Part shown: positions 1 to 64,000 of the stretch, one piece after another | How the letters are laid out: the number at the start of each line of letters is the position of its first letter | Position numbering within the stretch: the first letter of the stretch is position 1 | Origin: Nocardioidaceae bacterium | GTDB lineage: Bacteria > Actinomycetota > Actinomycetes > Propionibacteriales > Nocardioidaceae | NCBI GenBank assembly: GCA_018672315.1 | Contig: CP076053.1 | Coordinates: 2,839,827 to 2,903,826 of the forward strand | DNA: 64,000 nucleotides | Direction: 5' to 3' | The notes under the pieces: generated by a model | What the model saw: the letters and a program-made list of their open reading frames with translations, nothing else | Told to the model about the DNA's origin: nothing | The model's database searches: none | Program-made: the position numbers and the translations under genes

Positions 1-2253
1 GTCGGGATCGAGGCGCTCGGCCAGCAGCCCCGCCGGTCCGTAGCGGTAGGCCGTGCGGTCGCCCGCGGGGGAGACCGCCGCAGTGACACGGCCGAGGTCG
101 TCGCGCTCGAGGCGTGCCGTACGCCCCTCGGCGTCGGTCGTCGCGACCAGGTCGCCGTGCCCGTCGTGGGTGAAGGCCACGCGCACGCCGGTCGGGTCGA
201 CGACCTCGCGCAGGAGGCCGTCGCGCCAGGTGAAGGAGCTGATGCCGCCCTCGCCGTCGATGAGCCGAGCGGGGTGGCGCTCCGTGCGTCCTTCGGCGTC
301 GTCGTACTCCAACCGCGTGGCGCCGAGCTCCTCGGCCCCGCGCCTGACGGTCACGGAGATGAGTCGGTCGTGCTCGTCCCAGCCCCAGTGCAGGTCGGCC
401 CCCTCCGGGGTCTGCGCTCGCACCAGGCGGCCGCGGTCGTCGTACGCGCTGACGGTGACGGCACCGTCGCGCTCGGTGTGCATGACGGGGTTGCCGTGCC
501 GGTCGTACGCCGTGGACTGCCGGTGGTCGTGGGCGTCGACGACGCCGACGAGGCGGCCCTTGGAGTCCGCGATCCAGGTGTTGGACCGGGTGCCGTCGGC
601 GTCGGAGACGACCGTGACGCGGCCGTTGAGGTACGCGTACCGCGTCAGGCGTCCGTGGGGTGAGCGCTGCGTCGCGACCCGGCCGGCCTCGTCGTAGGTG
701 TTCTCCACCTCCACGACGCCGTCGGGGTCGGTGACCGCACGCAGCAGCCCTGCGTCGTCCCAGACGTACGTCCGGACCGCGCCTCCGGGCAGGGTGACCT
801 CGCGCAGCCGGCCTGCGTCGTCGTAGTCGTGGACGACGGTGCGGCCGTCGCTGCTGCGCGCGGCGACGATGCGGCTGCCGGTGCCCGGGATGTCGTCCCA
901 CTCGAGGTCCAGGTGGCGTCCACGGGCGTGCGTGAGGCGTACGAGCCGTGCCTCGCGACTGTGCTCCTGCCAGGTGGCGGTCACTGCGGCCCCGGGCCCT
1001 CGGGAGATCTCGACGAGGCGGCCGGCGCTGTCGAAGCGCCACCGTCCGCCGGCGTTGTCGCTCATGAGGTGACCGGTGCCCTCGGCGTCGAGCCAGTGGT
1101 TGCCGTCGGTGGCGCGACCCCACCCCTCGCCGGCGGAGGGGAAGTGGATCTCGCGGCCCTCGGGCAGGCGTACGCGGGCGACCTCGTCCTCGAGGGTGAG
1201 GCCTGCCTCGGCCCAGGTCGACCAGCCCGGCCCGAAGGCGCCGACGACGGCATCGGGGAGGACGACGGAGTTGTACGTGCGCTGCCACGCCAGGTCGCCG
1301 CATCCGCCGGTGAAGCCCAGGTCGATCTCGTGGTGGACGAAGTTGCCGGTCGCGGTGTTGACGGGGTCGTCGGCGTAGCCGGAGGTGGGTGGTTCACCGA
1401 TGGCGACGGCCGGCGGGATGTCGAGGTCCTCACGGCTGGCGTCGACACCCGCCCGGTTCAGCGCCTCGGCCAGGGCCGAGTCCGGGAGCGTGGAGACGTC
1501 CCCGGAGCTGCCGGCGGCCCGGAAGGCGACGCCGATGGCCGCGGCCCACCGGGCGTCGGCATGGTTGGCCTCGCCGAACTTCGAGAAGGCGAGGACGACG
1601 CCGTCGGCGTGGAGCGTCCCCCACTCGGAGCCGTCGTTGAAGGCGTCCAGGTCCGAGGCGACCGCCGAGCGCCGGCGATCGAGCGTGTCCGCGTCGGCGT
1701 GCGCGCGCGTCGAGAAGTCCTGCAGATCCTCGGGACGGGCGGAGGTCGTGCCGCCGCCCCACCCGCCGCCGGCAGCGCCCGGGGTGGGCGCCTCGCGGGG
1801 TGCTGCCGGAGGTTGAGGGACGGACTCGGGCATCGGTGGGTCGGGCGGCCCTGGCGGAGGCTGCTCGTGGTCGGAGAACGCGAGACCGAACGTGGCGTTG
1901 TGTGCGAGGCCCTTGAGGTCGCCGGAGAGGGACTCCTTCTCGCGGTACCACGCACGAGCCTCCTCGCGCCGCTGCTGCTCGGCCTCGGCCTTTCCCCGCA
2001 GGCCCTGCGCCTTGCCCGCCATGTCGCGCAGCGCTGCCGCGAGCTGGTCGGCGTCGCCGCGGGCGGTCGTCGCGTTCGACTGGAACAGCCGTGCGAAGGC
2101 ACCACGGAACTCGACGCAGGCCGTGGTGACCGACGATGCCCAGCGTTGCGCGTGGTCCTCGACGTCGCCGGCGACGCTGTTGCAGGTCGCGATCAGCGCA
2201 TCGGCTGCTTCGAAGTCGAACGGGACGTCGTGCTCGTTCCCACCCCAACCCAT
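1..2253 (-). CDS. Rhs/YD-repeat polymorphic toxin, 3' end cut by window edge
   Basis: The first 751 residues of an Rhs protein are visible; the frame runs off the window at base 1, so the toxin tip is not seen. The ATG at 2253 opens a helical N-terminal module (about residues 1-110) resembling WXG/LXG export domains, then a Pro/Gly-rich linker (about 125-175), a DUF6531-like entry (YADDPVNTATGNF near 290) and many YD repeats (for example YDEAGRV, YDDRGRL). It is the paralogue of the complete Rhs gene at 5737-11364 and shares the same order of parts. It follows an identical WXG100 gene, separated by a 13-bp hairpin. By analogy with the family it should be a contact- or secretion-delivered toxin, exported with its WXG100 partner by the type VII-like ATPase at 16083-20441. 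The toxic activity cannot be told from this window. Confidence 0.88.
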   Translation of the reverse strand, partial: MGWGGNEHDVPFDFEAADALIATCNSVAGDVEDHAQRWASSVTTACVEFRGAFARLFQSNATTARGDADQLAAALRDMAGKAQGLRGKAEAEQQRREEARAWYREKESLSGDLKGLAHNATFGLAFSDHEQPPPGPPDPPMPESVPQPPAAPREAPTPGAAGGGWGGGTTSARPEDLQDFSTRAHADADTLDRRRSAVASDLDAFNDGSEWGTLHADGVVLAFSKFGEANHADARWAAAIGVAFRAAGSSGDVSTLPDSALAEALNRAGVDASREDLDIPPAVAIGEPPTSGYADDPVNTATGNFVHHEIDLGFTGGCGDLAWQRTYNSVVLPDAVVGAFGPGWSTWAEAGLTLEDEVARVRLPEGREIHFPSAGEGWGRATDGNHWLDAEGTGHLMSDNAGGRWRFDSAGRLVEISRGPGAAVTATWQEHSREARLVRLTHARGRHLDLEWDDIPGTGSRIVAARSSDGRTVVHDYDDAGRLREVTLPGGAVRTYVWDDAGLLRAVTDPDGVVEVENTYDEAGRVATQRSPHGRLTRYAYLNGRVTVVSDADGTRSNTWIADSKGRLVGVVDAHDHRQSTAYDRHGNPVMHTERDGAVTVSAYDDRGRLVRAQTPEGADLHWGWDEHDRLISVTVRRGAEELGATRLEYDDAEGRTERHPARLIDGEGGISSFTWRDGLLREVVDPTGVRVAFTHDGHGDLVATTDAEGRTARLERDDLGRVTAAVSPAGDRTAYRYGPAGLLAERLDPD

Positions 2254-2280
2254 CGATCAGACCCCCAGGAGTAGCTCGGA

Positions 2281-2313
2281 GGTCGGTGTCCCGCGCGATG
2301 CGGGACACCGACC
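2281..2313 (-). terminator. Perfect 13-bp stem-loop between WXG100 and rhs
   Basis: GGTCGGTGTCCCG at 2281-2293 is the exact reverse complement of 2301-2313, with a 7-nt loop. It sits in the 72-bp gap between the WXG100 stop (2326) and the rhs ATG (2253), in the direction of transcription. No T-run follows. It could be a leaky terminator that lowers rhs expression relative to WXG100, or an mRNA-stabilising or processing hairpin. The paralogous gap at 11365-11437 has only a weak 6-bp stem. Confidence 0.6.
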
Positions 2314-2325
2314 ACGGATGTCAGG

Positions 2326-2607
2326 TCAGGAGCCGCCGCCGGCGGAGAAGATGTCGGTGCTGATGCGCTGGAGCTGGTCACGCAGCTGCTCGAGCTCTTC
2401 CTTGGCCTTGTCCAGGGCGGACTTGGTCTCGGGCCAGGTCGAGCCGCGGAACCGCTCGGCCAGGGGGCCGTCCCAGACGTTGGGGTCGCTCAAGGTTCGG
2501 CCCTGGGAGTCGAGCTGGGTGATCTGGTCGGTGAAGCCGCCGTTGATGATCGACTGCATCTGCTGGATGGCCTGCTTGGCCTGCTCGGTGGAGAGCACAC
2601 GGGACAT
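2326..2607 (-). CDS. WXG100 family protein (ESAT-6-like), copy A
   Basis: This 93-aa helical-hairpin protein carries a Trp-Asp-Gly (WXG) turn (NVWDGPLAERF, about residues 43-53), the hallmark of small type VII secretion substrates, which dimerise and accompany larger effectors. The protein is identical, residue for residue, to the one at 11438-11719; I see only two base differences, both silent. It lies directly upstream of an Rhs gene, as its twin does, so it is probably the secretion partner or chaperone of that toxin. It ends in Gly-Gly-Gly-Ser; I see no C-terminal YxxxD/E export motif in it. Confidence 0.9.
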   Translation of the reverse strand: MSRVLSTEQAKQAIQQMQSIINGGFTDQITQLDSQGRTLSDPNVWDGPLAERFRGSTWPETKSALDKAKEELEQLRDQLQRISTDIFSAGGGS

Positions 2608-2620
2608 GTCGGATTCCGCC
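2326..2620 (-). repeat. 295-bp near-identical direct repeat, copy A
   Basis: Bases 2326-2620 match 11438-11732 with two differences visible by eye (in the TGGTCACGC/TGGTCGCGC stretch and in AAGGTTCGG/AAGGTGCGG). Identity starts abruptly at the WXG100 stop codon and ends 13 bp upstream of its ATG. Both copies have the same orientation and lie about 9.1 kb apart, bracketing the complete rhs-immunity module. Confidence 0.9.
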
Positions 2621-2682
2621 TTCCGCGCCTGATCGGGGGCGCTTGGTGTGTCGGGCCAGACCGGTCGGTGCGGCCGGTCGAG

Positions 2683-2704
2683 CGGCAGCGTACTGACGGA
2701 ATCG
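2683..2704 (-). promoter_or_regulatory. Candidate promoter element of WXG100 copy A
   Basis: A 22-bp block here matches 16 of 22 positions of 11797-11818, although the surrounding upstream DNA has diverged. Read on the minus strand it contains CGATTCC followed by a -10-like TACGCT (2687-2692). I find no good -35 hexamer. The position, about 80 bp before the WXG100 ATG, suits a promoter or a shared regulator site. Confidence 0.4.
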
Positions 2705-2812
2705 GTTTCTGCGCAGGTCCCGGCGTGAACTCCTCTCGACTCCCGGGCGAGTCGTCGTGAAAGGTCCGGAACATTCCTGACTCTCGGGACCTCGTCGCGC
2801 TATCGGGCTGCC

Positions 2813-4321
2813 TCAGCGTGCCCGTAGCCGTCGGGCCGCCGCGATCACTGCGGACCCGAGGCCGTCCTCGTCGGTCCGTGGCCAGGAGTCGCCGACGAGG
2901 TACGCCGCCTGATCCATGTGATGCCGTGCTGCGTCGGTCGAGCCGGTCGCCAGCAGGTTGGCGGCGGCGGTGACGTGACGCAGCACCGGGTCGAGCTGGG
3001 CGTCCTCGAGCCGCTCCCAGGGGCGTCGTGCTCGCTCGACGAACAGCCGCTCGGCAAGGGGAGCCAGCGAGGCATCTGCGTCGGGCCCCACGAGCCGGGG
3101 CGAGAGGAGAGCCGGGATCCTCTGCACGGTGAAGTCCGCGCCGGAGCCGGACGGCTGATGGGACGCCGGCAGCTCGCCGGACACGAAGAAGAGCATGCGC
3201 AGGATGCCCTCGCCGTCGTGTCCGGCCGGGTCGCATCCGGCCGCGAGCACCTCGCCCCACTCGAACCCTGCCGTCTCGACGCAGAAGCGCAGCACCGAGG
3301 CGACCAGCAGCCGCTCGCGGCCGTCGATGTCGGACCCGAGGGTCCACGCGAGCGCGTACGTCGCGTCGGCCGCCAGCTCCTCGGGCCGGTCGTGCTGGTC
3401 GGCGACCGCGCGGACGACGGCCGGAGCCGTACGCTCCACCCAGTCGAGCACCTGCTCGGCCTGCTCGCGTCGCAGACGGGCGTAGTCGCGGGGAAGATGC
3501 GCTCGATCGAGGCGCGCACGGCGCAGCCAGGGCCCCAGATGCACGGTGTCGGAGCCGCGTCCCAGGTCGTCGAGACGACGAGCCAGCGGGCTCGGAGAGA
3601 GCGACGGCCACGGTCCGCCGGCCCCCTCACTGTCGCGAACGCTGTCGGGTGGGCTCGCGTGGGGAGCTGTCGAGTCCTGCGCCGTTCTGGCGAGCCGCTC
3701 CTCGGGTGTCGGAGGTAGCCGCAGCCGGCGGCGCCGCTCACGGCCCACACGTGCCTCACGCTCTCGGATCCGGCGGCGTGTGCGCCGCATGCGAGCCAGC
3801 TCCTCGATCACGGCGTCGAGCGCGGCGTTCACCTCATCGTCTGCCCCGTGGAGAGCCGCGTCGCGCCGCTGCTCGATCATCTCGATCTCGCTGACCGCCT
3901 GTTCCGTCTGGCGCGCCCGCAGCAGGTGGGCGGCGCGAGCCGCCGACGAGCCGATCTCGGCGAGGTGGCCCACCTGTCCGTCGTGGCCTGGCCGCTGCTG
4001 CGCCAACTGGCCCAGCTGCTCCAGGCGTCGCACCATCCGACGATGCCGTCGGCCGACCCACGCGGCGATCGCGAGCGCGCCGAGCAGGAGCACGACGACT
4101 TCGCCGAGGAGCGCGTACACCCGGCCGTTGGACTGCGTGATCGCCATTCCCGGATCGCGGACGACGAGAACAAGGCCGACAACAGCGCCGATGCCGAGGA
4201 GAGCCAGCAGTGGATACCTGATCGAGGGCGGCAGCACGTTCACCGGCCGCGTACGCCGCTCCTCACGCCACTGCTGCCACCGCCACCACTGCTGCCGCGC
4301 GGCGCCCAGGAGGCGCTTCAC
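2813..4321 (-). CDS. Membrane-anchored protein of unknown function
   Basis: This is a 502-aa protein with a basic N-terminus, two membrane segments (about residues 36-54 and 68-90), a charged helical, Arg/Glu-rich stretch (about 95-200) suggesting a coiled coil, a Pro/Ser linker (about 205-245) and a C-terminal region of about 250 residues that looks globular and helical. I do not recognise the family. It is the last gene of the minus-strand series that begins with WXG100 copy B, 46 bp after the preceding gene, and it precedes copy A. That position suggests a link to toxin delivery or immunity, but nothing in the sequence proves it. GTG start at 4321. Confidence 0.7.
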   Translation of the reverse strand: MKRLLGAARQQWWRWQQWREERRTRPVNVLPPSIRYPLLALLGIGAVVGLVLVVRDPGMAITQSNGRVYALLGEVVVLLLGALAIAAWVGRRHRRMVRRLEQLGQLAQQRPGHDGQVGHLAEIGSSAARAAHLLRARQTEQAVSEIEMIEQRRDAALHGADDEVNAALDAVIEELARMRRTRRRIREREARVGRERRRRLRLPPTPEERLARTAQDSTAPHASPPDSVRDSEGAGGPWPSLSPSPLARRLDDLGRGSDTVHLGPWLRRARLDRAHLPRDYARLRREQAEQVLDWVERTAPAVVRAVADQHDRPEELAADATYALAWTLGSDIDGRERLLVASVLRFCVETAGFEWGEVLAAGCDPAGHDGEGILRMLFFVSGELPASHQPSGSGADFTVQRIPALLSPRLVGPDADASLAPLAERLFVERARRPWERLEDAQLDPVLRHVTAAANLLATGSTDAARHHMDQAAYLVGDSWPRTDEDGLGSAVIAAARRLRAR

Positions 4322-4367
4322 GGCGTCATCACGACGTCAGGATAGGTCGATCGTCGCTCGAGGTCGC

Positions 4368-5228
4368 TCAGGACGCGGTCGTCCCACAGACGGGGAGAAG
4401 GTCGCGCGAGGCGTCGACCGAGGCGGGGAGGTCGCGTTCGCGCTCGACGAGGTCGATGTCCAGCGTCTTTGTCATGCGGCAGTACCAGCCTCCCGGGGAG
4501 TTCAGGAAGCCGTCATCCGCGAGCGAGTTGCCGTGGGCGACCAGGAGCTCCACGACGGGCACGAGCGAGGCATACGCCGGCGACCGGTGAGACGGACGCC
4601 CGTCGCCACGTGCGAGGTCTCGGTCGCCGGGCAGCAGCGACTCCCACGCGCCGACACCGCCATCCCACGCCGGGTCTGCCGCCGCGAGCACAGCGTGCGT
4701 GTCGGCCACGCCCCAGTAGGGCTCCAGCAGCTCCCGTGGATCGTCGGTCTCACTGCTCCACAACGCTCGGCCCGAACCGACCGGTGTGTACGCCACCTCG
4801 TAGCGGGGCCTCGCGCGGAGCAGTCGTCGTCCGTCGGGCAGGCGCCGCACGCGGAGCCGAGGCGACCCGTCGTCGTGCGCGCCGGTCAGGGGAGACGGGT
4901 CCGTCGTTTCTCCAGCCTCGCCGTGGCTTCGGTGTCGCTCGGGGAGCGCATCGCCGGGGAAGAGCGTCGCCCAGCCGTCGCGGACACTGCGCCATCGCTC
5001 GTCGGCCGCCCGGATGACGGTCGGACCTTCGTCCCGTCCGATGTGACGTTCGATGATCGACAGAGGCCGGCGCGTACGCAGGACCTGGCCGGGATCGACA
5101 GCGCCCACCGGAATCACGGACACCTCGTACGAGGGCCGCTGCAACAGGCGGCCCGCGCTCGTGCGGCGGACACGAACGACCGGCAAGCCCACCTCGTGCG
5201 CGGAAGGCATGCGGTGCGAGTGACTCAC
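4368..5228 (-). CDS. Unknown protein with an internal duplication
   Basis: This 286-aa protein is read from the GTG at 5228, which overlaps the upstream stop by 4 bp (GTGA); a longer frame opens at 5369 but would run through the upstream gene. Residues about 19-96 and 126-203 are repeats of each other: both run R-V-R-R, a Gly-Arg-Leu-Leu turn, YEV...PVG, an AAD...W segment, then a Trp followed by LFPGD or LLPGD. The last 75 residues form a separate segment. I do not recognise the family. It sits downstream of the Rhs toxin and could be an additional immunity factor or a decayed effector domain; both are guesses. Confidence 0.7.
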   Translation of the reverse strand: MSHSHRMPSAHEVGLPVVRVRRTSAGRLLQRPSYEVSVIPVGAVDPGQVLRTRRPLSIIERHIGRDEGPTVIRAADERWRSVRDGWATLFPGDALPERHRSHGEAGETTDPSPLTGAHDDGSPRLRVRRLPDGRRLLRARPRYEVAYTPVGSGRALWSSETDDPRELLEPYWGVADTHAVLAAADPAWDGGVGAWESLLPGDRDLARGDGRPSHRSPAYASLVPVVELLVAHGNSLADDGFLNSPGGWYCRMTKTLDIDLVERERDLPASVDASRDLLPVCGTTAS

Positions 5229-5446
5229 ATGCGTCGTGAACGGCGATCGCGAAGGACAGCGACCAGCGGTGCGACGACGGAGGCCGTGACGCCGGTGATG
5301 ACCGGCACCTGCCAGGCCGTGCCGGTGACGCCGTCCTGGAGAAGGAAGACCGCGCCGGCGACCAGCCATCCTGCCGCGAGGGCGATCAGGAGATAACGCA
5401 GGGGGCGGGGTAGCGCAGCGGGAGCCTCAGGCATGGCGCGCGTCAT
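5225..5446 (-). CDS. Small two-helix membrane protein
   Basis: This is a 73-aa protein with two hydrophobic segments (about residues 17-37 and 44-64) and a basic C-terminus (RDRRSRRM). It overlaps the preceding 101-aa gene by 20 bp and the next gene by 4 bp, so all three are probably translated together. A second in-frame ATG at 5434 is an alternative start. Function unknown; small membrane proteins next to toxins are often immunity factors, but that is inference. Confidence 0.65.
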   Translation of the reverse strand: MTRAMPEAPAALPRPLRYLLIALAAGWLVAGAVFLLQDGVTGTAWQVPVITGVTASVVAPLVAVLRDRRSRRM

Positions 5447-5732
5447 CGTCGGGGCCCGAGGCCGAAGGATCCGTCAACTCGATGATCCTCTCCGCCAGGT
5501 CGTGCAGCTCATTGCGGATCCTTCGCGCGTGGTCTCGGTCCTCGACGTCGGGCCAGAGGTCGAGCAGACCGCCCATGCCGTGGACGATTCCTCGTATCTC
5601 GTTCGCTGCCGGGGCAGCCTTCGCGGGGTCTTCGAGCCGCTCGCGACGCTCCGCCAGCCAATCAGCACGCCGTTGTTCGTGAGCCTCGCGCAAGAGGCGC
5701 TCCACGCGTTCGGTCACTGCGTACAGATTCAT
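5427..5732 (-). CDS. Candidate immunity protein for the Rhs toxin
   Basis: This is a 101-aa, acidic, largely helical protein starting 4 bp after the rhs stop codon; the GAGGTGA of the rhs end serves as its ribosome binding site (ATG at 5732). In Rhs and other polymorphic toxin loci the small gene immediately after the toxin tip is normally the cognate immunity gene. Its centre (GIVHGMGGLLDL) reminds me of DUF6966-like small proteins found next to toxins, but this is memory-based and weak. Like the toxin tip it looks less GC-rich than the rhs core, as expected for a tip and immunity gene acquired together. Confidence 0.7.
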   Translation of the reverse strand: MNLYAVTERVERLLREAHEQRRADWLAERRERLEDPAKAAPAANEIRGIVHGMGGLLDLWPDVEDRDHARRIRNELHDLAERIIELTDPSASGPDDDARHA

Positions 5733-5736
5733 CAGG

Positions 5737-8700
5737 TCACCTCAACGGCTTGGCGCCGGTCTGCTGCAAGATCGACGATGGGTCGACGTCCCGGGGAATC
5801 AATGCCTGGTAACCCTCGCCGCCTGCGACGCTGCCGTAGTACATGTCCTGCCCCTCGGTCAGAACGTACCGTCGTTGCACCTCGATCGGGTTGTCCCACA
5901 TCGCGATGTTGTACGCCTGTTCGGCCTCGATGTGGTTGTCGGCTGACTCGAGTCCGAGGAAGGAGCCAGGCTTCGAGTCCGCCCAACCCTCTGCGCGGTA
6001 GAACTCCGTGCCCGCCGGGAAGTGACGGACCTCGTAACTGCCTCCGCGGAACGAGTCCCGGATGGTGCCCTCGAGGTCCGGTAGTCGTGGTTGCGGCGCC
6101 ACCTCATCCAGCGTCCGGCCTGCACTGCTGGCAGTCGACGCGCCACCACTGAGTTGATGACCGACACCGCCGAGAGCTGAACCCGATCCGGCGCCGACGA
6201 GGCTGTTCGTCGCCGTGGCGCGGAGCAGTCCTCCTGCCGTGTGGGGGCCGGGACCGGTGGCGTAGCCGTACGCACCGCTCACGGCGCCACTCGTACCTCC
6301 GGAGATCGCTCCACCGACCACGGCGCGGCCCAGCGCCGACTGGACGCCCATGCGTGCTGCTGCACCCACGCCTCCCCAGGCGCCGAAGGCACCAGAGATG
6401 GCGACCTGACCCCAGTTCACGTCGCCGGTGGTGGCTTTCTGGATGATGGTGTCGGCGCCGGCGGCCATGAGCATGGCTCCCGCGGGTCCGCCGACGCCCG
6501 TGAACATCAGCGCCCCGCCGGCGATGACCATGGCGCCGCCGGCGACGTACTCCCAGTTGTTCTTCGCCCATTCGCCGGCGGCGTGGAAGGCGCCCTGGCG
6601 GTCGGCGAGGTAGGACTGCAGGTCGGCGTCGGTGAGGGGGGAGAGGCCGGTGGGGTCGGTGGCGTGCAGGGGGTCGTTGCCGGCGTAGGAGTAGGGGTTG
6701 CCTGCCCAGGGTGCGCCGGGGGTGGGGTCGAGGGGATCGACGGTGAGGAATCCGCGGGTGGCGGGGTCGTAGGCGCGGGCGCCCATCCATTCCAGGCCTG
6801 CGAGGTGCAGGACACCGGTGGCGGAGACACCGAGTCCCTCCGGGCCGCCGGTGATGGTCTCGACCGACCAGGGGTCGGCCGGGTCGGTCTCGCGGGCGGT
6901 GCGCCACCCAGGCGTACGCCACTGGTCGCCGACGCCAGTGAGGGGTCCGGCGCCGACGACGGGGTCGGACCCGACGAGCAGCGGGTCGAGGCCGCCGGCG
7001 GCGGTGTCCCACCAGATCTGGGCGGTGGAGACCCGGGCGAGCTCGCCGAGGGCGTCGACGAGAAGCTCTTCCGCGGACGTCTCGGTCTCGGTGGTGGCGA
7101 GCCACCCGGTGGGCGACCACGTGTACCGCACGGTCTGCTGGTCCGTGGACGTCGCGATCCGGCGACCGGCGGCGTCGTACGCGTGCTCGGTGCGCTGCTC
7201 GCCGCCGGGGGCCTGCGCGGTGGAGGTGAGCAGCTGACCGGCCTCGTCGTAGCGGTAGCTGATCTCGCTCACCGTCTCGGCGCGTACGACGCGCTCGCCG
7301 ACAAGCCGCCCGGCGGCGTCGTAGCGCCACCGGCGTGTGGTGCCGTCGTCGCTGACCGTGCCGAGCAGCTGCGAGGCGCTGTCGTGGGCGTAGGTGGTCG
7401 TGCGTCCGTCGCGGGTCACCCGCGTGAGACGGCCCTGGTCGTCACGTGCGACGCGTACCGAGCTCGACGCCTCACCCGCCTGCACCTCGGTCGCGGTCAG
7501 CCACCCGTCGGCGTAGGTGAACGTCTGTCGCAGCGGTCGCCCGTCTCCGTCGGCGCGGACCTCGACCGGACGACCAGCCACGTCGCGGGAGATCGTGGCT
7601 CGGCCGAGCAAGGGGTGTCCGACGCCGACGACGCGACCAGCGGCGTCCCGGTCGTACGTCGTGGTCACCGCGCCGTCCGCGCCGTCCTGAGCAGCTGGGA
7701 CGGTCACGCTGCGGCGGTGGCCGTCGGCGTCATAGGTCCAGCTGATCTCGCCCGTGGCCTCGCCAGGGGCGTCGACGAGCGCGACGCGGGCGCGGCGCAC
7801 GAGGTGCCCGCGCCGGTCGTACGCGAGCTCGTGCCGTCGCTGAGCCTCCTCGGCGAGCCGCCCGCCGAGGGCGTGGTGGTCGAGCACGGTCGTGGTGCGC
7901 GAGCGGGCGTCGTAGGCCCACCGCGAGGCGGTGCGGCCGTCGACGGCGACCTCGGTGAGCCGACCTGCCTCGTCGCGGGCCCACGTCGTCGTGGAGCCGC
8001 CGGCGTCGGTCTGCCATGCCTGTCGGCCGACCGCGTCGTACCCCGCGCGTGTGGTGCGACCCAGCGGGTCGGTCTCGGCGATGCAGCGGTTCAGGCCGTC
8101 GAACTCGCGCGACGTGACGTGCCCGAGGGGATCGATGATGCGGACGGCGCGACCGTTCGCGTCGTACTCCCAGCGGGTGACGCCGCCCAGAGCGTTGGTC
8201 ACAGCAACCAGCTGACCCGCGGCGTCGTAGGCGAACGCGCGGCGTCCGTGCCAGGGGTCCCGTGTCGCGGTGACGCGACCGGCGGCGTCGTAGCGCCACG
8301 TCTGTGTGCCGCGGCCGGGCACGCGACGGCGTACGAGCCGACCGCAGGCGTCGTAGGTCATGTCGGCGATCTCGCCGGCGGGACCGGTGAGGGTGACCAG
8401 GCGTCCGTCGACGTCGTAGCCCCGCGTGGTCGTCGCCCCGGTCGGGTCGGTCGTGGTGGCCAGACGTCCGCAGGCGTCGTAGGAGTACCGGGTGACGGCG
8501 CCGCCGGGGGAGCTCACCTCGACGGGGCGACCCGACGCGTCCCGCACGATGCGGGTCAGTCCGCCCTCGGGGTCGACGACCTCGACGACGCGACCGCACC
8601 GGTCGTGGGTCAGCACCGAGCCGGACCCGTCGGGACCGACCGCACCCAGTGCTCGTCCGAGCGCGTCCGAACGGGAGGTCAGCACGTCGCCGGTCGGGCT

Positions 8701-11364
8701 GGTCACGCTGACCTCGCCCGCGCGGCGGTCGATCGTCATGCGACGGCCGGCGCCCGTCGGGTCCACCGTCGCGGCGGGCCGTCCCATCGCGTCGTGCTCG
8801 GTGCGCCAGGTGCCACCCGTGGGGTCGGTCACCGCGACCAGTCGCGACAGGGCGTCGTGGGCGTAGGACCAGCGGGCACCGTCGGGCAGCTCGACCGAGG
8901 AGACGAGACCGAGGTCGTCCAGCGTGCGGTGCACGGCCCGGCCGAGGGGGTCGACGGTGCGTACGGTCTCGCCGGCCCCGTCGCGCTCCAGGGTCGTGCG
9001 GGCGCCGGTCGGGTCGATCGTCGCGGTCAGACGGCCACCGTCGGAGTGCTCGAAGCGCCACGTGGCGCCGTCGGGGTCGGTACGCGCCGCGAGCGCGCCG
9101 GCACCGTCGTAGGTGAACGTCGTGCGCGCACCCGACGGCCTCACCGCGGCGACGACCCGGCCGAGGGCGTCGCGCTCCAGCCGCGCCGACCCGCCGTGGG
9201 CGTCGGTGGTCGCGACGAGGTCGCCGTGGGCGTCGTAGGTGAACTCGACCAGCACACCGGTCGGGTCGACGACCTGGTCGAGCAGGCCGTCGGTCCAGTG
9301 CAGCTCGGTGACCCCGCCCTCGGGGTCGGTGATGCGGATCGGGTTGCGCGCGGCCGGGTCAGGGTCGTACGCCATGGTCGTGACGGCACCGGACTCCGCG
9401 ACGACGGTGGTCACCCGGTCGTGCTCGTCGTAGCCCCACGACAGGTCGGCCCCCGAGGCCGTGATCTGCCGGACCAGGCGGCCCCGGTCGTCGTGCTTGC
9501 TCGTCGTGGTCGACCCGTCGCGCTCGGTCGCGAGGACCTGGTTGCCGTGCCGGTCGTAGGCGAAGGAGGTGCGCTCGTCGTGCGCGTCGATCGCGGCCAC
9601 CAGACGTCCGCGGTGGTCGGCGACCCAGGTGTTGGAGCGCGTGCCGTCGGCGTCGGAGACCACCGTGATGCGGCCGTCGAGGTAGGCATAGCGCGAGAGA
9701 CGGCCGTGGGGGGAGCGTTGCGTACGCACCCGGCCGCGGTCGTCGTAGGTGTTGTCGAGCTCCGCGACGCCGTCGGGGTCGGTGACCGCGATCAGGAGCC
9801 CCTGGTGCTCACCGTCGAGGTCGTCCCAGGTGTAGGAGCGCGTACGCCCCTCGCTGGTCATCGCGACCAGACGACCGTGCTCGTCGTAGGCGTAGGAGAC
9901 CTCGCGGCCGTCGCTGGAGGTCGCCCCCGTCAGGCGGTCGCGTCCCCCTGGGGCGCCGTCGGCCTCCCAGGCCAGCTCGATCCAGCGGCCGCGCTCGTGC
10001 TCCAGGCGGGTGACCCTGTCCGTGCCGCCGGCGTCGTCCCAGGTGAGGCGTACGCCCGTGCCCGCGCCCCGGGCGACCTCGACGAGACGACCGCGACCGT
10101 CGAAGGTCCACCGGCCACCCCGGTTGTCGGTGACGGCGTGACCGGCTGTGGACGTCCGACCGAGAGCCTCGAGCCAGTAGTTGTCACCGATCGCCCTGCC
10201 CCAGCCGACGTCCCCATCGTCGGTGGTCTCCCGCGCGAACTGGATCTGCCGGCCCTCGGGCAGCGTCATCGCCGCGGTCGTGCCGTCACCGTGCGCGTCG
10301 AGATCGAGACGGGCGTCGGTCCAGGTGGACCAGCCGGGACCGTACGGCTGGACCGCCCGGGAATCCCCGGCGCGGTGGGCCAGCGCGTTGTACGTACGCC
10401 GCAGACCCAACGTCGCGGCGCCCCCGACGAAGCCGAGGTCGACCTCGGTGTGGGTGAAGTTGCCCGTGGCGGTGTTGACCGGGTCGTCGGCGTAGCCCGT
10501 GGTGGGCTGCTCGCCGTACGCCACCGGAGGGTCGATCTGCAGGTCGACGCGGGACGCGCTGACCCCGGCTGCGGCCAGGGCGGAGGCGACCGCCGAGTCC
10601 GCCAGCGTCGAGACGCTGCCACGGCTGCCCGCGGCCTCGAAGGCGCGCGCGACGACCCGCGACCAGCGCGCGTCTGCCCGGTTGAGCTCGAGGAAGGCGG
10701 TGAACCCGCTGAAGAGCCCGTCGGCCTCGACCCGCCCCCACTGGGTGTTGGCCGAGAAGGAGGAGTGCGCCGAGGAGACCGACTGCGACGTCGTCGTCAG
10801 GTCGTCGGTCGCCGCGTCGGCCCCGTCGGCAAAGGTGAAGAGGTCCTGGGGCCGGGCCGAGGACGTGCCGCCGCCCCCGCCCCCTCCACCGCCGCCGGTG
10901 GGTGTCTCGCGGAACCCCGTGGAGGGGTGCTGCACCGAGATCGGCGGGGGAGGACCCGCCGCGACCCGCACCTCGGGGGTGTCGTCGCCGGTGAGCTTGT
11001 CACCGAGCCAGTCCAGACCGCGCTCGACCGCGTTGCGGTCCTGCTGCTCGGCGTACCAGCGGCGGGCCTCCTCGCGACGCTGCTGCTCCTCCTCGGCAAG
11101 TCCCTTCAGGCGTCCGGTGACCGTGGCCAGGTCACGCAGCGCGGTCGCGATCTCCCGCGCGTCGGCCGCCGCGGTGACGGCGTTGTCGTCGAAGAGACGC
11201 GAGAAGAGGCCCCGGAACTCCACCGACGCCGTCCGCGCACGGGAACCCCAGCCGACAGCGGACCACTCCACGGTGGACGCGGCGCTGGTGGCCGCCGCGA
11301 TCAGCCGGTCGGCGCCGCCCCAGTCGAAGGGCACGTCCTCCTCGTTGCCGCGCAGGTCGCTCAC
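5737..11364 (-). CDS. Rhs/YD-repeat polymorphic toxin, complete
   Basis: This 1875-aa protein starts at a GTG (11364) behind GGAGAAG. Its parts in order are: an N-terminal helical WXG/LXG-like module (about 1-130); a linker with a run of glycines (about 170-185); a DUF6531-like entry with YADDPVNTATGNF (about 290); a long YD-repeat shell (about 340-1550); the conserved core end NPYSYAGNDPLHATDPTGL (about 1555-1575); a Gly/Ala-rich hydrophobic pre-toxin region (about 1590-1740); and a C-terminal tip of about 115 residues (about 1761-1875). The tip contains FYRAEGW, GSFLG and GGEGYQALIP, a spacing that recalls ADP-ribosyltransferase or TNT-type NAD-using folds, but I cannot assign it. Family knowledge: the Rhs shell encapsulates the toxin, and the DPTGL region is the self-cleavage site. 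An immunity candidate follows at 4 bp. Confidence 0.9.
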   Translation of the reverse strand: MSDLRGNEEDVPFDWGGADRLIAAATSAASTVEWSAVGWGSRARTASVEFRGLFSRLFDDNAVTAAADAREIATALRDLATVTGRLKGLAEEEQQRREEARRWYAEQQDRNAVERGLDWLGDKLTGDDTPEVRVAAGPPPPISVQHPSTGFRETPTGGGGGGGGGGTSSARPQDLFTFADGADAATDDLTTTSQSVSSAHSSFSANTQWGRVEADGLFSGFTAFLELNRADARWSRVVARAFEAAGSRGSVSTLADSAVASALAAAGVSASRVDLQIDPPVAYGEQPTTGYADDPVNTATGNFTHTEVDLGFVGGAATLGLRRTYNALAHRAGDSRAVQPYGPGWSTWTDARLDLDAHGDGTTAAMTLPEGRQIQFARETTDDGDVGWGRAIGDNYWLEALGRTSTAGHAVTDNRGGRWTFDGRGRLVEVARGAGTGVRLTWDDAGGTDRVTRLEHERGRWIELAWEADGAPGGRDRLTGATSSDGREVSYAYDEHGRLVAMTSEGRTRSYTWDDLDGEHQGLLIAVTDPDGVAELDNTYDDRGRVRTQRSPHGRLSRYAYLDGRITVVSDADGTRSNTWVADHRGRLVAAIDAHDERTSFAYDRHGNQVLATERDGSTTTSKHDDRGRLVRQITASGADLSWGYDEHDRVTTVVAESGAVTTMAYDPDPAARNPIRITDPEGGVTELHWTDGLLDQVVDPTGVLVEFTYDAHGDLVATTDAHGGSARLERDALGRVVAAVRPSGARTTFTYDGAGALAARTDPDGATWRFEHSDGGRLTATIDPTGARTTLERDGAGETVRTVDPLGRAVHRTLDDLGLVSSVELPDGARWSYAHDALSRLVAVTDPTGGTWRTEHDAMGRPAATVDPTGAGRRMTIDRRAGEVSVTSPTGDVLTSRSDALGRALGAVGPDGSGSVLTHDRCGRVVEVVDPEGGLTRIVRDASGRPVEVSSPGGAVTRYSYDACGRLATTTDPTGATTTRGYDVDGRLVTLTGPAGEIADMTYDACGRLVRRRVPGRGTQTWRYDAAGRVTATRDPWHGRRAFAYDAAGQLVAVTNALGGVTRWEYDANGRAVRIIDPLGHVTSREFDGLNRCIAETDPLGRTTRAGYDAVGRQAWQTDAGGSTTTWARDEAGRLTEVAVDGRTASRWAYDARSRTTTVLDHHALGGRLAEEAQRRHELAYDRRGHLVRRARVALVDAPGEATGEISWTYDADGHRRSVTVPAAQDGADGAVTTTYDRDAAGRVVGVGHPLLGRATISRDVAGRPVEVRADGDGRPLRQTFTYADGWLTATEVQAGEASSSVRVARDDQGRLTRVTRDGRTTTYAHDSASQLLGTVSDDGTTRRWRYDAAGRLVGERVVRAETVSEISYRYDEAGQLLTSTAQAPGGEQRTEHAYDAAGRRIATSTDQQTVRYTWSPTGWLATTETETSAEELLVDALGELARVSTAQIWWDTAAGGLDPLLVGSDPVVGAGPLTGVGDQWRTPGWRTARETDPADPWSVETITGGPEGLGVSATGVLHLAGLEWMGARAYDPATRGFLTVDPLDPTPGAPWAGNPYSYAGNDPLHATDPTGLSPLTDADLQSYLADRQGAFHAAGEWAKNNWEYVAGGAMVIAGGALMFTGVGGPAGAMLMAAGADTIIQKATTGDVNWGQVAISGAFGAWGGVGAAARMGVQSALGRAVVGGAISGGTSGAVSGAYGYATGPGPHTAGGLLRATATNSLVGAGSGSALGGVGHQLSGGASTASSAGRTLDEVAPQPRLPDLEGTIRDSFRGGSYEVRHFPAGTEFYRAEGWADSKPGSFLGLESADNHIEAEQAYNIAMWDNPIEVQRRYVLTEGQDMYYGSVAGGEGYQALIPRDVDPSSILQQTGAKPLR

Positions 11365-11437
11365 GACAGACTTCTCCTCAGGTGCTCAGCTCAGGGACGC
11401 GTACGGGGATGCTCGGGTCAGGCTCCGAGCGCTCTGC

Positions 11438-11719
11438 TCAGGAGCCGCCGCCGGCGGAGAAGATGTCGGTGCTGATGCGCTGGAGCTGGTCGCGCAGCTG
11501 CTCGAGCTCTTCCTTGGCCTTGTCCAGGGCGGACTTGGTCTCGGGCCAGGTCGAGCCGCGGAACCGCTCGGCCAGGGGGCCGTCCCAGACGTTGGGGTCG
11601 CTCAAGGTGCGGCCCTGGGAGTCGAGCTGGGTGATCTGGTCGGTGAAGCCGCCGTTGATGATCGACTGCATCTGCTGGATGGCCTGCTTGGCCTGCTCGG
11701 TGGAGAGCACACGGGACAT
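11438..11719 (-). CDS. WXG100 family protein (ESAT-6-like), copy B
   Basis: The 93-aa protein is identical to the one at 2326-2607 and has the same WXG turn (NVWDG). An upstream in-frame start would give 130 aa, but homology and repeat identity favour the ATG at 11719. It is followed after 73 bp by the complete rhs gene and is the first gene of a long minus-strand series reaching 2813. It diverges from the type VII-like operon at 11947, so both could share regulation. Likely role: secreted partner of the Rhs toxin. Confidence 0.9.
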   Translation of the reverse strand: MSRVLSTEQAKQAIQQMQSIINGGFTDQITQLDSQGRTLSDPNVWDGPLAERFRGSTWPETKSALDKAKEELEQLRDQLQRISTDIFSAGGGS

Positions 11720-11732
11720 GTCGGATTCCGCC
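11438..11732 (-). repeat. 295-bp near-identical direct repeat, copy B
   Basis: This is the partner of 2326-2620. It covers the whole WXG100 gene plus 13 bp upstream; similarity stops sharply at both ends, where flanking rhs and promoter DNA differ between the copies. Confidence 0.9.
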
Positions 11733-11800
11733 CTTCTGGACCCCTGTGGGGCCTTCTGACCTGGTACGACCAGACCTGTCCGGTCGTCGGATGCGACAGC

Positions 11801-11830
11801 AGCATACGACTGGAATCGACGCCGTGTCAC
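11801..11830 (-). promoter_or_regulatory. Candidate promoter of WXG100 copy B
   Basis: On the minus strand a -35-like GTGACA (complement of 11825-11830) and a -10-like TATGCT (complement of 11801-11806) are 18 nt apart, about 80 bp before the WXG100 ATG. The -10 and its upstream CGATTCC are shared with the block at 2683-2704. The 227-bp gap 11720-11946 also holds an imperfectly placed -10-like TATGAT (11892-11897) for the plus-strand operon, and CTGGT-ACG-ACCAG, a small inverted repeat, at 11761-11773. Confidence 0.45.
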
Positions 11831-11946
11831 CGCGTGAGGAGAACTTCGGCGATATCGCCCGGGATGGCGGCGGACCGGTCTGACTTGGCCTTATGATCCG
11901 CGTGCGGAGATTCCGTACCTACAGTCGAGACCGGGGGAATCAAGTA

Positions 11947-14754
11947 GTGACCTCGACCAGTCGTGCTTCGGCGCGCTCATCCCGTCGTACGCCACGTCGG
12001 TCCTGGGGCGCCGCCTCCGTGACCGTCGCGACCACGTTGGCGGTGGCCCTGGCCACCGCGCCGACCGCGCTCGCCGCGGAGCAGGACAACAACCCACCGG
12101 TCGACCCGCGCAGCGCGCTGCAGGCGGTCCAGGTCTCGATGGCGCCGGACGGCAGCATCACCGGCCTGAGCGGCCGCATGATGCGCGGCTCGGCCGACGG
12201 CATCGAGACCACCGAGCAGTCCTTCGACCCGCGCCAGGACTCCGCCGACCTGCCGGTGCGGGTGCTGACCTCGTACAGGACCGAGGAGGGCTCGGGCACC
12301 GACCTGAGCGAGCTCGAGGGGTACGACGGCCGCGCCGTGGTGGAGGTGACGGTCTCGAACCTCACCCAGCAGCCGCAGGAGCTGACCTACGACGCCAACG
12401 GGGTCTCCCGCTCCCGCAACGCGCTCGTCGCCGCACCGCTCACCGTCGTGGGTGCCGCGGACCTCGGTGACACGGCGCCGGCCACCGTGCTGACCGACGG
12501 TCCGAACCAGCAGTCGCTGCTCGACCAGGTGCAGGGGTCCGAGGACGCCGGGGTCACCAACGGTGTGCTCGGACGCACCGACGACGGCACGACCGTCGTG
12601 CAGTGGGCCTCGATCCTCGCGCCGCCGCGACTCTCCGCCACGACGACGATGCGTTTGGTCATGCAGGGCGAGGACCTGCCCGCGCCGACCTTCGACCTCA
12701 CGGTCTTCCCCGGGCTCGTGGTCGACCCGTCCCTCGGTGAGCTGCTCGACGCGGCCTTCAACCCCGAGCGCTCCGACGACCTGCAGCTGCAGGCGCGCAC
12801 CGTGCAGGTCATCGGCGACGTCAACGACGTGCTCGGTCGTGCCAGCGACACCATCTCCGACGTGCGCGTCACGCTCGGGTCGGCGGCGGAGACCCTCGGC
12901 CGCCAGACCGTCTCGAACCTCCGCTCGACCACACGCGGCGTCGCGACCTCGATCCGGCAGCTGCAGGGCACGATGCGCGGGCTGCGCCAGGGCGTGCGCT
13001 CCTCGGTGCAGTCCTCCAGCCGCGGCACCTTGGCCCAGCTCGACCAGACGGTCGCCCGGCTGCAGTCCGTGCTCGGCACGCCATCCAGCTCCGGTGGGCC
13101 GGCGACGGTCGTGGGCTTCGGTTGCGAGTCCACGGTGCGGTCCGGGGTGCGGGCCCGCACCGTGGGCGGCAGCCTGCAGCGGGTCGTCGCCCTCCTCGAC
13201 GGGTACGCCCGCGCCACCGACGCCTGCAAGGGCGAGGTGCGCCAGGTGATCGTCGACGCGATCGGGCCCGCGGAGCCGACCGCGCAGAAGTGCCTCGACG
13301 CCGACGGTGACCGCAAGGACAACGTCACCTGCTCGCTGCTCGGCGTGCAGGACCGCTTCGGTGAGATCTCCACGCAGCTGCTCGAGGACGGCGACGCCGC
13401 CATCGCAGCGCTCGACCCCGACGCCGCGGCCACCGCGGTGCGCTCGGCCGGTGAGCTCTCGACGCGCGTCGACCGCATCCTCGAGCGCGGGTCGGCGCTG
13501 TTGAACGCGCGGGCGCTGCAGCGTGGGGACATCGGAGGCATCGGCCTCGGCGGAGTCTTCGGGGCGCTCCAGCAGCTGTCCAACGCGTTGGGAGGGCTCT
13601 CCCAGCAGGTGAACGACGGGACTTTGAATGCCACGAAGCTGAGTGGCAAGGTCGCGGATCTACTCGCGATCGTCTGCGACGGCGGCGCAGCCGCGCAGCA
13701 GATGCGCGACATCCTCGACGGCGGCACGTGCCCCGTCGTCCCCGGCGGCGGTCAGCCCGGCGACCCGAACGACCCGAACGACCCGAACGCCCCCGTGGTC
13801 GACCCGAACCCGGGTGCGGGCAACACGCCGGTGGCCGACTCCCTCGCCGACCGCGCCCAGCGCAACGCGGCCGCCTGGGCGACGCTGTCGTCCAGTGTCG
13901 GCGGCGCGCAAGGCGCACTGGACGTCGTCGCGAACGCCGTCAGCGGTGTGAGCGGCGCACTCGGCGGGCTGACCGAGGGTGTAAAGGGCGACCGCCTGGA
14001 GCTCCGCGAGCTCACCGACGCGCTGCAGGCAGCCATGACCGAGCTCGACGCGGCCCGCACGGTGGCGATCGAGAGCGTCGACGAGGTCGCCGAGAACCAG
14101 GAGGCGGTCACCGCAGCAGCGCGGGAGGCGTTCGAGGACGCGGCCGACGCGGCCGACGACTCGCTGGCCGACATCGTCGACCCGGCGACACGACAGATCA
14201 GCAGGCGCACCGCGGAGAACGCCGAGACGCTCGGCCGCGCGTTCGACAAGTCCATCGCCGGTCTGCGCGGCGCCGGTCGGCTGATCCGGTCCGACGGCTA
14301 CGCCGCCATCCGGCGCCAGCAGCGGGTGCTGCTCGGCGCGCGGCAGTCGGCACGTCAGCAGATCACCCGTCAGGCCGGCCAGGCCCTCGCGGGCATCGAC
14401 CGGGTCGTCAGCGGCTCCGTACGCGACCTCGACAGCGCCGCCGCGATCCTGCGCCGCGACCTGACCAACGTGCTGCTCGACCTGGGCGACCCCGACGTCG
14501 CGGGCTCCGGCCTGCTCGGCATCATGTCGGCCGGCGCCGCCACGGCACGCTCGGCCGACCTGCAGCTGACGCAGGCCACCGACCGCACGACGTCGTACGC
14601 CAACCAGCGCAGCTCCGACATCGACGGCATCCGTCTGCGCCAGGAGCAGGCCGATGCGTCGCTGCGGCGCCTGCAGCAGCTCGGCGCGTTCGGCGACCCC
14701 GAGGCCGACGGTGTGCAGGTCGTCTACGACGTGCACATCGGCTCGGGGCAGTGA
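11947..14754 (+). CDS. Exported coiled-coil protein of type VII-like operon
   Basis: This is a 935-aa protein. I chose the GTG at 11947, which has GGGGGA 7 nt upstream; an ATG at 11893 lacks a ribosome site and lies in a -10-like hexamer. A basic N-terminus and hydrophobic stretch (about 21-43, ending ALAA) form a signal peptide; no later membrane segment is seen. The central part has six cysteines (about residues 395-600), an even number fitting extracellular disulfides, then a linker of PND repeats (about 603-628) and long Ala/Arg/Asp-rich helical segments (about 650-910). Family not recognised. As first gene before the lipoprotein and the EssC-like ATPase it may play the part of the large extracellular coiled-coil component (EsaA/YueB in Firmicutes); this is inference from position and shape. 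Confidence 0.75.
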   Translation: MTSTSRASARSSRRTPRRSWGAASVTVATTLAVALATAPTALAAEQDNNPPVDPRSALQAVQVSMAPDGSITGLSGRMMRGSADGIETTEQSFDPRQDSADLPVRVLTSYRTEEGSGTDLSELEGYDGRAVVEVTVSNLTQQPQELTYDANGVSRSRNALVAAPLTVVGAADLGDTAPATVLTDGPNQQSLLDQVQGSEDAGVTNGVLGRTDDGTTVVQWASILAPPRLSATTTMRLVMQGEDLPAPTFDLTVFPGLVVDPSLGELLDAAFNPERSDDLQLQARTVQVIGDVNDVLGRASDTISDVRVTLGSAAETLGRQTVSNLRSTTRGVATSIRQLQGTMRGLRQGVRSSVQSSSRGTLAQLDQTVARLQSVLGTPSSSGGPATVVGFGCESTVRSGVRARTVGGSLQRVVALLDGYARATDACKGEVRQVIVDAIGPAEPTAQKCLDADGDRKDNVTCSLLGVQDRFGEISTQLLEDGDAAIAALDPDAAATAVRSAGELSTRVDRILERGSALLNARALQRGDIGGIGLGGVFGALQQLSNALGGLSQQVNDGTLNATKLSGKVADLLAIVCDGGAAAQQMRDILDGGTCPVVPGGGQPGDPNDPNDPNAPVVDPNPGAGNTPVADSLADRAQRNAAAWATLSSSVGGAQGALDVVANAVSGVSGALGGLTEGVKGDRLELRELTDALQAAMTELDAARTVAIESVDEVAENQEAVTAAAREAFEDAADAADDSLADIVDPATRQISRRTAENAETLGRAFDKSIAGLRGAGRLIRSDGYAAIRRQQRVLLGARQSARQQITRQAGQALAGIDRVVSGSVRDLDSAAAILRRDLTNVLLDLGDPDVAGSGLLGIMSAGAATARSADLQLTQATDRTTSYANQRSSDIDGIRLRQEQADASLRRLQQLGAFGDPEADGVQVVYDVHIGSGQ

Positions 14755-16064
14755 CCCGGCGGCCCGGTCTCGCCGGTGCACTGGCGACGGCCACGGCACT
14801 GCTCGTGGTCACCGGCTGCACCGGTGACTCCGCCGAGGAGCCCGCCGCGACCGCGGCGACCGCGGCCAGCGTCGCGCCGGTCGACCTCGGCGGAGGTGAG
14901 GACGCGGAGAGCTCAGTCTCCGAGGTGACCCTCGGCGTCGTGGTCACCCTCGGGTCCGACCCGGGCCAGGGCGAGGCCTGGAAGTTCGCCGCCGAGGGTG
15001 CGACCGTCGCAGCGTACCGCTACTCCCGCGGCGAGGTCGACGTGACCCTCGAGGTCCGCGACGACAGCGGCAGCACCGAGGGCGCCGTCGCGGCCGTCCG
15101 CGAGCTCGTCGACGCAGGTGTCACGGGCATCGTCGTGGCCTCCAGCGGCGACCACCTCGAGCAGGCTCTCGCCGTCGCGCAGGACGAGCAGGTGCCGGTG
15201 GTGCTCCCGTACGAACCCGTGCCCGAGAACCTCCTCGACGGCGGTGGACTCTTCTCCCTGGCACCGTCCGAGGAGGTCGCCGGCGCCACGCTCGCGACCG
15301 CTCTCGAGGACCGGGAGGCCGAGCTGCCGTACGTGCTGGACATCGGCGGGGGCGTGCCCGAGGGGCTCGAGGACTACGCCGAGCGCACCGTCACGCTCGG
15401 CGAGCAGGAGGACCGCCTCTTCGGTCTGGTGCGCCGCAGCATCCGGCAGGACGGCGTCGACGCCATCCTGCTCAGCGGGCCCGCCGAGGCGCAGGCCCAG
15501 CTGCTGGTCTCGCTGCAGGGCACGCGCATCGACCTGCCGGTCTTCCTCACCCCCGACGCCCTGGCCCCGGCCTTCAGCACCACGCTGACCGACGCCGACG
15601 CGCCCCTGAGCGAGGACCTGACCACGGTCGGGGCCGACAACGGCGACATCGGTGCCATGGCCGCGGGCGCGCGGGGTGCGGCCCTGTCCGCCTTCTTCGC
15701 GGCCCTCCGCGCGGCGGTCGACGATCCCGAGGTGAGCACCTTCTTCGACGACCAGCCCTTCCGGGCCGTCGCCGAGGACGTCGACACCCGCAGCCACGAC
15801 GCCGTGGTGGTGCTCGTCGAGGCGGCCCGCCGCGCCGACGACACCGGCGCCGAGGCGGTGCTCGCGACGCTCGACGGCCTGCGCCTCGACGACACCGACG
15901 GTCTCGCGGGCCCGGCGGTGGACCTGGGGTCCCCGCAGATCGTCCCGCCCTCCGCGGTCGTGCCGCTGCAGTCCACCGTCGACGACCCGGGGCTGCGTCC
16001 CATCGATCCCGAGTCACCGCCGCGTCTGCACTGGTTCACTGCCATCAGCGACGACCAGGACTGA
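14751..16064 (+). CDS. Periplasmic-binding-fold lipoprotein in type VII-like operon
   Basis: This is a 437-aa protein starting at a GTG that overlaps the previous stop by 4 bp (GTGA). It has a lipoprotein signal with lipobox LVVTGC (Cys about 23) and then a type I periplasmic binding fold like branched-chain amino-acid receptors (LGVVVTLGSD, GVTGIVVASSGDH, VPVVLPYEPVP, DAILLSGPAEA). No permease or ABC ATPase gene is nearby; instead the next gene is the EssC-like ATPase. It is therefore more likely an extracytoplasmic sensor or structural part of the secretion locus than a transporter receptor. The role is inferred. Confidence 0.8.
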   Translation: MTRRPGLAGALATATALLVVTGCTGDSAEEPAATAATAASVAPVDLGGGEDAESSVSEVTLGVVVTLGSDPGQGEAWKFAAEGATVAAYRYSRGEVDVTLEVRDDSGSTEGAVAAVRELVDAGVTGIVVASSGDHLEQALAVAQDEQVPVVLPYEPVPENLLDGGGLFSLAPSEEVAGATLATALEDREAELPYVLDIGGGVPEGLEDYAERTVTLGEQEDRLFGLVRRSIRQDGVDAILLSGPAEAQAQLLVSLQGTRIDLPVFLTPDALAPAFSTTLTDADAPLSEDLTTVGADNGDIGAMAAGARGAALSAFFAALRAAVDDPEVSTFFDDQPFRAVAEDVDTRSHDAVVVLVEAARRADDTGAEAVLATLDGLRLDDTDGLAGPAVDLGSPQIVPPSAVVPLQSTVDDPGLRPIDPESPPRLHWFTAISDDQD

Positions 16065-16082
16065 GCCAGACAGGAGCACCTC

Positions 16083-19000
16083 GTGCGGATATCCACCCTC
16101 TTCGACGGCGTCCGCCACGAGGTGGACCTCGTGCAGCACGCGGACGCCGCGACGCTCGCCGACCTGCTGGAGTCGGTGACGGGGTCGCGTCCGGTCGACG
16201 GGTCGACGCTGTGGGTCGACGACCGCGAGGTGCACGGTGAGGACCGGATCGCCGAGCTGGGACTTCTCGAGGGCTGTCGCCTCGGCCAGGAGCCCCTGCC
16301 CCGACCTGTCACCGCCGAGGGGTGGACGCTGACCGTCGTCGGTGGGCTCGCGACCGGGCAGGTCGTCGAGCTCCCGACGGACCGCACGGTCACGGTCGGG
16401 CGCGCCCCGCAGGCCGACGTCACGCTCGACTCCGCATCGGCGTCCTGGCAGCACGTCACCCTGCGCCGGGAGTCGGGGGGCGTACGCGTCCGGGACGCCG
16501 GTTCCACCAACGGCACCCGGGTCGACGGGGAGCTGCTCGACCCCGACCAGGACGGTGTGCTCGTCGCCGTCGACGCCGTGGTCGTCGCCGGGGGTGCGGC
16601 GTTGCGCGTACGCCGCAGCGCGGGCGACCTCGCGGCGCCCCGTCCTGCTGCGGGGCGGCGTACGACCGCGGCCGCGACGGTGCCGTTCAACCGACCGCCA
16701 CGCGACGGGGCGCCGCCCCCGCCCGCGGGCATCGAGCCGCCGACGCGCTCGGAGCCGACCAAGCCCAGTCGCTTCAGCATCGCCACGGTCATCGGTCCGC
16801 TGCTGCTGGCCGCGGCGATGGTCGCGGTCATCGGCGACCCGCGGTTCGCCCTGCTCGCCGCACTCAGCCCGATTCTCGGCGTGGGCACCTGGTGGGAGGG
16901 CAAGCGTCGCTACAAGCGCGACACCGAGGAGGAGCGCGTCCGCTTCGAGAAGGCACTCGACGACTTCGAGGACGAGCTCGCCGCCGCGGCCTCCCGCGAA
17001 CGCGACCGGCGGCGGGTGGAGGCCCCCGACCCGCCGGAGTGCCTGCGTCGCGCAGCCCTGCCGGCCACGACCCTGTGGCAACGTCGGCCCGAACGTGACG
17101 ACTTCCTGGTGCTGCACGCCGGTGTCGGCGACGTGCCGTGGGAGCCGCCGATCGACCGGTCGGGCCGCGCGTCGGTCAAGCTCGAGGACGAGGCCGCCGA
17201 GATCGTGGCCCGCAGCCGCATCGGCGGGGCACCCGTGCAGGTCGATCTGCTCGACGCCGGCGTCGTCGGCATCGTCGGTGATCGCGAGGGCGCGCTGGCG
17301 CTCGCACGCAGCCTGCTGTGCCAGGCGACCGTCCACTGCGGTCCCGCCGACCTCGCCGTCGGCGTGTTCTGCGACCCCGGTCGCAGCGAGGACTGGGACT
17401 TCGCCGGGTGGCTGCCGCACACCCGGCAGTGGGGCGGCCAGGACGGCGCGCAGTGGCTCTCGGCCGAGAAGACCGGCAGCGAGCGGATGCTGCGGTCCCT
17501 CCTCGACACCGTCGACGGGCTGCCCAGTGCCCAGATGCTGCTCGTGCTGGACTCCGAGGTGCTGCTCGAGGGACGTGACGCGCCGGCTCGTACGCTGCTC
17601 GGCCACGGACGTGGCGCGCGCGGGTCCTCCCAGCGCAACCCCGGCACGCCCGTCGCGGGCATCGTCGTCGCCGCCACCGAGGAGCAGCTGCCCGCCGCCT
17701 GCACCGTCGTGGTGACGGTGGCGCAGGACGCCGCCGCCACCGTGGAGGTGCCCGGTGACCTCGTGGAGGTCGCGGACGTGGTGCTCGCCGGCCTCGACGT
17801 GGAGTCCGCGCGCCGCTGCGCCATGGACCTGGCCCACTTCGAGGACCCGGAGCTGAAGGTGCCCGGCGCCGGCCTGCCCGGCATGGTGCGGCTGAACTCC
17901 GTGCTCGGCCTGGACGAACCGTCCGTCGACGCCGTGCTGCAACGGTGGGACGCCGCCACCGGCGTCAGCACCCCGGTCGGGGTGGGGGAGTCCGGCGAGT
18001 TCGAGATCGACCTGGTGCGCGACGGACCGCACGGCCTGGTCGGCGGCACCACGGGATCGGGCAAGTCCGAGTTCCTGCGCTCCCTGGTCGCGGGCCTGGC
18101 GCTGCGTACGCCCCCCACCGAGCTCACCTTCATCCTCATCGACTTCAAGGGCGGGGCGGCGTTCGCGGCGTGCGAGCGGCTGCCGCACACCATCGGCACG
18201 GTCTCCAACCTCGACGCGGCGCTGGCCGACCGTGCGATCCGGGCGCTCGAGGCGGAGATGCGCTACCGCCAGGAGCTGTTCGCCGCCGCGGGCGAGGGCG
18301 TGGACAACCTCGACGAGTACCGCCGCACCAACCCCGCCGAGCCGCTCCCGCGCCTGCTGCTGGTCATCGACGAGTTCGCCCAGCTCGCCAAGGACTACCC
18401 CGACGCCCTCGCCTCGCTGGTCAGCGTCGGTGCGGTCGGCCGCACCCTGGGTGTGCACATGATCCTCGCGACGCAACGGCCGGCCGGTGTCGTCAACGAC
18501 GACATCCTCGCCAACACCAACCTGCGGGTGGCGCTGCGCGTGCAGTCCAAGGAGGACTCGGTCAACGTCGTCGACGTGCCCGACGCCTCGGCGATCAGCC
18601 GCACGCAGCAGGGGCGGGCGTACATCAAGATGGGTCAGGACGACATCGCCCCGGTGCAGACCGCGCTCGTCACCGGTCAGTTCAGCGAGACCGAGACGAG
18701 CGCCGTCGAGGTCGCCGACGTGGTGTTCGGGGGCGTACGCCGCACCGCGTCGGGCCCCGCGAAGCCCGACAAGGACACCCCGACCGACCTCGACGAGCTC
18801 ATCGAGGTGATCCGGACGGCGGCCCAGGCGCGCGGGCACGTGGGCCCGCGGCCGGTGTGGCCGCCGGCGCTCGGGGAGCAGGTGCCGTTGGCCGGCCTGC
18901 CCGGCGGGCCGGTCGCAAACGTCGCTGCCGACGGCACCTTCGACGGGGCCGAGGCCGAGCGCGACGCCGACCTGGTCAACCAGGTGCCGCCGCGCGCGGT

Positions 19001-20441
19001 GGGACGCATGAGCGGTCGTACGCTCGAGATCGCCCTCGCCGACGACCCCGACCGGCAGCGGCAGATCCCGGTCGGCTGGGACACCGACCGCGGCAACCTG
19101 CTGCTGCTCGGCATCCCGGGGTCCGGCACCACCACCACGCTCGCCACCATCGCGCTGACCGCGGCGGCGGGCCTCGCCCCCGACGAGCTCGACCTGCTCG
19201 TGCTCGACATGGGCGCCCGCGACCTCGCGCCGCTGGAGGCGCTGCCGCACTGCACCGCGTACGTCGCCTCGGGCGCCGGGGCGCGTGAGCAGCAGGTGCG
19301 GTTCCTCAAGCACGTCCGCGCCGAGCTCGACCGGCGGCGCGAGGCCGGGGGCCCGCACCGCCCGATGCTGGTGCTGATCGACGGGCTCGCCTCGTTGAAG
19401 GACGAGTACGACGACTTCGAGGGCATCGAGCTCATGCAGGGTCTCTACCGGGCGTGGGCCGAGGGCGGTCCGTCGCAGATGTGGTTCGCGGCCGCCACCA
19501 CCCGGGCGAAGTCGGTGCCCTCGGCGATCGACGAGGTCACCACCCAGAAGTGGCTCTTCCGCCTAGCCGACGCCTACGACTACGGCGCTGCCGGCATCCC
19601 GAAGGACAAGGCGCCGCCCGCCGTCGCGGGGCGGTGCGTCCTCGCGGGGTCGATGCTGCACGCGCACGTCGCCTCCCCGGACCGTCCGCTGGCCGAGGCC
19701 GTGGCGGCCGTCGCGGGTGCCCACCCCGACGCCACCCCCAAGCCGCCGGCGGTGGGGACGCTGCCGGAGCACGTCGACGTCGCTGCGCTCGAGGCGGCCC
19801 AGCTCGGCGAGGAGCTCTGGCGGATCCCGGCAGGTGTCGCTGAGAGCGACCTGTCGACGGCGTGGTTGGAGAGCTACGCCGGTGAGCACGTCTTCATCGG
19901 CGGGCCGCCCCGTGCGGGCAAGTCGACGCTGCTGCTCGCGATGCGGCAGGCGATCGAGGAGGGTGCGAAGCAGGCCGGACGTGAGGTGACCGTCTGGGGC
20001 GTGTGCGGCCGTCGGTCACCCCTGCGCGAGGCGGGCCTGGCTCGCGTGGCGGTCGGGGCCGATGAGCTGCCCGAGCTCGTCGCGGCCGCCCGCATGGAGG
20101 ACGGGATGCTCGTGCTGCTGGTCGACGACTGCGAGCAGCTGGTCGACGACTCCGGGGTGATCCAGGGGCTCATCGACGCCCGCGGCACCTCGTTGCGCAT
20201 CGTCGCCGCGGGTCGCTCGGGGGACTTGAAGTCGATGTACAACCACTGGTCCAAGGCCGTCCGCAAGTGGCGGTGCGGCGTGCTGCTGCAGCCCGACGTG
20301 GACTACGACGGCGACCTGCTCGGCAGCCCCCTGCCCCGCAAGTCACCGGTGCGGATCACCACCGGCCGGGGGTGGATGTACTCCTCGGGCCGGCAGGTGC
20401 TCGTGCAGTCCGCCCACGCCTCCGACGCCGACCTCGGCTGA
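16083..20441 (+). CDS. essC: FHA-containing EssC/EccC-type FtsK/SpoIIIE ATPase
   Basis: This 1452-aa protein is the motor of a type VII secretion system. Residues 1-70 look ubiquitin-like or like a degenerate first FHA domain; an FHA domain follows (about 92-178: GR at 106-107, His124, STNGT 141-145). Then come a Pro-rich linker, a membrane hairpin (about 231-270) and three P-loop modules. D1 has an intact Walker A (GGTTGSGKSE, about 654) and Walker B (LLLVIDEFA). D2 has a degenerate Walker A (GIPGSGTTTT, about 1010, the usual Lys is Thr). D3 has GGPPRAGKST (about 1273). The N-terminal FHA layout is that of Firmicutes EssC rather than mycobacterial EccC. GTG start with AGGAG upstream. It should recognise and export the WXG100/Rhs proteins encoded divergently. 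The symbol is by domain layout only. Confidence 0.9.
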   Translation: MRISTLFDGVRHEVDLVQHADAATLADLLESVTGSRPVDGSTLWVDDREVHGEDRIAELGLLEGCRLGQEPLPRPVTAEGWTLTVVGGLATGQVVELPTDRTVTVGRAPQADVTLDSASASWQHVTLRRESGGVRVRDAGSTNGTRVDGELLDPDQDGVLVAVDAVVVAGGAALRVRRSAGDLAAPRPAAGRRTTAAATVPFNRPPRDGAPPPPAGIEPPTRSEPTKPSRFSIATVIGPLLLAAAMVAVIGDPRFALLAALSPILGVGTWWEGKRRYKRDTEEERVRFEKALDDFEDELAAAASRERDRRRVEAPDPPECLRRAALPATTLWQRRPERDDFLVLHAGVGDVPWEPPIDRSGRASVKLEDEAAEIVARSRIGGAPVQVDLLDAGVVGIVGDREGALALARSLLCQATVHCGPADLAVGVFCDPGRSEDWDFAGWLPHTRQWGGQDGAQWLSAEKTGSERMLRSLLDTVDGLPSAQMLLVLDSEVLLEGRDAPARTLLGHGRGARGSSQRNPGTPVAGIVVAATEEQLPAACTVVVTVAQDAAATVEVPGDLVEVADVVLAGLDVESARRCAMDLAHFEDPELKVPGAGLPGMVRLNSVLGLDEPSVDAVLQRWDAATGVSTPVGVGESGEFEIDLVRDGPHGLVGGTTGSGKSEFLRSLVAGLALRTPPTELTFILIDFKGGAAFAACERLPHTIGTVSNLDAALADRAIRALEAEMRYRQELFAAAGEGVDNLDEYRRTNPAEPLPRLLLVIDEFAQLAKDYPDALASLVSVGAVGRTLGVHMILATQRPAGVVNDDILANTNLRVALRVQSKEDSVNVVDVPDASAISRTQQGRAYIKMGQDDIAPVQTALVTGQFSETETSAVEVADVVFGGVRRTASGPAKPDKDTPTDLDELIEVIRTAAQARGHVGPRPVWPPALGEQVPLAGLPGGPVANVAADGTFDGAEAERDADLVNQVPPRAVGRMSGRTLEIALADDPDRQRQIPVGWDTDRGNLLLLGIPGSGTTTTLATIALTAAAGLAPDELDLLVLDMGARDLAPLEALPHCTAYVASGAGAREQQVRFLKHVRAELDRRREAGGPHRPMLVLIDGLASLKDEYDDFEGIELMQGLYRAWAEGGPSQMWFAAATTRAKSVPSAIDEVTTQKWLFRLADAYDYGAAGIPKDKAPPAVAGRCVLAGSMLHAHVASPDRPLAEAVAAVAGAHPDATPKPPAVGTLPEHVDVAALEAAQLGEELWRIPAGVAESDLSTAWLESYAGEHVFIGGPPRAGKSTLLLAMRQAIEEGAKQAGREVTVWGVCGRRSPLREAGLARVAVGADELPELVAAARMEDGMLVLLVDDCEQLVDDSGVIQGLIDARGTSLRIVAAGRSGDLKSMYNHWSKAVRKWRCGVLLQPDVDYDGDLLGSPLPRKSPVRITTGRGWMYSSGRQVLVQSAHASDADLG

Positions 20442-20485
20442 CCCGCGCCCCAGTCGTACGCCCCCCAGGGCGCCCTTGTCTGGCC

Positions 20486-20579
20486 CCCTGAACGCCCGCA
20501 CCTGCGGGCGTTCCCGTGCTTGCGCGGGCTTGCAAGGCCGCACAAGCACCCGGGCACCCGCAGGTGCGGGCGTCCAGGG
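20486..20579. terminator. Large stem-loop between convergent genes
   Basis: Arms 20486-20508 and 20557-20579 are 23-bp inverted repeats with one mismatch. Each arm is itself nearly self-complementary: GAACGCCCGCA and TGCGGGCGTTC (20490-20513) pair perfectly around a 2-nt loop. It lies in the 190-bp gap between the converging ATPase and kinase genes, so a two-way transcription terminator is the natural reading. No other feature is seen in this gap. Confidence 0.7.
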
Positions 20580-20631
20580 TCAGGTGAGGGAGGCCGCGGG
20601 CGTACGGGAGGGGCCGGGGGCGTACGGGCGG

Positions 20632-22695
20632 TCAGCTGCCCCGCCCGGTGACGGTGACCGGGTTGCTCTCCAGGAACCGGAAGTTGCCGACGTCGACGCC
20701 GACCGTGCACGTGGGCGAGTCGGACTGCTGGATCGCATTGACCACCAGGCCGTCACGCTCGGGGACCAGGGCCGAGCCGCAGTTGCTGCTGAACCGCACC
20801 CGGGGCTCCTCCCCGGCGATGGCGGTCAACGTCGACGCGGCGTTCTCGTCAAGGCTGAACCCCCTGCTCGGAGGGCTCACGAGCAAGGGCTCGTCACCGG
20901 GCTCGTCGGGCCACACCGGGAAGAGGGTGATGTCCAGCGGGGAGCCCGTGAGCACCCTGTCGGGCGCGACGACGACCTCGACACCCTGCACGCGCTGCAC
21001 GGCGAAGGCGTCGGAGTCGAAGGTCGGGTCCGTGACGGCCTCGGTGGTGCGCTGGGCAGCGGTGTTGAGCCAGGTCTGCAGGGCGGTGGGGTCCTCGGAC
21101 TCGGCGAGGCCGTCCAGCCGGATGCTCGCGGTGACCTCGACGGGTGCGTCCGGGCTGATCTCCTCGACCTGCACCTCCCACCCGCAGTCGACCTGCATGT
21201 CGTTGATGCTCGCGGGGTTCGGGACGGCGTCGGCACCCGTCCACGCCCCCACGTCGGCGCAGGCGTCCTCACCACCCCCAGCCGCGGGCAGCACCTCCAG
21301 GAGCGGACCCTGCAACGGGGCGGTCTCGGCGGTGTAGGTGAGGGTCAGGTCGACCACTCCGCTCTCGGGGTCGTACGTGGCGCGACGCGTCACCTGCAGC
21401 CCGGTGGGGAGCCCGGTGTCGACCTGGCTGGCCGTCCCGGCGCCCGCGACGATCGTCTGCGGCTGCCCGGGCTGCTGCCCCTCGGGCGCGTCGTCACCAC
21501 CGAGCACCAGCACCCCGACCGTCGCCACCGCCACGAGCGCGACACCACCGGCGACGAGGGCGACCAGCCGCTTGTCGACGCGCGAGCGCTGCGGCTCCTC
21601 GGGCTGCCGGCGCCGCCGCGCCGGCTCCTCCTCGGCGGGGCGCTGCAACGGCCGCACCATCGTGGCGCTCTCGGCGTCACCGAGGTCGATCCGTTCGACG
21701 GGTGCGACCTCGGGCAGACCCTCCTCGGCCGCGTCGTCGTCGTCGCTGTCGCTGTCGCGGGCCAGGGGGCGAACGACCGTCTGCGGCCCGGCCGCGGTCT
21801 CGTAGTCCGAGGGAGCGCCCTGGACGGCGAGCGCCGGCGCGTCGAGGAGCCTCGGACGCAGCGACTCCAGGTCGCCGGCGGCGTCGGCGGCGGTCGGTCG
21901 GGCGGCCGGGTCCTTCGCGAGCATCCGCTCGATGACGGCCCACAGGTCGTCATCGACGGGGATGCGCGGAGGCCGGCGTTGCACGTGACGCTGGGCGATG
22001 GCCCAGGCCGAGCCCGACCCGGCGAACGGTGTGCGGCCGGCCAGCAGCTCGTACAGCATGATGCCGACGGCGTACACGTCACCACGTGGGCCGCACTGCT
22101 CGGTCTCGATGAGCTCGGGGCACAGGTATTCCGGCGTGCCCAGCACGCCGGTGTGCGAGGTGGTGCGTTCGGCCACGATGCGGGCGATGCCGAAGTCGGA
22201 GAGCCGTACGCCACCCGCGGCCGCCGCCGCGTGGCGGCGTCCCTCGCGCCAGGGCTCGCTGAGCAGCACGTTGTCGGGCTTCACGTCGCGGTGCAGCACG
22301 TCGGCGTCGTGCGCCGCCGCGAGTCCCTGCAGCACGGCCACCGCCGCCGCGACAGCGTCCGCGGGGGTCAACGGACCGGACTCGGTCAGCAGGTCGCGCA
22401 GGGAGCCGCCGTCCACGTGGTCCATGACGATCGCGATGCGGTCGCCCTCGACGACCAGGTCACGGACGGCAACGAGGGCCGGATGGCGCAGCCCGACCAG
22501 GATGGATCGCTCCTGCACGAAGCGTGCGACCAGCGCCGGGTCCTGCGTGTGCTCGCTGCGCAGCAGCTTGGCGGCCACCCGCTCGTCGGTGCGGCGGTCC
22601 AGCGCCACCCACACCTCGCCCATCGCTCCCGAGCCGGCCCTGCGCTCGAGCCGGTAGTTGGCGCCGAGCGCGGCGTCGAGGTCGTCCGCGTCCAC
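20632..22695 (-). CDS. Transmembrane Ser/Thr protein kinase (PknB type)
   Basis: This is a 687-aa protein. The kinase domain (about 14-280) has the Gly loop GSGAMGEVW, Lys43, the catalytic loop HRDVKPDN, DFG, and a TPEYLCPE activation end. An acidic, Arg-rich linker leads to one membrane helix (about 377-400). The extracellular part (about 400-687) carries several cysteines and no PASTA repeats that I can see. GTG start. It converges on the FHA-containing ATPase gene; FHA domains bind phosphothreonine, so the kinase may control assembly or activity of the secretion ATPase. That link is inferred from adjacency and known FHA chemistry. Confidence 0.9.
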   Translation of the reverse strand: MDADDLDAALGANYRLERRAGSGAMGEVWVALDRRTDERVAAKLLRSEHTQDPALVARFVQERSILVGLRHPALVAVRDLVVEGDRIAIVMDHVDGGSLRDLLTESGPLTPADAVAAAVAVLQGLAAAHDADVLHRDVKPDNVLLSEPWREGRRHAAAAAGGVRLSDFGIARIVAERTTSHTGVLGTPEYLCPELIETEQCGPRGDVYAVGIMLYELLAGRTPFAGSGSAWAIAQRHVQRRPPRIPVDDDLWAVIERMLAKDPAARPTAADAAGDLESLRPRLLDAPALAVQGAPSDYETAAGPQTVVRPLARDSDSDDDDAAEEGLPEVAPVERIDLGDAESATMVRPLQRPAEEEPARRRRQPEEPQRSRVDKRLVALVAGGVALVAVATVGVLVLGGDDAPEGQQPGQPQTIVAGAGTASQVDTGLPTGLQVTRRATYDPESGVVDLTLTYTAETAPLQGPLLEVLPAAGGGEDACADVGAWTGADAVPNPASINDMQVDCGWEVQVEEISPDAPVEVTASIRLDGLAESEDPTALQTWLNTAAQRTTEAVTDPTFDSDAFAVQRVQGVEVVVAPDRVLTGSPLDITLFPVWPDEPGDEPLLVSPPSRGFSLDENAASTLTAIAGEEPRVRFSSNCGSALVPERDGLVVNAIQQSDSPTCTVGVDVGNFRFLESNPVTVTGRGS

Positions 22696-22805
22696 CGAGC
22701 CCCCTTCACGACCTCGTCCCGGTGCGGCGGTGGGTGTCGCAGGGTGCGATCGGCCTCGGCGGCGCCTCCGGGTTCGCGACCCAGGTTATCGGGCCCGGGC
22801 GGGAC

Positions 22806-22811
22806 TAGGGT
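22806..22811 (+). promoter_or_regulatory. -10 hexamer, probably leaderless start
   Basis: TAGGGT lies 7 nt before the ATG of the enoyl-CoA hydratase gene (22819), and no ribosome binding site is visible. The spacing would place transcription start at or next to the start codon. Confidence 0.5.
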
Positions 22812-22818
22812 CGCGAAC

Positions 22819-23631
22819 ATGACGACCCGCACGAGCACCGACAGCGACCCCGGCGTACGCATCGAGACGACAGGGGCCGTCCTGCGCATCACCTGGGACC
22901 GTCCCGACCGCTACAACAGCCTCGACGCGACGATGCTGCGCACCGCCGTCGAGGCGCTCGAGCGTGCCGCCGTCGACCCGGACGTGCGCCTGGTGACGGT
23001 CACCGGGCAGGGCAAGGCATTCTGCGCCGGCGCCTCGCTGCGGGACCGCCCCGAGGACACCGGTCGCGACGACGACCTGCCCGACACCGAGCTCCTCGAC
23101 GTCGGCAACCAGTGGGCCCTGGCGTGCCGGGCGGCGCCCCAGCTGGTCGTCTCCCTGGTCAACGGCGTCGCCGCCGGCATCGGCACCTCGATCGCGATGG
23201 GTGCGGACCTGGTGGTGATGAGCAGCACCGCGTACCTGAAGAACGCCTTCGAGTCCATCGGCCTCATGCCCGACGGGGGAGCGACGGCCTACCTGCCGGC
23301 GATCCTGGGTCGCAACCGCGCCATGGCGGTCGCGGTGCTGGGTGATCGCATCGACGCGGAGGAGTGCGTACGCCTCGGCATCGCCGCACGCTGCTTCGAC
23401 GCCGAGACGTTCCCGCGCGAGAGCGAGGCGCTCGTGGCGCGCCTGGCCGCTGGGCCGACGCAGGGGTACGCCGCGACCAAGCGCGCCATCGACGCGCTCG
23501 CCCTGCCGCAGCTCGCCGCCGCCCTCGACACCGAGCGGCACGGCCAGCGCCGGCTGCTGACCACCGCCGACCACGCCGAGGGTGTCGCGGCGTTCCTCGA
23601 CAAGCGCGACGCGCACTTCACCGGGTCCTGA
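22819..23631 (+). CDS. Enoyl-CoA hydratase/isomerase family protein
   Basis: This is a 270-aa crotonase-fold protein. Visible family features are RPDRYNSLD near the N-terminus, the oxyanion-hole segment GKAFCAGASL (about 75-84), VNGVAAGIGTSIAMGADL and the SIGLMPDGGATAYLP region where one catalytic acid is usually placed. It probably hydrates trans-2-enoyl-CoA in beta-oxidation, although crotonase homologues also include isomerases and thioesterases. It stands alone on the plus strand between two minus-strand genes; the 2,4-dienoyl-CoA reductase-like gene at 27309 could act in the same pathway. A much longer open frame reaches upstream to 20476, but it overlaps the kinase and has no homology. 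Confidence 0.88.
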   Translation: MTTRTSTDSDPGVRIETTGAVLRITWDRPDRYNSLDATMLRTAVEALERAAVDPDVRLVTVTGQGKAFCAGASLRDRPEDTGRDDDLPDTELLDVGNQWALACRAAPQLVVSLVNGVAAGIGTSIAMGADLVVMSSTAYLKNAFESIGLMPDGGATAYLPAILGRNRAMAVAVLGDRIDAEECVRLGIAARCFDAETFPRESEALVARLAAGPTQGYAATKRAIDALALPQLAAALDTERHGQRRLLTTADHAEGVAAFLDKRDAHFTGS

Positions 23632-23668
23632 GAGCCGACGGGCCCCGATCGGCCCCGCGCAATCGCGG

Positions 23669-24412
23669 TCAGCCGCGTTTGCCGTGACGCCAGACGGCGT
23701 GTGCCAGCTGCGCCGGCTCGACCGCGAGTGCTGCGGCCGCGGCGCCGAGCAAGGACTGCCCGTGCTCGGGGCTGACGTCGTCCTCGCACGCGGCGGAGAC
23801 GACGCGCGTCCACGCGGCCTCGGCCCGGCGACCGGGGGAGCCGAGCAGCAGCAGGAAGTACTCGAAGGTCTCCACGCCCAGCCCCTCGACGGAGGCGAAG
23901 GCATCGCGAGCCTCGACGTACCGCCCGGGCAGCAGGCCACGCACGTCGTCGGCCGAGCGCGGCGACCCCGATAGGTCGTGCAGGGCCCGCGCCGCCGTCG
24001 TCGCTGCGTCGACCTTGAGGGCGCCCCCCATCAGCCGCTGCCGCGTCACCGTGCCGTTCTCGGCCAACGAGCGCATCGCGGCACCGGAGGTGGCCAGGCG
24101 CGCGAGGTCGTCGCACGGCCGGCCGGCGTGGGCGGCGCACGCCGAGACCCACCCGCGCACCCCGGTCGTCGGCGACCCGTAGGTGGTGCGGATGGTGAAG
24201 ACCGCATCCAGCAGCGCCAGCTCGACGGCGTGCGGGTGGGGGCTCCACGGGACGCCGAGATCGACGCCCTCGAGCGCGCGGAGCACCCGGTCGAGGTCAT
24301 CCCCTCGGGCAGCGGGACGGGTGGGCGACAGGGCGGAGAGGACTGAGAACACGGCGGACTCCCGGAGGTGGGGTGGATCGGACGCGACGAACGTACGAAC
24401 GCGCACCGACAT
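23669..24412 (-). CDS. Conserved hypothetical, possible helix-hairpin-helix fold
   Basis: This is a 247-aa protein rich in helices. Segments such as FTIRTTYGSPTTGV and the EARDAF...VEGLGVETFEYFLLLLG stretch resemble the helix-hairpin-helix layout of endonuclease III-like DNA glycosylases (a GxG turn followed by a hydrophobic helix), but I see neither the usual catalytic Lys/Asp pair nor an iron-sulfur cysteine cluster. No informative neighbour. The start could be the ATG at 24412 or a downstream GTG. Confidence 0.65.
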   Translation of the reverse strand: MSVRVRTFVASDPPHLRESAVFSVLSALSPTRPAARGDDLDRVLRALEGVDLGVPWSPHPHAVELALLDAVFTIRTTYGSPTTGVRGWVSACAAHAGRPCDDLARLATSGAAMRSLAENGTVTRQRLMGGALKVDAATTAARALHDLSGSPRSADDVRGLLPGRYVEARDAFASVEGLGVETFEYFLLLLGSPGRRAEAAWTRVVSAACEDDVSPEHGQSLLGAAAAALAVEPAQLAHAVWRHGKRG

Positions 24413-24469
24413 CCCCGAGCCCTTGCGACCGCCCCTGTGGACAGGCCGTGCCCGGGAGCGCGGGGACCG

Positions 24470-25438
24470 TCAGGGCAGGCGCGTACGCAGCTGCCCGGCC
24501 GCCTCCGCGTACTCCCGCCGCAGCCGTCCGACGAGATCGGCGACCGACCCGATCGCGTCCACCGCGCCGATGCCCTGGCCCGAGCCCCACACGTCCTTCC
24601 AGGCCTTCGCCTCGGTGCCGCCGGAGCCGAAGTCCATCGCCGAGGCGTCGGAGGTGGGCAGGTCGTCGGGGTCCATGCCGGCGGCCTCGATCGAGCCGCG
24701 CAGGTAGTTGCCGTGCACGCCGGTGAACAGGTTGGAGTAGACGATGTCGTCGGCTCGTGAGTCCACGATCATCTGCTTGTAGCCCTCGACGGTGTTGGCC
24801 TCCCGGGTGGCGAGGAACGCCGAGCCGACGTACGCCAGGTCGGCCCCCGCGGCGAGTGCGGCGAGCACCGAGCGTCCGTGGGCGATGGCGCCGGAGAGCA
24901 TCAGCGGTCCGTCGAACCAGGTGCGGATCTCCTGCACCAGCGCGAACGGCGACATCGTCCCGGCGTGGCCGCCGGCGCCGGCGGCCACGGCGATCAGCCC
25001 GTCGGCGCCCTTCTCGATCGCCTTGCGGGCGAAGCGGTCGTTGATGATGTCGTGCAGCACGATGCCGCCGTAGGAGTGCACGGCCTCGTTGACCTCCTCA
25101 CGCGCCCCGAGCGAGGTGATCACGATCGGCACCTCGTGCTCGACGATGACGGCCATGTCGGTCTCGAGACGCTCGTTGGAGCGGTGGACGATCTGGTTCA
25201 CCGCGAACGGTGCGACGTAGGCGTCCGGGTGGGCCCGGGCGTACGCCGCGTTCGACTCCTCGATGTCGCTCAGCCACTCCTCCAGCAGCTCGGCGGGGCG
25301 GGCGTTGAGCGCCGGGAACGACCCGACGACGCCGGCCTGGCACTGGGCCTTGACCAGGCCGGGGCCCGAGGCGATGAAGAGCGGCGAGGCGAGCACGGGC
25401 ACGGACAGCGGTCCGGCGAGCACGTCGGGCAGGGACAC
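24470..25438 (-). CDS. Nitronate monooxygenase family flavoprotein
   Basis: This 322-aa TIM-barrel protein of the NMO/2-nitropropane dioxygenase family starts at a GTG (25438) with AGGAGC upstream; the frame stays open to 25708 but lacks family sequence there. Family features are VLASPLFIASGPGLVKAQ at the N-terminus, the FMN-binding and catalytic GAGGHAGTMSPF segment, SGAIAHGRSVLAALAAGADLAYVGSAFLAT, and GSGQGIG near the C-terminus. Members oxidise nitronates with FMN, but related proteins act as enoyl-ACP reductases or on other substrates. It diverges from the flavoprotein operon at 25552. Confidence 0.88.
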   Translation of the reverse strand: MSLPDVLAGPLSVPVLASPLFIASGPGLVKAQCQAGVVGSFPALNARPAELLEEWLSDIEESNAAYARAHPDAYVAPFAVNQIVHRSNERLETDMAVIVEHEVPIVITSLGAREEVNEAVHSYGGIVLHDIINDRFARKAIEKGADGLIAVAAGAGGHAGTMSPFALVQEIRTWFDGPLMLSGAIAHGRSVLAALAAGADLAYVGSAFLATREANTVEGYKQMIVDSRADDIVYSNLFTGVHGNYLRGSIEAAGMDPDDLPTSDASAMDFGSGGTEAKAWKDVWGSGQGIGAVDAIGSVADLVGRLRREYAEAAGQLRTRLP

Positions 25439-25551
25439 GGGAGCTCCTTCGAGGCAGGGGCGCCGACCCGGCGTGGGTACGGGCACGAGCAAGCCTGACA
25501 GCGGCGGTGTCATGATGCACACCGTCGCCAGCCCGCAGACAAGGAGTCCTC

Positions 25552-26850
25552 GTGCCTGACCGTCTCGTCGTCGTCGGCGCCTCCCTGGCCGGTCTCCGCG
25601 CCTGCGAGGCGGCACGCAAGGCCGGCTTCGAGGGCGAGGTCGTGCTCGTCGGTGCCGAGCAGCACCTGCCGTACGACCGGCCGCCGCTGTCGAAGGAGTT
25701 CCTGGCACCGGCCTCGGAGGCGGCCGCGACCACCCTGCGCACCGCCGAGGACCTCGCCGAGAAGGGCGTCGAGCTGAGGCTCGGCGTCCGCGCGACCGCG
25801 CTGACCCCGTCGACGGACGCCGACCGGCCCGGCGGGACGGTCACCCTCGAGGACGGTTCGGGCTCATCCGAGGAGTTGGCGTACGACGCCCTCGTCGTCG
25901 CCACCGGCGCCCACGTCCGCACGCTGCCCGACGTCCCTGAGCTCGCCGGACTGCACTACCTCCGCACCCTCGACGACGCCCGCGCGATCGAGGCGGCCCT
26001 GGTCGACGGCGCCCGCGTCGTGGTGATCGGGGCCGGCTTCATCGGCTCGGAGATCGCCTCCGCCGGGGTGAAGCGCGGTCTCGACGTCACCGTCGTCGAG
26101 GCCGACGAGACGCCCTTGCGGCGCGCGGTGGGCGAGCAGATGGGCGTACGCCTCGCCGCGGTCCACGACGACGCCGGCACCCGGCTGCTGCGGGCCACGA
26201 CGGTGGCCCGGGTCCTCGCCGACGCCGACGGGAAGCGCGTCGCGGGCGTGGAGCTCGCCGACGGCACGACGCTCGCCGCCGACCTCGTCGTCGTCGGCAT
26301 CGGCGCGGCCCCCACCACCGACTGGCTGGACGGCTCCGGCATCGAGCTCGACCCGCGCGACGGCGGCGTGGTCTGCGACGAGCACCTCGCGACCTCCGTC
26401 CCGGGTGTGTACGCGGCCGGCGACGTCGCCGCGTGGCACAACCCGCTGCTGGGGGAGCGGCAGCGTCTCGAGCACTGGACCAGTGCGGCGGAGCAGGGCG
26501 GTGCCGCCGGGCGCAACGCGGTCGCCGCCATGAGCGGGCAGGAGGGCACGGCGTACGCGACCGTCCCGTACTTCTGGTCCGACTGGTACGACCACCGCAT
26601 CCAGATGGTCGGCTGGCCCCGTGGCGAGGAGGTCGCCCTCTTCGTCGACACCGAGCACCCGGCGCGCTGGACCGCCCTCTACCGCGAGGGGGACCGCCTC
26701 CGCGGTGCGCTGACGCTGAACGGGCAGGGTGTGATCATGAAGTTCCGCGCGCGTCTGATGAAGGGCGGCGACTGGCAGGACGCGGTCGCGTTCGCCGAGC
26801 AGAAGACGGGGCCGCAAGTCGGGCTCGACCAGGCACGGGAGGACCGATGA
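25552..26850 (+). CDS. FAD-dependent ferredoxin reductase-type oxidoreductase
   Basis: This is a 432-aa protein of the rubredoxin/putidaredoxin reductase family. It has an N-terminal FAD Rossmann motif (VVGASLAGLRACEAA), the YDRPPLSKEFL segment typical of the family, an NAD-binding motif (VVIGAGFIGSEIAS) and the late FAD motif GVYAAGDVAAW, followed by the reductase C-terminal domain (about 330-420). It passes electrons from NAD(P)H to a ferredoxin, probably for a monooxygenase or dioxygenase that is not encoded nearby. GTG start with AGGAG 5 nt upstream. It overlaps the next gene by 4 bp. Confidence 0.92.
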   Translation: MPDRLVVVGASLAGLRACEAARKAGFEGEVVLVGAEQHLPYDRPPLSKEFLAPASEAAATTLRTAEDLAEKGVELRLGVRATALTPSTDADRPGGTVTLEDGSGSSEELAYDALVVATGAHVRTLPDVPELAGLHYLRTLDDARAIEAALVDGARVVVIGAGFIGSEIASAGVKRGLDVTVVEADETPLRRAVGEQMGVRLAAVHDDAGTRLLRATTVARVLADADGKRVAGVELADGTTLAADLVVVGIGAAPTTDWLDGSGIELDPRDGGVVCDEHLATSVPGVYAAGDVAAWHNPLLGERQRLEHWTSAAEQGGAAGRNAVAAMSGQEGTAYATVPYFWSDWYDHRIQMVGWPRGEEVALFVDTEHPARWTALYREGDRLRGALTLNGQGVIMKFRARLMKGGDWQDAVAFAEQKTGPQVGLDQAREDR

Positions 26851-27305
26851 CCAGCGGCACGCCGATGCCTGCACCCGTCCGCGCCTGGCACGCCTTCGCC
26901 GCGCACCCGGATCCCGCGGCGCTGCAGGCGATGCTCGCACCCGACGTGGTCTTCCGGAGCCCGGCGGTGCACCACCCGCAGGACGGGCCGCGGCTGACCT
27001 TCGCCTACCTCTGGGCAGCGGTGCAGGTGCTCGGACCGACGCTGACCTACCACGAGGAGTGGTACTCCGAGTCCTCCGCGGTCCTCGAGTTCACCGCCCG
27101 GCTCGGCGAGGGCGAGGCCACCCGGGACGTGCAGGGCATCGACATGATCCGTTGGAACGCCGAGGGTCTCATCACCGAGTTCACCGTGATGGCGAGGCCG
27201 TTGCGCGGACTCGAAGCCTTGATCGCGCAGATGGCCGAGGCGCTCCGCATCATGTCCGAGCAGGCCGGTGAGCAGTCCGGCGAGCAGGGAACCGAGAGAG
27301 GCTGA
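26847..27305 (+). CDS. SnoaL/NTF2-like protein
   Basis: This 152-aa protein has the cone-like NTF2 fold pattern: an N-terminal helix (VRAWHAFAAHPDPAALQAML), APDVVFRSPAVHHPQDG, and a later beta sheet (IDMIRWNAEGLITEFTVMARP). Members bind small hydrophobic molecules and act as isomerases, hydratases or cyclases; the substrate is unknown here. The ATG overlaps the upstream stop (ATGA) and GGGAGG precedes it. The C-terminus has a repetitive Gln-Ser-Gly-Glu tail. It is translated with the flavoprotein and the SDR. Confidence 0.82.
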   Translation: MTSGTPMPAPVRAWHAFAAHPDPAALQAMLAPDVVFRSPAVHHPQDGPRLTFAYLWAAVQVLGPTLTYHEEWYSESSAVLEFTARLGEGEATRDVQGIDMIRWNAEGLITEFTVMARPLRGLEALIAQMAEALRIMSEQAGEQSGEQGTERG

Positions 27306-27308
27306 CCC

Positions 27309-28103
27309 GTGACCGAGAACCCGAGTGAGAGCGGCCGCCACGTCTTCATCGCCGGCGGCACCTCCGGCATCAACCTCGGCATCGCCGAAGCGTACGCCGC
27401 CGCCGGCGCGCAGGTCGCGGTGCTCGGTCGCTCGCAGGAGAAGATCGACGCCGCCCTCGAGCGGCTCGCCGGGCTCGGCTCCGCGGACCGGGTCGCCGGC
27501 TTCTCCGCGGACGTCCGCGACGCGGAGGCGGTCGGTGACGCGCTAGGGCGGGCGGTCGACCGCTTCGGCACCATCGACGTCGTCGTGGCCGGCAACTTCC
27601 TCGCCCCCGCCGCGGAGATGAGTCCCAACGCCTTCAAGTCCGTGGTCGACATCGACCTGCTCGGCACGTTCAACACGGTGCGGATGGCGTACGAGCACCT
27701 CACCCGGCCCGGTGCCTCGGTCGTCGCCATCACCGCGGCCCAGTCGTGGCTGCCGAGCGCGTGGCAGGCCCACGTCGGGGCCGCGAAGGCCGGGGTGGAC
27801 CAGCTCGTCCGCACCCTCGCCGTCGAGTGGGGGCCCGAGGGAGTGCGCTGCAACGCCGTCGCCCCCGGCCCCATCGAGGGCACCGAGGGCATGAAGCGTC
27901 TCGCGCCGACCGAGAAGTCGGTGCAGGCCTGGACCGATGCGGTGCCGCTGGGGCGCTTCGGCACGCCCGAGGACATCGCCAACGCGGTGCGGTGGATCAG
28001 CTCCCCGCTGGCGTCGTACCTCACCGGTCAGGTCATCAGCGTCGACGGCGGCCTGCAGCTGCTGGGCTCCGGCACCATCGTCTCCGCCGTGACCGCAGGC
28101 TGA
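27309..28103 (+). CDS. SDR protein resembling 2,4-dienoyl-CoA reductase
   Basis: This is a 264-aa short-chain dehydrogenase with the nucleotide-binding GGTSGINLGIA. It matches 2,4-dienoyl-CoA reductases in several places: GNFLAPAAEMSPNAFKSVVDID, QAHVGAAKAGVD and the PGPIEGTEGMKRL segment. As in that subfamily, the classical SDR Tyr of YxxxK is missing (Val in HVGAAK), while Lys is kept. It should reduce conjugated dienoyl-CoA in unsaturated fatty acid breakdown using NADPH. GTG start 3 bp after the previous stop, third gene of the operon. Confidence 0.85.
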   Translation: MTENPSESGRHVFIAGGTSGINLGIAEAYAAAGAQVAVLGRSQEKIDAALERLAGLGSADRVAGFSADVRDAEAVGDALGRAVDRFGTIDVVVAGNFLAPAAEMSPNAFKSVVDIDLLGTFNTVRMAYEHLTRPGASVVAITAAQSWLPSAWQAHVGAAKAGVDQLVRTLAVEWGPEGVRCNAVAPGPIEGTEGMKRLAPTEKSVQAWTDAVPLGRFGTPEDIANAVRWISSPLASYLTGQVISVDGGLQLLGSGTIVSAVTAG

Positions 28104-28142
28104 GGCTGCCTCGCACGAGCCCTCGGGGGCCGTCGCGACGGC

Positions 28143-28637
28143 TCAGTCCCCGGCGTGCCTCTCGGCGTACGCGGCGAAGGGCCGGGCCGGGTCCTCGGCG
28201 CCCGACCGCGTCGTCGGCAGGCTCCGGTCGGCCGGGTCGGCGCCGAGCTCGTCGTAGAAGGTCAGCAGCGACATGTAGCGGCCGCCGTCCTCGTAGTGCT
28301 CGGCCTCCTCCTCCCGCGAGGCGGCGTAGAAGACGTGCTCCGGCTCGGCGTAGTACAGCGCGCTGAGACACATGGGGCACGGGTAGGCCGTGACGTAGAC
28401 GTCGCAGCCCTGCAACGTCGTGCGCCCGAGTCCGGCGAGCTCGCGGATGGCGGTCGTCTCGGCGTGGGCGGTCACGTCGCCGGTCTGCGCGACCTGGTTC
28501 GTGGCCTCGTGCACGACCTCGCCGCTGGCGCGGTCCACCACGACGGTGGCGAAGGGCTTGCCGCCCTCGGCGACGTTGTCGAGGGCCAGCTCGACGGAGC
28601 GGGCGGCGTGGCGGGGGTCGGCCTCATTTGTGGTCAC
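28143..28637 (-). CDS. Cytidine/guanine deaminase family protein
   Basis: This is a 164-aa zinc-dependent deaminase. Visible parts are PFATVVVD, the metal and catalytic HAETTAI (His-Ala-Glu) and the PCPMCLSAL cysteine pair that completes the zinc site. The length and sequence resemble guanine deaminase or nucleoside deaminases (GuaD/TadA superfamily). The C-terminal tail (EDPARPFAAYAE) fits the guanine-deaminase-like group. I chose the GTG at 28637 where similarity begins; the frame stays open to 28994. Confidence 0.85.
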   Translation of the reverse strand: MTTNEADPRHAARSVELALDNVAEGGKPFATVVVDRASGEVVHEATNQVAQTGDVTAHAETTAIRELAGLGRTTLQGCDVYVTAYPCPMCLSALYYAEPEHVFYAASREEEAEHYEDGGRYMSLLTFYDELGADPADRSLPTTRSGAEDPARPFAAYAERHAGD

Positions 28638-28666
28638 GAGGACGCCGTGCCCCGCCCCGTCCCACC

Positions 28667-29377
28667 TCACGCGCCGGGGCGTCCGCGTACGCGGGACAGG
28701 CCCCGGTCGATGCCGAGCAGCAGCACGCCGACCACGACACCGAAGACCAGAATCTGCGCGATGGTGGTCAGCACCGGCCCGTAGCCGCGGTCGACGACGT
28801 TGACGAAGCCGTACGGGTAGGCCTCGATGACCGCCCCGCGGCCGAGCATCCACGCGATCCACGCGGCTGGCAGCAGCAGGGCCGGTCCGAGCACCCGCCA
28901 GGACGTCCAGCCGCGGGGCCCGACCAGCACCCACACCACGACGGTGAGGACCGGCACGACCACGTGCAGGATCGGGTCGGTCAGCCTGGACCACCCCGTG
29001 ACGTCGGTGGTCGGGGCGAGCAGCACCTGGTAGACGACGCCGGTCACCGTGATCATCAGCATCGACGCGAGCAGCAGCACCCGGCGCGTTGCCGTCGGTC
29101 GCACCCCGAGCACGAGAAGCGTCGCCGCAACAGCCACGACGACGTTGCTCCAGATCGTGAAGTAGCTGAGCGTGTCCACCACCCGTGACGCCGCTCCGGC
29201 CGCCCCGCGGGCCGTGTCGCCGTAGAGCCCGGGATCGACCGGGCCGCGGTCGTAGCCGTCCAGGGCCGAGATCAGGACGGTCGCGACGACGCCCGTCCAG
29301 GCCACCGCGGCGAGCAGGGCGTACGCCGGGCGGACCCGGTGCGCGAGGGCCGGATCGCGGTCCGTGGCGGTGACCAT
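28667..29377 (-). CDS. Pr6Pr-family integral membrane protein
   Basis: This is a 236-aa protein with about six membrane segments (roughly 20-40, 72-90, 100-118, 135-152, 160-178 and 205-222). The patterns FTIWSNVVVAVA and YPYGFVNVVDRGY are characteristic of the Pr6Pr family, whose function is unknown. It lies 29 bp upstream of the deaminase gene on the same strand, with no obvious functional link. The upstream ATG at 29377 is preceded by CATACT and 6 nt, a weak leaderless-type arrangement. Confidence 0.8.
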   Translation of the reverse strand: MVTATDRDPALAHRVRPAYALLAAVAWTGVVATVLISALDGYDRGPVDPGLYGDTARGAAGAASRVVDTLSYFTIWSNVVVAVAATLLVLGVRPTATRRVLLLASMLMITVTGVVYQVLLAPTTDVTGWSRLTDPILHVVVPVLTVVVWVLVGPRGWTSWRVLGPALLLPAAWIAWMLGRGAVIEAYPYGFVNVVDRGYGPVLTTIAQILVFGVVVGVLLLGIDRGLSRVRGRPGA

Positions 29378-29465
29378 CGTGGCAGTATGCCGCCCTGCGG
29401 TCTCGGCCCGGCGGCGATCGTGTCGGCCGGGGCGTCGAGTGGTCTCGACAGGGAAGGGGTGGGCG

Positions 29466-31403
29466 GTGGATCTGCTCGCGAACATGGACCTGGCGGCGTA
29501 CATCGCCCTCGTGCTGGTGCTCGCCGTGGCCACGCAGGTCATCGCCTGGCGCCTCGGCGTGCCGGCGCTGGTGCTGCTGCTGATCGTCGGCTTCGGCCTG
29601 GGTCAGGCGGTGGTGCCCGACGAGATCCTGGGCCAGGACCTGCTCTTCGGCGGCACGATGATCGCCGTCGGCATCATCCTGTTCGAGGGTGCGCTGTCGT
29701 TGAACCTGCGAGAGATCCGCGACCTCGGCGCACCGGTGATCCGGCTGTGCTCGGTGGTGGTCGCGATCGCCTGGGTCGGCATCGCGCTGGCCGGCATGGC
29801 CGTGGGTCTGAACGTCGGGCTGGCGTTCCTGCTCGGAGCCATCCTGGTGGTCACGGGCCCGACGGTGATCGGGCCGATCCTGCGTACGCTCCGCCCCACC
29901 AAGCGCACCTCGCTGATGCTCACCTGGGAGGGCATCATCGTCGACCCGATCGGTGCGGCGCTGGCCGTGCTGGTCTTCCAGGCGCTGGTCGCGGGCTCCT
30001 CGGACTCACCGGTGCTGGCGGTGGCGAGCGGCCTCGGGCTGACGCTGCTGGCCGCCTTCGGGGTGGCCCTGCCGGTGGCGTGGCTGATGGAGGTCGCGAT
30101 GCGCCGCCACGTGATCCCCGACCACCTCGAGGGCGTCACGTTCCTGTCCTTCGCGGTCGGCGCGCTGATGGCGTCCAACGCGATCCAGTCCGAGTCGGGC
30201 CTGCTCACGGTGACCGTCATGGGGGTCTACCTCGCCAACCGTCCGGGCCTGCAGCTCGAGCACATCCGGGAGTTCAAGGAGAACCTGCAGGTCCTCTTCA
30301 TCGGTGGCCTCTTCATCGTGCTCGCCGGCCGGGTGACCCCCGAGCAGCTGCTCGGCGTGCTGCCGCAGGCGCTGGCACTGGCCGTCCTGCTGGTGCTGGT
30401 CGTGCGGCCGGTCTCGATCCACCTCGGGCTGCTGGGCACGAACGTGAGCAAGGAGGAGGTGCGTCTGCTCTCGGGCATGGCACCGCGCGGCATCGTGGCC
30501 GCCGCCGTGGTCAGCACCTTCGCCCAGGAGTTCCAGCACTACGCGGAGGAGAGAGCCGACGCCGCCGCGGCGGCGCCACCGGAGCGGGCGGAGTCGCTGC
30601 GGCAGTCCGCGGACCGGCTGAGCACCATCGCGGGCAACGCCGACGAGCTCGTCGCCATCGCGTTCATCGTCATCGTCATCACCGTCGCCCTGTACGGCCT
30701 GGGCGTGGGCCGCCTCGCGCGTCGCCTCGGCCTGGCCGCCGACCGCCGTGAGGGCGTGCTCTTCGTCGGGTCCTCGGCCTGGGCGGTGCAGGCGGCCCAG
30801 CGGCTCAACGAGGAGGGCGTGGCGACGCTCAACGTCGCCCGGGACTACACCGACCTCGCCGGGGCCCGGCGCGCCGGGGTGCCGAACGTCGCCGCCAACA
30901 TCCTCTCCGAGTACGCCGTGCGCGACCTCGACATGTCCGGCATCAAGAGCCTCGTCGCCGGCACCGGCAACGACGAGACCAACGCGACGTCGGGCCGGCA
31001 GTTCGCGCAGGTGCTGGGCCGGGCGAACGTCTACCAGCTGGCACGTGCGGAGGAGCTGGCGACGACCTCGAGCTCACGGTGGGTGCCGGCCGAGCACCTC
31101 TCGGCGCGCACCGCGTTCCAGCCCCCCTCGACCTTCGACGAGCTCGACGAGCTCATCGAGCAGGGCGCCGTGGTCAAGCGCACGGGGCTGAGCCGTGAGT
31201 TCACCTCGCGGGACTTCCGCGACTTCTACGGCGACGACGCGGTGGTGATGTTCGTGGTCGAGGACGGCGTGGTGACCGTAGTGGACCAGGAGAGCGAGCT
31301 GCCCCACGACACCGGGGCGCTCATCGCCCTGGTGGTGCCGAAGGACCGCGAGACGACCCAGCTCGGCGAGGAGGCCAAGGTCGGTCGCTCGCCCGAGCTC
31401 TGA
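29466..31403 (+). CDS. CPA1-type Na+/H+ (cation/proton) antiporter
   Basis: This 645-aa protein starts at a GTG (29466) behind GGAAGGGG; the frame is open from 29364. About 12 hydrophobic segments fill residues 1-430 (for example GPTVIGPILRTLRPTKRTS and EGIIVDPIGAALAVL, whose acidic residue matches the ion-binding site of CPA1 exchangers). A hydrophilic C-terminal part (about 430-645) looks like a TrkA-N/RCK-type Rossmann regulatory domain (VLFVGSSAWAVQAAQRLNEEG, NDETNATSGRQFAQ). It should expel sodium or potassium in exchange for protons and respond to a cytoplasmic ligand. Confidence 0.88.
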   Translation: MDLLANMDLAAYIALVLVLAVATQVIAWRLGVPALVLLLIVGFGLGQAVVPDEILGQDLLFGGTMIAVGIILFEGALSLNLREIRDLGAPVIRLCSVVVAIAWVGIALAGMAVGLNVGLAFLLGAILVVTGPTVIGPILRTLRPTKRTSLMLTWEGIIVDPIGAALAVLVFQALVAGSSDSPVLAVASGLGLTLLAAFGVALPVAWLMEVAMRRHVIPDHLEGVTFLSFAVGALMASNAIQSESGLLTVTVMGVYLANRPGLQLEHIREFKENLQVLFIGGLFIVLAGRVTPEQLLGVLPQALALAVLLVLVVRPVSIHLGLLGTNVSKEEVRLLSGMAPRGIVAAAVVSTFAQEFQHYAEERADAAAAAPPERAESLRQSADRLSTIAGNADELVAIAFIVIVITVALYGLGVGRLARRLGLAADRREGVLFVGSSAWAVQAAQRLNEEGVATLNVARDYTDLAGARRAGVPNVAANILSEYAVRDLDMSGIKSLVAGTGNDETNATSGRQFAQVLGRANVYQLARAEELATTSSSRWVPAEHLSARTAFQPPSTFDELDELIEQGAVVKRTGLSREFTSRDFRDFYGDDAVVMFVVEDGVVTVVDQESELPHDTGALIALVVPKDRETTQLGEEAKVGRSPEL

Positions 31404-31446
31404 GCACACCCCGCACCGACCCAGCGACGTCTCAGGAGGAATGCCC

Positions 31447-32334
31447 GTGGGAGCCCGACGAGTCGACCAGGTGCCCGAGTCCGGGCTCGCCCTGACGGTG
31501 CTGGGAAGCGGCGGACCGTTCCTGCGCGAGGACCTCGTGCCGCGGCGCATGTCCTCGGCGTACGTCGTGTGGCTCGACGGACGCGCACGCCTCCTCGTGG
31601 ACGCCGGCGGAGGGGTGTTCCACGGTCTCGCGCACCTCACGGAGCACGCGGGACGCTCCTTCGACGTCAACGATCTCGACGCGGTCGTGCTGACCCACCT
31701 GCACGCCGACCACTCCGGTGGTCTCCCACCGGTCGTCTTCGCGATGCTGATGGCCGGCCGCGACCGTCCGCTGCAGGTGCGTGGCCCGTCGGCCGGAGAC
31801 CGCCAGCCCGGGATCGAGGAGGTCTGCGACCTGCTCTTCGGGAGCCAGGGCGCCTGGCGGTACCTGCACCGCTTCGACCGGTTCGCGCTGGAGGTCGCCG
31901 ACGCCCCGTCCGACACCGGCGACCCGACGATCCATCGCACCCTCGACCTGGGGGAGCTGCAGGTCACCTCGGTGGGCGTGCCCCACGGGGTGGTGCCCTC
32001 CATCGGTCTCCGCGTGGGGGCGGGCGAGGCCTCGATCGCCTTCAGCGGCGACGTCTGCGGTCTGCACGGACCGCTCATCCGGCTCGCGAAGGACACGGAC
32101 CTCTTCGTCCACGACCTGTCCCTGCCAGAGCGACAGGTGCCGCACGGACACCTGCACGCCAAGCCCAGCGAGGTCGGTGAGCACGCCCACCGGTCCGGCA
32201 CGCAGGCCCTGCTGCTCACGCACCTCATGCCGGCCCTGGAGCCGGAGCTCGACGACGCGCTCGGCATCGTCGCCGACCACTACCGCGGGCCCACGATGGT
32301 CGCGGAGGACGGAGCGTCGTACGCGATCGGCTGA
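31447..32334 (+). CDS. Metallo-beta-lactamase-fold hydrolase
   Basis: This is a 295-aa protein with the zinc motif THLHADHSGG, an N-terminal LTVLGSGGPFLRED and distal metal-site segments (FSGDVCG, HAKPSEVGEHA, LLLTHLMP). The layout resembles the RNase Z/arylsulfatase-like group of the superfamily. Start choice: an ATG at 31441 sits directly against AGGAGG (31434-31439), too close; the GTG at 31447 has a normal 7-nt spacing. Substrate unknown. Confidence 0.85.
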   Translation: MGARRVDQVPESGLALTVLGSGGPFLREDLVPRRMSSAYVVWLDGRARLLVDAGGGVFHGLAHLTEHAGRSFDVNDLDAVVLTHLHADHSGGLPPVVFAMLMAGRDRPLQVRGPSAGDRQPGIEEVCDLLFGSQGAWRYLHRFDRFALEVADAPSDTGDPTIHRTLDLGELQVTSVGVPHGVVPSIGLRVGAGEASIAFSGDVCGLHGPLIRLAKDTDLFVHDLSLPERQVPHGHLHAKPSEVGEHAHRSGTQALLLTHLMPALEPELDDALGIVADHYRGPTMVAEDGASYAIG

Positions 32335-32358
32335 GGGCTGCCCCGTCGGGACGAGAGC

Positions 32359-33315
32359 TCAGCCCTTCATCGAGACGCCCTCGCGCCAGTAGCCCATGAA
32401 GGCGACCTGCGTACGCGGCACCTGCAGCTCCGTGACCAGCGCACGACGCAGCGTGGTCACCGTGCGTGACTCGCCGGCGATCCAGGCGTAGAGGTCGGCG
32501 TACCGCTCCTCGGCCGCGGTGTCCGACGCCGCCACGCCGTCACCGCTCGCGGAGTAGGTCGGGGTCTCCCACAGCAGGTCCGGCACCTCCGAGGAGTCCG
32601 CGTCCGCCTCGTGCGCTCCGGCCGGCAACCCGAGGTCGGCACGCACCCGCCGGACGGCACGGCTGCCGGGTGCGGCCCCGTGCCTGGGGAGCCACACGAC
32701 CTCGACGCCGCGGGTGTCGGGCAGGTCGAGCACGTCGGCGGCGTCCGGCACCTCGAGGTAGGCCCGGCCGCGGTAGCCGTCGGGCAGGTCGGCGAGCACG
32801 CGCGCGATGGCGGGCACGGCCGTCTCGTCGCCGACCAGCAGCAGCTCACGGCGGTTCCCGGGGTCGAACTCGACCCCGGCGTACGCCTCGGTCGCCCGGT
32901 GCGGCAGCACCAGCTGGACGCGGTCGCCCGGGCGGGCGGCGAGGGCCCAGGCGCAGGCCGGCCCGGCCGGGCGCTGCGCGTCGGGCTCGTGGACGACCAT
33001 GTCGATGACCACCCGGGTCGCGGCGCCCTCCCCGACGACGTCGCGCACCGTGTACGTGCGGATGGGGCTGCGCTCGGCCTCGGGCTGCGCGAGCCAGTCG
33101 ACGTACCACTGCTCGGGGTCCTGCGGCAGCGGCGCGAGCCGACCACCGGGTCCGGGGAAGATCATCTTGCAGCGGGCGTCGTAGCCGGGCCGTCCGACGT
33201 CCGCCAGCGCCGGTGAGGCCAGCGCGACCCGGACGAAGGCGGGGGACAGACGGGTCACCTCGGCGACCTCGACCTCGGCCACCAGCATGCTGGGGGCGGC
33301 GACGGTGGTGCTCAT
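32359..33315 (-). CDS. Siderophore-interacting protein (ViuB/FAD reductase family)
   Basis: This 318-aa protein is of the SIP family, which reduces ferric siderophores in the cytoplasm to release iron. It has the FAD-binding RTYTVRDV motif, a central segment KMIFPGPGG, the family signature ELLLVGDETAVPAIARVL and a C-terminal GYWREG. ATG at 33315 with GAGGAG upstream. It is divergent from the siderophore importer at 33437 and shares the iron box at 33397-33415, so both should be induced by iron shortage. Confidence 0.92.
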   Translation of the reverse strand: MSTTVAAPSMLVAEVEVAEVTRLSPAFVRVALASPALADVGRPGYDARCKMIFPGPGGRLAPLPQDPEQWYVDWLAQPEAERSPIRTYTVRDVVGEGAATRVVIDMVVHEPDAQRPAGPACAWALAARPGDRVQLVLPHRATEAYAGVEFDPGNRRELLLVGDETAVPAIARVLADLPDGYRGRAYLEVPDAADVLDLPDTRGVEVVWLPRHGAAPGSRAVRRVRADLGLPAGAHEADADSSEVPDLLWETPTYSASGDGVAASDTAAEERYADLYAWIAGESRTVTTLRRALVTELQVPRTQVAFMGYWREGVSMKG

Positions 33316-33396
33316 GCGGGCTCCTCGGGTGTCCTCGTGCTGACGCGTGAGCCGGACCACAGTGAGCGGGGGTCGTGGACCGGCGGAAGCGTGTGC

Positions 33397-33415
33397 TTAG
33401 GTATGCCTTACCTAA
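33397..33415. promoter_or_regulatory. IdeR/DtxR iron box
   Basis: The 19-bp TTAGGTATGCCTTACCTAA closely matches the IdeR/DtxR consensus TTAGGTTAGSCTAACCTAA and is nearly palindromic. It lies between the divergent siderophore-interacting protein gene (start 33315) and the importer operon (start 33437), 21 bp before the latter ATG. Iron-loaded IdeR/DtxR would block both promoters. Confidence 0.9.
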
Positions 33416-33436
33416 TCTACTGCACAGGAGCTCCCC

Positions 33437-34549
33437 ATGCACCGTCGCCGTCTGGCTGCCGCCGCCGTCCTCCCCCTGCTCGCGCTCGGCGCATGCGGTG
33501 GCGAGGAGTCCTCCCAGGCCGACACCGGGTCCTCTTCCTCCTCCTCCGACTCCTCCTCCGCACCGGAGTCGGAGGCGGAGTTCCCCCTCACGATCCAGCA
33601 CGCCTTCGGTGAGACGGTCATCGAGGAGCCCGCCGAGCGGGTCGCCACGGTCGCGTGGGCCAACCAGGAGGTCGCCCTCGCGCTCGGTGTCGTGCCGGTC
33701 GGCATGCCCGAGGTGACCTACGGCGACGACGACGGCGACGGCGTGCTCCCGTGGGTCGAGGACAAGCTCGAGGAGCTCGGTGCGGAGACACCGGTGCTCT
33801 TCGACGAGGTGGACGGCATCGACTACGAGGCCGTGGCCTCGACCGAGCCCGACGTCATCCTGGCGGCCTACTCGGGCCTCACCCAGGAAGAGTACGAGAC
33901 CCTCTCCCGCATCGCGCCGGTCGTCGCGTTCCCCGAGATCCCGTGGGGCACCGACGTCGCGCAGACGATCCTGCTCGACAGCGCCGGGATGGGTCTGCCG
34001 CAGCAGGGCGAGGAGTTCAACGACCAGCTCCAGCAGAGCATCGACGAGGACTTCGCCGAGCACCCCGAGCTCGAGGGCGCCTCGGTGATGTTCGCCTACT
34101 TCGACCCCGCCGACCTCTCGCAGATCGGCTTCTACACCACGGTCGACCCGCGACCCGGCTTCCTCGCCGACAACGGCATGGTCACCCCGACGGCCGTCGC
34201 CGAGGCCTCCGAGGGCAGCGAGGAGTTCTACACGACCCTCAGCGCCGAGCAGGCCGACCGCTTCGACGACGTCGACCTGATCGTCACCTACGGCACCGAC
34301 GACACGCTGGCGACGCTGCAGGACGACCTGCTGCTGAGCCAGATCCCGGCCGTCGCGGAGGGTCGCGTGGCGGTGCTCGACGACTCCAGCCCGGAGGCCG
34401 TCGTCGCGGGCATCACCCCGCTGTCGCTGCAGAGCGAGCTCGACGACTACCTCGAGACCCTCAGCGAGGCGCTCGCCGGTGACTCCGGTGACTCCGATGA
34501 CTCGGGCAACACGGGCGATTCGGGCGACTCGGGCTCCGAGGAGGACTGA
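33437..34549 (+). CDS. Siderophore ABC importer, substrate-binding lipoprotein
   Basis: This is a 370-aa protein with lipobox LALGAC (Cys20), a Ser-rich spacer and a type III binding fold (FepB/FhuD family: TIQHAFGETVIEEPAERVATVAWANQEVALALG, then SSEPDVI-like STEPDVILAAYSG). It captures ferric siderophores outside the membrane. The C-terminal 30 residues are an unusual repetitive Gly-Asp-Ser acidic tail. AGGAG precedes the ATG. First gene of an overlapping four-gene operon under the iron box. Confidence 0.92.
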   Translation: MHRRRLAAAAVLPLLALGACGGEESSQADTGSSSSSSDSSSAPESEAEFPLTIQHAFGETVIEEPAERVATVAWANQEVALALGVVPVGMPEVTYGDDDGDGVLPWVEDKLEELGAETPVLFDEVDGIDYEAVASTEPDVILAAYSGLTQEEYETLSRIAPVVAFPEIPWGTDVAQTILLDSAGMGLPQQGEEFNDQLQQSIDEDFAEHPELEGASVMFAYFDPADLSQIGFYTTVDPRPGFLADNGMVTPTAVAEASEGSEEFYTTLSAEQADRFDDVDLIVTYGTDDTLATLQDDLLLSQIPAVAEGRVAVLDDSSPEAVVAGITPLSLQSELDDYLETLSEALAGDSGDSDDSGNTGDSGDSGSEED

Positions 34550-35673
34550 TGCCGACGGCCACCGTGGCAGCGAGGAGCTCGAGCAGCAGCTCGAGCGTGA
34601 CAGGGACGCGGGACGTCGTACGCCCCGTGGGGGCCGGCACGGCCGATCGGGAGGACGAGCGCCTGACGCGCCCCGCCCCGGTGCGCGTCGGATCGGTCGT
34701 GCTCGCCCTGACGCTCCTCGGTGCCGCAGTGGTCGCCTCGGTCGTGCTCGGAGCACGCGACGTCGGCCCGACGGAGATCTGGAACGGTCTGCGCGGCGGC
34801 ACCGCCACCGTCGGCGAGGCGGCGGTCTTCAGCCGTCTCCCGCGCACGGCGCTGGCCCTCCTGGTCGGCGGTGCCCTCGGCCTCTCCGGGGCCGTGATGC
34901 AGGGCGTGACCCGCAACCCCCTGGCCGATCCGGGCATCCTCGGCGTCACCGGCGGGGCCTCGCTCTTCGTCGTCGTCGGCATCGCCTACTTCTCGCTCGG
35001 CTCCGCCTCGTCCTACATCTGGGTGGCGATCCTCGGAGCCGGCGCGAGTGCGACGCTCGTGTACGCCGTCGCGAGCACCGGCACCGGCCGGCGCGGGGGG
35101 CCCTCCCCGCTGCGGCTGGCTCTCTCGGGCGCGGTGACCGCTGCCGCTGCGGCATCGCTGGTGACGGCGGTGCTGCTGCCGCGCACCGACGTCATGACGC
35201 AGTTCCGCTTCTGGTCCGTCGGCGGGGTCGGTGGCGGCACCTGGTCGAGCATCTCGCTGGTCGCGCCGTTCCTGCTGGCCGGAGCCGTCATCTGCCTGAT
35301 GACCGCACCGGCCCTCGACGCCCTGGCGCTGGGCGACGACATGGCGGCCGGGCTCGGCACCAACGTCGTGCGGGCGCGGCTGGTGGCCGGTCTCGGCGCC
35401 GTCGTGCTCGCCGGTGCGGCGACAGCCGTGGCGGGGCCGCTGGTGTTCGTGGGCCTGGTCGTGCCGCACGTGTGCCGGCTGCTGGTGGGGGAGCGCCACA
35501 TCTGGCTGCTCCCCACCTGCGTCGTGGTCGGGGCGGCGCTGCTGGTGCTCTCCGACGTGGCGGCGCGGCTGGTCATCCGGCCGGCCGAGCTCGACGTCGG
35601 CATCATCACCGCGCTCGTCGGCGGTCCGGTGTTCATCTGGATGGTCACCCGCATGCGGACCAGGGCCCTGTGA
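34549..35673 (+). CDS. FecCD-type siderophore permease 1
   Basis: This is a 374-aa membrane protein of the BtuC/FecCD family; the ATG overlaps the upstream stop (TGATG). A 45-residue hydrophilic, Ser-rich N-terminus precedes about nine to ten membrane segments. Family features are LPRTALALLVGGALGLSGAVMQGVTRNPLADPGILG, GLVVPHVCRLLVG and the ELDVGIITALVGGPVFIW end. It forms the channel with permease 2. Confidence 0.93.
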   Translation: MPTATVAARSSSSSSSVTGTRDVVRPVGAGTADREDERLTRPAPVRVGSVVLALTLLGAAVVASVVLGARDVGPTEIWNGLRGGTATVGEAAVFSRLPRTALALLVGGALGLSGAVMQGVTRNPLADPGILGVTGGASLFVVVGIAYFSLGSASSYIWVAILGAGASATLVYAVASTGTGRRGGPSPLRLALSGAVTAAAAASLVTAVLLPRTDVMTQFRFWSVGGVGGGTWSSISLVAPFLLAGAVICLMTAPALDALALGDDMAAGLGTNVVRARLVAGLGAVVLAGAATAVAGPLVFVGLVVPHVCRLLVGERHIWLLPTCVVVGAALLVLSDVAARLVIRPAELDVGIITALVGGPVFIWMVTRMRTRAL

Positions 35674-36740
35674 CCGTCCTCGCCGAGGCCGGTCCCGCGA
35701 CCGAGGAGCCCGCGCGACGCGAGCGCCCGCTGCACACGCTCGACCGCTTCCGCGTTGCGATGATCGCGGTCATGGCGACCGGGGTGGTCGTGCTCTTCGG
35801 GCTGGCGTTGATGCTCGGCGACACCTTCTACGGCCCCTCGACCATCGGGGCGGTCATCAGCGAGCGGCTCCTCGGCACCGGGGACGCGGGGGGTGCCTCC
35901 TTCACCGTGGGAGACCTGCGGCTGCCGCGCGCGGTGACCGGACTGCTCGCCGGTCTGGCGTTCGGCGCCGCCGGCACGACGTTCCAGACCCTGCTGCGCA
36001 ACCCGCTCGCGGCCCCCGACGTCATCGGGATCACCGGTGGCGCCTCCCTGGCCGCGGTGGTCTCGATCCTCGCCTTCGGTCTCACCGGTGCGGCCGTGAG
36101 CTTCGCGGCCATCGGCGGGGCGCTGGTGGCGGCGGCGATCGTGCTGCTGCTGGCGGACCGTGGCGGTCTCGACATCGTCCGCGTCGTGCTCATCGGCATC
36201 GCGTTGGCGGCCATGGCGCAGGCGGGCATCTCCACGGCCCTGCTCGGCGCCGACGAGTACGACCTCGCCACCGCCTTCCGCTGGCTCGCGGGCAGCCTCA
36301 ACAACGCCTCGTGGGACGGCATCGGAATGCTGCTGCTCGGTGTCGCCGTCGGGCTGCCCGTGCTGGCGCTGCTCGACCGTCAGCTGCGGGTGCTGCAGCT
36401 GGGCGACGACGCCGCGGCCGGCCTCGGCGTGAGGGTCGAGCCCGTACGCCGCGGCCTGGTCGTCACCGCGGTGCTCCTGCTCGCGGTCGCCGTCTCCGCG
36501 ACCGGACCCATCGCCTTCGTCGCGTTCCTCGCCGGACCGATCGCGAGCCAGGTCGTACGCCGCGGCTCCCTGCTGGTCCCGGCCATGCTGATGGGCGCGA
36601 TCCTCGTGCTCGGCGCGGACCTCGCGGCGGGCCAGGTGCTGCCGACGCAGTACCCCGTCGGGGTCGTCACCGGCGCACTGGGAGCCCCGTTCCTGATCTT
36701 CCTGCTCATCCGGCAAGCCCGTACCCGAGGTGTCTCGTGA
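35670..36740 (+). CDS. FecCD-type siderophore permease 2
   Basis: This is a 356-aa membrane protein starting at a GTG with a 4-bp overlap (GTGA) with permease 1. It has the same family features (LPRAVTGLLAGLAFGAAG, RNPLAAPDVIGITGG, GPIAFVAFLAGPIA and a QYPVGVVTGALGAPFL end). It pairs with permease 1 in a heterodimeric channel, as FepD/FepG do. Confidence 0.93.
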   Translation: MTVLAEAGPATEEPARRERPLHTLDRFRVAMIAVMATGVVVLFGLALMLGDTFYGPSTIGAVISERLLGTGDAGGASFTVGDLRLPRAVTGLLAGLAFGAAGTTFQTLLRNPLAAPDVIGITGGASLAAVVSILAFGLTGAAVSFAAIGGALVAAAIVLLLADRGGLDIVRVVLIGIALAAMAQAGISTALLGADEYDLATAFRWLAGSLNNASWDGIGMLLLGVAVGLPVLALLDRQLRVLQLGDDAAAGLGVRVEPVRRGLVVTAVLLLAVAVSATGPIAFVAFLAGPIASQVVRRGSLLVPAMLMGAILVLGADLAAGQVLPTQYPVGVVTGALGAPFLIFLLIRQARTRGVS

Positions 36741-37591
36741 ACCAGCACCGACTCTCCGCGCAGACGCTGAGCGTCGCCTACGGCGACCGCACGGTGCTCG
36801 GCCCCGTCGACATCGACCTGCCACCGGGCGAGGTCACCTGCATCGTGGGCGCGAACGCCTCGGGCAAGTCCACCCTGCTGCGCAGCCTGGCCCGCCTGCT
36901 CAAGCCCAGTGCGGGTCAGGTGCTGCTCGACGGCACCGACATCGCCGCGCGTCCCACCCGTGAGGTGGCGCGCACGGTCGGGATGCTGCCCCAGTCGCCG
37001 ACGGCCCCCGACGGCGTGCTCGTCGCCGACCTCGTCGCGCGCGGGCGCCACCCGCACCAGGGTCTGCTCGGCCGGTGGCGACCCGAGGACGAGCGCGCCC
37101 TGCGGCGGGCGCTGGAGGTCACCGGCACCCTCGAGCTGGCCGAACGGCCCGTCGACGAGCTCTCCGGCGGCCAGCGGCAGCGGGTGTGGATCGCGCTGGC
37201 GCTGGCGCAGGAGACCGACGTGCTCCTGCTCGACGAGCCCACGACCTTCCTCGACGTGACGCACCAGGTGCAGGTGCTCGACCTGGTGGAGGACCTCAAC
37301 GCCGAGCGCGGCACGACCGTGGCGATGGTGCTGCACGACCTGAACCTGGCGGCCCGGTACGCCGACCACCTCATCGCTGTCGCCGACGGGCGCGTGGCGG
37401 CCTCGGGTCGTCCCGCCGAGGTGGTGACCGAGCAGATGGTCCACGAGGTCTTCGGGCTCGAGTGCCGTGTCGTGGACGACCCGGTCACAGGGACGCCGCT
37501 GGTCGTGCCGCTGGACCGTCGCGCCCGAGCGGCCCGTCGGAGCGAGAACGAGCACCCGGGGTCCGCCGCCGGGCAGAACGTCGGGGTCTGA
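36737..37591 (+). CDS. Siderophore ABC importer, ATP-binding protein
   Basis: This is a 284-aa ATPase of the FepC type: Walker A GANASGKST, signature LSGGQRQRVWIALALAQ, Walker B VLLLDEPTTFLD and switch His in VLHDLNLAARY. The GTG start overlaps the permease 2 stop by 4 bp. It energises uptake of ferric siderophore by the preceding three proteins. Confidence 0.95.
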   Translation: MNQHRLSAQTLSVAYGDRTVLGPVDIDLPPGEVTCIVGANASGKSTLLRSLARLLKPSAGQVLLDGTDIAARPTREVARTVGMLPQSPTAPDGVLVADLVARGRHPHQGLLGRWRPEDERALRRALEVTGTLELAERPVDELSGGQRQRVWIALALAQETDVLLLDEPTTFLDVTHQVQVLDLVEDLNAERGTTVAMVLHDLNLAARYADHLIAVADGRVAASGRPAEVVTEQMVHEVFGLECRVVDDPVTGTPLVVPLDRRARAARRSENEHPGSAAGQNVGV

Positions 37592-37697
37592 CAGCTCGGG
37601 GCGAGGGCTGGGGAATGTCCGCCGCGTCCGTGTCGTTGGTGTGCCTTAACGTTCAACCATTCGGTGCACCCGCACGAGCAGAGCTGCAGGAGAGACC

Positions 37698-38243
37698 ATG
37701 AAGATCGGCATCATCCTCGGATCCATCCGCGACGACCGCCTCGGCCAGGTCGTCGGCGACTGGGTCGCCGAGCAGGCCGCCGGCCGCGATCACGACTACG
37801 AGCTCGTGGACCTCAAGGCGTACGACGTGCCGCTGCTGACCTCCGCGACGGTGCCGATGGCCGCGGGCAAGACCTACGACGACCCGAACGTGCAGGCCTG
37901 GGCCGAGAAGCTCGACACCTTCGACGGCTTCGTCTTCGTCACGCCGGAGTACAACCACAGCGTCCCGGGCGCGTTCAAGAACGCCGTCGACTCGGTCGGC
38001 GCCGAGCTCTCGGGCAAGGCCTTCGGCCTGGTGGCGTACGGCGCGGACGGCGGCGTGCGCGCCGTCGAGCACTGGCGCACGATCCTGGCGAACTTCTCCT
38101 CCGTCGTCGTGCGCGGCCAGGTCTCGCTGAGCCTCTTCACCGATGTCACGGACGGAGCGCTGTCGCTGCTCGAGCGCCGCGAGGGCGAGCTGAGCGCCGT
38201 CTTCGACCAGGTCGAGGACATGGCGGGCCGCCTGCGCGGCTGA
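37698..38243 (+). CDS. NAD(P)H-dependent FMN reductase
   Basis: This 181-aa flavodoxin-fold protein has the family start IGIILGSIRDDRLGQVV and the flavin-binding TPEYNHSVPGAFKNAVD. AGGAG stands before the ATG. It reduces FMN or a quinone with NAD(P)H. It lies 106 bp after the iron importer; reduced flavin can release iron from siderophores, but no iron box precedes it, so the link is speculative. Confidence 0.92.
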   Translation: MKIGIILGSIRDDRLGQVVGDWVAEQAAGRDHDYELVDLKAYDVPLLTSATVPMAAGKTYDDPNVQAWAEKLDTFDGFVFVTPEYNHSVPGAFKNAVDSVGAELSGKAFGLVAYGADGGVRAVEHWRTILANFSSVVVRGQVSLSLFTDVTDGALSLLERREGELSAVFDQVEDMAGRLRG

Positions 38244-38270
38244 CCTGCGGCCGCCGGGTCGACGTGCTGC

Positions 38271-38966
38271 TCAGCGGGTCGGCGCCAGCAGCGTGCGGCT
38301 CGCCATGCCGACGGTGCTGGCGAGCCCGTCGCGGACGCGCCGGTCGAGCCAGGCGCGGTCGCGCAGCGCCCACAGCAGCTGCACCGTCGTCCAGGACAGG
38401 TCGCGCGCCTTGTCGATGCTCCACGCGCTGACCAGGTGCACGGCCGGGCCGACCCGGTCGTCGGCGGCCTGCCCGACCGAGGTGAGGAACGAGCGGCGGA
38501 TGCCGGACTCGACCTGCGCCAGCACGACGTTCACGGCCTCGTAGTCGGCGTGGATCTCCTCGGGGTCCAGGCCGCGGCGTACGCACGTGTCGACGACCGC
38601 GAGCGGCAGGTCGTGCTCGATGTGGGTGTTCATGCCGCCCAGCGCGTACTGGATCGGCCAGCGTCCGCCCGCCCGCGCGTCGAAGAGGGGCTGCCAGGCC
38701 GTGGGCACCTCGCCCCCCGCGGCGGCGGCGTCGTACGCGCGCAGCCACAGGTTCGCGAAACGTACGTCGAGCTTCGCGAGCGTCTCGGGATCGCGGAACC
38801 GCAGCTGCTGGTCCCCGCCGGCCAGGATCGCCTCGATGCGCTGCGTGACCTCGAGGTACATGTGGTTGAACACGCCGACACCGTCGCCGGGTGGCAGCTC
38901 CGCGTCGATCTCGCGCATGCGTTCGATGACGCCGTGGACGGTGCGGGGCAGCCGGCGGTCGACCAT
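38271..38966 (-). CDS. DUF5995 family protein
   Basis: This is a 231-aa protein with the conserved blocks DGVGVFNHMYLEVTQRIE, WQPLFDARAGGRWPIQYALGG, MNTHIEHDLPLAV and LVSAWSIDKARD that I associate with DUF5995, a family of unknown function common in actinobacteria. The His-rich HIEH motif may bind metal. The gene converges on the FMN reductase and has no obvious functional partner. Confidence 0.82.
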   Translation of the reverse strand: MVDRRLPRTVHGVIERMREIDAELPPGDGVGVFNHMYLEVTQRIEAILAGGDQQLRFRDPETLAKLDVRFANLWLRAYDAAAAGGEVPTAWQPLFDARAGGRWPIQYALGGMNTHIEHDLPLAVVDTCVRRGLDPEEIHADYEAVNVVLAQVESGIRRSFLTSVGQAADDRVGPAVHLVSAWSIDKARDLSWTTVQLLWALRDRAWLDRRVRDGLASTVGMASRTLLAPTR

Positions 38967-38990
38967 GGGCGATTCAACCGCAGCGCGGTC

Positions 38991-39305
38991 TCAGTCGTCG
39001 AGGTCGATGGTGCCCACCCAGCGCTCGCCGGGATCGCCACCCCACGCGTCCCACGCCACGCGACCCGGTGAGGGGAATCCGTCGCCACCTTGCGTGAAGC
39101 CCTCGGCGTCCTTGTCGCCGGCGTGGCGGGAGAAGTAGTTCTTCATCTTCTTCACCACCTCGTCGGAGACCTCCTCACCGTTCGCGAGCTGTCGCGCACG
39201 CTCGCGGCCGGTGTCGGTGAAGTTGTCGCCGGCCTCGCCCTCATCGATCCATCGCCGGGCGCGCTGCGCGGCCTCCTGGACGCCCTTCGGCGGCTGGTGT
39301 CCCAC
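38991..39305 (-). CDS. Small conserved hypothetical, phage-associated type
   Basis: This is a 104-aa protein of the pattern RAxxLAxGExVS-x-M-x-YFxRH followed by a Gly/Trp-rich end (PSPGRVAWDAWGGD). I know this pattern from small proteins and protein ends in actinobacterial prophages, where it is often annotated as hypothetical or DNA-binding. No other phage gene is visible here, so it is either a domesticated remnant or an unrelated stand-alone protein. GTG start with GAGGAG upstream. Confidence 0.7.
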   Translation of the reverse strand: MGHQPPKGVQEAAQRARRWIDEGEAGDNFTDTGRERARQLANGEEVSDEVVKKMKNYFSRHAGDKDAEGFTQGGDGFPSPGRVAWDAWGGDPGERWVGTIDLDD

Positions 39306-39478
39306 GGTGCTCTCTCCTCGTGCTCGGGTGTCGTCTCCCCGGCCGCCGTACCCCTCGACGGTCGATCCGATCCCGGATCTCGATCCGGCATCGCGCGATT
39401 GACGGCGTGTACGACGCGGGAGGCTGCGGTGACCGTGTCGTCGAGGCCGGCTGCTGCCGGTCGTGAGGGGAGACCGTC

Positions 39479-40819
39479 GTGATCGACCTCATCTGGGGCA
39501 TCGGAGGCATGGCACTGCTGCTGCTCATCGCCTTCATCGCTTCCTCTGACCGCAGCGCGATCAACTGGCGCACCGTCGGCGGGGCCCTCGCGCTCCAGGT
39601 GTCGTTCGCGGTGCTGGTCCTCTACTGGTCGGTGGGCCAGACCGCGCTGAACAAGCTGTCCAGCGGCGTCCAGGCGGTCATCGACTCCACCAACGAGGGC
39701 ATCGGCTTCGTCTTCGGTCCGCTGATCCCCGAGGAGGGGTCGATCTTCGCGCTGCAGGTGCTGCCGGTGATCATCTTCTTCGCCTCACTCACGGCGGTGC
39801 TCTACCACCTCGGGATCCTGCAGTTCGTCGTCGAGAAGCTCGGCAAGGGCCTCGGTCGCCTGCTCGGCACGGAGCGGGCGGAGTCGGTCAACGCGACCGC
39901 GAACATCTTCGTCGGTCAGACCGAGGCGCCGCTGGTGATCAAGCCGTACGTCGACGGACTGTCGCGGTCGGGTCTCTTCGCGGTCATGGTCGGCGGTCTG
40001 TCGACGGTCGCCGGGTCGGTGCTGGTGGGCTACTCGCTGCTGGGCGCCCCGCTGGAGTACCTCATCGCCGCGTCGTTCATGGCCGCTCCCGGCGCGCTGC
40101 TGATGGCCAAGATCATCATCCCCGAGACCGACCTCGCGGCGGTCCAGCGCGAGCGGGAGCTGGTGGACTCCTCGGCGGCGGCGGCCCGTCGGCGCGGACG
40201 CCGGTCCTCCTCGGGCGGGACGACGTCCGACACGGGGGAGTCGGTGCCGGTCGACGATGTCGAGTCCGAGGCCGAGGCGGCGGAGGAGGCCCAGGGGAGC
40301 CGTCACCGCAACGTCATCGACGCGGCGGCGAACGGTGCCGGTGAGGGGCTGCGGCTCGCGGCCACCATCGGCGCGATGCTGATCGCGTTCATCTCGCTGA
40401 TCGCGTTGGCGAACCTGCTCCTCGGTGTCGTCGGCGGGTGGTTCGGCAACGGTGACCTGACCTTCCAGGAGATCCTGGGCTACGTCTTCGCGCCCCTGAT
40501 GACCGCGATCGGCATCCCGTGGAACGAGGCGTTCGACGCCGGCTCCTTCGTCGGGCAGAAGGTCATCGTCAACGAGTTCGTCGCCTTCGCCGACTTCGCG
40601 CCGCAGATCGGTGACTACTCCGAGAAGTCCGCGGCCGTGATCACGTTCGCGATCACCGGGTTCGCCAACCTCGGGTCGCTCGGCATCCTGCTCGGTGGCC
40701 TGGGTGGCATCGCCCCGGAGCGGCGCCCGGACATCGCCAGCCTCGGGCTGCGGGCGATCTTCGCGGCGACCCTGGCGAACCTGATGAGCGCCGCGATCGC
40801 CGGCATCCTCATCGGTTGA
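39479..40819 (+). CDS. NupC-type concentrative nucleoside transporter
   Basis: This is a 446-aa protein starting at a GTG behind GAGGGGAG. Family features are ESVNATANIFVGQTEAPLVIKPY, GGLSTVAGSVLVGYS and PLMTAIGIPWNEA. It imports nucleosides with sodium or protons. A charged, low-complexity loop of about 60 residues (about 220-275, Arg/Ser then Glu-rich) interrupts the membrane core. The last 11 bp overlap the convergent YihY-like gene. Confidence 0.92.
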   Translation: MIDLIWGIGGMALLLLIAFIASSDRSAINWRTVGGALALQVSFAVLVLYWSVGQTALNKLSSGVQAVIDSTNEGIGFVFGPLIPEEGSIFALQVLPVIIFFASLTAVLYHLGILQFVVEKLGKGLGRLLGTERAESVNATANIFVGQTEAPLVIKPYVDGLSRSGLFAVMVGGLSTVAGSVLVGYSLLGAPLEYLIAASFMAAPGALLMAKIIIPETDLAAVQRERELVDSSAAAARRRGRRSSSGGTTSDTGESVPVDDVESEAEAAEEAQGSRHRNVIDAAANGAGEGLRLAATIGAMLIAFISLIALANLLLGVVGGWFGNGDLTFQEILGYVFAPLMTAIGIPWNEAFDAGSFVGQKVIVNEFVAFADFAPQIGDYSEKSAAVITFAITGFANLGSLGILLGGLGGIAPERRPDIASLGLRAIFAATLANLMSAAIAGILIG

Positions 40820-41852
40820 CGTCGCTCGGCCACATGCGCTCGATCTGGGCGTTCAGCTCGGCACCGACGAGCACGGCGATGCAGGACCCCCAGATCCAGA
40901 ACACGATCGCGATCGGCGTGCCGAGCTGCTGGTAGACCAGCCCCTCACGGTCGCCCATGACACCGGTGAACCGCAGGTAGGCCAGCAGCGCCAGGGTCGC
41001 CGTGACGCACAGGGTGACGGCCAGGGCGGCGCCCGGCAGGTCGCGTCGCCACGGGCGGGCCCCGGGCGTACCCACCTGGTAGACCTGCGTGAGCGCGGCG
41101 ACCCCGACGAGCGCGACGACGGGCCAGTACGCCGCGTCCACGACGTCCAGGGTCGTGGTCACCGCCTCGGTCCGGGGGAGCAGCTCGCGGGCGAGCCGCG
41201 GCCCGACCACCACGGTCGGCAGCACGATCAACGCCACCAGCAACGCCACCGCGGTCAGCCAGATCGCTGTGACCCGCTGCCGCCACACGCTGCGTTGGGC
41301 GTGCAGGTCGTACGCGATCGTCATGGTGCCGAGCAGCCGGTGCGTCGCGCGGGACCCGGTCCACAGGCCGAGCAGCAGACCCAGGCCGATGATGTCGACG
41401 CGTCCGGTGTCGAGCACCTGGCGCGCCACCTCCTGGTAGCGCGCGTAGGTGGTGTCCGTGAGCACCGCACGCGGCAGCCCCAGCACCAACCGGTCCAGCT
41501 GTGCCTCGCCGCGGGGACCGAGGACCTCCGAGACATACCCGAGCGACCCGAGCACCACGAGGAACAGCGCGGGCAGGGAGATCAGGGTGAAGAGTGCCGC
41601 CTCGGCGGCGAGCCCACCGACCCGGTCCGCGATGGAGGCCCGGACCGTGCCGACGGAGAGCCGCACCGCGGGACCGAGCGGTCGGGGCAGCCGACCTGCG
41701 ACGGCGTCGAGGCGACGCAGGAAGGACTCGAGCCAGCGGTCGCGTGCCTCGCCGACGTGCGCGACGCGCTGCTCGACGCGCTCGCGACGGCTCGCGCCCG
41801 CGGCGCGACCGTCGGCGTCGCGGGGGTCCGTGCGGGGCACGCCGTCCATCAT
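40809..41852 (-). CDS. YihY/UPF0761-type inner membrane protein
   Basis: This 347-aa protein has about six membrane segments; typical features are the N-terminal GGLAAEAALFTLISLPALFLV and the last part GTPIAIVFWIWGSCIAVLVGAELNAQIE, as in the YihY (formerly ribonuclease BN) family. Function is unknown; YihY proteins are not nucleases. The ATG at 41852 overlaps the stop of the MFS gene upstream (ATGA), so the two are co-translated. Confidence 0.88.
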   Translation of the reverse strand: MMDGVPRTDPRDADGRAAGASRRERVEQRVAHVGEARDRWLESFLRRLDAVAGRLPRPLGPAVRLSVGTVRASIADRVGGLAAEAALFTLISLPALFLVVLGSLGYVSEVLGPRGEAQLDRLVLGLPRAVLTDTTYARYQEVARQVLDTGRVDIIGLGLLLGLWTGSRATHRLLGTMTIAYDLHAQRSVWRQRVTAIWLTAVALLVALIVLPTVVVGPRLARELLPRTEAVTTTLDVVDAAYWPVVALVGVAALTQVYQVGTPGARPWRRDLPGAALAVTLCVTATLALLAYLRFTGVMGDREGLVYQQLGTPIAIVFWIWGSCIAVLVGAELNAQIERMWPSDVNR

Positions 41853-43054
41853 GGCCCGATCGGGTCCGGTTCGCGCACCCCTGCGGCGAGCAGCCCCCCG
41901 AGCGCGAAGAGCGCTGCGACGACGGCGACCACGCCGCTCCATCCGTACGCCCCGAACACCGGCCCGGCCGCCGCGCCGAAGACGCTGGAGCCGGCGTAGT
42001 AGGTCAGCACGTACCACGCCGCCGCGGGCCCCCGGCTCTCACCCGCACGACCCGACACCCACGAGCTCGCGACCGCGTGCGCGGTGAAGAAGCCGGTGGT
42101 CAGCACCAGGAGTCCGAGGACCACCACGACGAGGGAGGACGACAGGGTCACCACGATGCCGACGAGCGCCGTGCCGCAGCCGAGCAGCAGCAGCAGCCGT
42201 CGTCCGAAGCGGTCGGCCAGCCGGCCGGCGACCGGCGAGGCGACGGTGCCGGAGAGGTAGGCCAGGAACAGCGAGGAGGTCAGCGCGACGCTGAGGCCGA
42301 ACGGGGGAGCCTCGAGCCGGAACGCGAGGTAGTTGTACGTCGCGACGAAGCCGCCCATCATCACGAACGACAGCCCGCACAGGCGGCGCGTCCCGGCATC
42401 GGCGAGCGCCAGGCGCACCGAGGCGACCATCGAGGCCAGGTCGGCCGGACGCGGCCTGAAGTGCCGCGCGGGAGGCAGCAGCCACCAGAACACCGCCGTC
42501 GCCACGGCGGCGACGGTGGCGATGGCCGCGACGCCGCCGCGCCAGCCGGCGAGGTCCTCGGTCAGCCCCGGCACCAGGCGGGAGGCGATGCCGCCGAGGG
42601 TGTTGCCGGAGACGTAGATGCCGATCGCCGCGCCGAGCCGGTGGCCCGGCACCTCGTCCCCGAGGTGGGCGACCGCCACGGCGATCACGCCCGCCAGGCA
42701 CAGACCGGTCAGTGCGCGGGCCCCCAGGACCATCCAGAAGGCAGGCAGCACCGCCGCGGCGTAGGAGGTGAGGACCGCCCCGACGAGGCCGGCCCGCATC
42801 ACGGTCGTACGCCCGAGCGCGTCGGCGAGCACCGACAGAGGCAGCACCGCCAGTGCCAGCGCGCCGGTGGCGAAGGAGATCGTCAACGACGTCGCGGTCG
42901 GTCCGACGCCGAACTCGCGCCCGAGCGGCGGCAGCACGCCCTGGGTCGTGTAGAGCAGCCCGTACGCCGCCAGCGCCGCCATCGCCATCGCCGTGCCCAG
43001 CCGGAGCGCCTCGGACCGTCCCACGGTCGGGGGAGCGGAGTCGGGCGCGGGCAT
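41849..43054 (-). CDS. Major facilitator superfamily transporter
   Basis: This is a 401-aa protein with twelve membrane segments. The loop motif between helices 2 and 3 is visible (LADALGRTTVMRAGL) and is repeated in the second half (LADRFGRRLLLLLG). The arrangement resembles YnfM/arabinose-efflux-type drug exporters. The frame continues upstream to 43474, but similarity begins at the ATG 43054. Co-translated with the YihY-like gene. Confidence 0.88.
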   Translation of the reverse strand: MPAPDSAPPTVGRSEALRLGTAMAMAALAAYGLLYTTQGVLPPLGREFGVGPTATSLTISFATGALALAVLPLSVLADALGRTTVMRAGLVGAVLTSYAAAVLPAFWMVLGARALTGLCLAGVIAVAVAHLGDEVPGHRLGAAIGIYVSGNTLGGIASRLVPGLTEDLAGWRGGVAAIATVAAVATAVFWWLLPPARHFRPRPADLASMVASVRLALADAGTRRLCGLSFVMMGGFVATYNYLAFRLEAPPFGLSVALTSSLFLAYLSGTVASPVAGRLADRFGRRLLLLLGCGTALVGIVVTLSSSLVVVVLGLLVLTTGFFTAHAVASSWVSGRAGESRGPAAAWYVLTYYAGSSVFGAAAGPVFGAYGWSGVVAVVAALFALGGLLAAGVREPDPIGP

Positions 43055-43117
43055 GCCGCAGAGCCTGTCACCGTCCTCCGCCGCGTGAGCGGCGGCCCGC
43101 TCGGGCACGATGGGACC

Positions 43118-43573
43118 GTGACCGCCCTCGACGCCCCCACCGCACGTGTGGACGACGTGATGGTCACCCGCGCCAAGACATGGCCCGCCGACATGACGGT
43201 GGGCGAGGCCGCAGCGGCGTTCACCGACCACGTGCACCTGCTGCTGCTCGTGCGCGACGGTCGGCTGGTGGGCACCGTCCACCGCGAGGACCTGACGCCG
43301 GTCGCGGCACCCCACGAACCCGTGCTCGACCACGCGCGGCTCGAGGGCCGCGTGGTCGTCTCCGGCACGCCGCTGGACCGGGCGACCGCGGTGCTCGAGG
43401 CGCGGGGCACCCGGCGCGTCGCCGTGGTCGACGAGGACGACCGGCTCCTCGGACTGCTGTGCCTGAAGCGGCACCGCCGCGGCTTCTGCTCCGACGCCGG
43501 CGTCGCAGCCCGTGCCGCCGAGCGCGGGGACGGCGATCCCGACACGGGATCCCGGCGTCCGCGGGGCGCCTGA
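43118..43573 (+). CDS. CBS-domain protein
   Basis: This is a 151-aa protein with two CBS motifs (VDDVMVTRAKTWPADMTVGEAAAAF, residues about 11-60, and a second half with VVSGTPLDRATAVLEARGTRRVAVVDEDDRLLGLL). CBS pairs bind adenine nucleotides and act as energy sensors. It is short and stands alone, so its target is unknown. GTG start; CACGAT 6 nt upstream is a weak leaderless-type signal. Confidence 0.83.
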   Translation: MTALDAPTARVDDVMVTRAKTWPADMTVGEAAAAFTDHVHLLLLVRDGRLVGTVHREDLTPVAAPHEPVLDHARLEGRVVVSGTPLDRATAVLEARGTRRVAVVDEDDRLLGLLCLKRHRRGFCSDAGVAARAAERGDGDPDTGSRRPRGA

Positions 43574-43629
43574 ATCCTCCTCCGTCGGGCAGGGGGGAAG
43601 GGATCAGCCCGTCTGCGAGAGGAATCCCC

Positions 43630-44661
43630 GTGAAGGCCACGATGATGTACGAAGCCGGCAACGTGCGCGTCGAGGAGGCTGCCGACCCCTCGATCCAGCA
43701 GCCCACCGACGCCCTGGTGCGGGTCACGCACGCCTGCATCTGCGGGTCCGACCTCTGGCCGTACAAGTCGATGAAGGCCAAGAACGGTCCCCGCCCGATG
43801 GGGCACGAGTTCATCGGCGTGGTCGAGGATGCCGGCTCCGACGTCTCGGGACTGCGCAAGGGTGACCTGGTGGTGGCGCCGTTCCTCTACAGCGACAACA
43901 CCTGCGACTACTGCACGGAGGGCTTCCACACCTCCTGCGTCAACGGCGGCGGATGGGGCGCCGACACCGGCGGCGGGCAGGCCGAGGCCGTCCGCGTCCC
44001 ACAGGCCGACGGCACGCTGGTGAAGCTGCCCGTCGAGCAGGACTCGCAGCTGATGCCGTCCCTGCTGACGCTCTCCGACGTCTTCTGCACCGGACACCAC
44101 GCCGCGGTCATGGCGAAGGTCAGCGCACGGACGACCGTCACCGTCATCGGCGACGGCGCGGTGGGGCTGTCCGCCGTGCTGGCCGCGAAGCGGCTGGGCG
44201 CGGAGCAGATCATCCTGATGGGCCACCACGAGTCGCGCACGGACCTGGGTCGGGAGTTCGGTGCCACCGACGTCATCGCCGAGCGCGGCGAGGAGGGTGC
44301 CGAGAAGGTCAAGGAGCTCACCGGCGGACAGGGCACCCACACGGTGCTGGAGTGCGTGGGCACGCTCGAGGCGGTCCAGATGGGCGTCGGCGCGGTCCGC
44401 GACGCGGGCGTGATCTCCCGGGTCGGGGCGGCGCAGTACGGCGACGTCCCGTTCGGCTTCGACACGATGATGCGCAACCTGACGCTGACCGGCGGCATCG
44501 CACCGGCGCGGGCCTACATCGAGGACCTGCTGCCCGACATCCTCGACGGCACCATCGAGCCCGGTCGCGTCTTCGACCGCACCGTCGACCTCGACGGGGT
44601 GCCCGACGGCTACCGCGCGATGAACGACCGCGAGGCGCTGAAGGTGCTCGTCACGCCGTGA
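43630..44661 (+). CDS. Zinc-dependent alcohol dehydrogenase
   Basis: This is a 343-aa medium-chain dehydrogenase. The catalytic zinc site is marked by CICGSD and GHEFIGVVEDAG; the NAD-binding motif is VIGDGAVGLSAVLAAKRLGA. In the structural zinc lobe only three cysteines remain (CDYC and the C of FHTSC): the first position of the usual four is Asp (in SDNTC). Substrate unknown. GTG start with GAGAGGAAT upstream. Confidence 0.9.
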   Translation: MKATMMYEAGNVRVEEAADPSIQQPTDALVRVTHACICGSDLWPYKSMKAKNGPRPMGHEFIGVVEDAGSDVSGLRKGDLVVAPFLYSDNTCDYCTEGFHTSCVNGGGWGADTGGGQAEAVRVPQADGTLVKLPVEQDSQLMPSLLTLSDVFCTGHHAAVMAKVSARTTVTVIGDGAVGLSAVLAAKRLGAEQIILMGHHESRTDLGREFGATDVIAERGEEGAEKVKELTGGQGTHTVLECVGTLEAVQMGVGAVRDAGVISRVGAAQYGDVPFGFDTMMRNLTLTGGIAPARAYIEDLLPDILDGTIEPGRVFDRTVDLDGVPDGYRAMNDREALKVLVTP

Positions 44662-44665
44662 CCGG

Positions 44666-44685
44666 ACCGGCCCGTACGGGCCGGT
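44666..44685. terminator. Perfect 20-bp palindrome after the dehydrogenase
   Basis: ACCGGCCCGTACGGGCCGGT is an exact palindrome starting 4 bp after the dehydrogenase stop. It can fold as a strong hairpin (terminator) or be a protein binding site. It lies 22 bp before the -10-like hexamer of the next gene, so an operator is also possible. Confidence 0.5.
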
Positions 44686-44707
44686 AATGAGCGAGGGGGT
44701 GGACGGA

Positions 44708-44713
44708 TAGCGT
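44708..44713 (+). promoter_or_regulatory. -10 hexamer, probably leaderless start
   Basis: TAGCGT lies 7 nt before the ATG at 44721; no ribosome binding site is visible. Confidence 0.5.
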
Positions 44714-44720
44714 CGGGCAC

Positions 44721-45770
44721 ATGAGCCAGACGCCGTCCGTCCCCCCGACCCGCTGGGCGATCCTGGGCACCGGGAAGATCGCCGGGTCCTTCGCCCGGGA
44801 CCTCGCGGTGACCCCGGGGGCCGAGCTCGTGGCCGTCGGGTCGCGCAGCGCCGGGAGCGCCGAGGCGTTCTGCGCCGAGCACGGCGGGGCGGCGTACGCC
44901 ACGTACGAGAGCCTGCTGGCCGACGCCGCGTCGGTCGGCGTCGACGCGGTGTACGTGTCCAGTCCCCACAGCCACCACGACGCCCACGCCCGCATGGTCC
45001 TCGACGCGGGACTCCCGGTGCTGTGCGAGAAGCCGCTGACGCTGGACGCGCACACCACCGCCGACCTGCTCGCGTACGCCCGGGACCGTGGCGTCTTCTG
45101 CATGGAGGCGATGTGGACGGCGTGCCACCCGACCGTCCGCGAGACGGCGAGGCTGCTCGCAGCGGGTGAGCTGGGCCAGCCACGTCAGCTGCGTGCGGGG
45201 CTCGGCTTCGCGGTGCCGGCCGACCCGGACTCGCGCATGTGGGACCCGGCCCTGGGGGCCTCGGCCGTGCTCGACATGGGCATCTACCCGCTGACCCTCG
45301 CCGACCTGCTGCTGGGAGAGCCCGCGACCGTCCAGGCCGTCGGCACCGTCGACGACCGCGGGGTGGACACCGACGTCGCGATGGCGCTGGCGTACGACTC
45401 GGGTGCGGTCGCCGCGCTGACCGTCACCATGACCAGTCATCCCGCGACGGACGCGCTGGTCGCGACGAGCACCGGCACCCTGGTCCTCGAGGCGCCGTTC
45501 CACCACCCGCCCCGCGTCGTCTTCACCCCGGCGGCCGCGGGCAGCGACAACGACTCCGGCGGGCCCGACGCCCGCGAGGAACGCGTGATCACCGGGGAGG
45601 AGCCGGTGCTGGGCAGCGGCTACGGCAACGAGGCCGCCGAGGTCGCGCGCTGCCTCGCCGCCGGCCGGCTGGAGTCGACGCTGTGGCCGCACGCCGCGAG
45701 CGTGCGGCTGGCAGAGCAGATGGACCGCGTACGCCACCTCGTCGGCGGCGGGCCGCTCGGCGCGGGCTGA
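44721..45770 (+). CDS. Gfo/Idh/MocA family oxidoreductase
   Basis: This is a 349-aa NAD(P)-dependent dehydrogenase with the Rossmann motif WAILGTGKIAGSFARDL, the conserved PVLCEKPLTLDAHT (the EKP lysine is catalytic in the family) and a C-terminal alpha/beta domain with GASAVLDMGIYPLTLADLLLG. Members act on sugars, inositols or dihydrodiols; the AxWTACHP stretch resembles dihydrodiol dehydrogenases. Substrate unknown. Confidence 0.9.
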   Translation: MSQTPSVPPTRWAILGTGKIAGSFARDLAVTPGAELVAVGSRSAGSAEAFCAEHGGAAYATYESLLADAASVGVDAVYVSSPHSHHDAHARMVLDAGLPVLCEKPLTLDAHTTADLLAYARDRGVFCMEAMWTACHPTVRETARLLAAGELGQPRQLRAGLGFAVPADPDSRMWDPALGASAVLDMGIYPLTLADLLLGEPATVQAVGTVDDRGVDTDVAMALAYDSGAVAALTVTMTSHPATDALVATSTGTLVLEAPFHHPPRVVFTPAAAGSDNDSGGPDAREERVITGEEPVLGSGYGNEAAEVARCLAAGRLESTLWPHAASVRLAEQMDRVRHLVGGGPLGAG

Positions 45771-45827
45771 GGCCTGCGGGGCTGCGCGGGGGACCGCTTC
45801 TGTGACCGCCCGGGGCACACTGGAGAC

Positions 45828-46997
45828 ATGACGCGCTCCCTCCGTCCCACCGGCCGGTCCCGCTGGCTCGTGCCGGCCGCTGCCGCCGCCCTCGTCGTCG
45901 GCGGCCCGACCGTGGCATCCCTCAGCGCCGACCGGGTCGACCTGCCCCCGCGGACGGCCGAGCAGCTGCTCGTGGACCTGCAGGACGTCGACGTCGACGC
46001 CCTGTCGGGCACCCTCGAGACCGACGTCGACCTGGGTCTGCCCGCCCTCCCCGGCATCGGTGGCGAGGCGTCGCCGAGCGCCCTGCTCGACGGCGAGAAC
46101 GTCGTCCGCGTCTGGCGCGACGGCACCGAGCGGTCCCGTGTCGCGGTGCTCGGCGAGAGCGGGGAGTACGTGCTGACCCGCGACGGCCGCACCGTGTGGA
46201 CGTACGCGAGCGCCGACCGCACCGCCACCCGGCTCGAGCTGCCCGCTCTGCCGCCGGGTGCGACCGGTGACGACGCGTCGTCCTCCGGCGAGCTGCCGGT
46301 CACTCCCGAGCTGCTCGCGCAGAGCGTGCTGCTCACCCTCGACCAGTCCAGCGACGTCACCGTCGACGGCTCGGCCGTGGTGGCAGGACGCCCCGCGTAC
46401 GAGCTGGTGGTCACCCCGCGCTCGGCGGCGACCCTGATCGGCTCGGTGAGGCTCGCCGTCGACGCCGAGACCTCGATGCCGCTGCGCGTGCAGGTGCTGC
46501 CGCGCGGCAGCGACGAGCCGGCCGTGTCGGTCGGCTACACCGACCTCGACCTCTCGACCCCGGATGCCGACCTGTTCGACTTCACCCCGCCGCCCGGTTC
46601 CGAGGTCGAGCGCCTCGATGCCGGTGACCTGGGTGACCTGGGTGACCTGGGTGACCTGAAGCCGCGGCGGGGCCCCCAGGACGACGTGCCGTCGGAGGGT
46701 CCTTCCGTGCAGCGCGTGGGCACGGGCTTCGACACCGTCGTGCTGGGCGAGCTGCCCGAGGCGGCCCTGGGGGTCCTGACCGGCGCGGGCGGCTCGAGCG
46801 GTGCGGGCGTCGACGGGGGTCGCGACGCGGACCAGCCGGACGCCGGCCGCGTGCTGGCGAGCCTGCCCGAGGTCTCCGGACCGTGGGGCAGCGGCCGACT
46901 GGTGCAGGGCACCCTCTTCTCCGTGCTGCTCACCGACGACGGCCGGGTCGCGCTCGGCGCGGTGACGCCGCAGAACCTGTACGACGCTCTTGACTGA
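45828..46997 (+). CDS. LolA/RseB-like exported protein (DUF2092-type)
   Basis: This is a 389-aa protein with a signal peptide (about 1-34, hydrophobic WLVPAAAAALVVGG) and the half-barrel pattern of the LolA/RseB superfamily: ALSGTLETDVDLGLP, VWRDGTERSRVAVLGESGEYVL, VRLAVDAETSMPLRVQVLPRG, DLFDFTPPPG. Such proteins bind lipids or act as sigma-factor regulators. An internal run of four Gly-Asp-Leu units (about 266-277) marks the start of an Asp/Gly-rich linker. It overlaps the following ABC exporter genes and is likely to work with them. Confidence 0.83.
   Translation: MTRSLRPTGRSRWLVPAAAAALVVGGPTVASLSADRVDLPPRTAEQLLVDLQDVDVDALSGTLETDVDLGLPALPGIGGEASPSALLDGENVVRVWRDGTERSRVAVLGESGEYVLTRDGRTVWTYASADRTATRLELPALPPGATGDDASSSGELPVTPELLAQSVLLTLDQSSDVTVDGSAVVAGRPAYELVVTPRSAATLIGSVRLAVDAETSMPLRVQVLPRGSDEPAVSVGYTDLDLSTPDADLFDFTPPPGSEVERLDAGDLGDLGDLGDLKPRRGPQDDVPSEGPSVQRVGTGFDTVVLGELPEAALGVLTGAGGSSGAGVDGGRDADQPDAGRVLASLPEVSGPWGSGRLVQGTLFSVLLTDDGRVALGAVTPQNLYDALD
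46623..46658 (+). repeat. Four tandem 9-bp units (GGTGACCTG)
   Basis: Four exact copies of GGTGACCTG lie in frame and encode four Gly-Asp-Leu units at the border between the folded domain and the linker of the LolA/RseB-like protein. The copy number could change by slippage without shifting the frame. Confidence 0.9.
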
Positions 46998-47988
46998 GCC
47001 GGTGAGCGCGCAGGCCGAGCGAGGCGAGCAGGCCGGGCAGGGCGAGCACGGCGACCGAGCGGCCTGGGCCGTCCGCACCGACGGGCTGCGCAAGGCGTAC
47101 GGCGACCAGGTCGCGGTGCACGGCCTGGACCTGCGGGTGCCGCGCGGTGCGGTCTTCGGGTTCCTCGGACCGAACGGGTGCGGCAAGACCACCACGATCC
47201 GGATGCTGCTCGCCCTGGCGCGCCCCACCGCGGGCACCGTCGAGGTCCTCGGTGCCTCGATGCCGCAGGGCGCGCTGGACGTGCTGCCGCGCGTCGGGGC
47301 ACTGGTCGAGGGGCCGGCGTTCCACCCCTACCTGACCGGGCGGGCCAACCTCGTACGCCTCGACGCGGCCGACGCCGGGGTCGACCCCGCGACCTCGGAC
47401 GCGCGGGTCGACGCGGCACTGGAACGGGTGGGCCTGTCGGCGGCCGCGAGCAAGAGGTTCCGCGCGTACTCCCTCGGCATGAAGCAGCGTCTCGCGATCG
47501 CCTCGGCGCTGCTGCGGCCTCGTGACCTGCTCGTGCTCGACGAACCGACGAACGGCCTCGACCCGCAGGGCACCCGCGAGGTGCGCACGCTGGTCGGGTC
47601 CCTCGCGGCCGACGGCACGACCGTGGTCGTCTCGAGCCACCTCCTCAGCGAGATCGAGCAGATGTGCGACCACGTCGCCGTCATGCACCAGGGACACCTG
47701 TTGCGGCAGGGCCGGACCAGCGACGTCCGCGCGGCCACCGGCGCCCAGGTGGTCGTGGAGACCCGCGACCCCGACGCCGCGGTGGCCTCGCTGCGCGCGC
47801 TGGGCCTGGCCGACGCGGCGCCCGGATCCGATCGCGCGGTCGCCGCCCTGGGGGACCGGGAACCGGAGAGGGTGCTGGCGTCCCTGGTCGCTGACGGCGT
47901 GCCCGTGCGCGGGTTCCGCGCCGACGTGGCCTCGCTCGAGGACGTCTTCGTCTCACTCACCGGGGAGGGCTTCGATGTCAGCGGCTGA
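46990..47988 (+). CDS. ABC exporter ATP-binding protein
   Basis: This is a 332-aa ATPase with Walker A GPNGCGKTT, signature YSLGMKQRLAIASAL, Walker B LLVLDEPTNGLD and switch His in SSHLLSEIEQ; the NatA/CcmA-like C-terminal extension is about 100 residues. The start is uncertain: a TTG at 46990 overlaps the upstream stop by 8 bp, and a GTG at 47002 is the alternative; neither has a clear ribosome site, so translation is probably coupled. Partner permease follows. Confidence 0.9.
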   Translation: MTEPVSAQAERGEQAGQGEHGDRAAWAVRTDGLRKAYGDQVAVHGLDLRVPRGAVFGFLGPNGCGKTTTIRMLLALARPTAGTVEVLGASMPQGALDVLPRVGALVEGPAFHPYLTGRANLVRLDAADAGVDPATSDARVDAALERVGLSAAASKRFRAYSLGMKQRLAIASALLRPRDLLVLDEPTNGLDPQGTREVRTLVGSLAADGTTVVVSSHLLSEIEQMCDHVAVMHQGHLLRQGRTSDVRAATGAQVVVETRDPDAAVASLRALGLADAAPGSDRAVAALGDREPERVLASLVADGVPVRGFRADVASLEDVFVSLTGEGFDVSG

Positions 47989-48856
47989 GGCGACCAGCAC
48001 CGGCACCGGCACCAGCACCGGCGCCGACGCCCGGCGCCGGGGTGGCGGCCTGCGCTTCCTGCGCTCGGAGCTGCGGCTCGTGCTGACCCGGCGACGCAAC
48101 CAGGTGGCGCTCTTCGTGCTCGCCCTGCCTCCGCTGATCATCGCGCTGGCGGTGCGGTACGCCGGGCCGGGCTCGGGCGGCGACGGCCCGACGTTCTTCA
48201 GCGCCATCACCGACAACGGTCTGTTCGTGGCGCTCGCCGCGCTCGCGACCGAGTCGGGTCTGTTCCTGCCCCTGGCGGTCGCGATGGTCGCGGGTGACGC
48301 GGTGGCGGGGGAGGCGCAGACCGGCACGTTGCGCTACCTGCTGACAGTGCCCGTCTCGCGTACGCGTCTGCTGCTCGTGAAGCTCGGCGGCATGACGGTC
48401 TTCACCGTGATCGCCTGCTTCACCGTCAGCGTCGTCGGCATGGTCTCCGGGGTCGCGCTCTTCGGAGGCGGCGACCTCGCCCTGTTCTCGGGCACCACGA
48501 TCTCCTTCGCCGAGGCGGTGCTGCGGGTGGCCGGGGCGACGACGTACCTCGCGATGTGCCTGACGTCGCTCGCCGTCGTCGGGCTGTTCATCTCCACGCT
48601 CACCGAGCAGCCCATCGGGGCGACCATCGCCACGGTGCTGGTCAGTTCGGCGAGCTTCATCCTCGACGCGATCCCGCAGATCGACTGGATCCACCCCTAC
48701 CTGCTCACCCACCACTGGTCCGACTTCGCGGACCTGTTGCGCGACCCGGTGCGGTGGGACCAGATGGCACAGGGGGCGTACGTCGCCGCGGCGTACGCGC
48801 TCGTCTTCGGCCTCGCCGCGTGGGCCCGGTTCACCACGAAGGACATCACCACCTGA
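47975..48856 (+). CDS. ABC-2 type exporter permease
   Basis: This is a 293-aa protein with about six membrane segments and the ABC-2 pattern (VAMVAGDAVAGEAQTGTLRYLLTVPVSRTRLLLVK). The ATG lies 14 bp inside the ATPase gene, so the two are translated together. The N-terminus is a Thr/Gly repeat. Substrate unknown; the LolA/RseB-like protein encoded upstream may pass or receive it. Confidence 0.9.
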   Translation: MSAAEATSTGTGTSTGADARRRGGGLRFLRSELRLVLTRRRNQVALFVLALPPLIIALAVRYAGPGSGGDGPTFFSAITDNGLFVALAALATESGLFLPLAVAMVAGDAVAGEAQTGTLRYLLTVPVSRTRLLLVKLGGMTVFTVIACFTVSVVGMVSGVALFGGGDLALFSGTTISFAEAVLRVAGATTYLAMCLTSLAVVGLFISTLTEQPIGATIATVLVSSASFILDAIPQIDWIHPYLLTHHWSDFADLLRDPVRWDQMAQGAYVAAAYALVFGLAAWARFTTKDITT

Positions 48857-48885
48857 GGCGCTGAGGACGTCCGCGGCAGCCTGCC

Positions 48886-48891
48886 TACAGT
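48886..48891 (+). promoter_or_regulatory. -10 hexamer, probably leaderless start
   Basis: TACAGT lies 6 nt before the ATG at 48898; no ribosome binding site is visible. Confidence 0.5.
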
Positions 48892-48897
48892 GCACCC

Positions 48898-50058
48898 ATG
48901 AGTGCACCCAGCAGCGCACCGGTGGATCGTCTGCTCCCCTCACCCGAGGCGGAGTCCCTGCTCGAGCTCACCCGCGACATCGCGGCCAGGGAGCTCGCGC
49001 CACGTGTCGACGAGGCCGAGCGCACCGCGGCGTTCCCGCGCGAGGTGTTCCGCACGCTGGGCAAGGCCGGCCTGCTCGGGCTCTCCTACGACGAGGAGCT
49101 CGGCGGCGGGGGACAGTCCTCGGAGGTCTCCCTGCAGGTCGTCGAGGAGATCGCGCGGGCCTGGTCCGCGGTCGGCGTCGGGGTGAGCGTGCACGCGCTG
49201 TCGTGCTTCGGCCTGGACCACGCCGGCACGGCCGAGCAGAAGCAGCGGTGGATGCCCGACATGCTCGCCGGTGAGCTGCTGGGCGCGTACTGCCTGTCCG
49301 AGGCCCACGCCGGCTCCGACCCGAGCGCCATGCGGACCCGGGCGACGCGTGAGGGCGACGAGTACGTCATCCGCGGCGCGAAGGCCTGGACCACGCACGG
49401 GGGAGAGGCCGACTACTACAAGGTGATGGCTCGCACGAGCGACGACCGGGCGGGCATCTCCTGCTTCCTGGTGCCAGCCCAGACCGAGGGACTGACCGCC
49501 GACGTGCCCGAGACGAAGATGGGGCTGCGCAGCTCGACCACCGGCACGATGCTCTTCGACGGCGTGCGTGTGCCCGTCGAGCGGCGCCTGGGCGAGGAGG
49601 GCCAGGGGCTGGCCATCGCCCTGGCCGGTCTCGACGCCGGGCGCCTCGGCATCGCGGCCGTGGCCGTGGGTCTGGCGCAGTCGGCGCTCGACCACGCGGT
49701 CGCGTACGCCAAGGAGCGCGAGACCTTCGGACGGGCCGTGATCGACCACCAGGGCCTGTCCTTCCTGCTCGCCGACATGGCGGCGGCGGTGGAGTCGGCC
49801 CGTGCGACGTACCTCGCGGCGGCACGGTTGAAAGACGCGGGCCGCCCGTTCTCACGGCAGGCCTCGATCGCGAAGCTCGTCGCCACCGACGCGGCGATGT
49901 CGGTGACCACCGACGCCGTGCAGGTGTTCGGCGGAGCGGGCTACACGACGGACTTCCCGGTCGAGCGCTTCATGCGCGAGGCGAAGGTGATGCAGATCTT
50001 CGAGGGCACCAACCAGATCCAGCGTCTGGTCATCGGCCGTCACCTGGCTCGCGACTGA
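48898..50058 (+). CDS. Acyl-CoA dehydrogenase
   Basis: This is a 386-aa flavoenzyme of the usual length. Family features are YCLSEAHAGSDPSAMRTRA (first FAD region), AWTTHGGEADYYKVMART, the RETFGRAVIDHQGLSF helix and the C-terminal MQIFEGTNQIQRLVIGRHLA, where the Glu of FEGT is the catalytic base. It introduces a double bond into an acyl-CoA, probably short or medium chain, passing electrons to an electron-transfer flavoprotein. Confidence 0.93.
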   Translation: MSAPSSAPVDRLLPSPEAESLLELTRDIAARELAPRVDEAERTAAFPREVFRTLGKAGLLGLSYDEELGGGGQSSEVSLQVVEEIARAWSAVGVGVSVHALSCFGLDHAGTAEQKQRWMPDMLAGELLGAYCLSEAHAGSDPSAMRTRATREGDEYVIRGAKAWTTHGGEADYYKVMARTSDDRAGISCFLVPAQTEGLTADVPETKMGLRSSTTGTMLFDGVRVPVERRLGEEGQGLAIALAGLDAGRLGIAAVAVGLAQSALDHAVAYAKERETFGRAVIDHQGLSFLLADMAAAVESARATYLAAARLKDAGRPFSRQASIAKLVATDAAMSVTTDAVQVFGGAGYTTDFPVERFMREAKVMQIFEGTNQIQRLVIGRHLARD

Positions 50059-50099
50059 GACCGTACGCAGCACGTCGCCGCGCAGGCTGCCTGCATCGT

Positions 50100-51389
50100 T
50101 CAGCCGGCCCGTGAGGTGAACGTGATGGTGCCGTCGGGTTGTCGACGATGCTCGTAGCGGCCGTCGTGGATGCGGCGGTGGTGGAACGCGCACAGCGGGA
50201 CCATGTCGGCCAGGTCGGTGGTGCCGCCGTGGGACCAGGGTCTGGCGTGGTGCAGCTCGGTCCACGCGTACGGGGTCTGGCACCCGGTCGCGGCGCAGGT
50301 GGTGTGCCGGGTCGCTCCCGCGAGGCGTTGGGCCTCGGAGAACAGGCGCCGTTGCCGGCCGAGGTCCAGCGGCTGGGACTCCCCACCGAGCACCACGGGC
50401 ACGAGACCGGAGCTGCACGCGAGCCGCCGGGTGGTCGCTGAGGAGAGCCGCTCACCGGTGTCGATCCCAGCCGCCTTCACCGCCCCGGCCAGGGTGGTGT
50501 GGTCCATCGTCACCACGAGCGTCGTCGCGGTCTTGCCCGAGAGCCGGTCGGTCGGCAGGTGCTCGAGAAGGGCCGCGAACGCGACACCCCGCTCATGGGC
50601 CCAGTCCCGCCCACCGTCACCCAGCGGCTGAGCTCCTTGCGCCTGGGTGGCGCCGAGCGCGGCGCGGCGGGGTGCGGTCATCGCGGCCAGGATCTTCCGC
50701 AGCACCGACCCCGCCAGGTGCGGGACGGTGAAGTGCCCGGTCACAGTGCCGTCTGCGTTGTCGTGCACCGTCAACCGCGCCTTGGCCAGGGCCCGAGACT
50801 CCTCATCCACGAGCTGGGCGTCCTCATGAGCATCGACCACGGCGGGGTCGGGTTCGACGACCTCGAGGACCCGGCGGGCGTGGCGGCGCAGCTGGGTCGG
50901 GTCCAGGGTGCGGCTGCGCTCGACGAGCCGCTGCTCGACGGTGGCCTTGTCCTGGGCGGACAGCCCGGTGGGGAGCTGGGCGACGGCGTGCGCGATCACC
51001 GCGGCGTGCTCGCGCGAGACCAACCCCGCGTCCAGGGCCTGACTCGTCGCGGGAAGCCGGTCATCGAGGTCGGCGGCCAGACCCACGGTGCGGGCAGCCG
51101 CTGCACCGGTCGTACGCGTGCGAGCAGCCAACCAGTCACTGGTCGTACGCACCCCCGCATCAGAAGCCACGGTCGTCTTCGCAGCCGCAGCGACCAACCG
51201 CAACTCGTACGCCTGCAGTCTGGCTCTGGCCCGGGACACCTCCGCGATCAACGCGTCGCACTCCCGAGACGACAACCCCTCGACCGGACCCGCAGCGTCG
51301 AGCGCGTCATGAACCGAGCTGACCGTCTCCCGCGGACCCCGCTCACGCGACCGCCCAACGATCGGGGCGGGGTCGAGAAGCGAGGTCAT
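50100..51389 (-). CDS. DUF222/13E12-type HNH endonuclease
   Basis: This is a 429-aa protein: an N-terminal DUF222 domain (about 20-270; RLQAYELRLVAAA, DWLAARTRTT, ISREHAAVIA-like VSREHAAVIAHAV) and a C-terminal HNH nuclease (ELHHARPWSHGGTTDLADMVPLCAFHHRRIHDG, split here by ordinary family spacing, with Cys pair CAATGC before it). This is the 13E12 REP type known from mycobacteria, usually present in several genomic copies. The frame is open to 51425; I chose the ATG at 51389. A LexA box lies 15 bp upstream. Confidence 0.9.
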   Translation of the reverse strand: MTSLLDPAPIVGRSRERGPRETVSSVHDALDAAGPVEGLSSRECDALIAEVSRARARLQAYELRLVAAAAKTTVASDAGVRTTSDWLAARTRTTGAAAARTVGLAADLDDRLPATSQALDAGLVSREHAAVIAHAVAQLPTGLSAQDKATVEQRLVERSRTLDPTQLRRHARRVLEVVEPDPAVVDAHEDAQLVDEESRALAKARLTVHDNADGTVTGHFTVPHLAGSVLRKILAAMTAPRRAALGATQAQGAQPLGDGGRDWAHERGVAFAALLEHLPTDRLSGKTATTLVVTMDHTTLAGAVKAAGIDTGERLSSATTRRLACSSGLVPVVLGGESQPLDLGRQRRLFSEAQRLAGATRHTTCAATGCQTPYAWTELHHARPWSHGGTTDLADMVPLCAFHHRRIHDGRYEHRRQPDGTITFTSRAG

Positions 51390-51403
51390 GTCATGAATAC
51401 TAT

Positions 51404-51419
51404 TCGAACACATGTGCGA
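51404..51419. promoter_or_regulatory. LexA (SOS) box
   Basis: TCGAAC-ACAT-GTGCGA matches the actinobacterial LexA consensus TCGAAC-N4-GTTCGA with one mismatch. It lies 15 bp upstream of the DUF222-HNH start, so this gene should be switched on by DNA damage. Confidence 0.75.
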
Positions 51420-51469
51420 ACGCAAGGCCGATCAGGAGCGCTGGGGATATCGCCGGCGTCCGGCGGATC

Positions 51470-52375
51470 CTAGAAGACCGACCAGTCCGAGTGGGTCGTG
51501 AACGAGTCCAGGGCCGCCAGTCCCGCTGAGGAGTTGCCGGCGTCGCCGAGCGCGGGCGACCACACGCAGATCGAGCCCCGGCCCGGGATGATCGCGAGGA
51601 TGGCCCCGCCCACGCCCGACTTGGCCGGGAGCCCGACCCGGAAGGCGAACTCGCCCGCCCGGTCGTAGGTACCGCACGTCAGCATCACGGCGTTGATGCG
51701 CTTGGCCTGGCTGCGGCTGAGCAGCCGTGAGCCGTCGGCGCGGACGCCGTCCCGTGCCAGGAAGGCTCCGGTGCGGGCCACCTCGGTCGCGCTCATCGCC
51801 AACGCGCACTGGCGGCTGTAGGCCTCGACGACCTCGTCGACAGCGTTCTCGAGGTTCCCGTAGCTCGCGAGCAGGTGGGCCATGGCCGCGTTGCGGTGGC
51901 TGTGGGCGATCTCGGAGGCGGCCACGTCGGCGTCGATGTCGATGTCCGCGGCGCCTGTCTCTGCGCGGGCGAGGTCGCGGACGGCGCCCGCCGCGTCCCC
52001 GGTCAGGGTCTGCAGCCGGTCGGTCACCGCGAGTGCTCCCGCGTTGATGAACGGGTTCCGGGGGCGCCCGTTCTCCTGGTCGAGCAGCAGCAGGGAGTTG
52101 AACGGGTTGCCGGACGGCTCGCGGGAGATGCGCTGCCAGATGCCGTGGTCGTCGGCTGCGATCACGAGCGCGAGGCTGAACACCTTGGTGACCGACTGCA
52201 CCGAGAACCGCACGTCGGTGTCACCGATCGAGGTCTCCTCGCCCTCGCACGAGACGACCGTCATGCCGAACTGGAACGCATCGACCTCGGCGAGGCTCGG
52301 GATGTAGTCCGCGAGGTGGCCGTGACCCACGTACGGCGCGGCGTCGGCGTGCACCCGCTCGAGGATCCGTCTCAT
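51470..52375 (-). CDS. glsA: Glutaminase
   Basis: This is a 301-aa protein of the serine-dependent beta-lactamase-fold glutaminase family, which turns glutamine into glutamate and ammonia. It contains FSVQSVTKVFSLAL with the Ser-x-x-Lys catalytic pair, NPFINAGALAVTDRL, CALAMSATEVARTGAFLARDG and SGVGGAILAIIPGRG. Length is normal. The ATG at 52375 is preferred; an in-frame GTG lies 6 bp upstream. No functional neighbour. Confidence 0.93.
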   Translation of the reverse strand: MRRILERVHADAAPYVGHGHLADYIPSLAEVDAFQFGMTVVSCEGEETSIGDTDVRFSVQSVTKVFSLALVIAADDHGIWQRISREPSGNPFNSLLLLDQENGRPRNPFINAGALAVTDRLQTLTGDAAGAVRDLARAETGAADIDIDADVAASEIAHSHRNAAMAHLLASYGNLENAVDEVVEAYSRQCALAMSATEVARTGAFLARDGVRADGSRLLSRSQAKRINAVMLTCGTYDRAGEFAFRVGLPAKSGVGGAILAIIPGRGSICVWSPALGDAGNSSAGLAALDSFTTHSDWSVF

Positions 52376-52489
52376 TTCCACGAGCGGCGAGTGTGCCGCA
52401 CCGTGCCATGGCGCCGGTGCGGGGGAGGGTGGCCGAGAGCTGCGTACGCCGTGGTGTGCCGACGGTGCCGACCGGGCACAGGTCGAGGC

Positions 52490-52675
52490 ATGTCCCGCAA
52501 CGTCGTGATGCTGGTGCCGCTGCTCGCAGCGCTGCTGGCGCTGCTGATCGCGGACACGCGGCACGACTACATCGTGGTGGGCTCGTTCGTCGCGATCACC
52601 GCCGTCGTGTGGGTCGCCTGGCGGGTCGTCGACGGCATCGCGCTGCGCAGGCAGCGGCGCAGCCTGGAGCAGTGA
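52490..52675 (+). CDS. Small membrane protein
   Basis: This is a 61-aa protein with two hydrophobic stretches (about 6-21 and 28-47) and a basic C-terminus (RRQRRSLEQ). Family unknown. It precedes the 196-aa gene at 52706 on the same strand. Confidence 0.6.
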   Translation: MSRNVVMLVPLLAALLALLIADTRHDYIVVGSFVAITAVVWVAWRVVDGIALRRQRRSLEQ

Positions 52676-52692
52676 GGCGTACGCCCCGCGCG

Positions 52693-52698
52693 TAGGCT
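52693..52698 (+). promoter_or_regulatory. -10 hexamer, probably leaderless start
   Basis: TAGGCT lies 7 nt before the GTG at 52706; no ribosome binding site is visible. Confidence 0.5.
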
Positions 52699-52705
52699 CG
52701 TCGTC

Positions 52706-53296
52706 GTGTCGACCCAGCCCGAGATGCAGCCCGAGATGGAACCACGAACTCTCAGCGAGGCGCTCACGGAGGTGCGCGCCGACCGTGTCGTGGTCGACGC
52801 GGTGACTGAGGCGGCGGGCCGGGCTCATCTCGAGGTGCTGCGCACGGGACCCGGGCGCGTCGAGCTCGGCTCGGACCCGGCGAAGGAGTTCGCGCTGCTG
52901 GTGCAGCGTAGCCACGTGGACCTGGCCGTGGGGCCTGACGTCGCGCGGGACCACGCCCAGCGGTTCGGCTTCGTACGCCAGCGCTCCAACGGCCGCACGA
53001 CGGTCATCCGGGTCGCCGCGAGCCAGCTGGCGATCGCGGAGAAGCGGGCGGTGTGGGCCGACCTCGTCGAGGAGGCGGTGACCCACCGCAGCACCTGCCC
53101 GGACCGTGTGGAGCCCCGGGTCGCGACGACGCCGACGCGGGCCGCACGTCCCGCGCGGCCCACCCGCAGCAGTGCTGGGACGGCGGCACGGACGACCCGT
53201 CAGGCCGCCGCGGCCACACCCCCGGCGGCGCCGCTGAACCTCTGCCCGGTGCACGGCACCGAGATGCTCGGCGGTCTCTGCGACCGCTGCGACTGA
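52706..53296 (+). CDS. Hypothetical protein with C-terminal zinc ribbon half
   Basis: This is a 196-aa protein. Residues about 15-125 look like a compact alpha/beta domain (RVELGSDPAKEFALLVQRSHVDLAV); a Thr/Arg/Ala-rich linker follows, and the end is a CPVH-x8-CDRCD zinc-finger-like motif. I do not recognise the family. The very basic linker suggests nucleic-acid contact. Other start codons near 52724 are possible. Confidence 0.65.
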   Translation: MSTQPEMQPEMEPRTLSEALTEVRADRVVVDAVTEAAGRAHLEVLRTGPGRVELGSDPAKEFALLVQRSHVDLAVGPDVARDHAQRFGFVRQRSNGRTTVIRVAASQLAIAEKRAVWADLVEEAVTHRSTCPDRVEPRVATTPTRAARPARPTRSSAGTAARTTRQAAAATPPAAPLNLCPVHGTEMLGGLCDRCD

Positions 53297-53363
53297 CCGT
53301 CCGGACAGCCGGGACAGCCCGGACAGCCCGGACCGGCCGCACCGGCCGGCCGGAGCGACGGGG

Positions 53364-54362
53364 TCAGGCGCCGAGGTCGTTGTCGGCGAGCCAGCGCTCG
53401 AGCACGGCGTACGCCTCCTCACGCGGCCCGTGCAGCGACAGGAAGACGTCGTGGCGGGCGTCGGCGATCGGCACGATCCAGGTCTTGGTGCCGAGGCAAC
53501 CGGCCCACCGGGCGATCTGGCGTACGTCGAGCACGATGTCGGCGCGGTCGGACTTCTCGGAGTACCGGCGCGAGTAGTGCGTCGTCTCGCTGCGCAGCAC
53601 CAGCGCGGGCACGCCGACGTCGAGCCCCCGGTGGAGTCGGGCCTGCGCCTTGCGCACCGCGGAGAGCCAGCCGACGATGATGGGGAACCCGGTCAAGGGC
53701 TTCCACTCGGTGTCGAACTCCCACTCGCCGGTCCCCTCGACGTGGAGCGTCCGGCCGTAGTTGCCCGCGGGCAGGTTGAGCGGCCGCAGCGGGCGCACCG
53801 TGGAGACTGCGTGCATGGCCCAGGTCAGGACGCCGCGCATGGAGGGCTTGCCCTGCAGGTCGTACCAGGGCGAGTTGTGCACCAGACCCGCGTACGGCGC
53901 GAGCCGCCCCTCGCGACGGCGCCGGTCGAGGTACAACGCTGTGACCAGGCCGCCGGTGGAGTGCCCCTCGAGCACGACGGGCACGTCGGGGTGCTCGGCG
54001 GCGACGATGGCGGTGGCGGCGTCGAGCTCGACGTCGTAGAGCGCGAGGTCGCTGACGTAGTGCGCCGACTGGCCCTCGCGTCGAGCGCGTCCGCACTTGC
54101 GCAGGTCGAGAGCGTAGAACGCGAGACCGTGCGCCGCGGCGAAGTCGGCGAGGTCGGTCTGGAAGAAGTAGTCGCTGAAGCCGTGCACGTGCAGCATGAC
54201 GCCGCGCACCTGCTCCCCGTCGCGCACGGGGCGGCGTACGAGCACCGCCACGGCCCGGCCCTCGCCGTCCGGGTCCTCGCCGAGCTCGATCTCGTGCTGC
54301 TCGTAGCCCTCGATGACGTCGGGGGACCAGGAGGTGCTTCGCGTGCTGTCGTTGCTGCTCAC
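53364..54362 (-). CDS. Alpha/beta hydrolase (lysophospholipase/monoacylglycerol lipase-like)
   Basis: This is a 332-aa protein with the nucleophile elbow GHSTGG, the oxyanion segment LHVHGFSDYFF and a late His in DARHDVFLS. The order and the FYALDLRKCGRA block match serine aminopeptidase S33/monoacylglycerol lipase-like hydrolases. Probably cytoplasmic: no signal peptide. The 67-bp gap downstream contains a series of GGACAGCC(C) repeats, a likely terminator area with the converging gene at 52706. Confidence 0.88.
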   Translation of the reverse strand: MSSNDSTRSTSWSPDVIEGYEQHEIELGEDPDGEGRAVAVLVRRPVRDGEQVRGVMLHVHGFSDYFFQTDLADFAAAHGLAFYALDLRKCGRARREGQSAHYVSDLALYDVELDAATAIVAAEHPDVPVVLEGHSTGGLVTALYLDRRRREGRLAPYAGLVHNSPWYDLQGKPSMRGVLTWAMHAVSTVRPLRPLNLPAGNYGRTLHVEGTGEWEFDTEWKPLTGFPIIVGWLSAVRKAQARLHRGLDVGVPALVLRSETTHYSRRYSEKSDRADIVLDVRQIARWAGCLGTKTWIVPIADARHDVFLSLHGPREEAYAVLERWLADNDLGA

Positions 54363-54368
54363 CGGTCG

Positions 54369-54374
54369 AGCCTA
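54369..54374 (-). promoter_or_regulatory. -10 hexamer, probably leaderless start
   Basis: On the minus strand TAGGCT lies 6 nt before the GTG of the hydrolase gene (54362); no ribosome binding site is visible. Confidence 0.5.
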
Positions 54375-54390
54375 GGGCGTTCGCGCGGGG

Positions 54391-54627
54391 TCAGCGGCGG
54401 AGGTCCTTCGCCTTCTCGGTGAGGGTCTCGGCGCCCTCCTTGGCCTTGCCGGCGATCTTGTCGACCGTGTCGCCGCGGTCGGACAGCTTGTCCTTCGCGA
54501 AGGCGGCAGCCTTGTCGATGCCGTCGGTGACCTTGTCGCCGTGCTTCTCCGCGGCGTCCGCCACGGAGTCGCCATGCTGGTCGATGGCGTCGGAGAGTCG
54601 CTTCTTGGCGTCGTCGAGGAAACCCAT
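54391..54627 (-). CDS. MT0933/Rv0909-type antitoxin-like protein
   Basis: This 78-aa, highly charged, Lys/Asp/Ala-rich helical protein begins MGFLDDAKKRL and has HGDSVADAAEKHGDKV repeats, the pattern of the actinobacterial MT0933 (Rv0909) antitoxin family. In M. tuberculosis the partner toxin is encoded next to it; no such partner is adjacent here. An alternative is a general LEA-like helical stress protein of similar composition. Confidence 0.7.
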   Translation of the reverse strand: MGFLDDAKKRLSDAIDQHGDSVADAAEKHGDKVTDGIDKAAAFAKDKLSDRGDTVDKIAGKAKEGAETLTEKAKDLRR

Positions 54628-54633
54628 GCTGCC

Positions 54634-54639
54634 AGCGTA
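54634..54639 (-). promoter_or_regulatory. -10 hexamer, probably leaderless start
   Basis: On the minus strand TACGCT lies 6 nt before the ATG at 54627; no ribosome binding site is visible. Confidence 0.5.
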
Positions 54640-54759
54640 GAGCCGATCAGCAACGGATCGGTGCCGAGCGGGTCGGCAGGGCATGACGACGGGGATCGAG
54701 GGATACGGTGACCGCTGTGGCCGTCGCCCAGGTCACACCCTTGCGACCGGAGGTCCTTC

Positions 54760-57700
54760 ATGACTGCTCAGTCCCGCCCGCACGACGTCGACCGCAAGGC
54801 CCGCTGGGCCCCGCTGTCCGAGGACGCTGCTGCGGACCCCGCCGAGACCGTGACGGTCACCGTCGACGGCATCGAGGTGCCGGGGGTCAAGGGACGGCCG
54901 CTGGTCGAGGTGCTCACCGACGGTGAGGACTCCGCGAAGGCGTTCCCGTCGATCTGCTACCACGAGTCGCTCGGCCCGATCCAGACCTGCGACGCCTGCA
55001 TGGTCGAGATCGACGGGCAGGTCGTGCGCGCCTGCGCCGTCGAGGCCACCGAGGGCCTGCAGGTCTCGCTGAACGGCCGCTCGGCCGAGGCGCGCGAGGA
55101 GGCGGGACAGCGGCTGGTGCGCAAGCACACGCTCTACTGCACCGTCTGCGACCACAACGACGGTCACTGCACGCTCAAGAGCGGCGTCGAGGCCACCGGT
55201 CTGCTCCACGAGAAGATCGGGTTCGAGCCGAAGCCGTACGAGGTCGACGACTCCCACGCCTTCTACCGCTACGACCCCGACCAGTGCATCCTGTGCGGTC
55301 GCTGCGTCGAGGCCTGCCAGGACGTGCAGGTCACCGAGACGCTGTCGATCAACTGGGACGACGACAACCCGCGCGTGCTGTGGGACGGCGGCGCGCTGGC
55401 TGGGGAGTCCTCGTGCGTCGGGTGCGGCCACTGCGTGACAGTCTGCCCCTGCAACGCGCTCCTGGAGAAGTCCATGGTCGGCCGCCACGGCCTGATGACC
55501 GACTGGCCCGAGGAGACCCGCGAGCTCGCGATCGACCTGGTCAAGGACGTCGAGCCGACGATCGGCTACGGCCCCCTCTACGAGGTCTCGCGCCTGGAGT
55601 CCAAGGCGCGCATGTCGACGATCGACAAGACCAAGACGGTCTGCACCTACTGCGGCGTCGGCTGCTCCTTCAACATCGAGACGCGAGGCCGCGAGATCCT
55701 CCGCGTCCAGCCGAGCGAGGAAGCCCCCGCCAACAACATCTCGACCTGCGTCAAGGGCAAGTTCGGCTGGGACTACGTCAACGCCCCCGACCGCCTCACG
55801 ACGCCGCTGATCCGCGACGGCCACCGGTTCCGCGAGGCCAGCTGGGACGAGGCGTACGCCCTCATCGCAGACAAGATGAGTGAGATCATCGCGCGCGACG
55901 GCTCCGACGCCGTCTCGGTGATCGGGTCCTCCAAGGCGACCAACGAGGAGTCCTACCTCGTCCAGAAGCTCGCCCGCCAGGTCTTCGGCACCCACAACAC
56001 CGACAACTGCTCGCGCTACTGCCAGGCGCCGGCCACCCAGGGCCTGTGGCGCACGGTGGGGTACGGCGGCGACGCCGGCTCGATCTCCGACATCGAGCGC
56101 GCCGAGCTGGTGCTGATCGTCGGCTCCAACACCGCCGCGGCCCACCCGGTCATCGCCTCGCGCGTGCGCCGCTCCCAGAAGCTCGCCGGCCACCAGCTGA
56201 TCGTGGCGGACCTCCGCAAGCACGAGATGGCCGAGCGCGCCGACGTCTTCCTCAAGCCGAACCCCGGCACCGACATGGTGTGGCTCTCGGCCCTCTCGCG
56301 CTACATCTTCGACCAGGGCTGGGCCGCCGAGGCCTTCTTGAAGGAGCACGTCAACGACGTCGAGGAGTACCGCGCCTCGCTCGAGAAGTTCACCCTCGAG
56401 TACGCCGAGGAGCGCACCGGCATCAGCGTCGAGCAGCTGAAGGACGTCGCGAAGCGCATCGTCGACGCCGGGTCGGTCTCGGCGCTGTGGGCGATGGGCG
56501 TCACCCAGCACACGATGGGCTCCGACACCTCCACCGCCATCTCGAACCTGCTGCTGGTCACCGGCAACTACGGGCGCCCGGGCACCGGGGCGTACCCGCT
56601 GCGCGGCCACAACAACGTGCAGGGCTGCAGCGACTTCGGCACCATCAACTCGTTCTACCCCGGCTACCAGCCGGTCGAGGACGAGGAGGTCGCCGCGAAG
56701 TTCCAGAAGGCCTGGGGCACCGAGCTCAAGCGTGAGCCGGGCCTGGACAACCACGGCATGATCGAGCAGGTCCACGCCGGCAACCTCAAGGCCATGATCG
56801 TCGTCGGCGAGGAGATGAGCCTCGTCGACGCCAACATCAACTACGTGCAGGAGGCCCTGGCGGCGCTGGAGTTCTTCGTCGTCACCGAGCTCTTCTTCTC
56901 CAAGACCTGCGAGTACGCCGACGTGGTGCTGCCCGCCGCCGCCTCGCTGGAGAAGGACGGCACCTTCACCAACACCGAGCGTCGCGTCCAGCGCATCAAC
57001 AAGGTGATGGAGCCGATCGGCGACTCACGTGCCGACTGGGAGATCCTGCAGGGCATCGCCGACCGCATGGGGTACGACTGGGGCTACACCCACCCGTCGA
57101 TGATCATGGACGAGGTCGCCGACCTCACCCCGCTCTTCGCCGGCGTCAGCTACGACCGTCTCGAGGGCTTCGACTCGCTGCAGTGGCCGGTCGCGGCCGA
57201 CGGCACCGACACGCCGCTGCTCTACACCGACGGGTTCCACTTCGACGACGGCAAGGCGCGGCTGTTCGCCCTCGAGGAGCACGAGCCGACCGATCAGCGC
57301 AGCGAGGAGTTCCCGCTGCACATCAACAACGGCCGCGAGCTCGAGCACTTCCACGAGGGCAACATGACGTTGCGGTCGAAGGGTCTGTCCCACATCGTCC
57401 CCGACACCTACGTCGAGATGAACCGCGCGACCGCCGAGGCGCAGGGTGGGCTGAAGACCGGTGACTGGGTGCGCCTGATCAGCCCGCGCGGCGAGATGGA
57501 GGCACGCATCCTGCTCGACGAGGGTGTCGCGGACTTCGAGGTGTGGGTGCCGATGCAGGCCGGCGAGATCAACCGCCTCACCAGCAACGAGACCGACAAG
57601 GACAGCCACACCCCGGCGTACAAGGAGCTGGCCGCCCGCCTGGAGAAGATCGACCACAGCGACGGCGACCGCCGTCGACGCCGTCGTGCCGCCGACCGGG

Positions 57701-57873
57701 GCCGCCAGGGCGAGCGCGACGAGACCCAGGACCCCGAGGGTCGGCCGATCCCGGCGCACCACCACCGCTACGGCAACAGCTCACGGCAGTACGGCGTGCT
57801 GGTGGAGGAGAAGTGGTCCCGCGAGGACTACGTCGCCCCGCCGGAGCGCGAGCCCAAGGGGGCGAAGGCCTGA
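54760..57873 (+). CDS. fdhA: Formate dehydrogenase-type molybdopterin oxidoreductase, alpha subunit
   Basis: This is a 1037-aa protein with [2Fe-2S] cysteines (CYHESLGPIQTCDAC, about 66-80), a His/Cys [4Fe-4S] site (HTLYCTVCDHNDGHC), two ferredoxin-type clusters (CILCGRCVEAC and CVGCGHCVTVC, about 178-235) and then the molybdenum domain opening with CTYCGVGC. This is the layout of B. subtilis YrhE-like formate dehydrogenases. Cys421 (codon TGC, so not selenocysteine) is the metal ligand, but the usual following His is Gln422 (RYCQAP). The formate-binding Arg region is kept (RGHNNVQG, Arg615). The C-terminus ends in an Arg/His-rich tail. No beta subunit or fdhD is nearby; DUF1641 follows. GGAGG precedes the ATG. 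Confidence 0.9.
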   Translation: MTAQSRPHDVDRKARWAPLSEDAAADPAETVTVTVDGIEVPGVKGRPLVEVLTDGEDSAKAFPSICYHESLGPIQTCDACMVEIDGQVVRACAVEATEGLQVSLNGRSAEAREEAGQRLVRKHTLYCTVCDHNDGHCTLKSGVEATGLLHEKIGFEPKPYEVDDSHAFYRYDPDQCILCGRCVEACQDVQVTETLSINWDDDNPRVLWDGGALAGESSCVGCGHCVTVCPCNALLEKSMVGRHGLMTDWPEETRELAIDLVKDVEPTIGYGPLYEVSRLESKARMSTIDKTKTVCTYCGVGCSFNIETRGREILRVQPSEEAPANNISTCVKGKFGWDYVNAPDRLTTPLIRDGHRFREASWDEAYALIADKMSEIIARDGSDAVSVIGSSKATNEESYLVQKLARQVFGTHNTDNCSRYCQAPATQGLWRTVGYGGDAGSISDIERAELVLIVGSNTAAAHPVIASRVRRSQKLAGHQLIVADLRKHEMAERADVFLKPNPGTDMVWLSALSRYIFDQGWAAEAFLKEHVNDVEEYRASLEKFTLEYAEERTGISVEQLKDVAKRIVDAGSVSALWAMGVTQHTMGSDTSTAISNLLLVTGNYGRPGTGAYPLRGHNNVQGCSDFGTINSFYPGYQPVEDEEVAAKFQKAWGTELKREPGLDNHGMIEQVHAGNLKAMIVVGEEMSLVDANINYVQEALAALEFFVVTELFFSKTCEYADVVLPAAASLEKDGTFTNTERRVQRINKVMEPIGDSRADWEILQGIADRMGYDWGYTHPSMIMDEVADLTPLFAGVSYDRLEGFDSLQWPVAADGTDTPLLYTDGFHFDDGKARLFALEEHEPTDQRSEEFPLHINNGRELEHFHEGNMTLRSKGLSHIVPDTYVEMNRATAEAQGGLKTGDWVRLISPRGEMEARILLDEGVADFEVWVPMQAGEINRLTSNETDKDSHTPAYKELAARLEKIDHSDGDRRRRRRAADRGRQGERDETQDPEGRPIPAHHHRYGNSSRQYGVLVEEKWSREDYVAPPEREPKGAKA

Positions 57874-57926
57874 TGCGCACCGCCCTCACCCCGTCCGCGA
57901 TCCCCTCCGAGACCAGGAGCGCCTGA
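57873..57926 (+). CDS. 17-codon coupling ORF
   Basis: An ATG overlapping the fdhA stop (TGATG) opens a 17-codon frame whose own stop (57924-57926) overlaps the ATG of the DUF1641 gene in the same TGATG way. It fills the whole intercistronic gap. It may only hand ribosomes from one gene to the next; the peptide is not recognisable. Confidence 0.35.
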   Translation: MRTALTPSAIPSETRSA

Positions 57927-58336
57927 TGGCCAAGCCGCTGACCTACGCCCCGCCCACGCCGCAGGACACCGGCCCACAGGACGATGTGGACGACCTCGTG
58001 CTCGCGCTGCACGAGTCCGGTCTGCTGCGGGTGATGGCGGGGGGCGCACGCGCCTACCCGCAGCTGCTCACCTCGTTGCTGAAGGCGATCGACGCCGACG
58101 CGATCCGCTCGGGCATCGCACTGGCCGGCGCGCTGGGCGACCCCGACCCCGAGGCCGCAGAGCAGCTCGCCCAGGGCATCAGGAAGGCACGCAAGGACGC
58201 CGCCGCGGCAGCAGCGGACAGCAGGCCGCCGGGCTTCCTGCGACTCGCCAAGCGCGCGCACGACAAGGACGTACGCCGCGGGCTCGCCGCCGCCCTGGCC
58301 GCGCTGGCCGCGGTGGGGTCCTCGCTGCCGAAGTAG
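57926..58336 (+). CDS. DUF1641 protein, formate dehydrogenase partner
   Basis: This is a 136-aa protein with the DUF1641 pattern (VDDLVLALHESGLLRVMAGG, then a helical ARAYPQLLTSLLKAIDAD). This family is usually encoded directly after FdhA-type proteins (as YrhD after YrhE in B. subtilis) and is thought to be an accessory subunit. AGGAG precedes the ATG at 57926. It ends 15 bp from the convergent TauE/SafE gene. Confidence 0.85.
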   Translation: MAKPLTYAPPTPQDTGPQDDVDDLVLALHESGLLRVMAGGARAYPQLLTSLLKAIDADAIRSGIALAGALGDPDPEAAEQLAQGIRKARKDAAAAAADSRPPGFLRLAKRAHDKDVRRGLAAALAALAAVGSSLPK

Positions 58337-58351
58337 CGCTCCCCGGGCGGC

Positions 58352-59248
58352 TCAGGCCGTCCGGGGTGTCCGGCCCGCGGTGGCGTGCACCGCCCGACGC
58401 AGCGGGCAGCTGCTGACGAGGTGCCAGCAGGCGGTGCCCGAGGCCACCACGGCCGCGAGCACGACGCCCGCGGGCACCACGACGGCGGCGGGCAGCTCCT
58501 GCGCGAGCACGAACACGCCCATGACCAGCACGAACCACGCGAAGCCGCGGCGCAGCGCGGCCTCGGGCACGGCTGAGACCAGGCGCCCGCCCACGAGGCT
58601 GCCGACGACGGCGGCCGCGGTCACCGCGGCGACCAGCGCCCAGTCCAGCTGCACGCTGCTGAGGTAGCCAGCGAGACCGCCCAGCGACTTCATCGCGATC
58701 ACCAGCAGCGAGGTGCCGACGGCCACGCTCATCGGCAGTCCGCCGAGCAGCACGAGCGCCGGCACCACCAGGAAACCGCCGCCGGCACCGACGAGGCCCG
58801 TCACGAGCCCCACGACGAGACCCTCGCCGAGCACGTGCAGCACCGGCAGGTCGCCCTGCCTCGGTGCGACGTCGCCGCGTCCCCGCAGCATCGCCACCGC
58901 GGTCACCAGCATCATCACGGCGAACCCGACCAGGAGGACCGCGCCGGGCAGCACCCCGCCCAGCAGGCCGCCGAGGAACGCGCCGGAGAGTCCGGCCGCG
59001 CCGAAGAGGAGCCCCGTACGCCACCGCACCCGGCCGGCGCGCGCGTGGCTCACCGTGCCCATCGCCGCGGTCACGCCGACGACCACGAGCGAGGTCGCGA
59101 TCGCCTGCTTGGCGTCGAGGCCCGCGACGTACACGAGCACCGGCACGGTGAGGATCGACCCGCCCCCGCCGAGCAGACCCAGGGTGACGCCGACGACCAC
59201 CGACAGCGCGAGGGTCAGCACCAGGAGCTCGACGGGGATACCTGCCAT
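58352..59248 (-). CDS. TauE/SafE-family sulfite/anion exporter
   Basis: This 298-aa protein has about eight membrane segments; the family repeats are LGLLGGGGSILTVPVLVY and LVGAGGGFLVVPALVLLGG. Start choice: GGAGG ends 5 nt before the ATG at 59248, whereas a GTG at 59254 overlaps that ribosome site. Members export sulfite, sulfoacetate or similar organosulfur anions. A perfect palindromic operator lies about 50 bp upstream. Whether it serves the neighbouring molybdoenzyme is unknown. Confidence 0.9.
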   Translation of the reverse strand: MAGIPVELLVLTLALSVVVGVTLGLLGGGGSILTVPVLVYVAGLDAKQAIATSLVVVGVTAAMGTVSHARAGRVRWRTGLLFGAAGLSGAFLGGLLGGVLPGAVLLVGFAVMMLVTAVAMLRGRGDVAPRQGDLPVLHVLGEGLVVGLVTGLVGAGGGFLVVPALVLLGGLPMSVAVGTSLLVIAMKSLGGLAGYLSSVQLDWALVAAVTAAAVVGSLVGGRLVSAVPEAALRRGFAWFVLVMGVFVLAQELPAAVVVPAGVVLAAVVASGTACWHLVSSCPLRRAVHATAGRTPRTA

Positions 59249-59296
59249 GACCACCTCCGGGGAGCGTCGCGTGCGGTGGCACCCGACGGACTGCTT

Positions 59297-59310
59297 AATG
59301 TACGTACATT
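59297..59310. promoter_or_regulatory. Palindromic operator upstream of the TauE/SafE gene
   Basis: AATGTACGTACATT is an exact 14-bp palindrome, extended by CTGCT and AGCAG flanks with one bulge. It lies in the only AT-rich stretch of the gap, 49 bp upstream of the exporter ATG. Such sites are typical of TetR-family dimers; no regulator gene is adjacent in this window. Confidence 0.7.
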
Positions 59311-59343
59311 CTAGCAGTCAGTCGGCCCCGCGCATTCCCTCGC

Positions 59344-59919
59344 TCAGCCAGGACGTGCCACGTCGTAGACGAGCTTGAGCACCCCGTTGGCGTACGCCTC
59401 GTGCTCGACCAGCGACAGGCCACCCTCCGCGGCGGTCAGCGGGCCGTCGCCGAAGAGCCGCCGACCGCTGCCGAGCACGACCGGGAACACCAACAGGTGG
59501 AAGCGGTCCACCAGCCCGGCAGCGAGGAGCGACTGGGCCAGCGAGGCCGAGCCGTGCACGATCAGCGGGTCGCCCTCGCCCTGCCTGAGGCGCGCCACGG
59601 CGTCGAGGTCGGGGAGGATCTCCGCCGGCCACCCGGGGTCGGTCGTCCGCAACGTGGTGGAGACGACGTACTTCGGGAGGCTGTTGTAGCGCGCGAACTC
59701 GGCGTCCATCGACGGCCACACGGGCGCGAACTCCTGGTAGGTCACCCGGCCCAGCAGCAGCGCTCCGGCCTGCTCCTGCTCGGTGCCCTTCAGCTCGTAG
59801 GCGGCCTCCTCGAACGGCACCTCGCCGAAGGTCCAGCCGGCGCGCGGGTGGTCGCCCCCACCGGGGGAGTCCACCACCCCGTCGAGGCTCATCATCTCGG
59901 TCACGATCAGCTGGCGCAC
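59344..59919 (-). CDS. RibD C-terminal-like dihydrofolate reductase family protein
   Basis: This 191-aa protein has the fold of the RibD reductase domain: the start LIVTEMMSLDGVV, GALLLGRVTYQEFAPVWP, DPLIVHGSASLAQSLLAAGLVDR and PVVLGSGRRLF. Such stand-alone proteins are widespread in actinobacteria and rarely have a known substrate. GTG start with GGAGGA upstream. It is not in an operon with riboflavin genes. Confidence 0.9.
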   Translation of the reverse strand: MRQLIVTEMMSLDGVVDSPGGGDHPRAGWTFGEVPFEEAAYELKGTEQEQAGALLLGRVTYQEFAPVWPSMDAEFARYNSLPKYVVSTTLRTTDPGWPAEILPDLDAVARLRQGEGDPLIVHGSASLAQSLLAAGLVDRFHLLVFPVVLGSGRRLFGDGPLTAAEGGLSLVEHEAYANGVLKLVYDVARPG

Positions 59920-59940
59920 GGGGTCCTCCGGGAGATGGGG

Positions 59941-61038
59941 TCAGTTGCCCCGCAACGTACTGGGTGGGACCGACGAGATGGCCCACGGTCGTACGCCGGC
60001 CGCCGGCTGCACCACGACGTCCTCCCCGCGCTCGACCGTGCGTCCTGGCTTGAGCTCGACGTCGACCCGGTCGGGGCCGTCCTCGCAGCGCACGACGGCT
60101 GTCACGCGGGGCCCGGCGAGCCGCGTGCGCTCGACGACACCGCGCCGCCGGAACGGGGCGCTCTCGCCGCTGTCGGCACCGAGGTCGGCGGCAGGCACGA
60201 TCCGCAGCTGCTCGCGCCGCAGCAAGGCGACGGCGGGACCTCGCACCTCGCAGTCCGGGGCGAGCCGCACCTTCCCGTACGCCGAGTGGTGCACCCCGTC
60301 CACGACCTCGCCGGGCACCTCGTGGGCGCCGCCGACGAGGCGCGCGACCGCCAGCGTCGCCGGGCGGGCGTACAGGTCGGCCGCGGGCGCGACCTGCTGC
60401 AGCCGCCCGGACTCGAGCACGGCGACCCGGTCGGCGAGCGAGGCCTCGTCCAGGTCGTGGGTGACCATCAGCACCGTCGGGGACAGCTCCGCACGCACGG
60501 TCGCCAACAGGTCGTGCATCTGCCCGCGCAGGACAGGGTCGAGCGAGCTGAACGGCTCGTCCAGCAGCAGCACCCCGCGCTCACAGGCAAGCGCTCGGGC
60601 GAGGGCGACGCGCTGCTGCTGGCCCCCGGAGAGCTCCGCGGGCCGACGCCGCGCGGCGTCGCCCAGCTGCACCAGCGCGAGGTACCGCTGGGCGCGGGTG
60701 CGGGCCTCGCGGCGGGAGAGCCCCTGCGTACGCGGCCCGAAGGCCACGTTGTCGCGCACGTCGAGGTGGTCGAACAGGTGCGGCCGCTGGAACATGACCG
60801 TGAGGTCGCGGCGCTCGGTCGGTCGGGCGGTGACGTCCTCCCCACCGAGCCGGACGGTGCCCGAGACCGGCGCGACGAGGCCCGCGGCGACGCGCAGCAG
60901 GGTCGACTTGCCGGTGCCCGAGGGGCCGAGCACCGCGACCATCTCGCGGTCGGTGACCTCGAGGTCGACGTCCGCCAGCACGACGTCGCCCGCACGCGAG
61001 TAGCGGTGCGTCACACCGCGCAGCGCCAGGCCGCTCAT
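59941..61038 (-). CDS. ynjD: YnjBCD-like ABC importer, ATP-binding protein
   Basis: This is a 365-aa ATPase with Walker A GPSGTGKST, signature LSGGQQQRVALARALA, Walker B VLLLDEPFSSLD and switch His in VTHDLDEAS; a C-terminal TOBE-like domain (about 240-365) follows. The order with two permeases and a YnjB-like receptor makes a YnjBCD/thiamine- or spermidine-type importer likely. The ATG overlaps the permease 2 stop by 4 bp. The frame reads on upstream without homology. Confidence 0.88.
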   Translation of the reverse strand: MSGLALRGVTHRYSRAGDVVLADVDLEVTDREMVAVLGPSGTGKSTLLRVAAGLVAPVSGTVRLGGEDVTARPTERRDLTVMFQRPHLFDHLDVRDNVAFGPRTQGLSRREARTRAQRYLALVQLGDAARRRPAELSGGQQQRVALARALACERGVLLLDEPFSSLDPVLRGQMHDLLATVRAELSPTVLMVTHDLDEASLADRVAVLESGRLQQVAPAADLYARPATLAVARLVGGAHEVPGEVVDGVHHSAYGKVRLAPDCEVRGPAVALLRREQLRIVPAADLGADSGESAPFRRRGVVERTRLAGPRVTAVVRCEDGPDRVDVELKPGRTVERGEDVVVQPAAGVRPWAISSVPPSTLRGN

Positions 61039-61823
61039 GCGACGGCGCTCCGCGTACGCCGCCGCGCGAGGAGCACCACGGCCCCCAGCAGCAGCACCGG
61101 CGGGACGGCGGTCGCGACCGCCAGCGCCGCGACGGTCGGCTCGTTGCCCGTGCCCGAGGCCGCGGACCCCAGCAGGACCGGCAGCGTCACCAGCTGACCG
61201 CCGCCCAGCAGGAGGGTCACCACGTAGTCGCTCCATCCCACGAGGAAGGCGAGCACGGCGGCGACCAGCAGCGGTCGACGCAGCGCGGGCAGGGTGGCGC
61301 GCCGACGCGCCGTGCGCGGCCGGGCCCCGAGGGCACGCGCCTGGTCCTCGACGGTGCGGTCGGTGGCGGCGTACCCCGCCCCGATCGTGAAGGCGCAGTA
61401 GGGCAGCGCGAAGGTCGCCAGGACGGCGATCGTCGCGACCAGCCCCGGCACCTGCAGGCGCAGCAGCAGCACGTCGAGCCCGATCGAGACGGCGAAGGGC
61501 GGCAGCAGCACCGGCAGGAGCATCACCACCGCGACGAGCGCGCGGCTCCATCCACGTCCCCAGCCGAGCACCCGACCCGCGGTCGCCCCGAGAGGCGTGG
61601 CGATGGCGGCGACCGCCGCGCCGAGCAGCAGCGACCGGGCGCCGGCAGCGAGCACACCGGCGTCCCAGGCGGCCTGCCAGCCGCGGACGCCCAGCTCCTG
61701 GGGCAGGAGCGCGGGCGCCGTCCAGCGGTCGGCGCCGGCCCAGATCAGCATCGGGACCACCGGGACGGCGAACCAGGCGAGCGCCAGGGCCGCGTACGCA
61801 CGTGCCCTCACCCTCCCTCTCAC
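61035..61823 (-). CDS. YnjBCD-like ABC importer, permease 2
   Basis: This is a 262-aa membrane protein with about six segments. The ABC permease EAA-type loop is visible (ATDRTVEDQARALGARPRTARRRATLPALRRPL). The GTG start overlaps the permease 1 stop by 4 bp (GTGA). In E. coli the two permeases are fused in YnjC; here they are separate genes. Confidence 0.87.
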   Translation of the reverse strand: MRGRVRARAYAALALAWFAVPVVPMLIWAGADRWTAPALLPQELGVRGWQAAWDAGVLAAGARSLLLGAAVAAIATPLGATAGRVLGWGRGWSRALVAVVMLLPVLLPPFAVSIGLDVLLLRLQVPGLVATIAVLATFALPYCAFTIGAGYAATDRTVEDQARALGARPRTARRRATLPALRRPLLVAAVLAFLVGWSDYVVTLLLGGGQLVTLPVLLGSAASGTGNEPTVAALAVATAVPPVLLLGAVVLLARRRTRSAVA

Positions 61824-62725
61824 CGCGCTGCCCCGGCACGAGCCGCGAGGTCCGAGCCCCCGGCGCCGACGCCGTGTCCCAGTGCTCGCGCCAACGAGGG
61901 CAGGAGGACCGCGACGACGACCGCCGTGCCCAGCGCGAGGGCGGCGGTGACGGCCGCGGCTGCGGCCGCGGCGGGTCGGTCGGTGAGGTCGACCGAGGTG
62001 AAGAGACGGAACGCGAGCACGGGCAGCGGCTCGGGGTAGGCACGCCCCAGCAGCCACGCCACCTCGTAGTTGCCGACGGTGTAGACGAAGACGATCAGCC
62101 CCGAGGCGCCGACCGCCGGGAGTGAGGCCGGCACCAGCACCCGTCGCCACCGCTGCCACGGCGTCGCCCCGAGCGCAGCCGCCGTCTCGGTGCGCGCGAC
62201 GTGGGTGGCACCGAGCGCCGCGACGACGACGAGGGCGACGAAGGCCGACTCCTTCCACGCGAACTCCAGCACCGTCGCGACCGGCCACGGACCACCGACG
62301 AGCCGAGGCCAGCCGGCCGACGCAGGCAACCCGGCGGCGCCGGCGACCCGCTCGGCCAGGCCGGCATCGCGCAGGAGCAGACCCGTGGAGGCGGCGCCGA
62401 CCAGGTGGGGGAGAGCCAGCACCACGACGGCCACGGCGCGTACGAGCCGCACCCCGGGACCGGCGGCGAGCACCAGCGACCCGACGGCCAGACCGATGGC
62501 GCACGCCACCACGGTCGAGGCGGTGGCGATCACCAGCGTCTCGCGGACGCCCAGCAGCAGGTCGGTGCCGCTGAGCCGCCAGCCTGCCAGCGAGGCCTCC
62601 GGAGCGCCGACGAGCGGCATCAGCCCGAACGAGGTGAGGACCACCAGGCCCATCCCGACACCCGCGATCGCCAGCACCGCCGCCAGGGACGGGGTCGCCC
62701 GCAGCAGGTCGCGGTGGTCGGTCAC
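61820..62725 (-). CDS. YnjBCD-like ABC importer, permease 1
   Basis: This is a 301-aa membrane protein with about six segments and an EAA-type loop (THVARTETAAALGATPWQRWRRVLVPASLPAV). The GTG start lies 7 bp after the stop of the receptor gene. It pairs with permease 2. Confidence 0.87.
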   Translation of the reverse strand: MTDHRDLLRATPSLAAVLAIAGVGMGLVVLTSFGLMPLVGAPEASLAGWRLSGTDLLLGVRETLVIATASTVVACAIGLAVGSLVLAAGPGVRLVRAVAVVVLALPHLVGAASTGLLLRDAGLAERVAGAAGLPASAGWPRLVGGPWPVATVLEFAWKESAFVALVVVAALGATHVARTETAAALGATPWQRWRRVLVPASLPAVGASGLIVFVYTVGNYEVAWLLGRAYPEPLPVLAFRLFTSVDLTDRPAAAAAAAVTAALALGTAVVVAVLLPSLARALGHGVGAGGSDLAARAGAAR

Positions 62726-62732
62726 TGGTGAG

Positions 62733-63986
62733 TCACGAGGTCTCGGCGAGGACCTGGCGGCGCCAGCCCTCGTCCAGCGGGCCGACCCACCCGGAGCCGA
62801 GCTCGGGCTGGGCGTTCTCGCTGAGCTCCTCGTACGGCGGCAGCACCGTCGAGGCGGGCAGGTCCTCGAAGAGGGCCCGCTGCGCGGGCGAGAGCAGGTC
62901 GAGGTCGAGCACGGTGAACTGTCCCCAGACCGACGGGTCGGCCTTCGCAGCCTGCTGCTCGGGGCTGAGGGCGAGGTTCGCGACGACCATCGCGCCGGCC
63001 CGGTCCTGCGCGCTGGCCGGGAGCCCGAGGAAGCTCGCGTTGCCCACGGTGCCCTCCTCGAAGGTCAGGATCTCGGTCGTCTCGGGCAGGGTGCCCTCGG
63101 CGACGAGCTGCTCGAGTGTCGCGGGGCCGTACGTCATCGTCACGTCGACCTCGCCGTCGGCGAAGAGTCGGTTGAGCTCCTGCTCGTCACGGGGGTACGT
63201 GGTGCCCTCACGCCACAGGCTGGGCGCCACCTCGCGCAGGCGGTCGAACAGCGCGGGGGAGAGGTCGTCGTACGCGGCCTGGTCGAACTGCGCCGGGACC
63301 TCCTCGACGCCGCCCGCGGTGGCGTACAGGACCTCGCGCAGGAACACCGAGCCCGTGAAGTCCGGCGGCGCGGGATAGGTGAAGCGGCCGGGGTTGGCCT
63401 CCGCCCACGCGAGCAGGCCGAGCAGGGACGTCGGCGGGTCGTCCATGCGCGCGGAGTCGTGGACGAAGGTGAACTGCGCCTTGTGCCAGGGCGACTCGCA
63501 CCCGTCGACCGGCACGCCGAAGTCGCTGGTCACGAGCGGGTCGTCGGCAGCGACGTACTGGCGGTTGGGCAGGTCCTCGGCCCAGCCGCACAGCCAGGCG
63601 TCGGCCTGGCGGCCGGTGGCGAAGTTGTCGCCGTTGACCCAGACGAGGTCGACGGCCCCGTCCGTACGCCCCGCGGCGTTCTCGGCGAGCATCCGGCGGA
63701 TCGCTTCGCCGGTGTCGGCGACGGGGACACGACGCAGCTCGACCCCCAGGTCGGCGGCGGCCGGGGCGAGCACGTCGTCGACGTAGGCGTTGCCGGCGTC
63801 GTCGCCGCCGAACATCCACAGGTCCACCGTCTGCCCGTCGGCCTCGGCGAGCACCTCGCTCCACGGGCGGTCGCCGGACGCCTGCGTCGTCGGCCCCTCG
63901 ACGGGTCCGGCGCAAGCGCTCAGGACAAGGCCGCCGGCGCAGACCGCAGCGACGAGAGCGGTCCGGCGGGCCCGTGGGTTGGTCAC
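62733..63986 (-). CDS. ynjB: YnjB-like ABC importer, substrate-binding lipoprotein
   Basis: This is a 417-aa protein with a lipobox (LVLSAC, Cys about 25). Its sequence follows E. coli YnjB closely in order: VDLWMFGGDDAGNAYVDDVL, a VDLVWVNGDNFATGR block, CESPWHKAQFTFVHDSAR and LAWAEANPGRFTYPAPPDF. The substrate of the YnjBCD system is not established; thiamine is one proposal for related systems. First gene of the operon, with a leaderless-type start. Confidence 0.88.
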   Translation of the reverse strand: MTNPRARRTALVAAVCAGGLVLSACAGPVEGPTTQASGDRPWSEVLAEADGQTVDLWMFGGDDAGNAYVDDVLAPAAADLGVELRRVPVADTGEAIRRMLAENAAGRTDGAVDLVWVNGDNFATGRQADAWLCGWAEDLPNRQYVAADDPLVTSDFGVPVDGCESPWHKAQFTFVHDSARMDDPPTSLLGLLAWAEANPGRFTYPAPPDFTGSVFLREVLYATAGGVEEVPAQFDQAAYDDLSPALFDRLREVAPSLWREGTTYPRDEQELNRLFADGEVDVTMTYGPATLEQLVAEGTLPETTEILTFEEGTVGNASFLGLPASAQDRAGAMVVANLALSPEQQAAKADPSVWGQFTVLDLDLLSPAQRALFEDLPASTVLPPYEELSENAQPELGSGWVGPLDEGWRRQVLAETS

Positions 63987-63992
63987 GCTGGG

Positions 63993-63998
63993 ACGGTA
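63993..63998 (-). promoter_or_regulatory. -10 hexamer, probably leaderless start
   Basis: On the minus strand TACCGT lies 6 nt before the GTG at 63986. The window ends 2 bp further on, so the -35 region is not visible. The arrangement leaves no room for a 5' riboswitch. Confidence 0.5.
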
Positions 63999-64000
63999 GC

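What the first reader, a model, noticed from the sequence alone, without database searches (positions are those of the whole stretch)
14751..16064. Branched-chain amino-acid-receptor-like lipoprotein inside a secretion operon
The gene overlaps its upstream neighbour by 4 bp and is followed by the secretion ATPase at 18 bp, with no transporter genes nearby. A solute-binding fold here suggests an extracellular ligand or cell-wall sensor that gates secretion, which I do not know from described type VII systems.
Basis: partly seen in the sequence, partly recalled or inferred. Interest (0 to 1): 0.6.

Follow-up and report, generated by a model that had tools for sequence, protein, structure and literature searches.

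The report
Tethered binding-protein subunit of type VII secretion
Many soil, plant and skin actinobacteria carry, inside a protein-secretion machine thought to export large toxin-like proteins, a membrane-tethered protein with the fold of a nutrient-binding protein but without the parts that bind amino acids, so it is more likely a dedicated sensor or scaffold of that machine than a nutrient receptor.

Summary
The gene at 14751-16064 encodes a 437-aa Peripla_BP_6 lipoprotein. It overlaps its upstream neighbour by 4 bp and lies 18 bp before an EssC-type ATPase. The nearest LivH/M-type permease is about 155 kb away.

The protein is a core component of an actinobacterial type VII secretion (T7SS) locus. 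In a search made with EssC only, 72 of 77 usable loci have the same pair, coiled-coil protein then binding protein, directly upstream of EssC. No locus carries a LivH/M permease. Pairwise distances of the four proteins correlate at r about 0.97.

Lipidation is not general: about 65 of 72 named relatives carry a transmembrane anchor instead. And it is not a branched-chain amino-acid receptor: canonical LivJ contacts are replaced (Ser79 by Gly in 46/46, Ala100 by Tyr in 45/46), yet these cleft columns are among the most conserved (P about 0.001).

Kinase and EssC FHA domain keep their key residues. My preferred model is a tethered sensor acting through kinase and FHA on EssC, like GlnH-GlnX-PknG-GarA. 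A purely structural role is the main rival.

The parts
14751..16064 (+). Solute-binding-protein-fold (Peripla_BP_6) membrane-tethered subunit, 437 aa; the finding
14751..14819 (+). Signal peptide and lipobox VTGC; lipidated Cys23 at 14817-14819
   Evidence: sequence; the family alternates lipobox and transmembrane anchor
15147..15149 (+). Gly133, invariant (46/46), at the column of the LivJ ligand-binding Ser79
15210..15212 (+). Tyr154, 45/46, at the column of LivJ Ala100 in the cleft
11893..14754 (+). COIL: exported 953-aa coiled-coil protein, its gene overlapping the finding by 4 bp and conserved immediately upstream of it
16083..20441 (+). EssC-type T7SS ATPase, 1452 aa
16083..16298 (+). 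N-terminal ~72 residues of EssC, apparent ubiquitin-like beta-grasp domain (inference)
16389..16553 (+). FHA domain of EssC with the phosphothreonine-binding signature residues invariant in the family
20632..22695 (-). Transmembrane Ser/Thr protein kinase, 687 aa, with extracellular C-terminal domain
11438..11719 (-). WXG100 protein (93 aa)
5737..11364 (-). RHS-repeat protein (1875 aa), candidate secreted substrate with an N-terminal WXG-like helical region
2326..2607 (-). Second WXG100 gene, 280/282 bases identical to the first, same protein

Best explanation
The gene encodes a dedicated, membrane-tethered subunit of an actinobacterial T7SS of the EssC/FHA/Ser-Thr-kinase kind. It has a solute-binding-protein fold whose cleft has been rebuilt so that it no longer has the amino-acid contacts of LivJ. 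The proposed mechanism has four steps. (1) The subunit sits on the outer face of the membrane and pairs with the exported coiled-coil protein made from the overlapping upstream gene. (2) It changes state when it meets an extracellular cue (a small molecule, a wall fragment, or contact through the coiled-coil protein). (3) This is passed to the extracellular part of the transmembrane kinase. (4) The kinase phosphorylates a threonine that the FHA domain of EssC binds, which switches assembly or export of WXG100/RHS substrates. Shown: fold, locus membership, co-inheritance, tethering, loss of canonical contacts with strong cleft conservation, intact kinase and FHA residues. Inferred: every physical contact, the ligand, and the gating.
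For: Linkage from both sides. EssC-anchored search: 72 of 77 loci have COIL and the binding protein directly upstream. Binding-protein-anchored search of 246 genomes: the strong hits lie by COIL, EssC and/or the kinase. The 4-bp overlap with COIL is kept in 59 of about 94. Pairwise distances of the binding protein correlate with EssC, COIL and kinase at r = 0.97 over 55 loci. The tether is kept although its chemistry changes (about 65 transmembrane, 7 lipoprotein), as expected for a stationary receptor or subunit and not a diffusing transport protein. 4 of 8 LivJ ligand-contact columns are at least 95% conserved within the family, against 21 of 308 columns overall (P about 0.001), but with different residues. 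Kinase HRD in 59/61, DFG in 61/61, a transmembrane stretch in 61/61. FHA residues G106, R107, S121, H124, N143, G144 of EssC invariant. In some Nocardioidaceae-type loci the order is COIL, binding protein, kinase, EssC. Precedent for the logic: GlnH lipoprotein, kinase PknG and FHA protein GarA (PMC6069109, PMC9769921).
Against: No structure could be predicted, so an open pocket is not shown. An invariant Tyr at the Ala100 position could fill the cleft. No ligand, expression or interaction data exist. In many loci the kinase gene is on the opposite strand, and in 13 of 77 it was not found within the fetched stretch. Five EssC relatives, Bifidobacterium apri among them, lack the pair at the locus, and a profile search of their genomes found no counterpart, so related EssC proteins can exist without it. 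Rows of the alignment are related by descent, so the P value is only a guide.
Confidence: 0.5

Rival explanations
1. The solute-binding fold has been recruited as a structural part of the secretion complex: a tethered extracellular scaffold that holds the coiled-coil protein over the EssC channel. It binds no small molecule, the cleft being filled by the invariant Tyr154.
For: Canonical contacts lost in all members, overlapping gene with COIL, interchangeable tether, same rate of divergence as COIL (median identity 43% and 42%).
Against: Cleft columns are among the most conserved in the protein; a pure scaffold would be expected to conserve an outer face instead. This is not excluded, because the conserved cleft could bind a peptide of COIL or of the kinase.
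Confidence: 0.35
2. It is an ordinary orphan substrate-binding protein that feeds an ABC amino-acid permease encoded elsewhere and lies in the secretion operon by accident.
For: Fold family Peripla_BP_6 is typical of Liv-type transporters; permeases exist elsewhere in the genome.
Against: The two other Peripla_BP_6 genes of the genome sit by their own permeases. No LivH/M permease in about 100 loci. Linkage to EssC in 72 of 77 loci. LivJ contacts absent. Most members are transmembrane-anchored.
Confidence: 0.04
3. It is a surface immunity or receptor protein for the RHS effector family encoded at the same locus.
For: RHS proteins are encoded in several loci close by.
Against: It is inherited with EssC and COIL at r = 0.97 and sits on the machine side of the locus; immunity proteins usually vary with the toxin tip. 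Several loci have no RHS match nearby.
Confidence: 0.05

Closest known systems
T7SSd (TsdA, TsdC, TsdD, TsdH, TsdI) of Actinomycetota, Garrett et al. 2024 (PMC11217815)
   Same: Actinomycetota; WXG100 protein; EssC with an FHA domain whose phosphothreonine-binding residues are kept; transmembrane Ser/Thr kinase; RHS proteins as candidate substrates.
   Different: T7SSd is described with a ~1650-aa TsdI (Ig-like domains, C-terminal transmembrane helix), with TsdH and without a ubiquitin-like protein. Here there are an exported ~950-aa coiled-coil protein, a binding-protein-fold subunit, and an apparent beta-grasp domain at the EssC N-terminus. No solute-binding protein or lipoprotein is mentioned for any of T7SSa-j in the main text of that paper.
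T7SSb (Ess/Yuk) of Bacillota
   Same: EssC-like ATPase with N-terminal FHA domain and WXG100 protein.
   Different: EssC falls well below the T7_EssCb_Firm cut-off (436 vs 778 bits). The FHA residues here are kept and a catalytically intact kinase is present, where T7SSb has the pseudokinase EssB (statement of PMC11217815).
LivJ/LivK-type branched-chain amino-acid-binding proteins (Peripla_BP_6)
   Same: Same fold over both lobes (Pfam; hhalign E 5.7e-7 over 297 columns; PDB relatives of the HAAT/BCAA type).
   Different: Ligand contacts replaced, no permease, permanent membrane tether, locus in T7SS.
GlnH-GlnX-PknG-GarA/OdhI amino-acid sensing (PMC6069109, PMC9769921)
   Same: Logic: binding protein without a permease, Ser/Thr kinase, FHA-domain target, in Actinomycetota.
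   Different: GlnH is of another binding-protein type (homologous to E. coli GlnH) and binds Asp/Glu/Asn; PknG is soluble and needs GlnX; the target is a metabolic regulator, not a secretion ATPase. Analogy only; homology of the assembly is neither tested nor claimed.

Membership tests
Peripla_BP_6 fold family (PF13458) | Profile match above curated cut-off over both lobes | tested here: met
   40.8 vs 31.7 bits, residues 59-388; hhalign with LivJ over 297 columns; 19 of 46 members match at E<=0.01, others match sister PBP families
Branched-chain amino-acid receptor (LivJ/LivK) | Conserved ligand contacts (Tyr18, Ser79, Ala100, Thr102, Tyr150, Tyr202, Glu226, Phe276; list from own knowledge of LIVBP structures) | tested here: not met
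   Only an acidic residue at 226 is kept, in 28/46; Ser79 is Gly in 46/46, Ala100 is Tyr in 45/46, Phe276 is Ala in 44/46. The permease-linked L205 of the same genome keeps most of them
Branched-chain amino-acid receptor (LivJ/LivK) | Encoded with LivH/LivM permeases | tested here: not met
   No LivH/M-type permease in any T7SS locus; the B. apri liv operon rings as control; about 155 kb away in the own genome
Type VII secretion locus | EccC/EssC ATPase and a WXG100 protein at the locus | tested here: met
   EssC 16083-20441; WXG100 11438-11719, below the Pfam cut-off but matching the profile, and conserved in the loci
T7SSd | Ser/Thr kinase TsdD and EssC with phosphothreonine-competent FHA | tested here: met
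T7SSd | Large TsdI with C-terminal transmembrane helix | tested here: inconclusive
   No such gene was recognised; COIL is 953 aa and its C-terminus shows no hydrophobic stretch. No O. uli TsdI sequence was available to compare
T7SSd | TsdH, small single-pass protein | not tested
   -
T7SSd | No ubiquitin-like protein at the locus | tested here: inconclusive
   EssC begins with about 72 residues of beta-grasp-like pattern; Pfam gives only weak SLBB hits (E 0.006-0.009)
T7SSb | EssC of the Firmicutes type above NCBIfam cut-off | tested here: not met
   435.7 vs 778.4 bits
Sensor that gates secretion through kinase and FHA (works like GlnH-PknG-GarA) | Ligand binding and ligand-dependent phosphorylation | not testable with these tools

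The most novel reading that the evidence does not exclude
A T7SS subtype of Actinomycetota carries its own extracellular chemoreceptor: a tethered binding protein with a rebuilt cleft that reads a cue in the envelope or from a neighbour, and that licenses export of effectors through a Ser/Thr kinase and the FHA domain of EssC. To my knowledge it would be the first dedicated ligand sensor inside a type VII machine.
Probability: 0.35. Interest if true: 0.85.

Novelty: new variant of a known kind. Interest (0 to 1): 0.6.

Why it matters
What tells a type VII system to fire is, to my knowledge, an open question. This family offers a concrete, testable input module: binding-protein ectodomain, kinase and FHA domain. 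It occurs in culturable, mostly harmless genera (Arthrobacter, Paenarthrobacter, Microbacterium) and in a skin commensal (Cutibacterium avidum). It also shows that an Actinomycetota T7SS arrangement whose content differs from the listed T7SSa-j components is common, and its binding-protein gene is likely to be annotated as an ABC transporter component.

Tried and rejected
Branched-chain amino-acid receptor: rejected by the contact table. Orphan ABC component: rejected by linkage and permease search. Lipoprotein as the defining form: rejected. Universal T7SS component: rejected, since EssC relatives found outside the order-level set (L175-L194) have no such neighbour and five closer EssC loci lack it. 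The phylum-wide search with the family profile found only the own gene and an unrelated lipoprotein; its first look scores few candidates, so absence there is weak evidence. COIL hits in PDB and Pfam are generic coiled-coil matches and were not used. Literature searches for a binding protein in T7SS found nothing relevant; most subscription papers are not in that library.
Full report
Observation. The gene 14751-16064 is real: 437 codons, GTG start overlapping the stop of 11893-14754 by 4 bp, and 18 bp before the ATPase gene 16083-20441. It matches Peripla_BP_6 above the curated cut-off over residues 59-388 and starts with a signal peptide and lipobox. The ATPase is EssC-like, with an FHA domain and FtsK/SpoIIIE domains. 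Around it lie a WXG100 gene (11438-11719, -), an RHS-repeat protein (5737-11364, -) and a transmembrane Ser/Thr kinase (20632-22695, -).

Is it part of the machine? Two searches from opposite sides say yes. With the protein itself, 31 of 246 genomes of the order gave a match, and the strong ones were fetched with their surroundings; the coiled-coil gene (COIL), EssC and/or the kinase lie beside it. With an EssC alignment that contains no information on the finding, 80 named loci came back from Arthrobacter, Curtobacterium, Microbacterium, Rothia, Propionibacterium, Cutibacterium avidum, Actinotignum and others. Of the 77 with enough upstream sequence, 72 have COIL and the binding protein directly before EssC. 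The five exceptions are L060, L111, L113 (Bifidobacterium apri), L131 and L136. A profile search of the genomes behind them found nothing except, in B. apri, a true LivJ inside a liv operon. More distant EssC relatives in the phylum lack the pair, so the component belongs to one clade of T7SS.

Coupling. The 4-bp overlap between COIL and the binding protein is kept in 59 of about 94 loci measured. Pairwise distances of binding protein, COIL, EssC and kinase over 55 loci correlate at 0.97-0.98, so they descend together. Binding protein and COIL diverge at the same pace (median identity 43% and 42%), faster than EssC (63%).

Not a transporter part. The own genome has three Peripla_BP_6 genes. 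Two are beside BPD_transp_2 permeases; the third, this one, is about 155 kb from the nearest. A search of all fetched T7SS loci with LivH/M-type permeases found none, while the B. apri liv operon included as control was found at E 1e-65.

Tether. Of 72 relatives with named organisms, about 65 have a single N-terminal transmembrane segment without a lipobox and 7 are lipoproteins (L104 is counted here as a lipoprotein and L129 as transmembrane after reading the sequence). The window's lipoprotein form is typical of the loci from its own family. What is kept is the tether, not its chemistry.

Cleft. The fold relation to LivJ covers both lobes (hhalign E 5.7e-7, 297 columns), and the profile's best PDB matches are amino-acid/amide-binding proteins. 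In a joint alignment with E. coli LivJ/LivK and permease-linked relatives from the same genome, the LivJ contacts (list from my own knowledge of LIVBP structures) are replaced: Tyr18 by Gly (46/46), Ser79 by Gly (46/46), Ala100 by Tyr (45/46), Phe276 by Ala (44/46). Thr102 is variable, Tyr150 and Tyr202 are not aromatic, and Glu226 is acidic in 28/46. Four of these eight columns are among the 21 of 308 core columns that are at least 95% conserved in the family (hypergeometric P about 0.001; the sequences are related, so only a guide). The cleft is therefore not decaying; it is conserved in another form. Whether it binds a ligand, a peptide of a partner, or is filled by Tyr154 cannot be told without a structure.

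Mechanism. The kinase keeps HRD in 59/61 and DFG in 61/61 and has a transmembrane stretch in 61/61. The FHA residues of EssC (G106, R107, S121, H124, N143, G144) are invariant in a 12-sequence alignment. In several loci of the window's family the kinase gene lies between the binding protein and EssC on the same strand. The binding protein and COIL are outside, the kinase spans the membrane, and FHA and ATPase are inside. The simplest reading is an input module: outside state, kinase, phosphothreonine, FHA, EssC. The logic has a studied counterpart in Actinomycetota, GlnH-GlnX-PknG-GarA/OdhI, where a binding protein without permease is proposed to control a kinase whose target is an FHA protein (PMC6069109, PMC9769921). 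This is analogy, not homology. The main rival is a structural role; I put about 0.5 on the sensor and 0.35 on the scaffold.

Comparison with known systems. T7SSd (PMC11217815) is the nearest: Actinomycetota, WXG100, FHA-EssC, kinase, RHS substrates. Its listed components are TsdA, C, D, H and I; the main text names no solute-binding protein or lipoprotein for any subtype, and none of the genera Arthrobacter, Curtobacterium or Cutibacterium. The authors found no ubiquitin-like protein; here the first ~72 residues of EssC look like a beta-grasp domain, which is an inference from pattern only. I could not compare with O. uli sequences, so whether this is a branch of T7SSd with another outer part or a separate subtype is open. 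I class it as a new variant of a known kind.

Limits. No structure, ligand, expression or interaction data. The 80 loci are the best of 438 hits, so the 72/77 ratio describes the closer part of the EssC clade. Protein starts were chosen by script.

Noticed in passing
2326-2607 (-) and 11438-11719 (-): Two WXG100 genes encode the same protein, 280 of 282 bases identical, but their flanks are unrelated beyond 13 bases upstream: a recent copy or gene conversion.
   Followed up: partly
16083-16298: EssC of this clade starts with a ~72-residue pattern that looks like a ubiquitin-like beta-grasp domain; T7SSd was reported to lack a ubiquitin-like protein, so it may be fused here.
   Followed up: partly
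L032, L033, L035, L036, L038-L041, L049: In some loci of the window's family, COIL, binding protein and kinase are close relatives but EssC is only about 30% identical or barely matched, in the order COIL, binding protein, kinase, EssC: the outer module may pair with different EssC types.
   Followed up: partly
L113 (Bifidobacterium apri), 4105-14494: EssC, WXG100 and an RHS protein without COIL, binding protein or kinase at the locus, and no T7SS-type binding protein found elsewhere in the genome.
   Followed up: partly
11893-14754: COIL has conserved cysteines (C411, C445, C467, C480) and an N-terminal non-coiled domain; it matches no specific Pfam family.
   Followed up: no
5737-11364 (-): RHS protein carries an N-terminal WXG-like helical leader, a candidate secretion signal for this T7SS.
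   Followed up: no
L060, L131, L136: Lone EssC genes of this clade without the outer genes nearby (Propioniciclava, a Micrococcaceae MAG, Solirubrobacter).
   Followed up: partly
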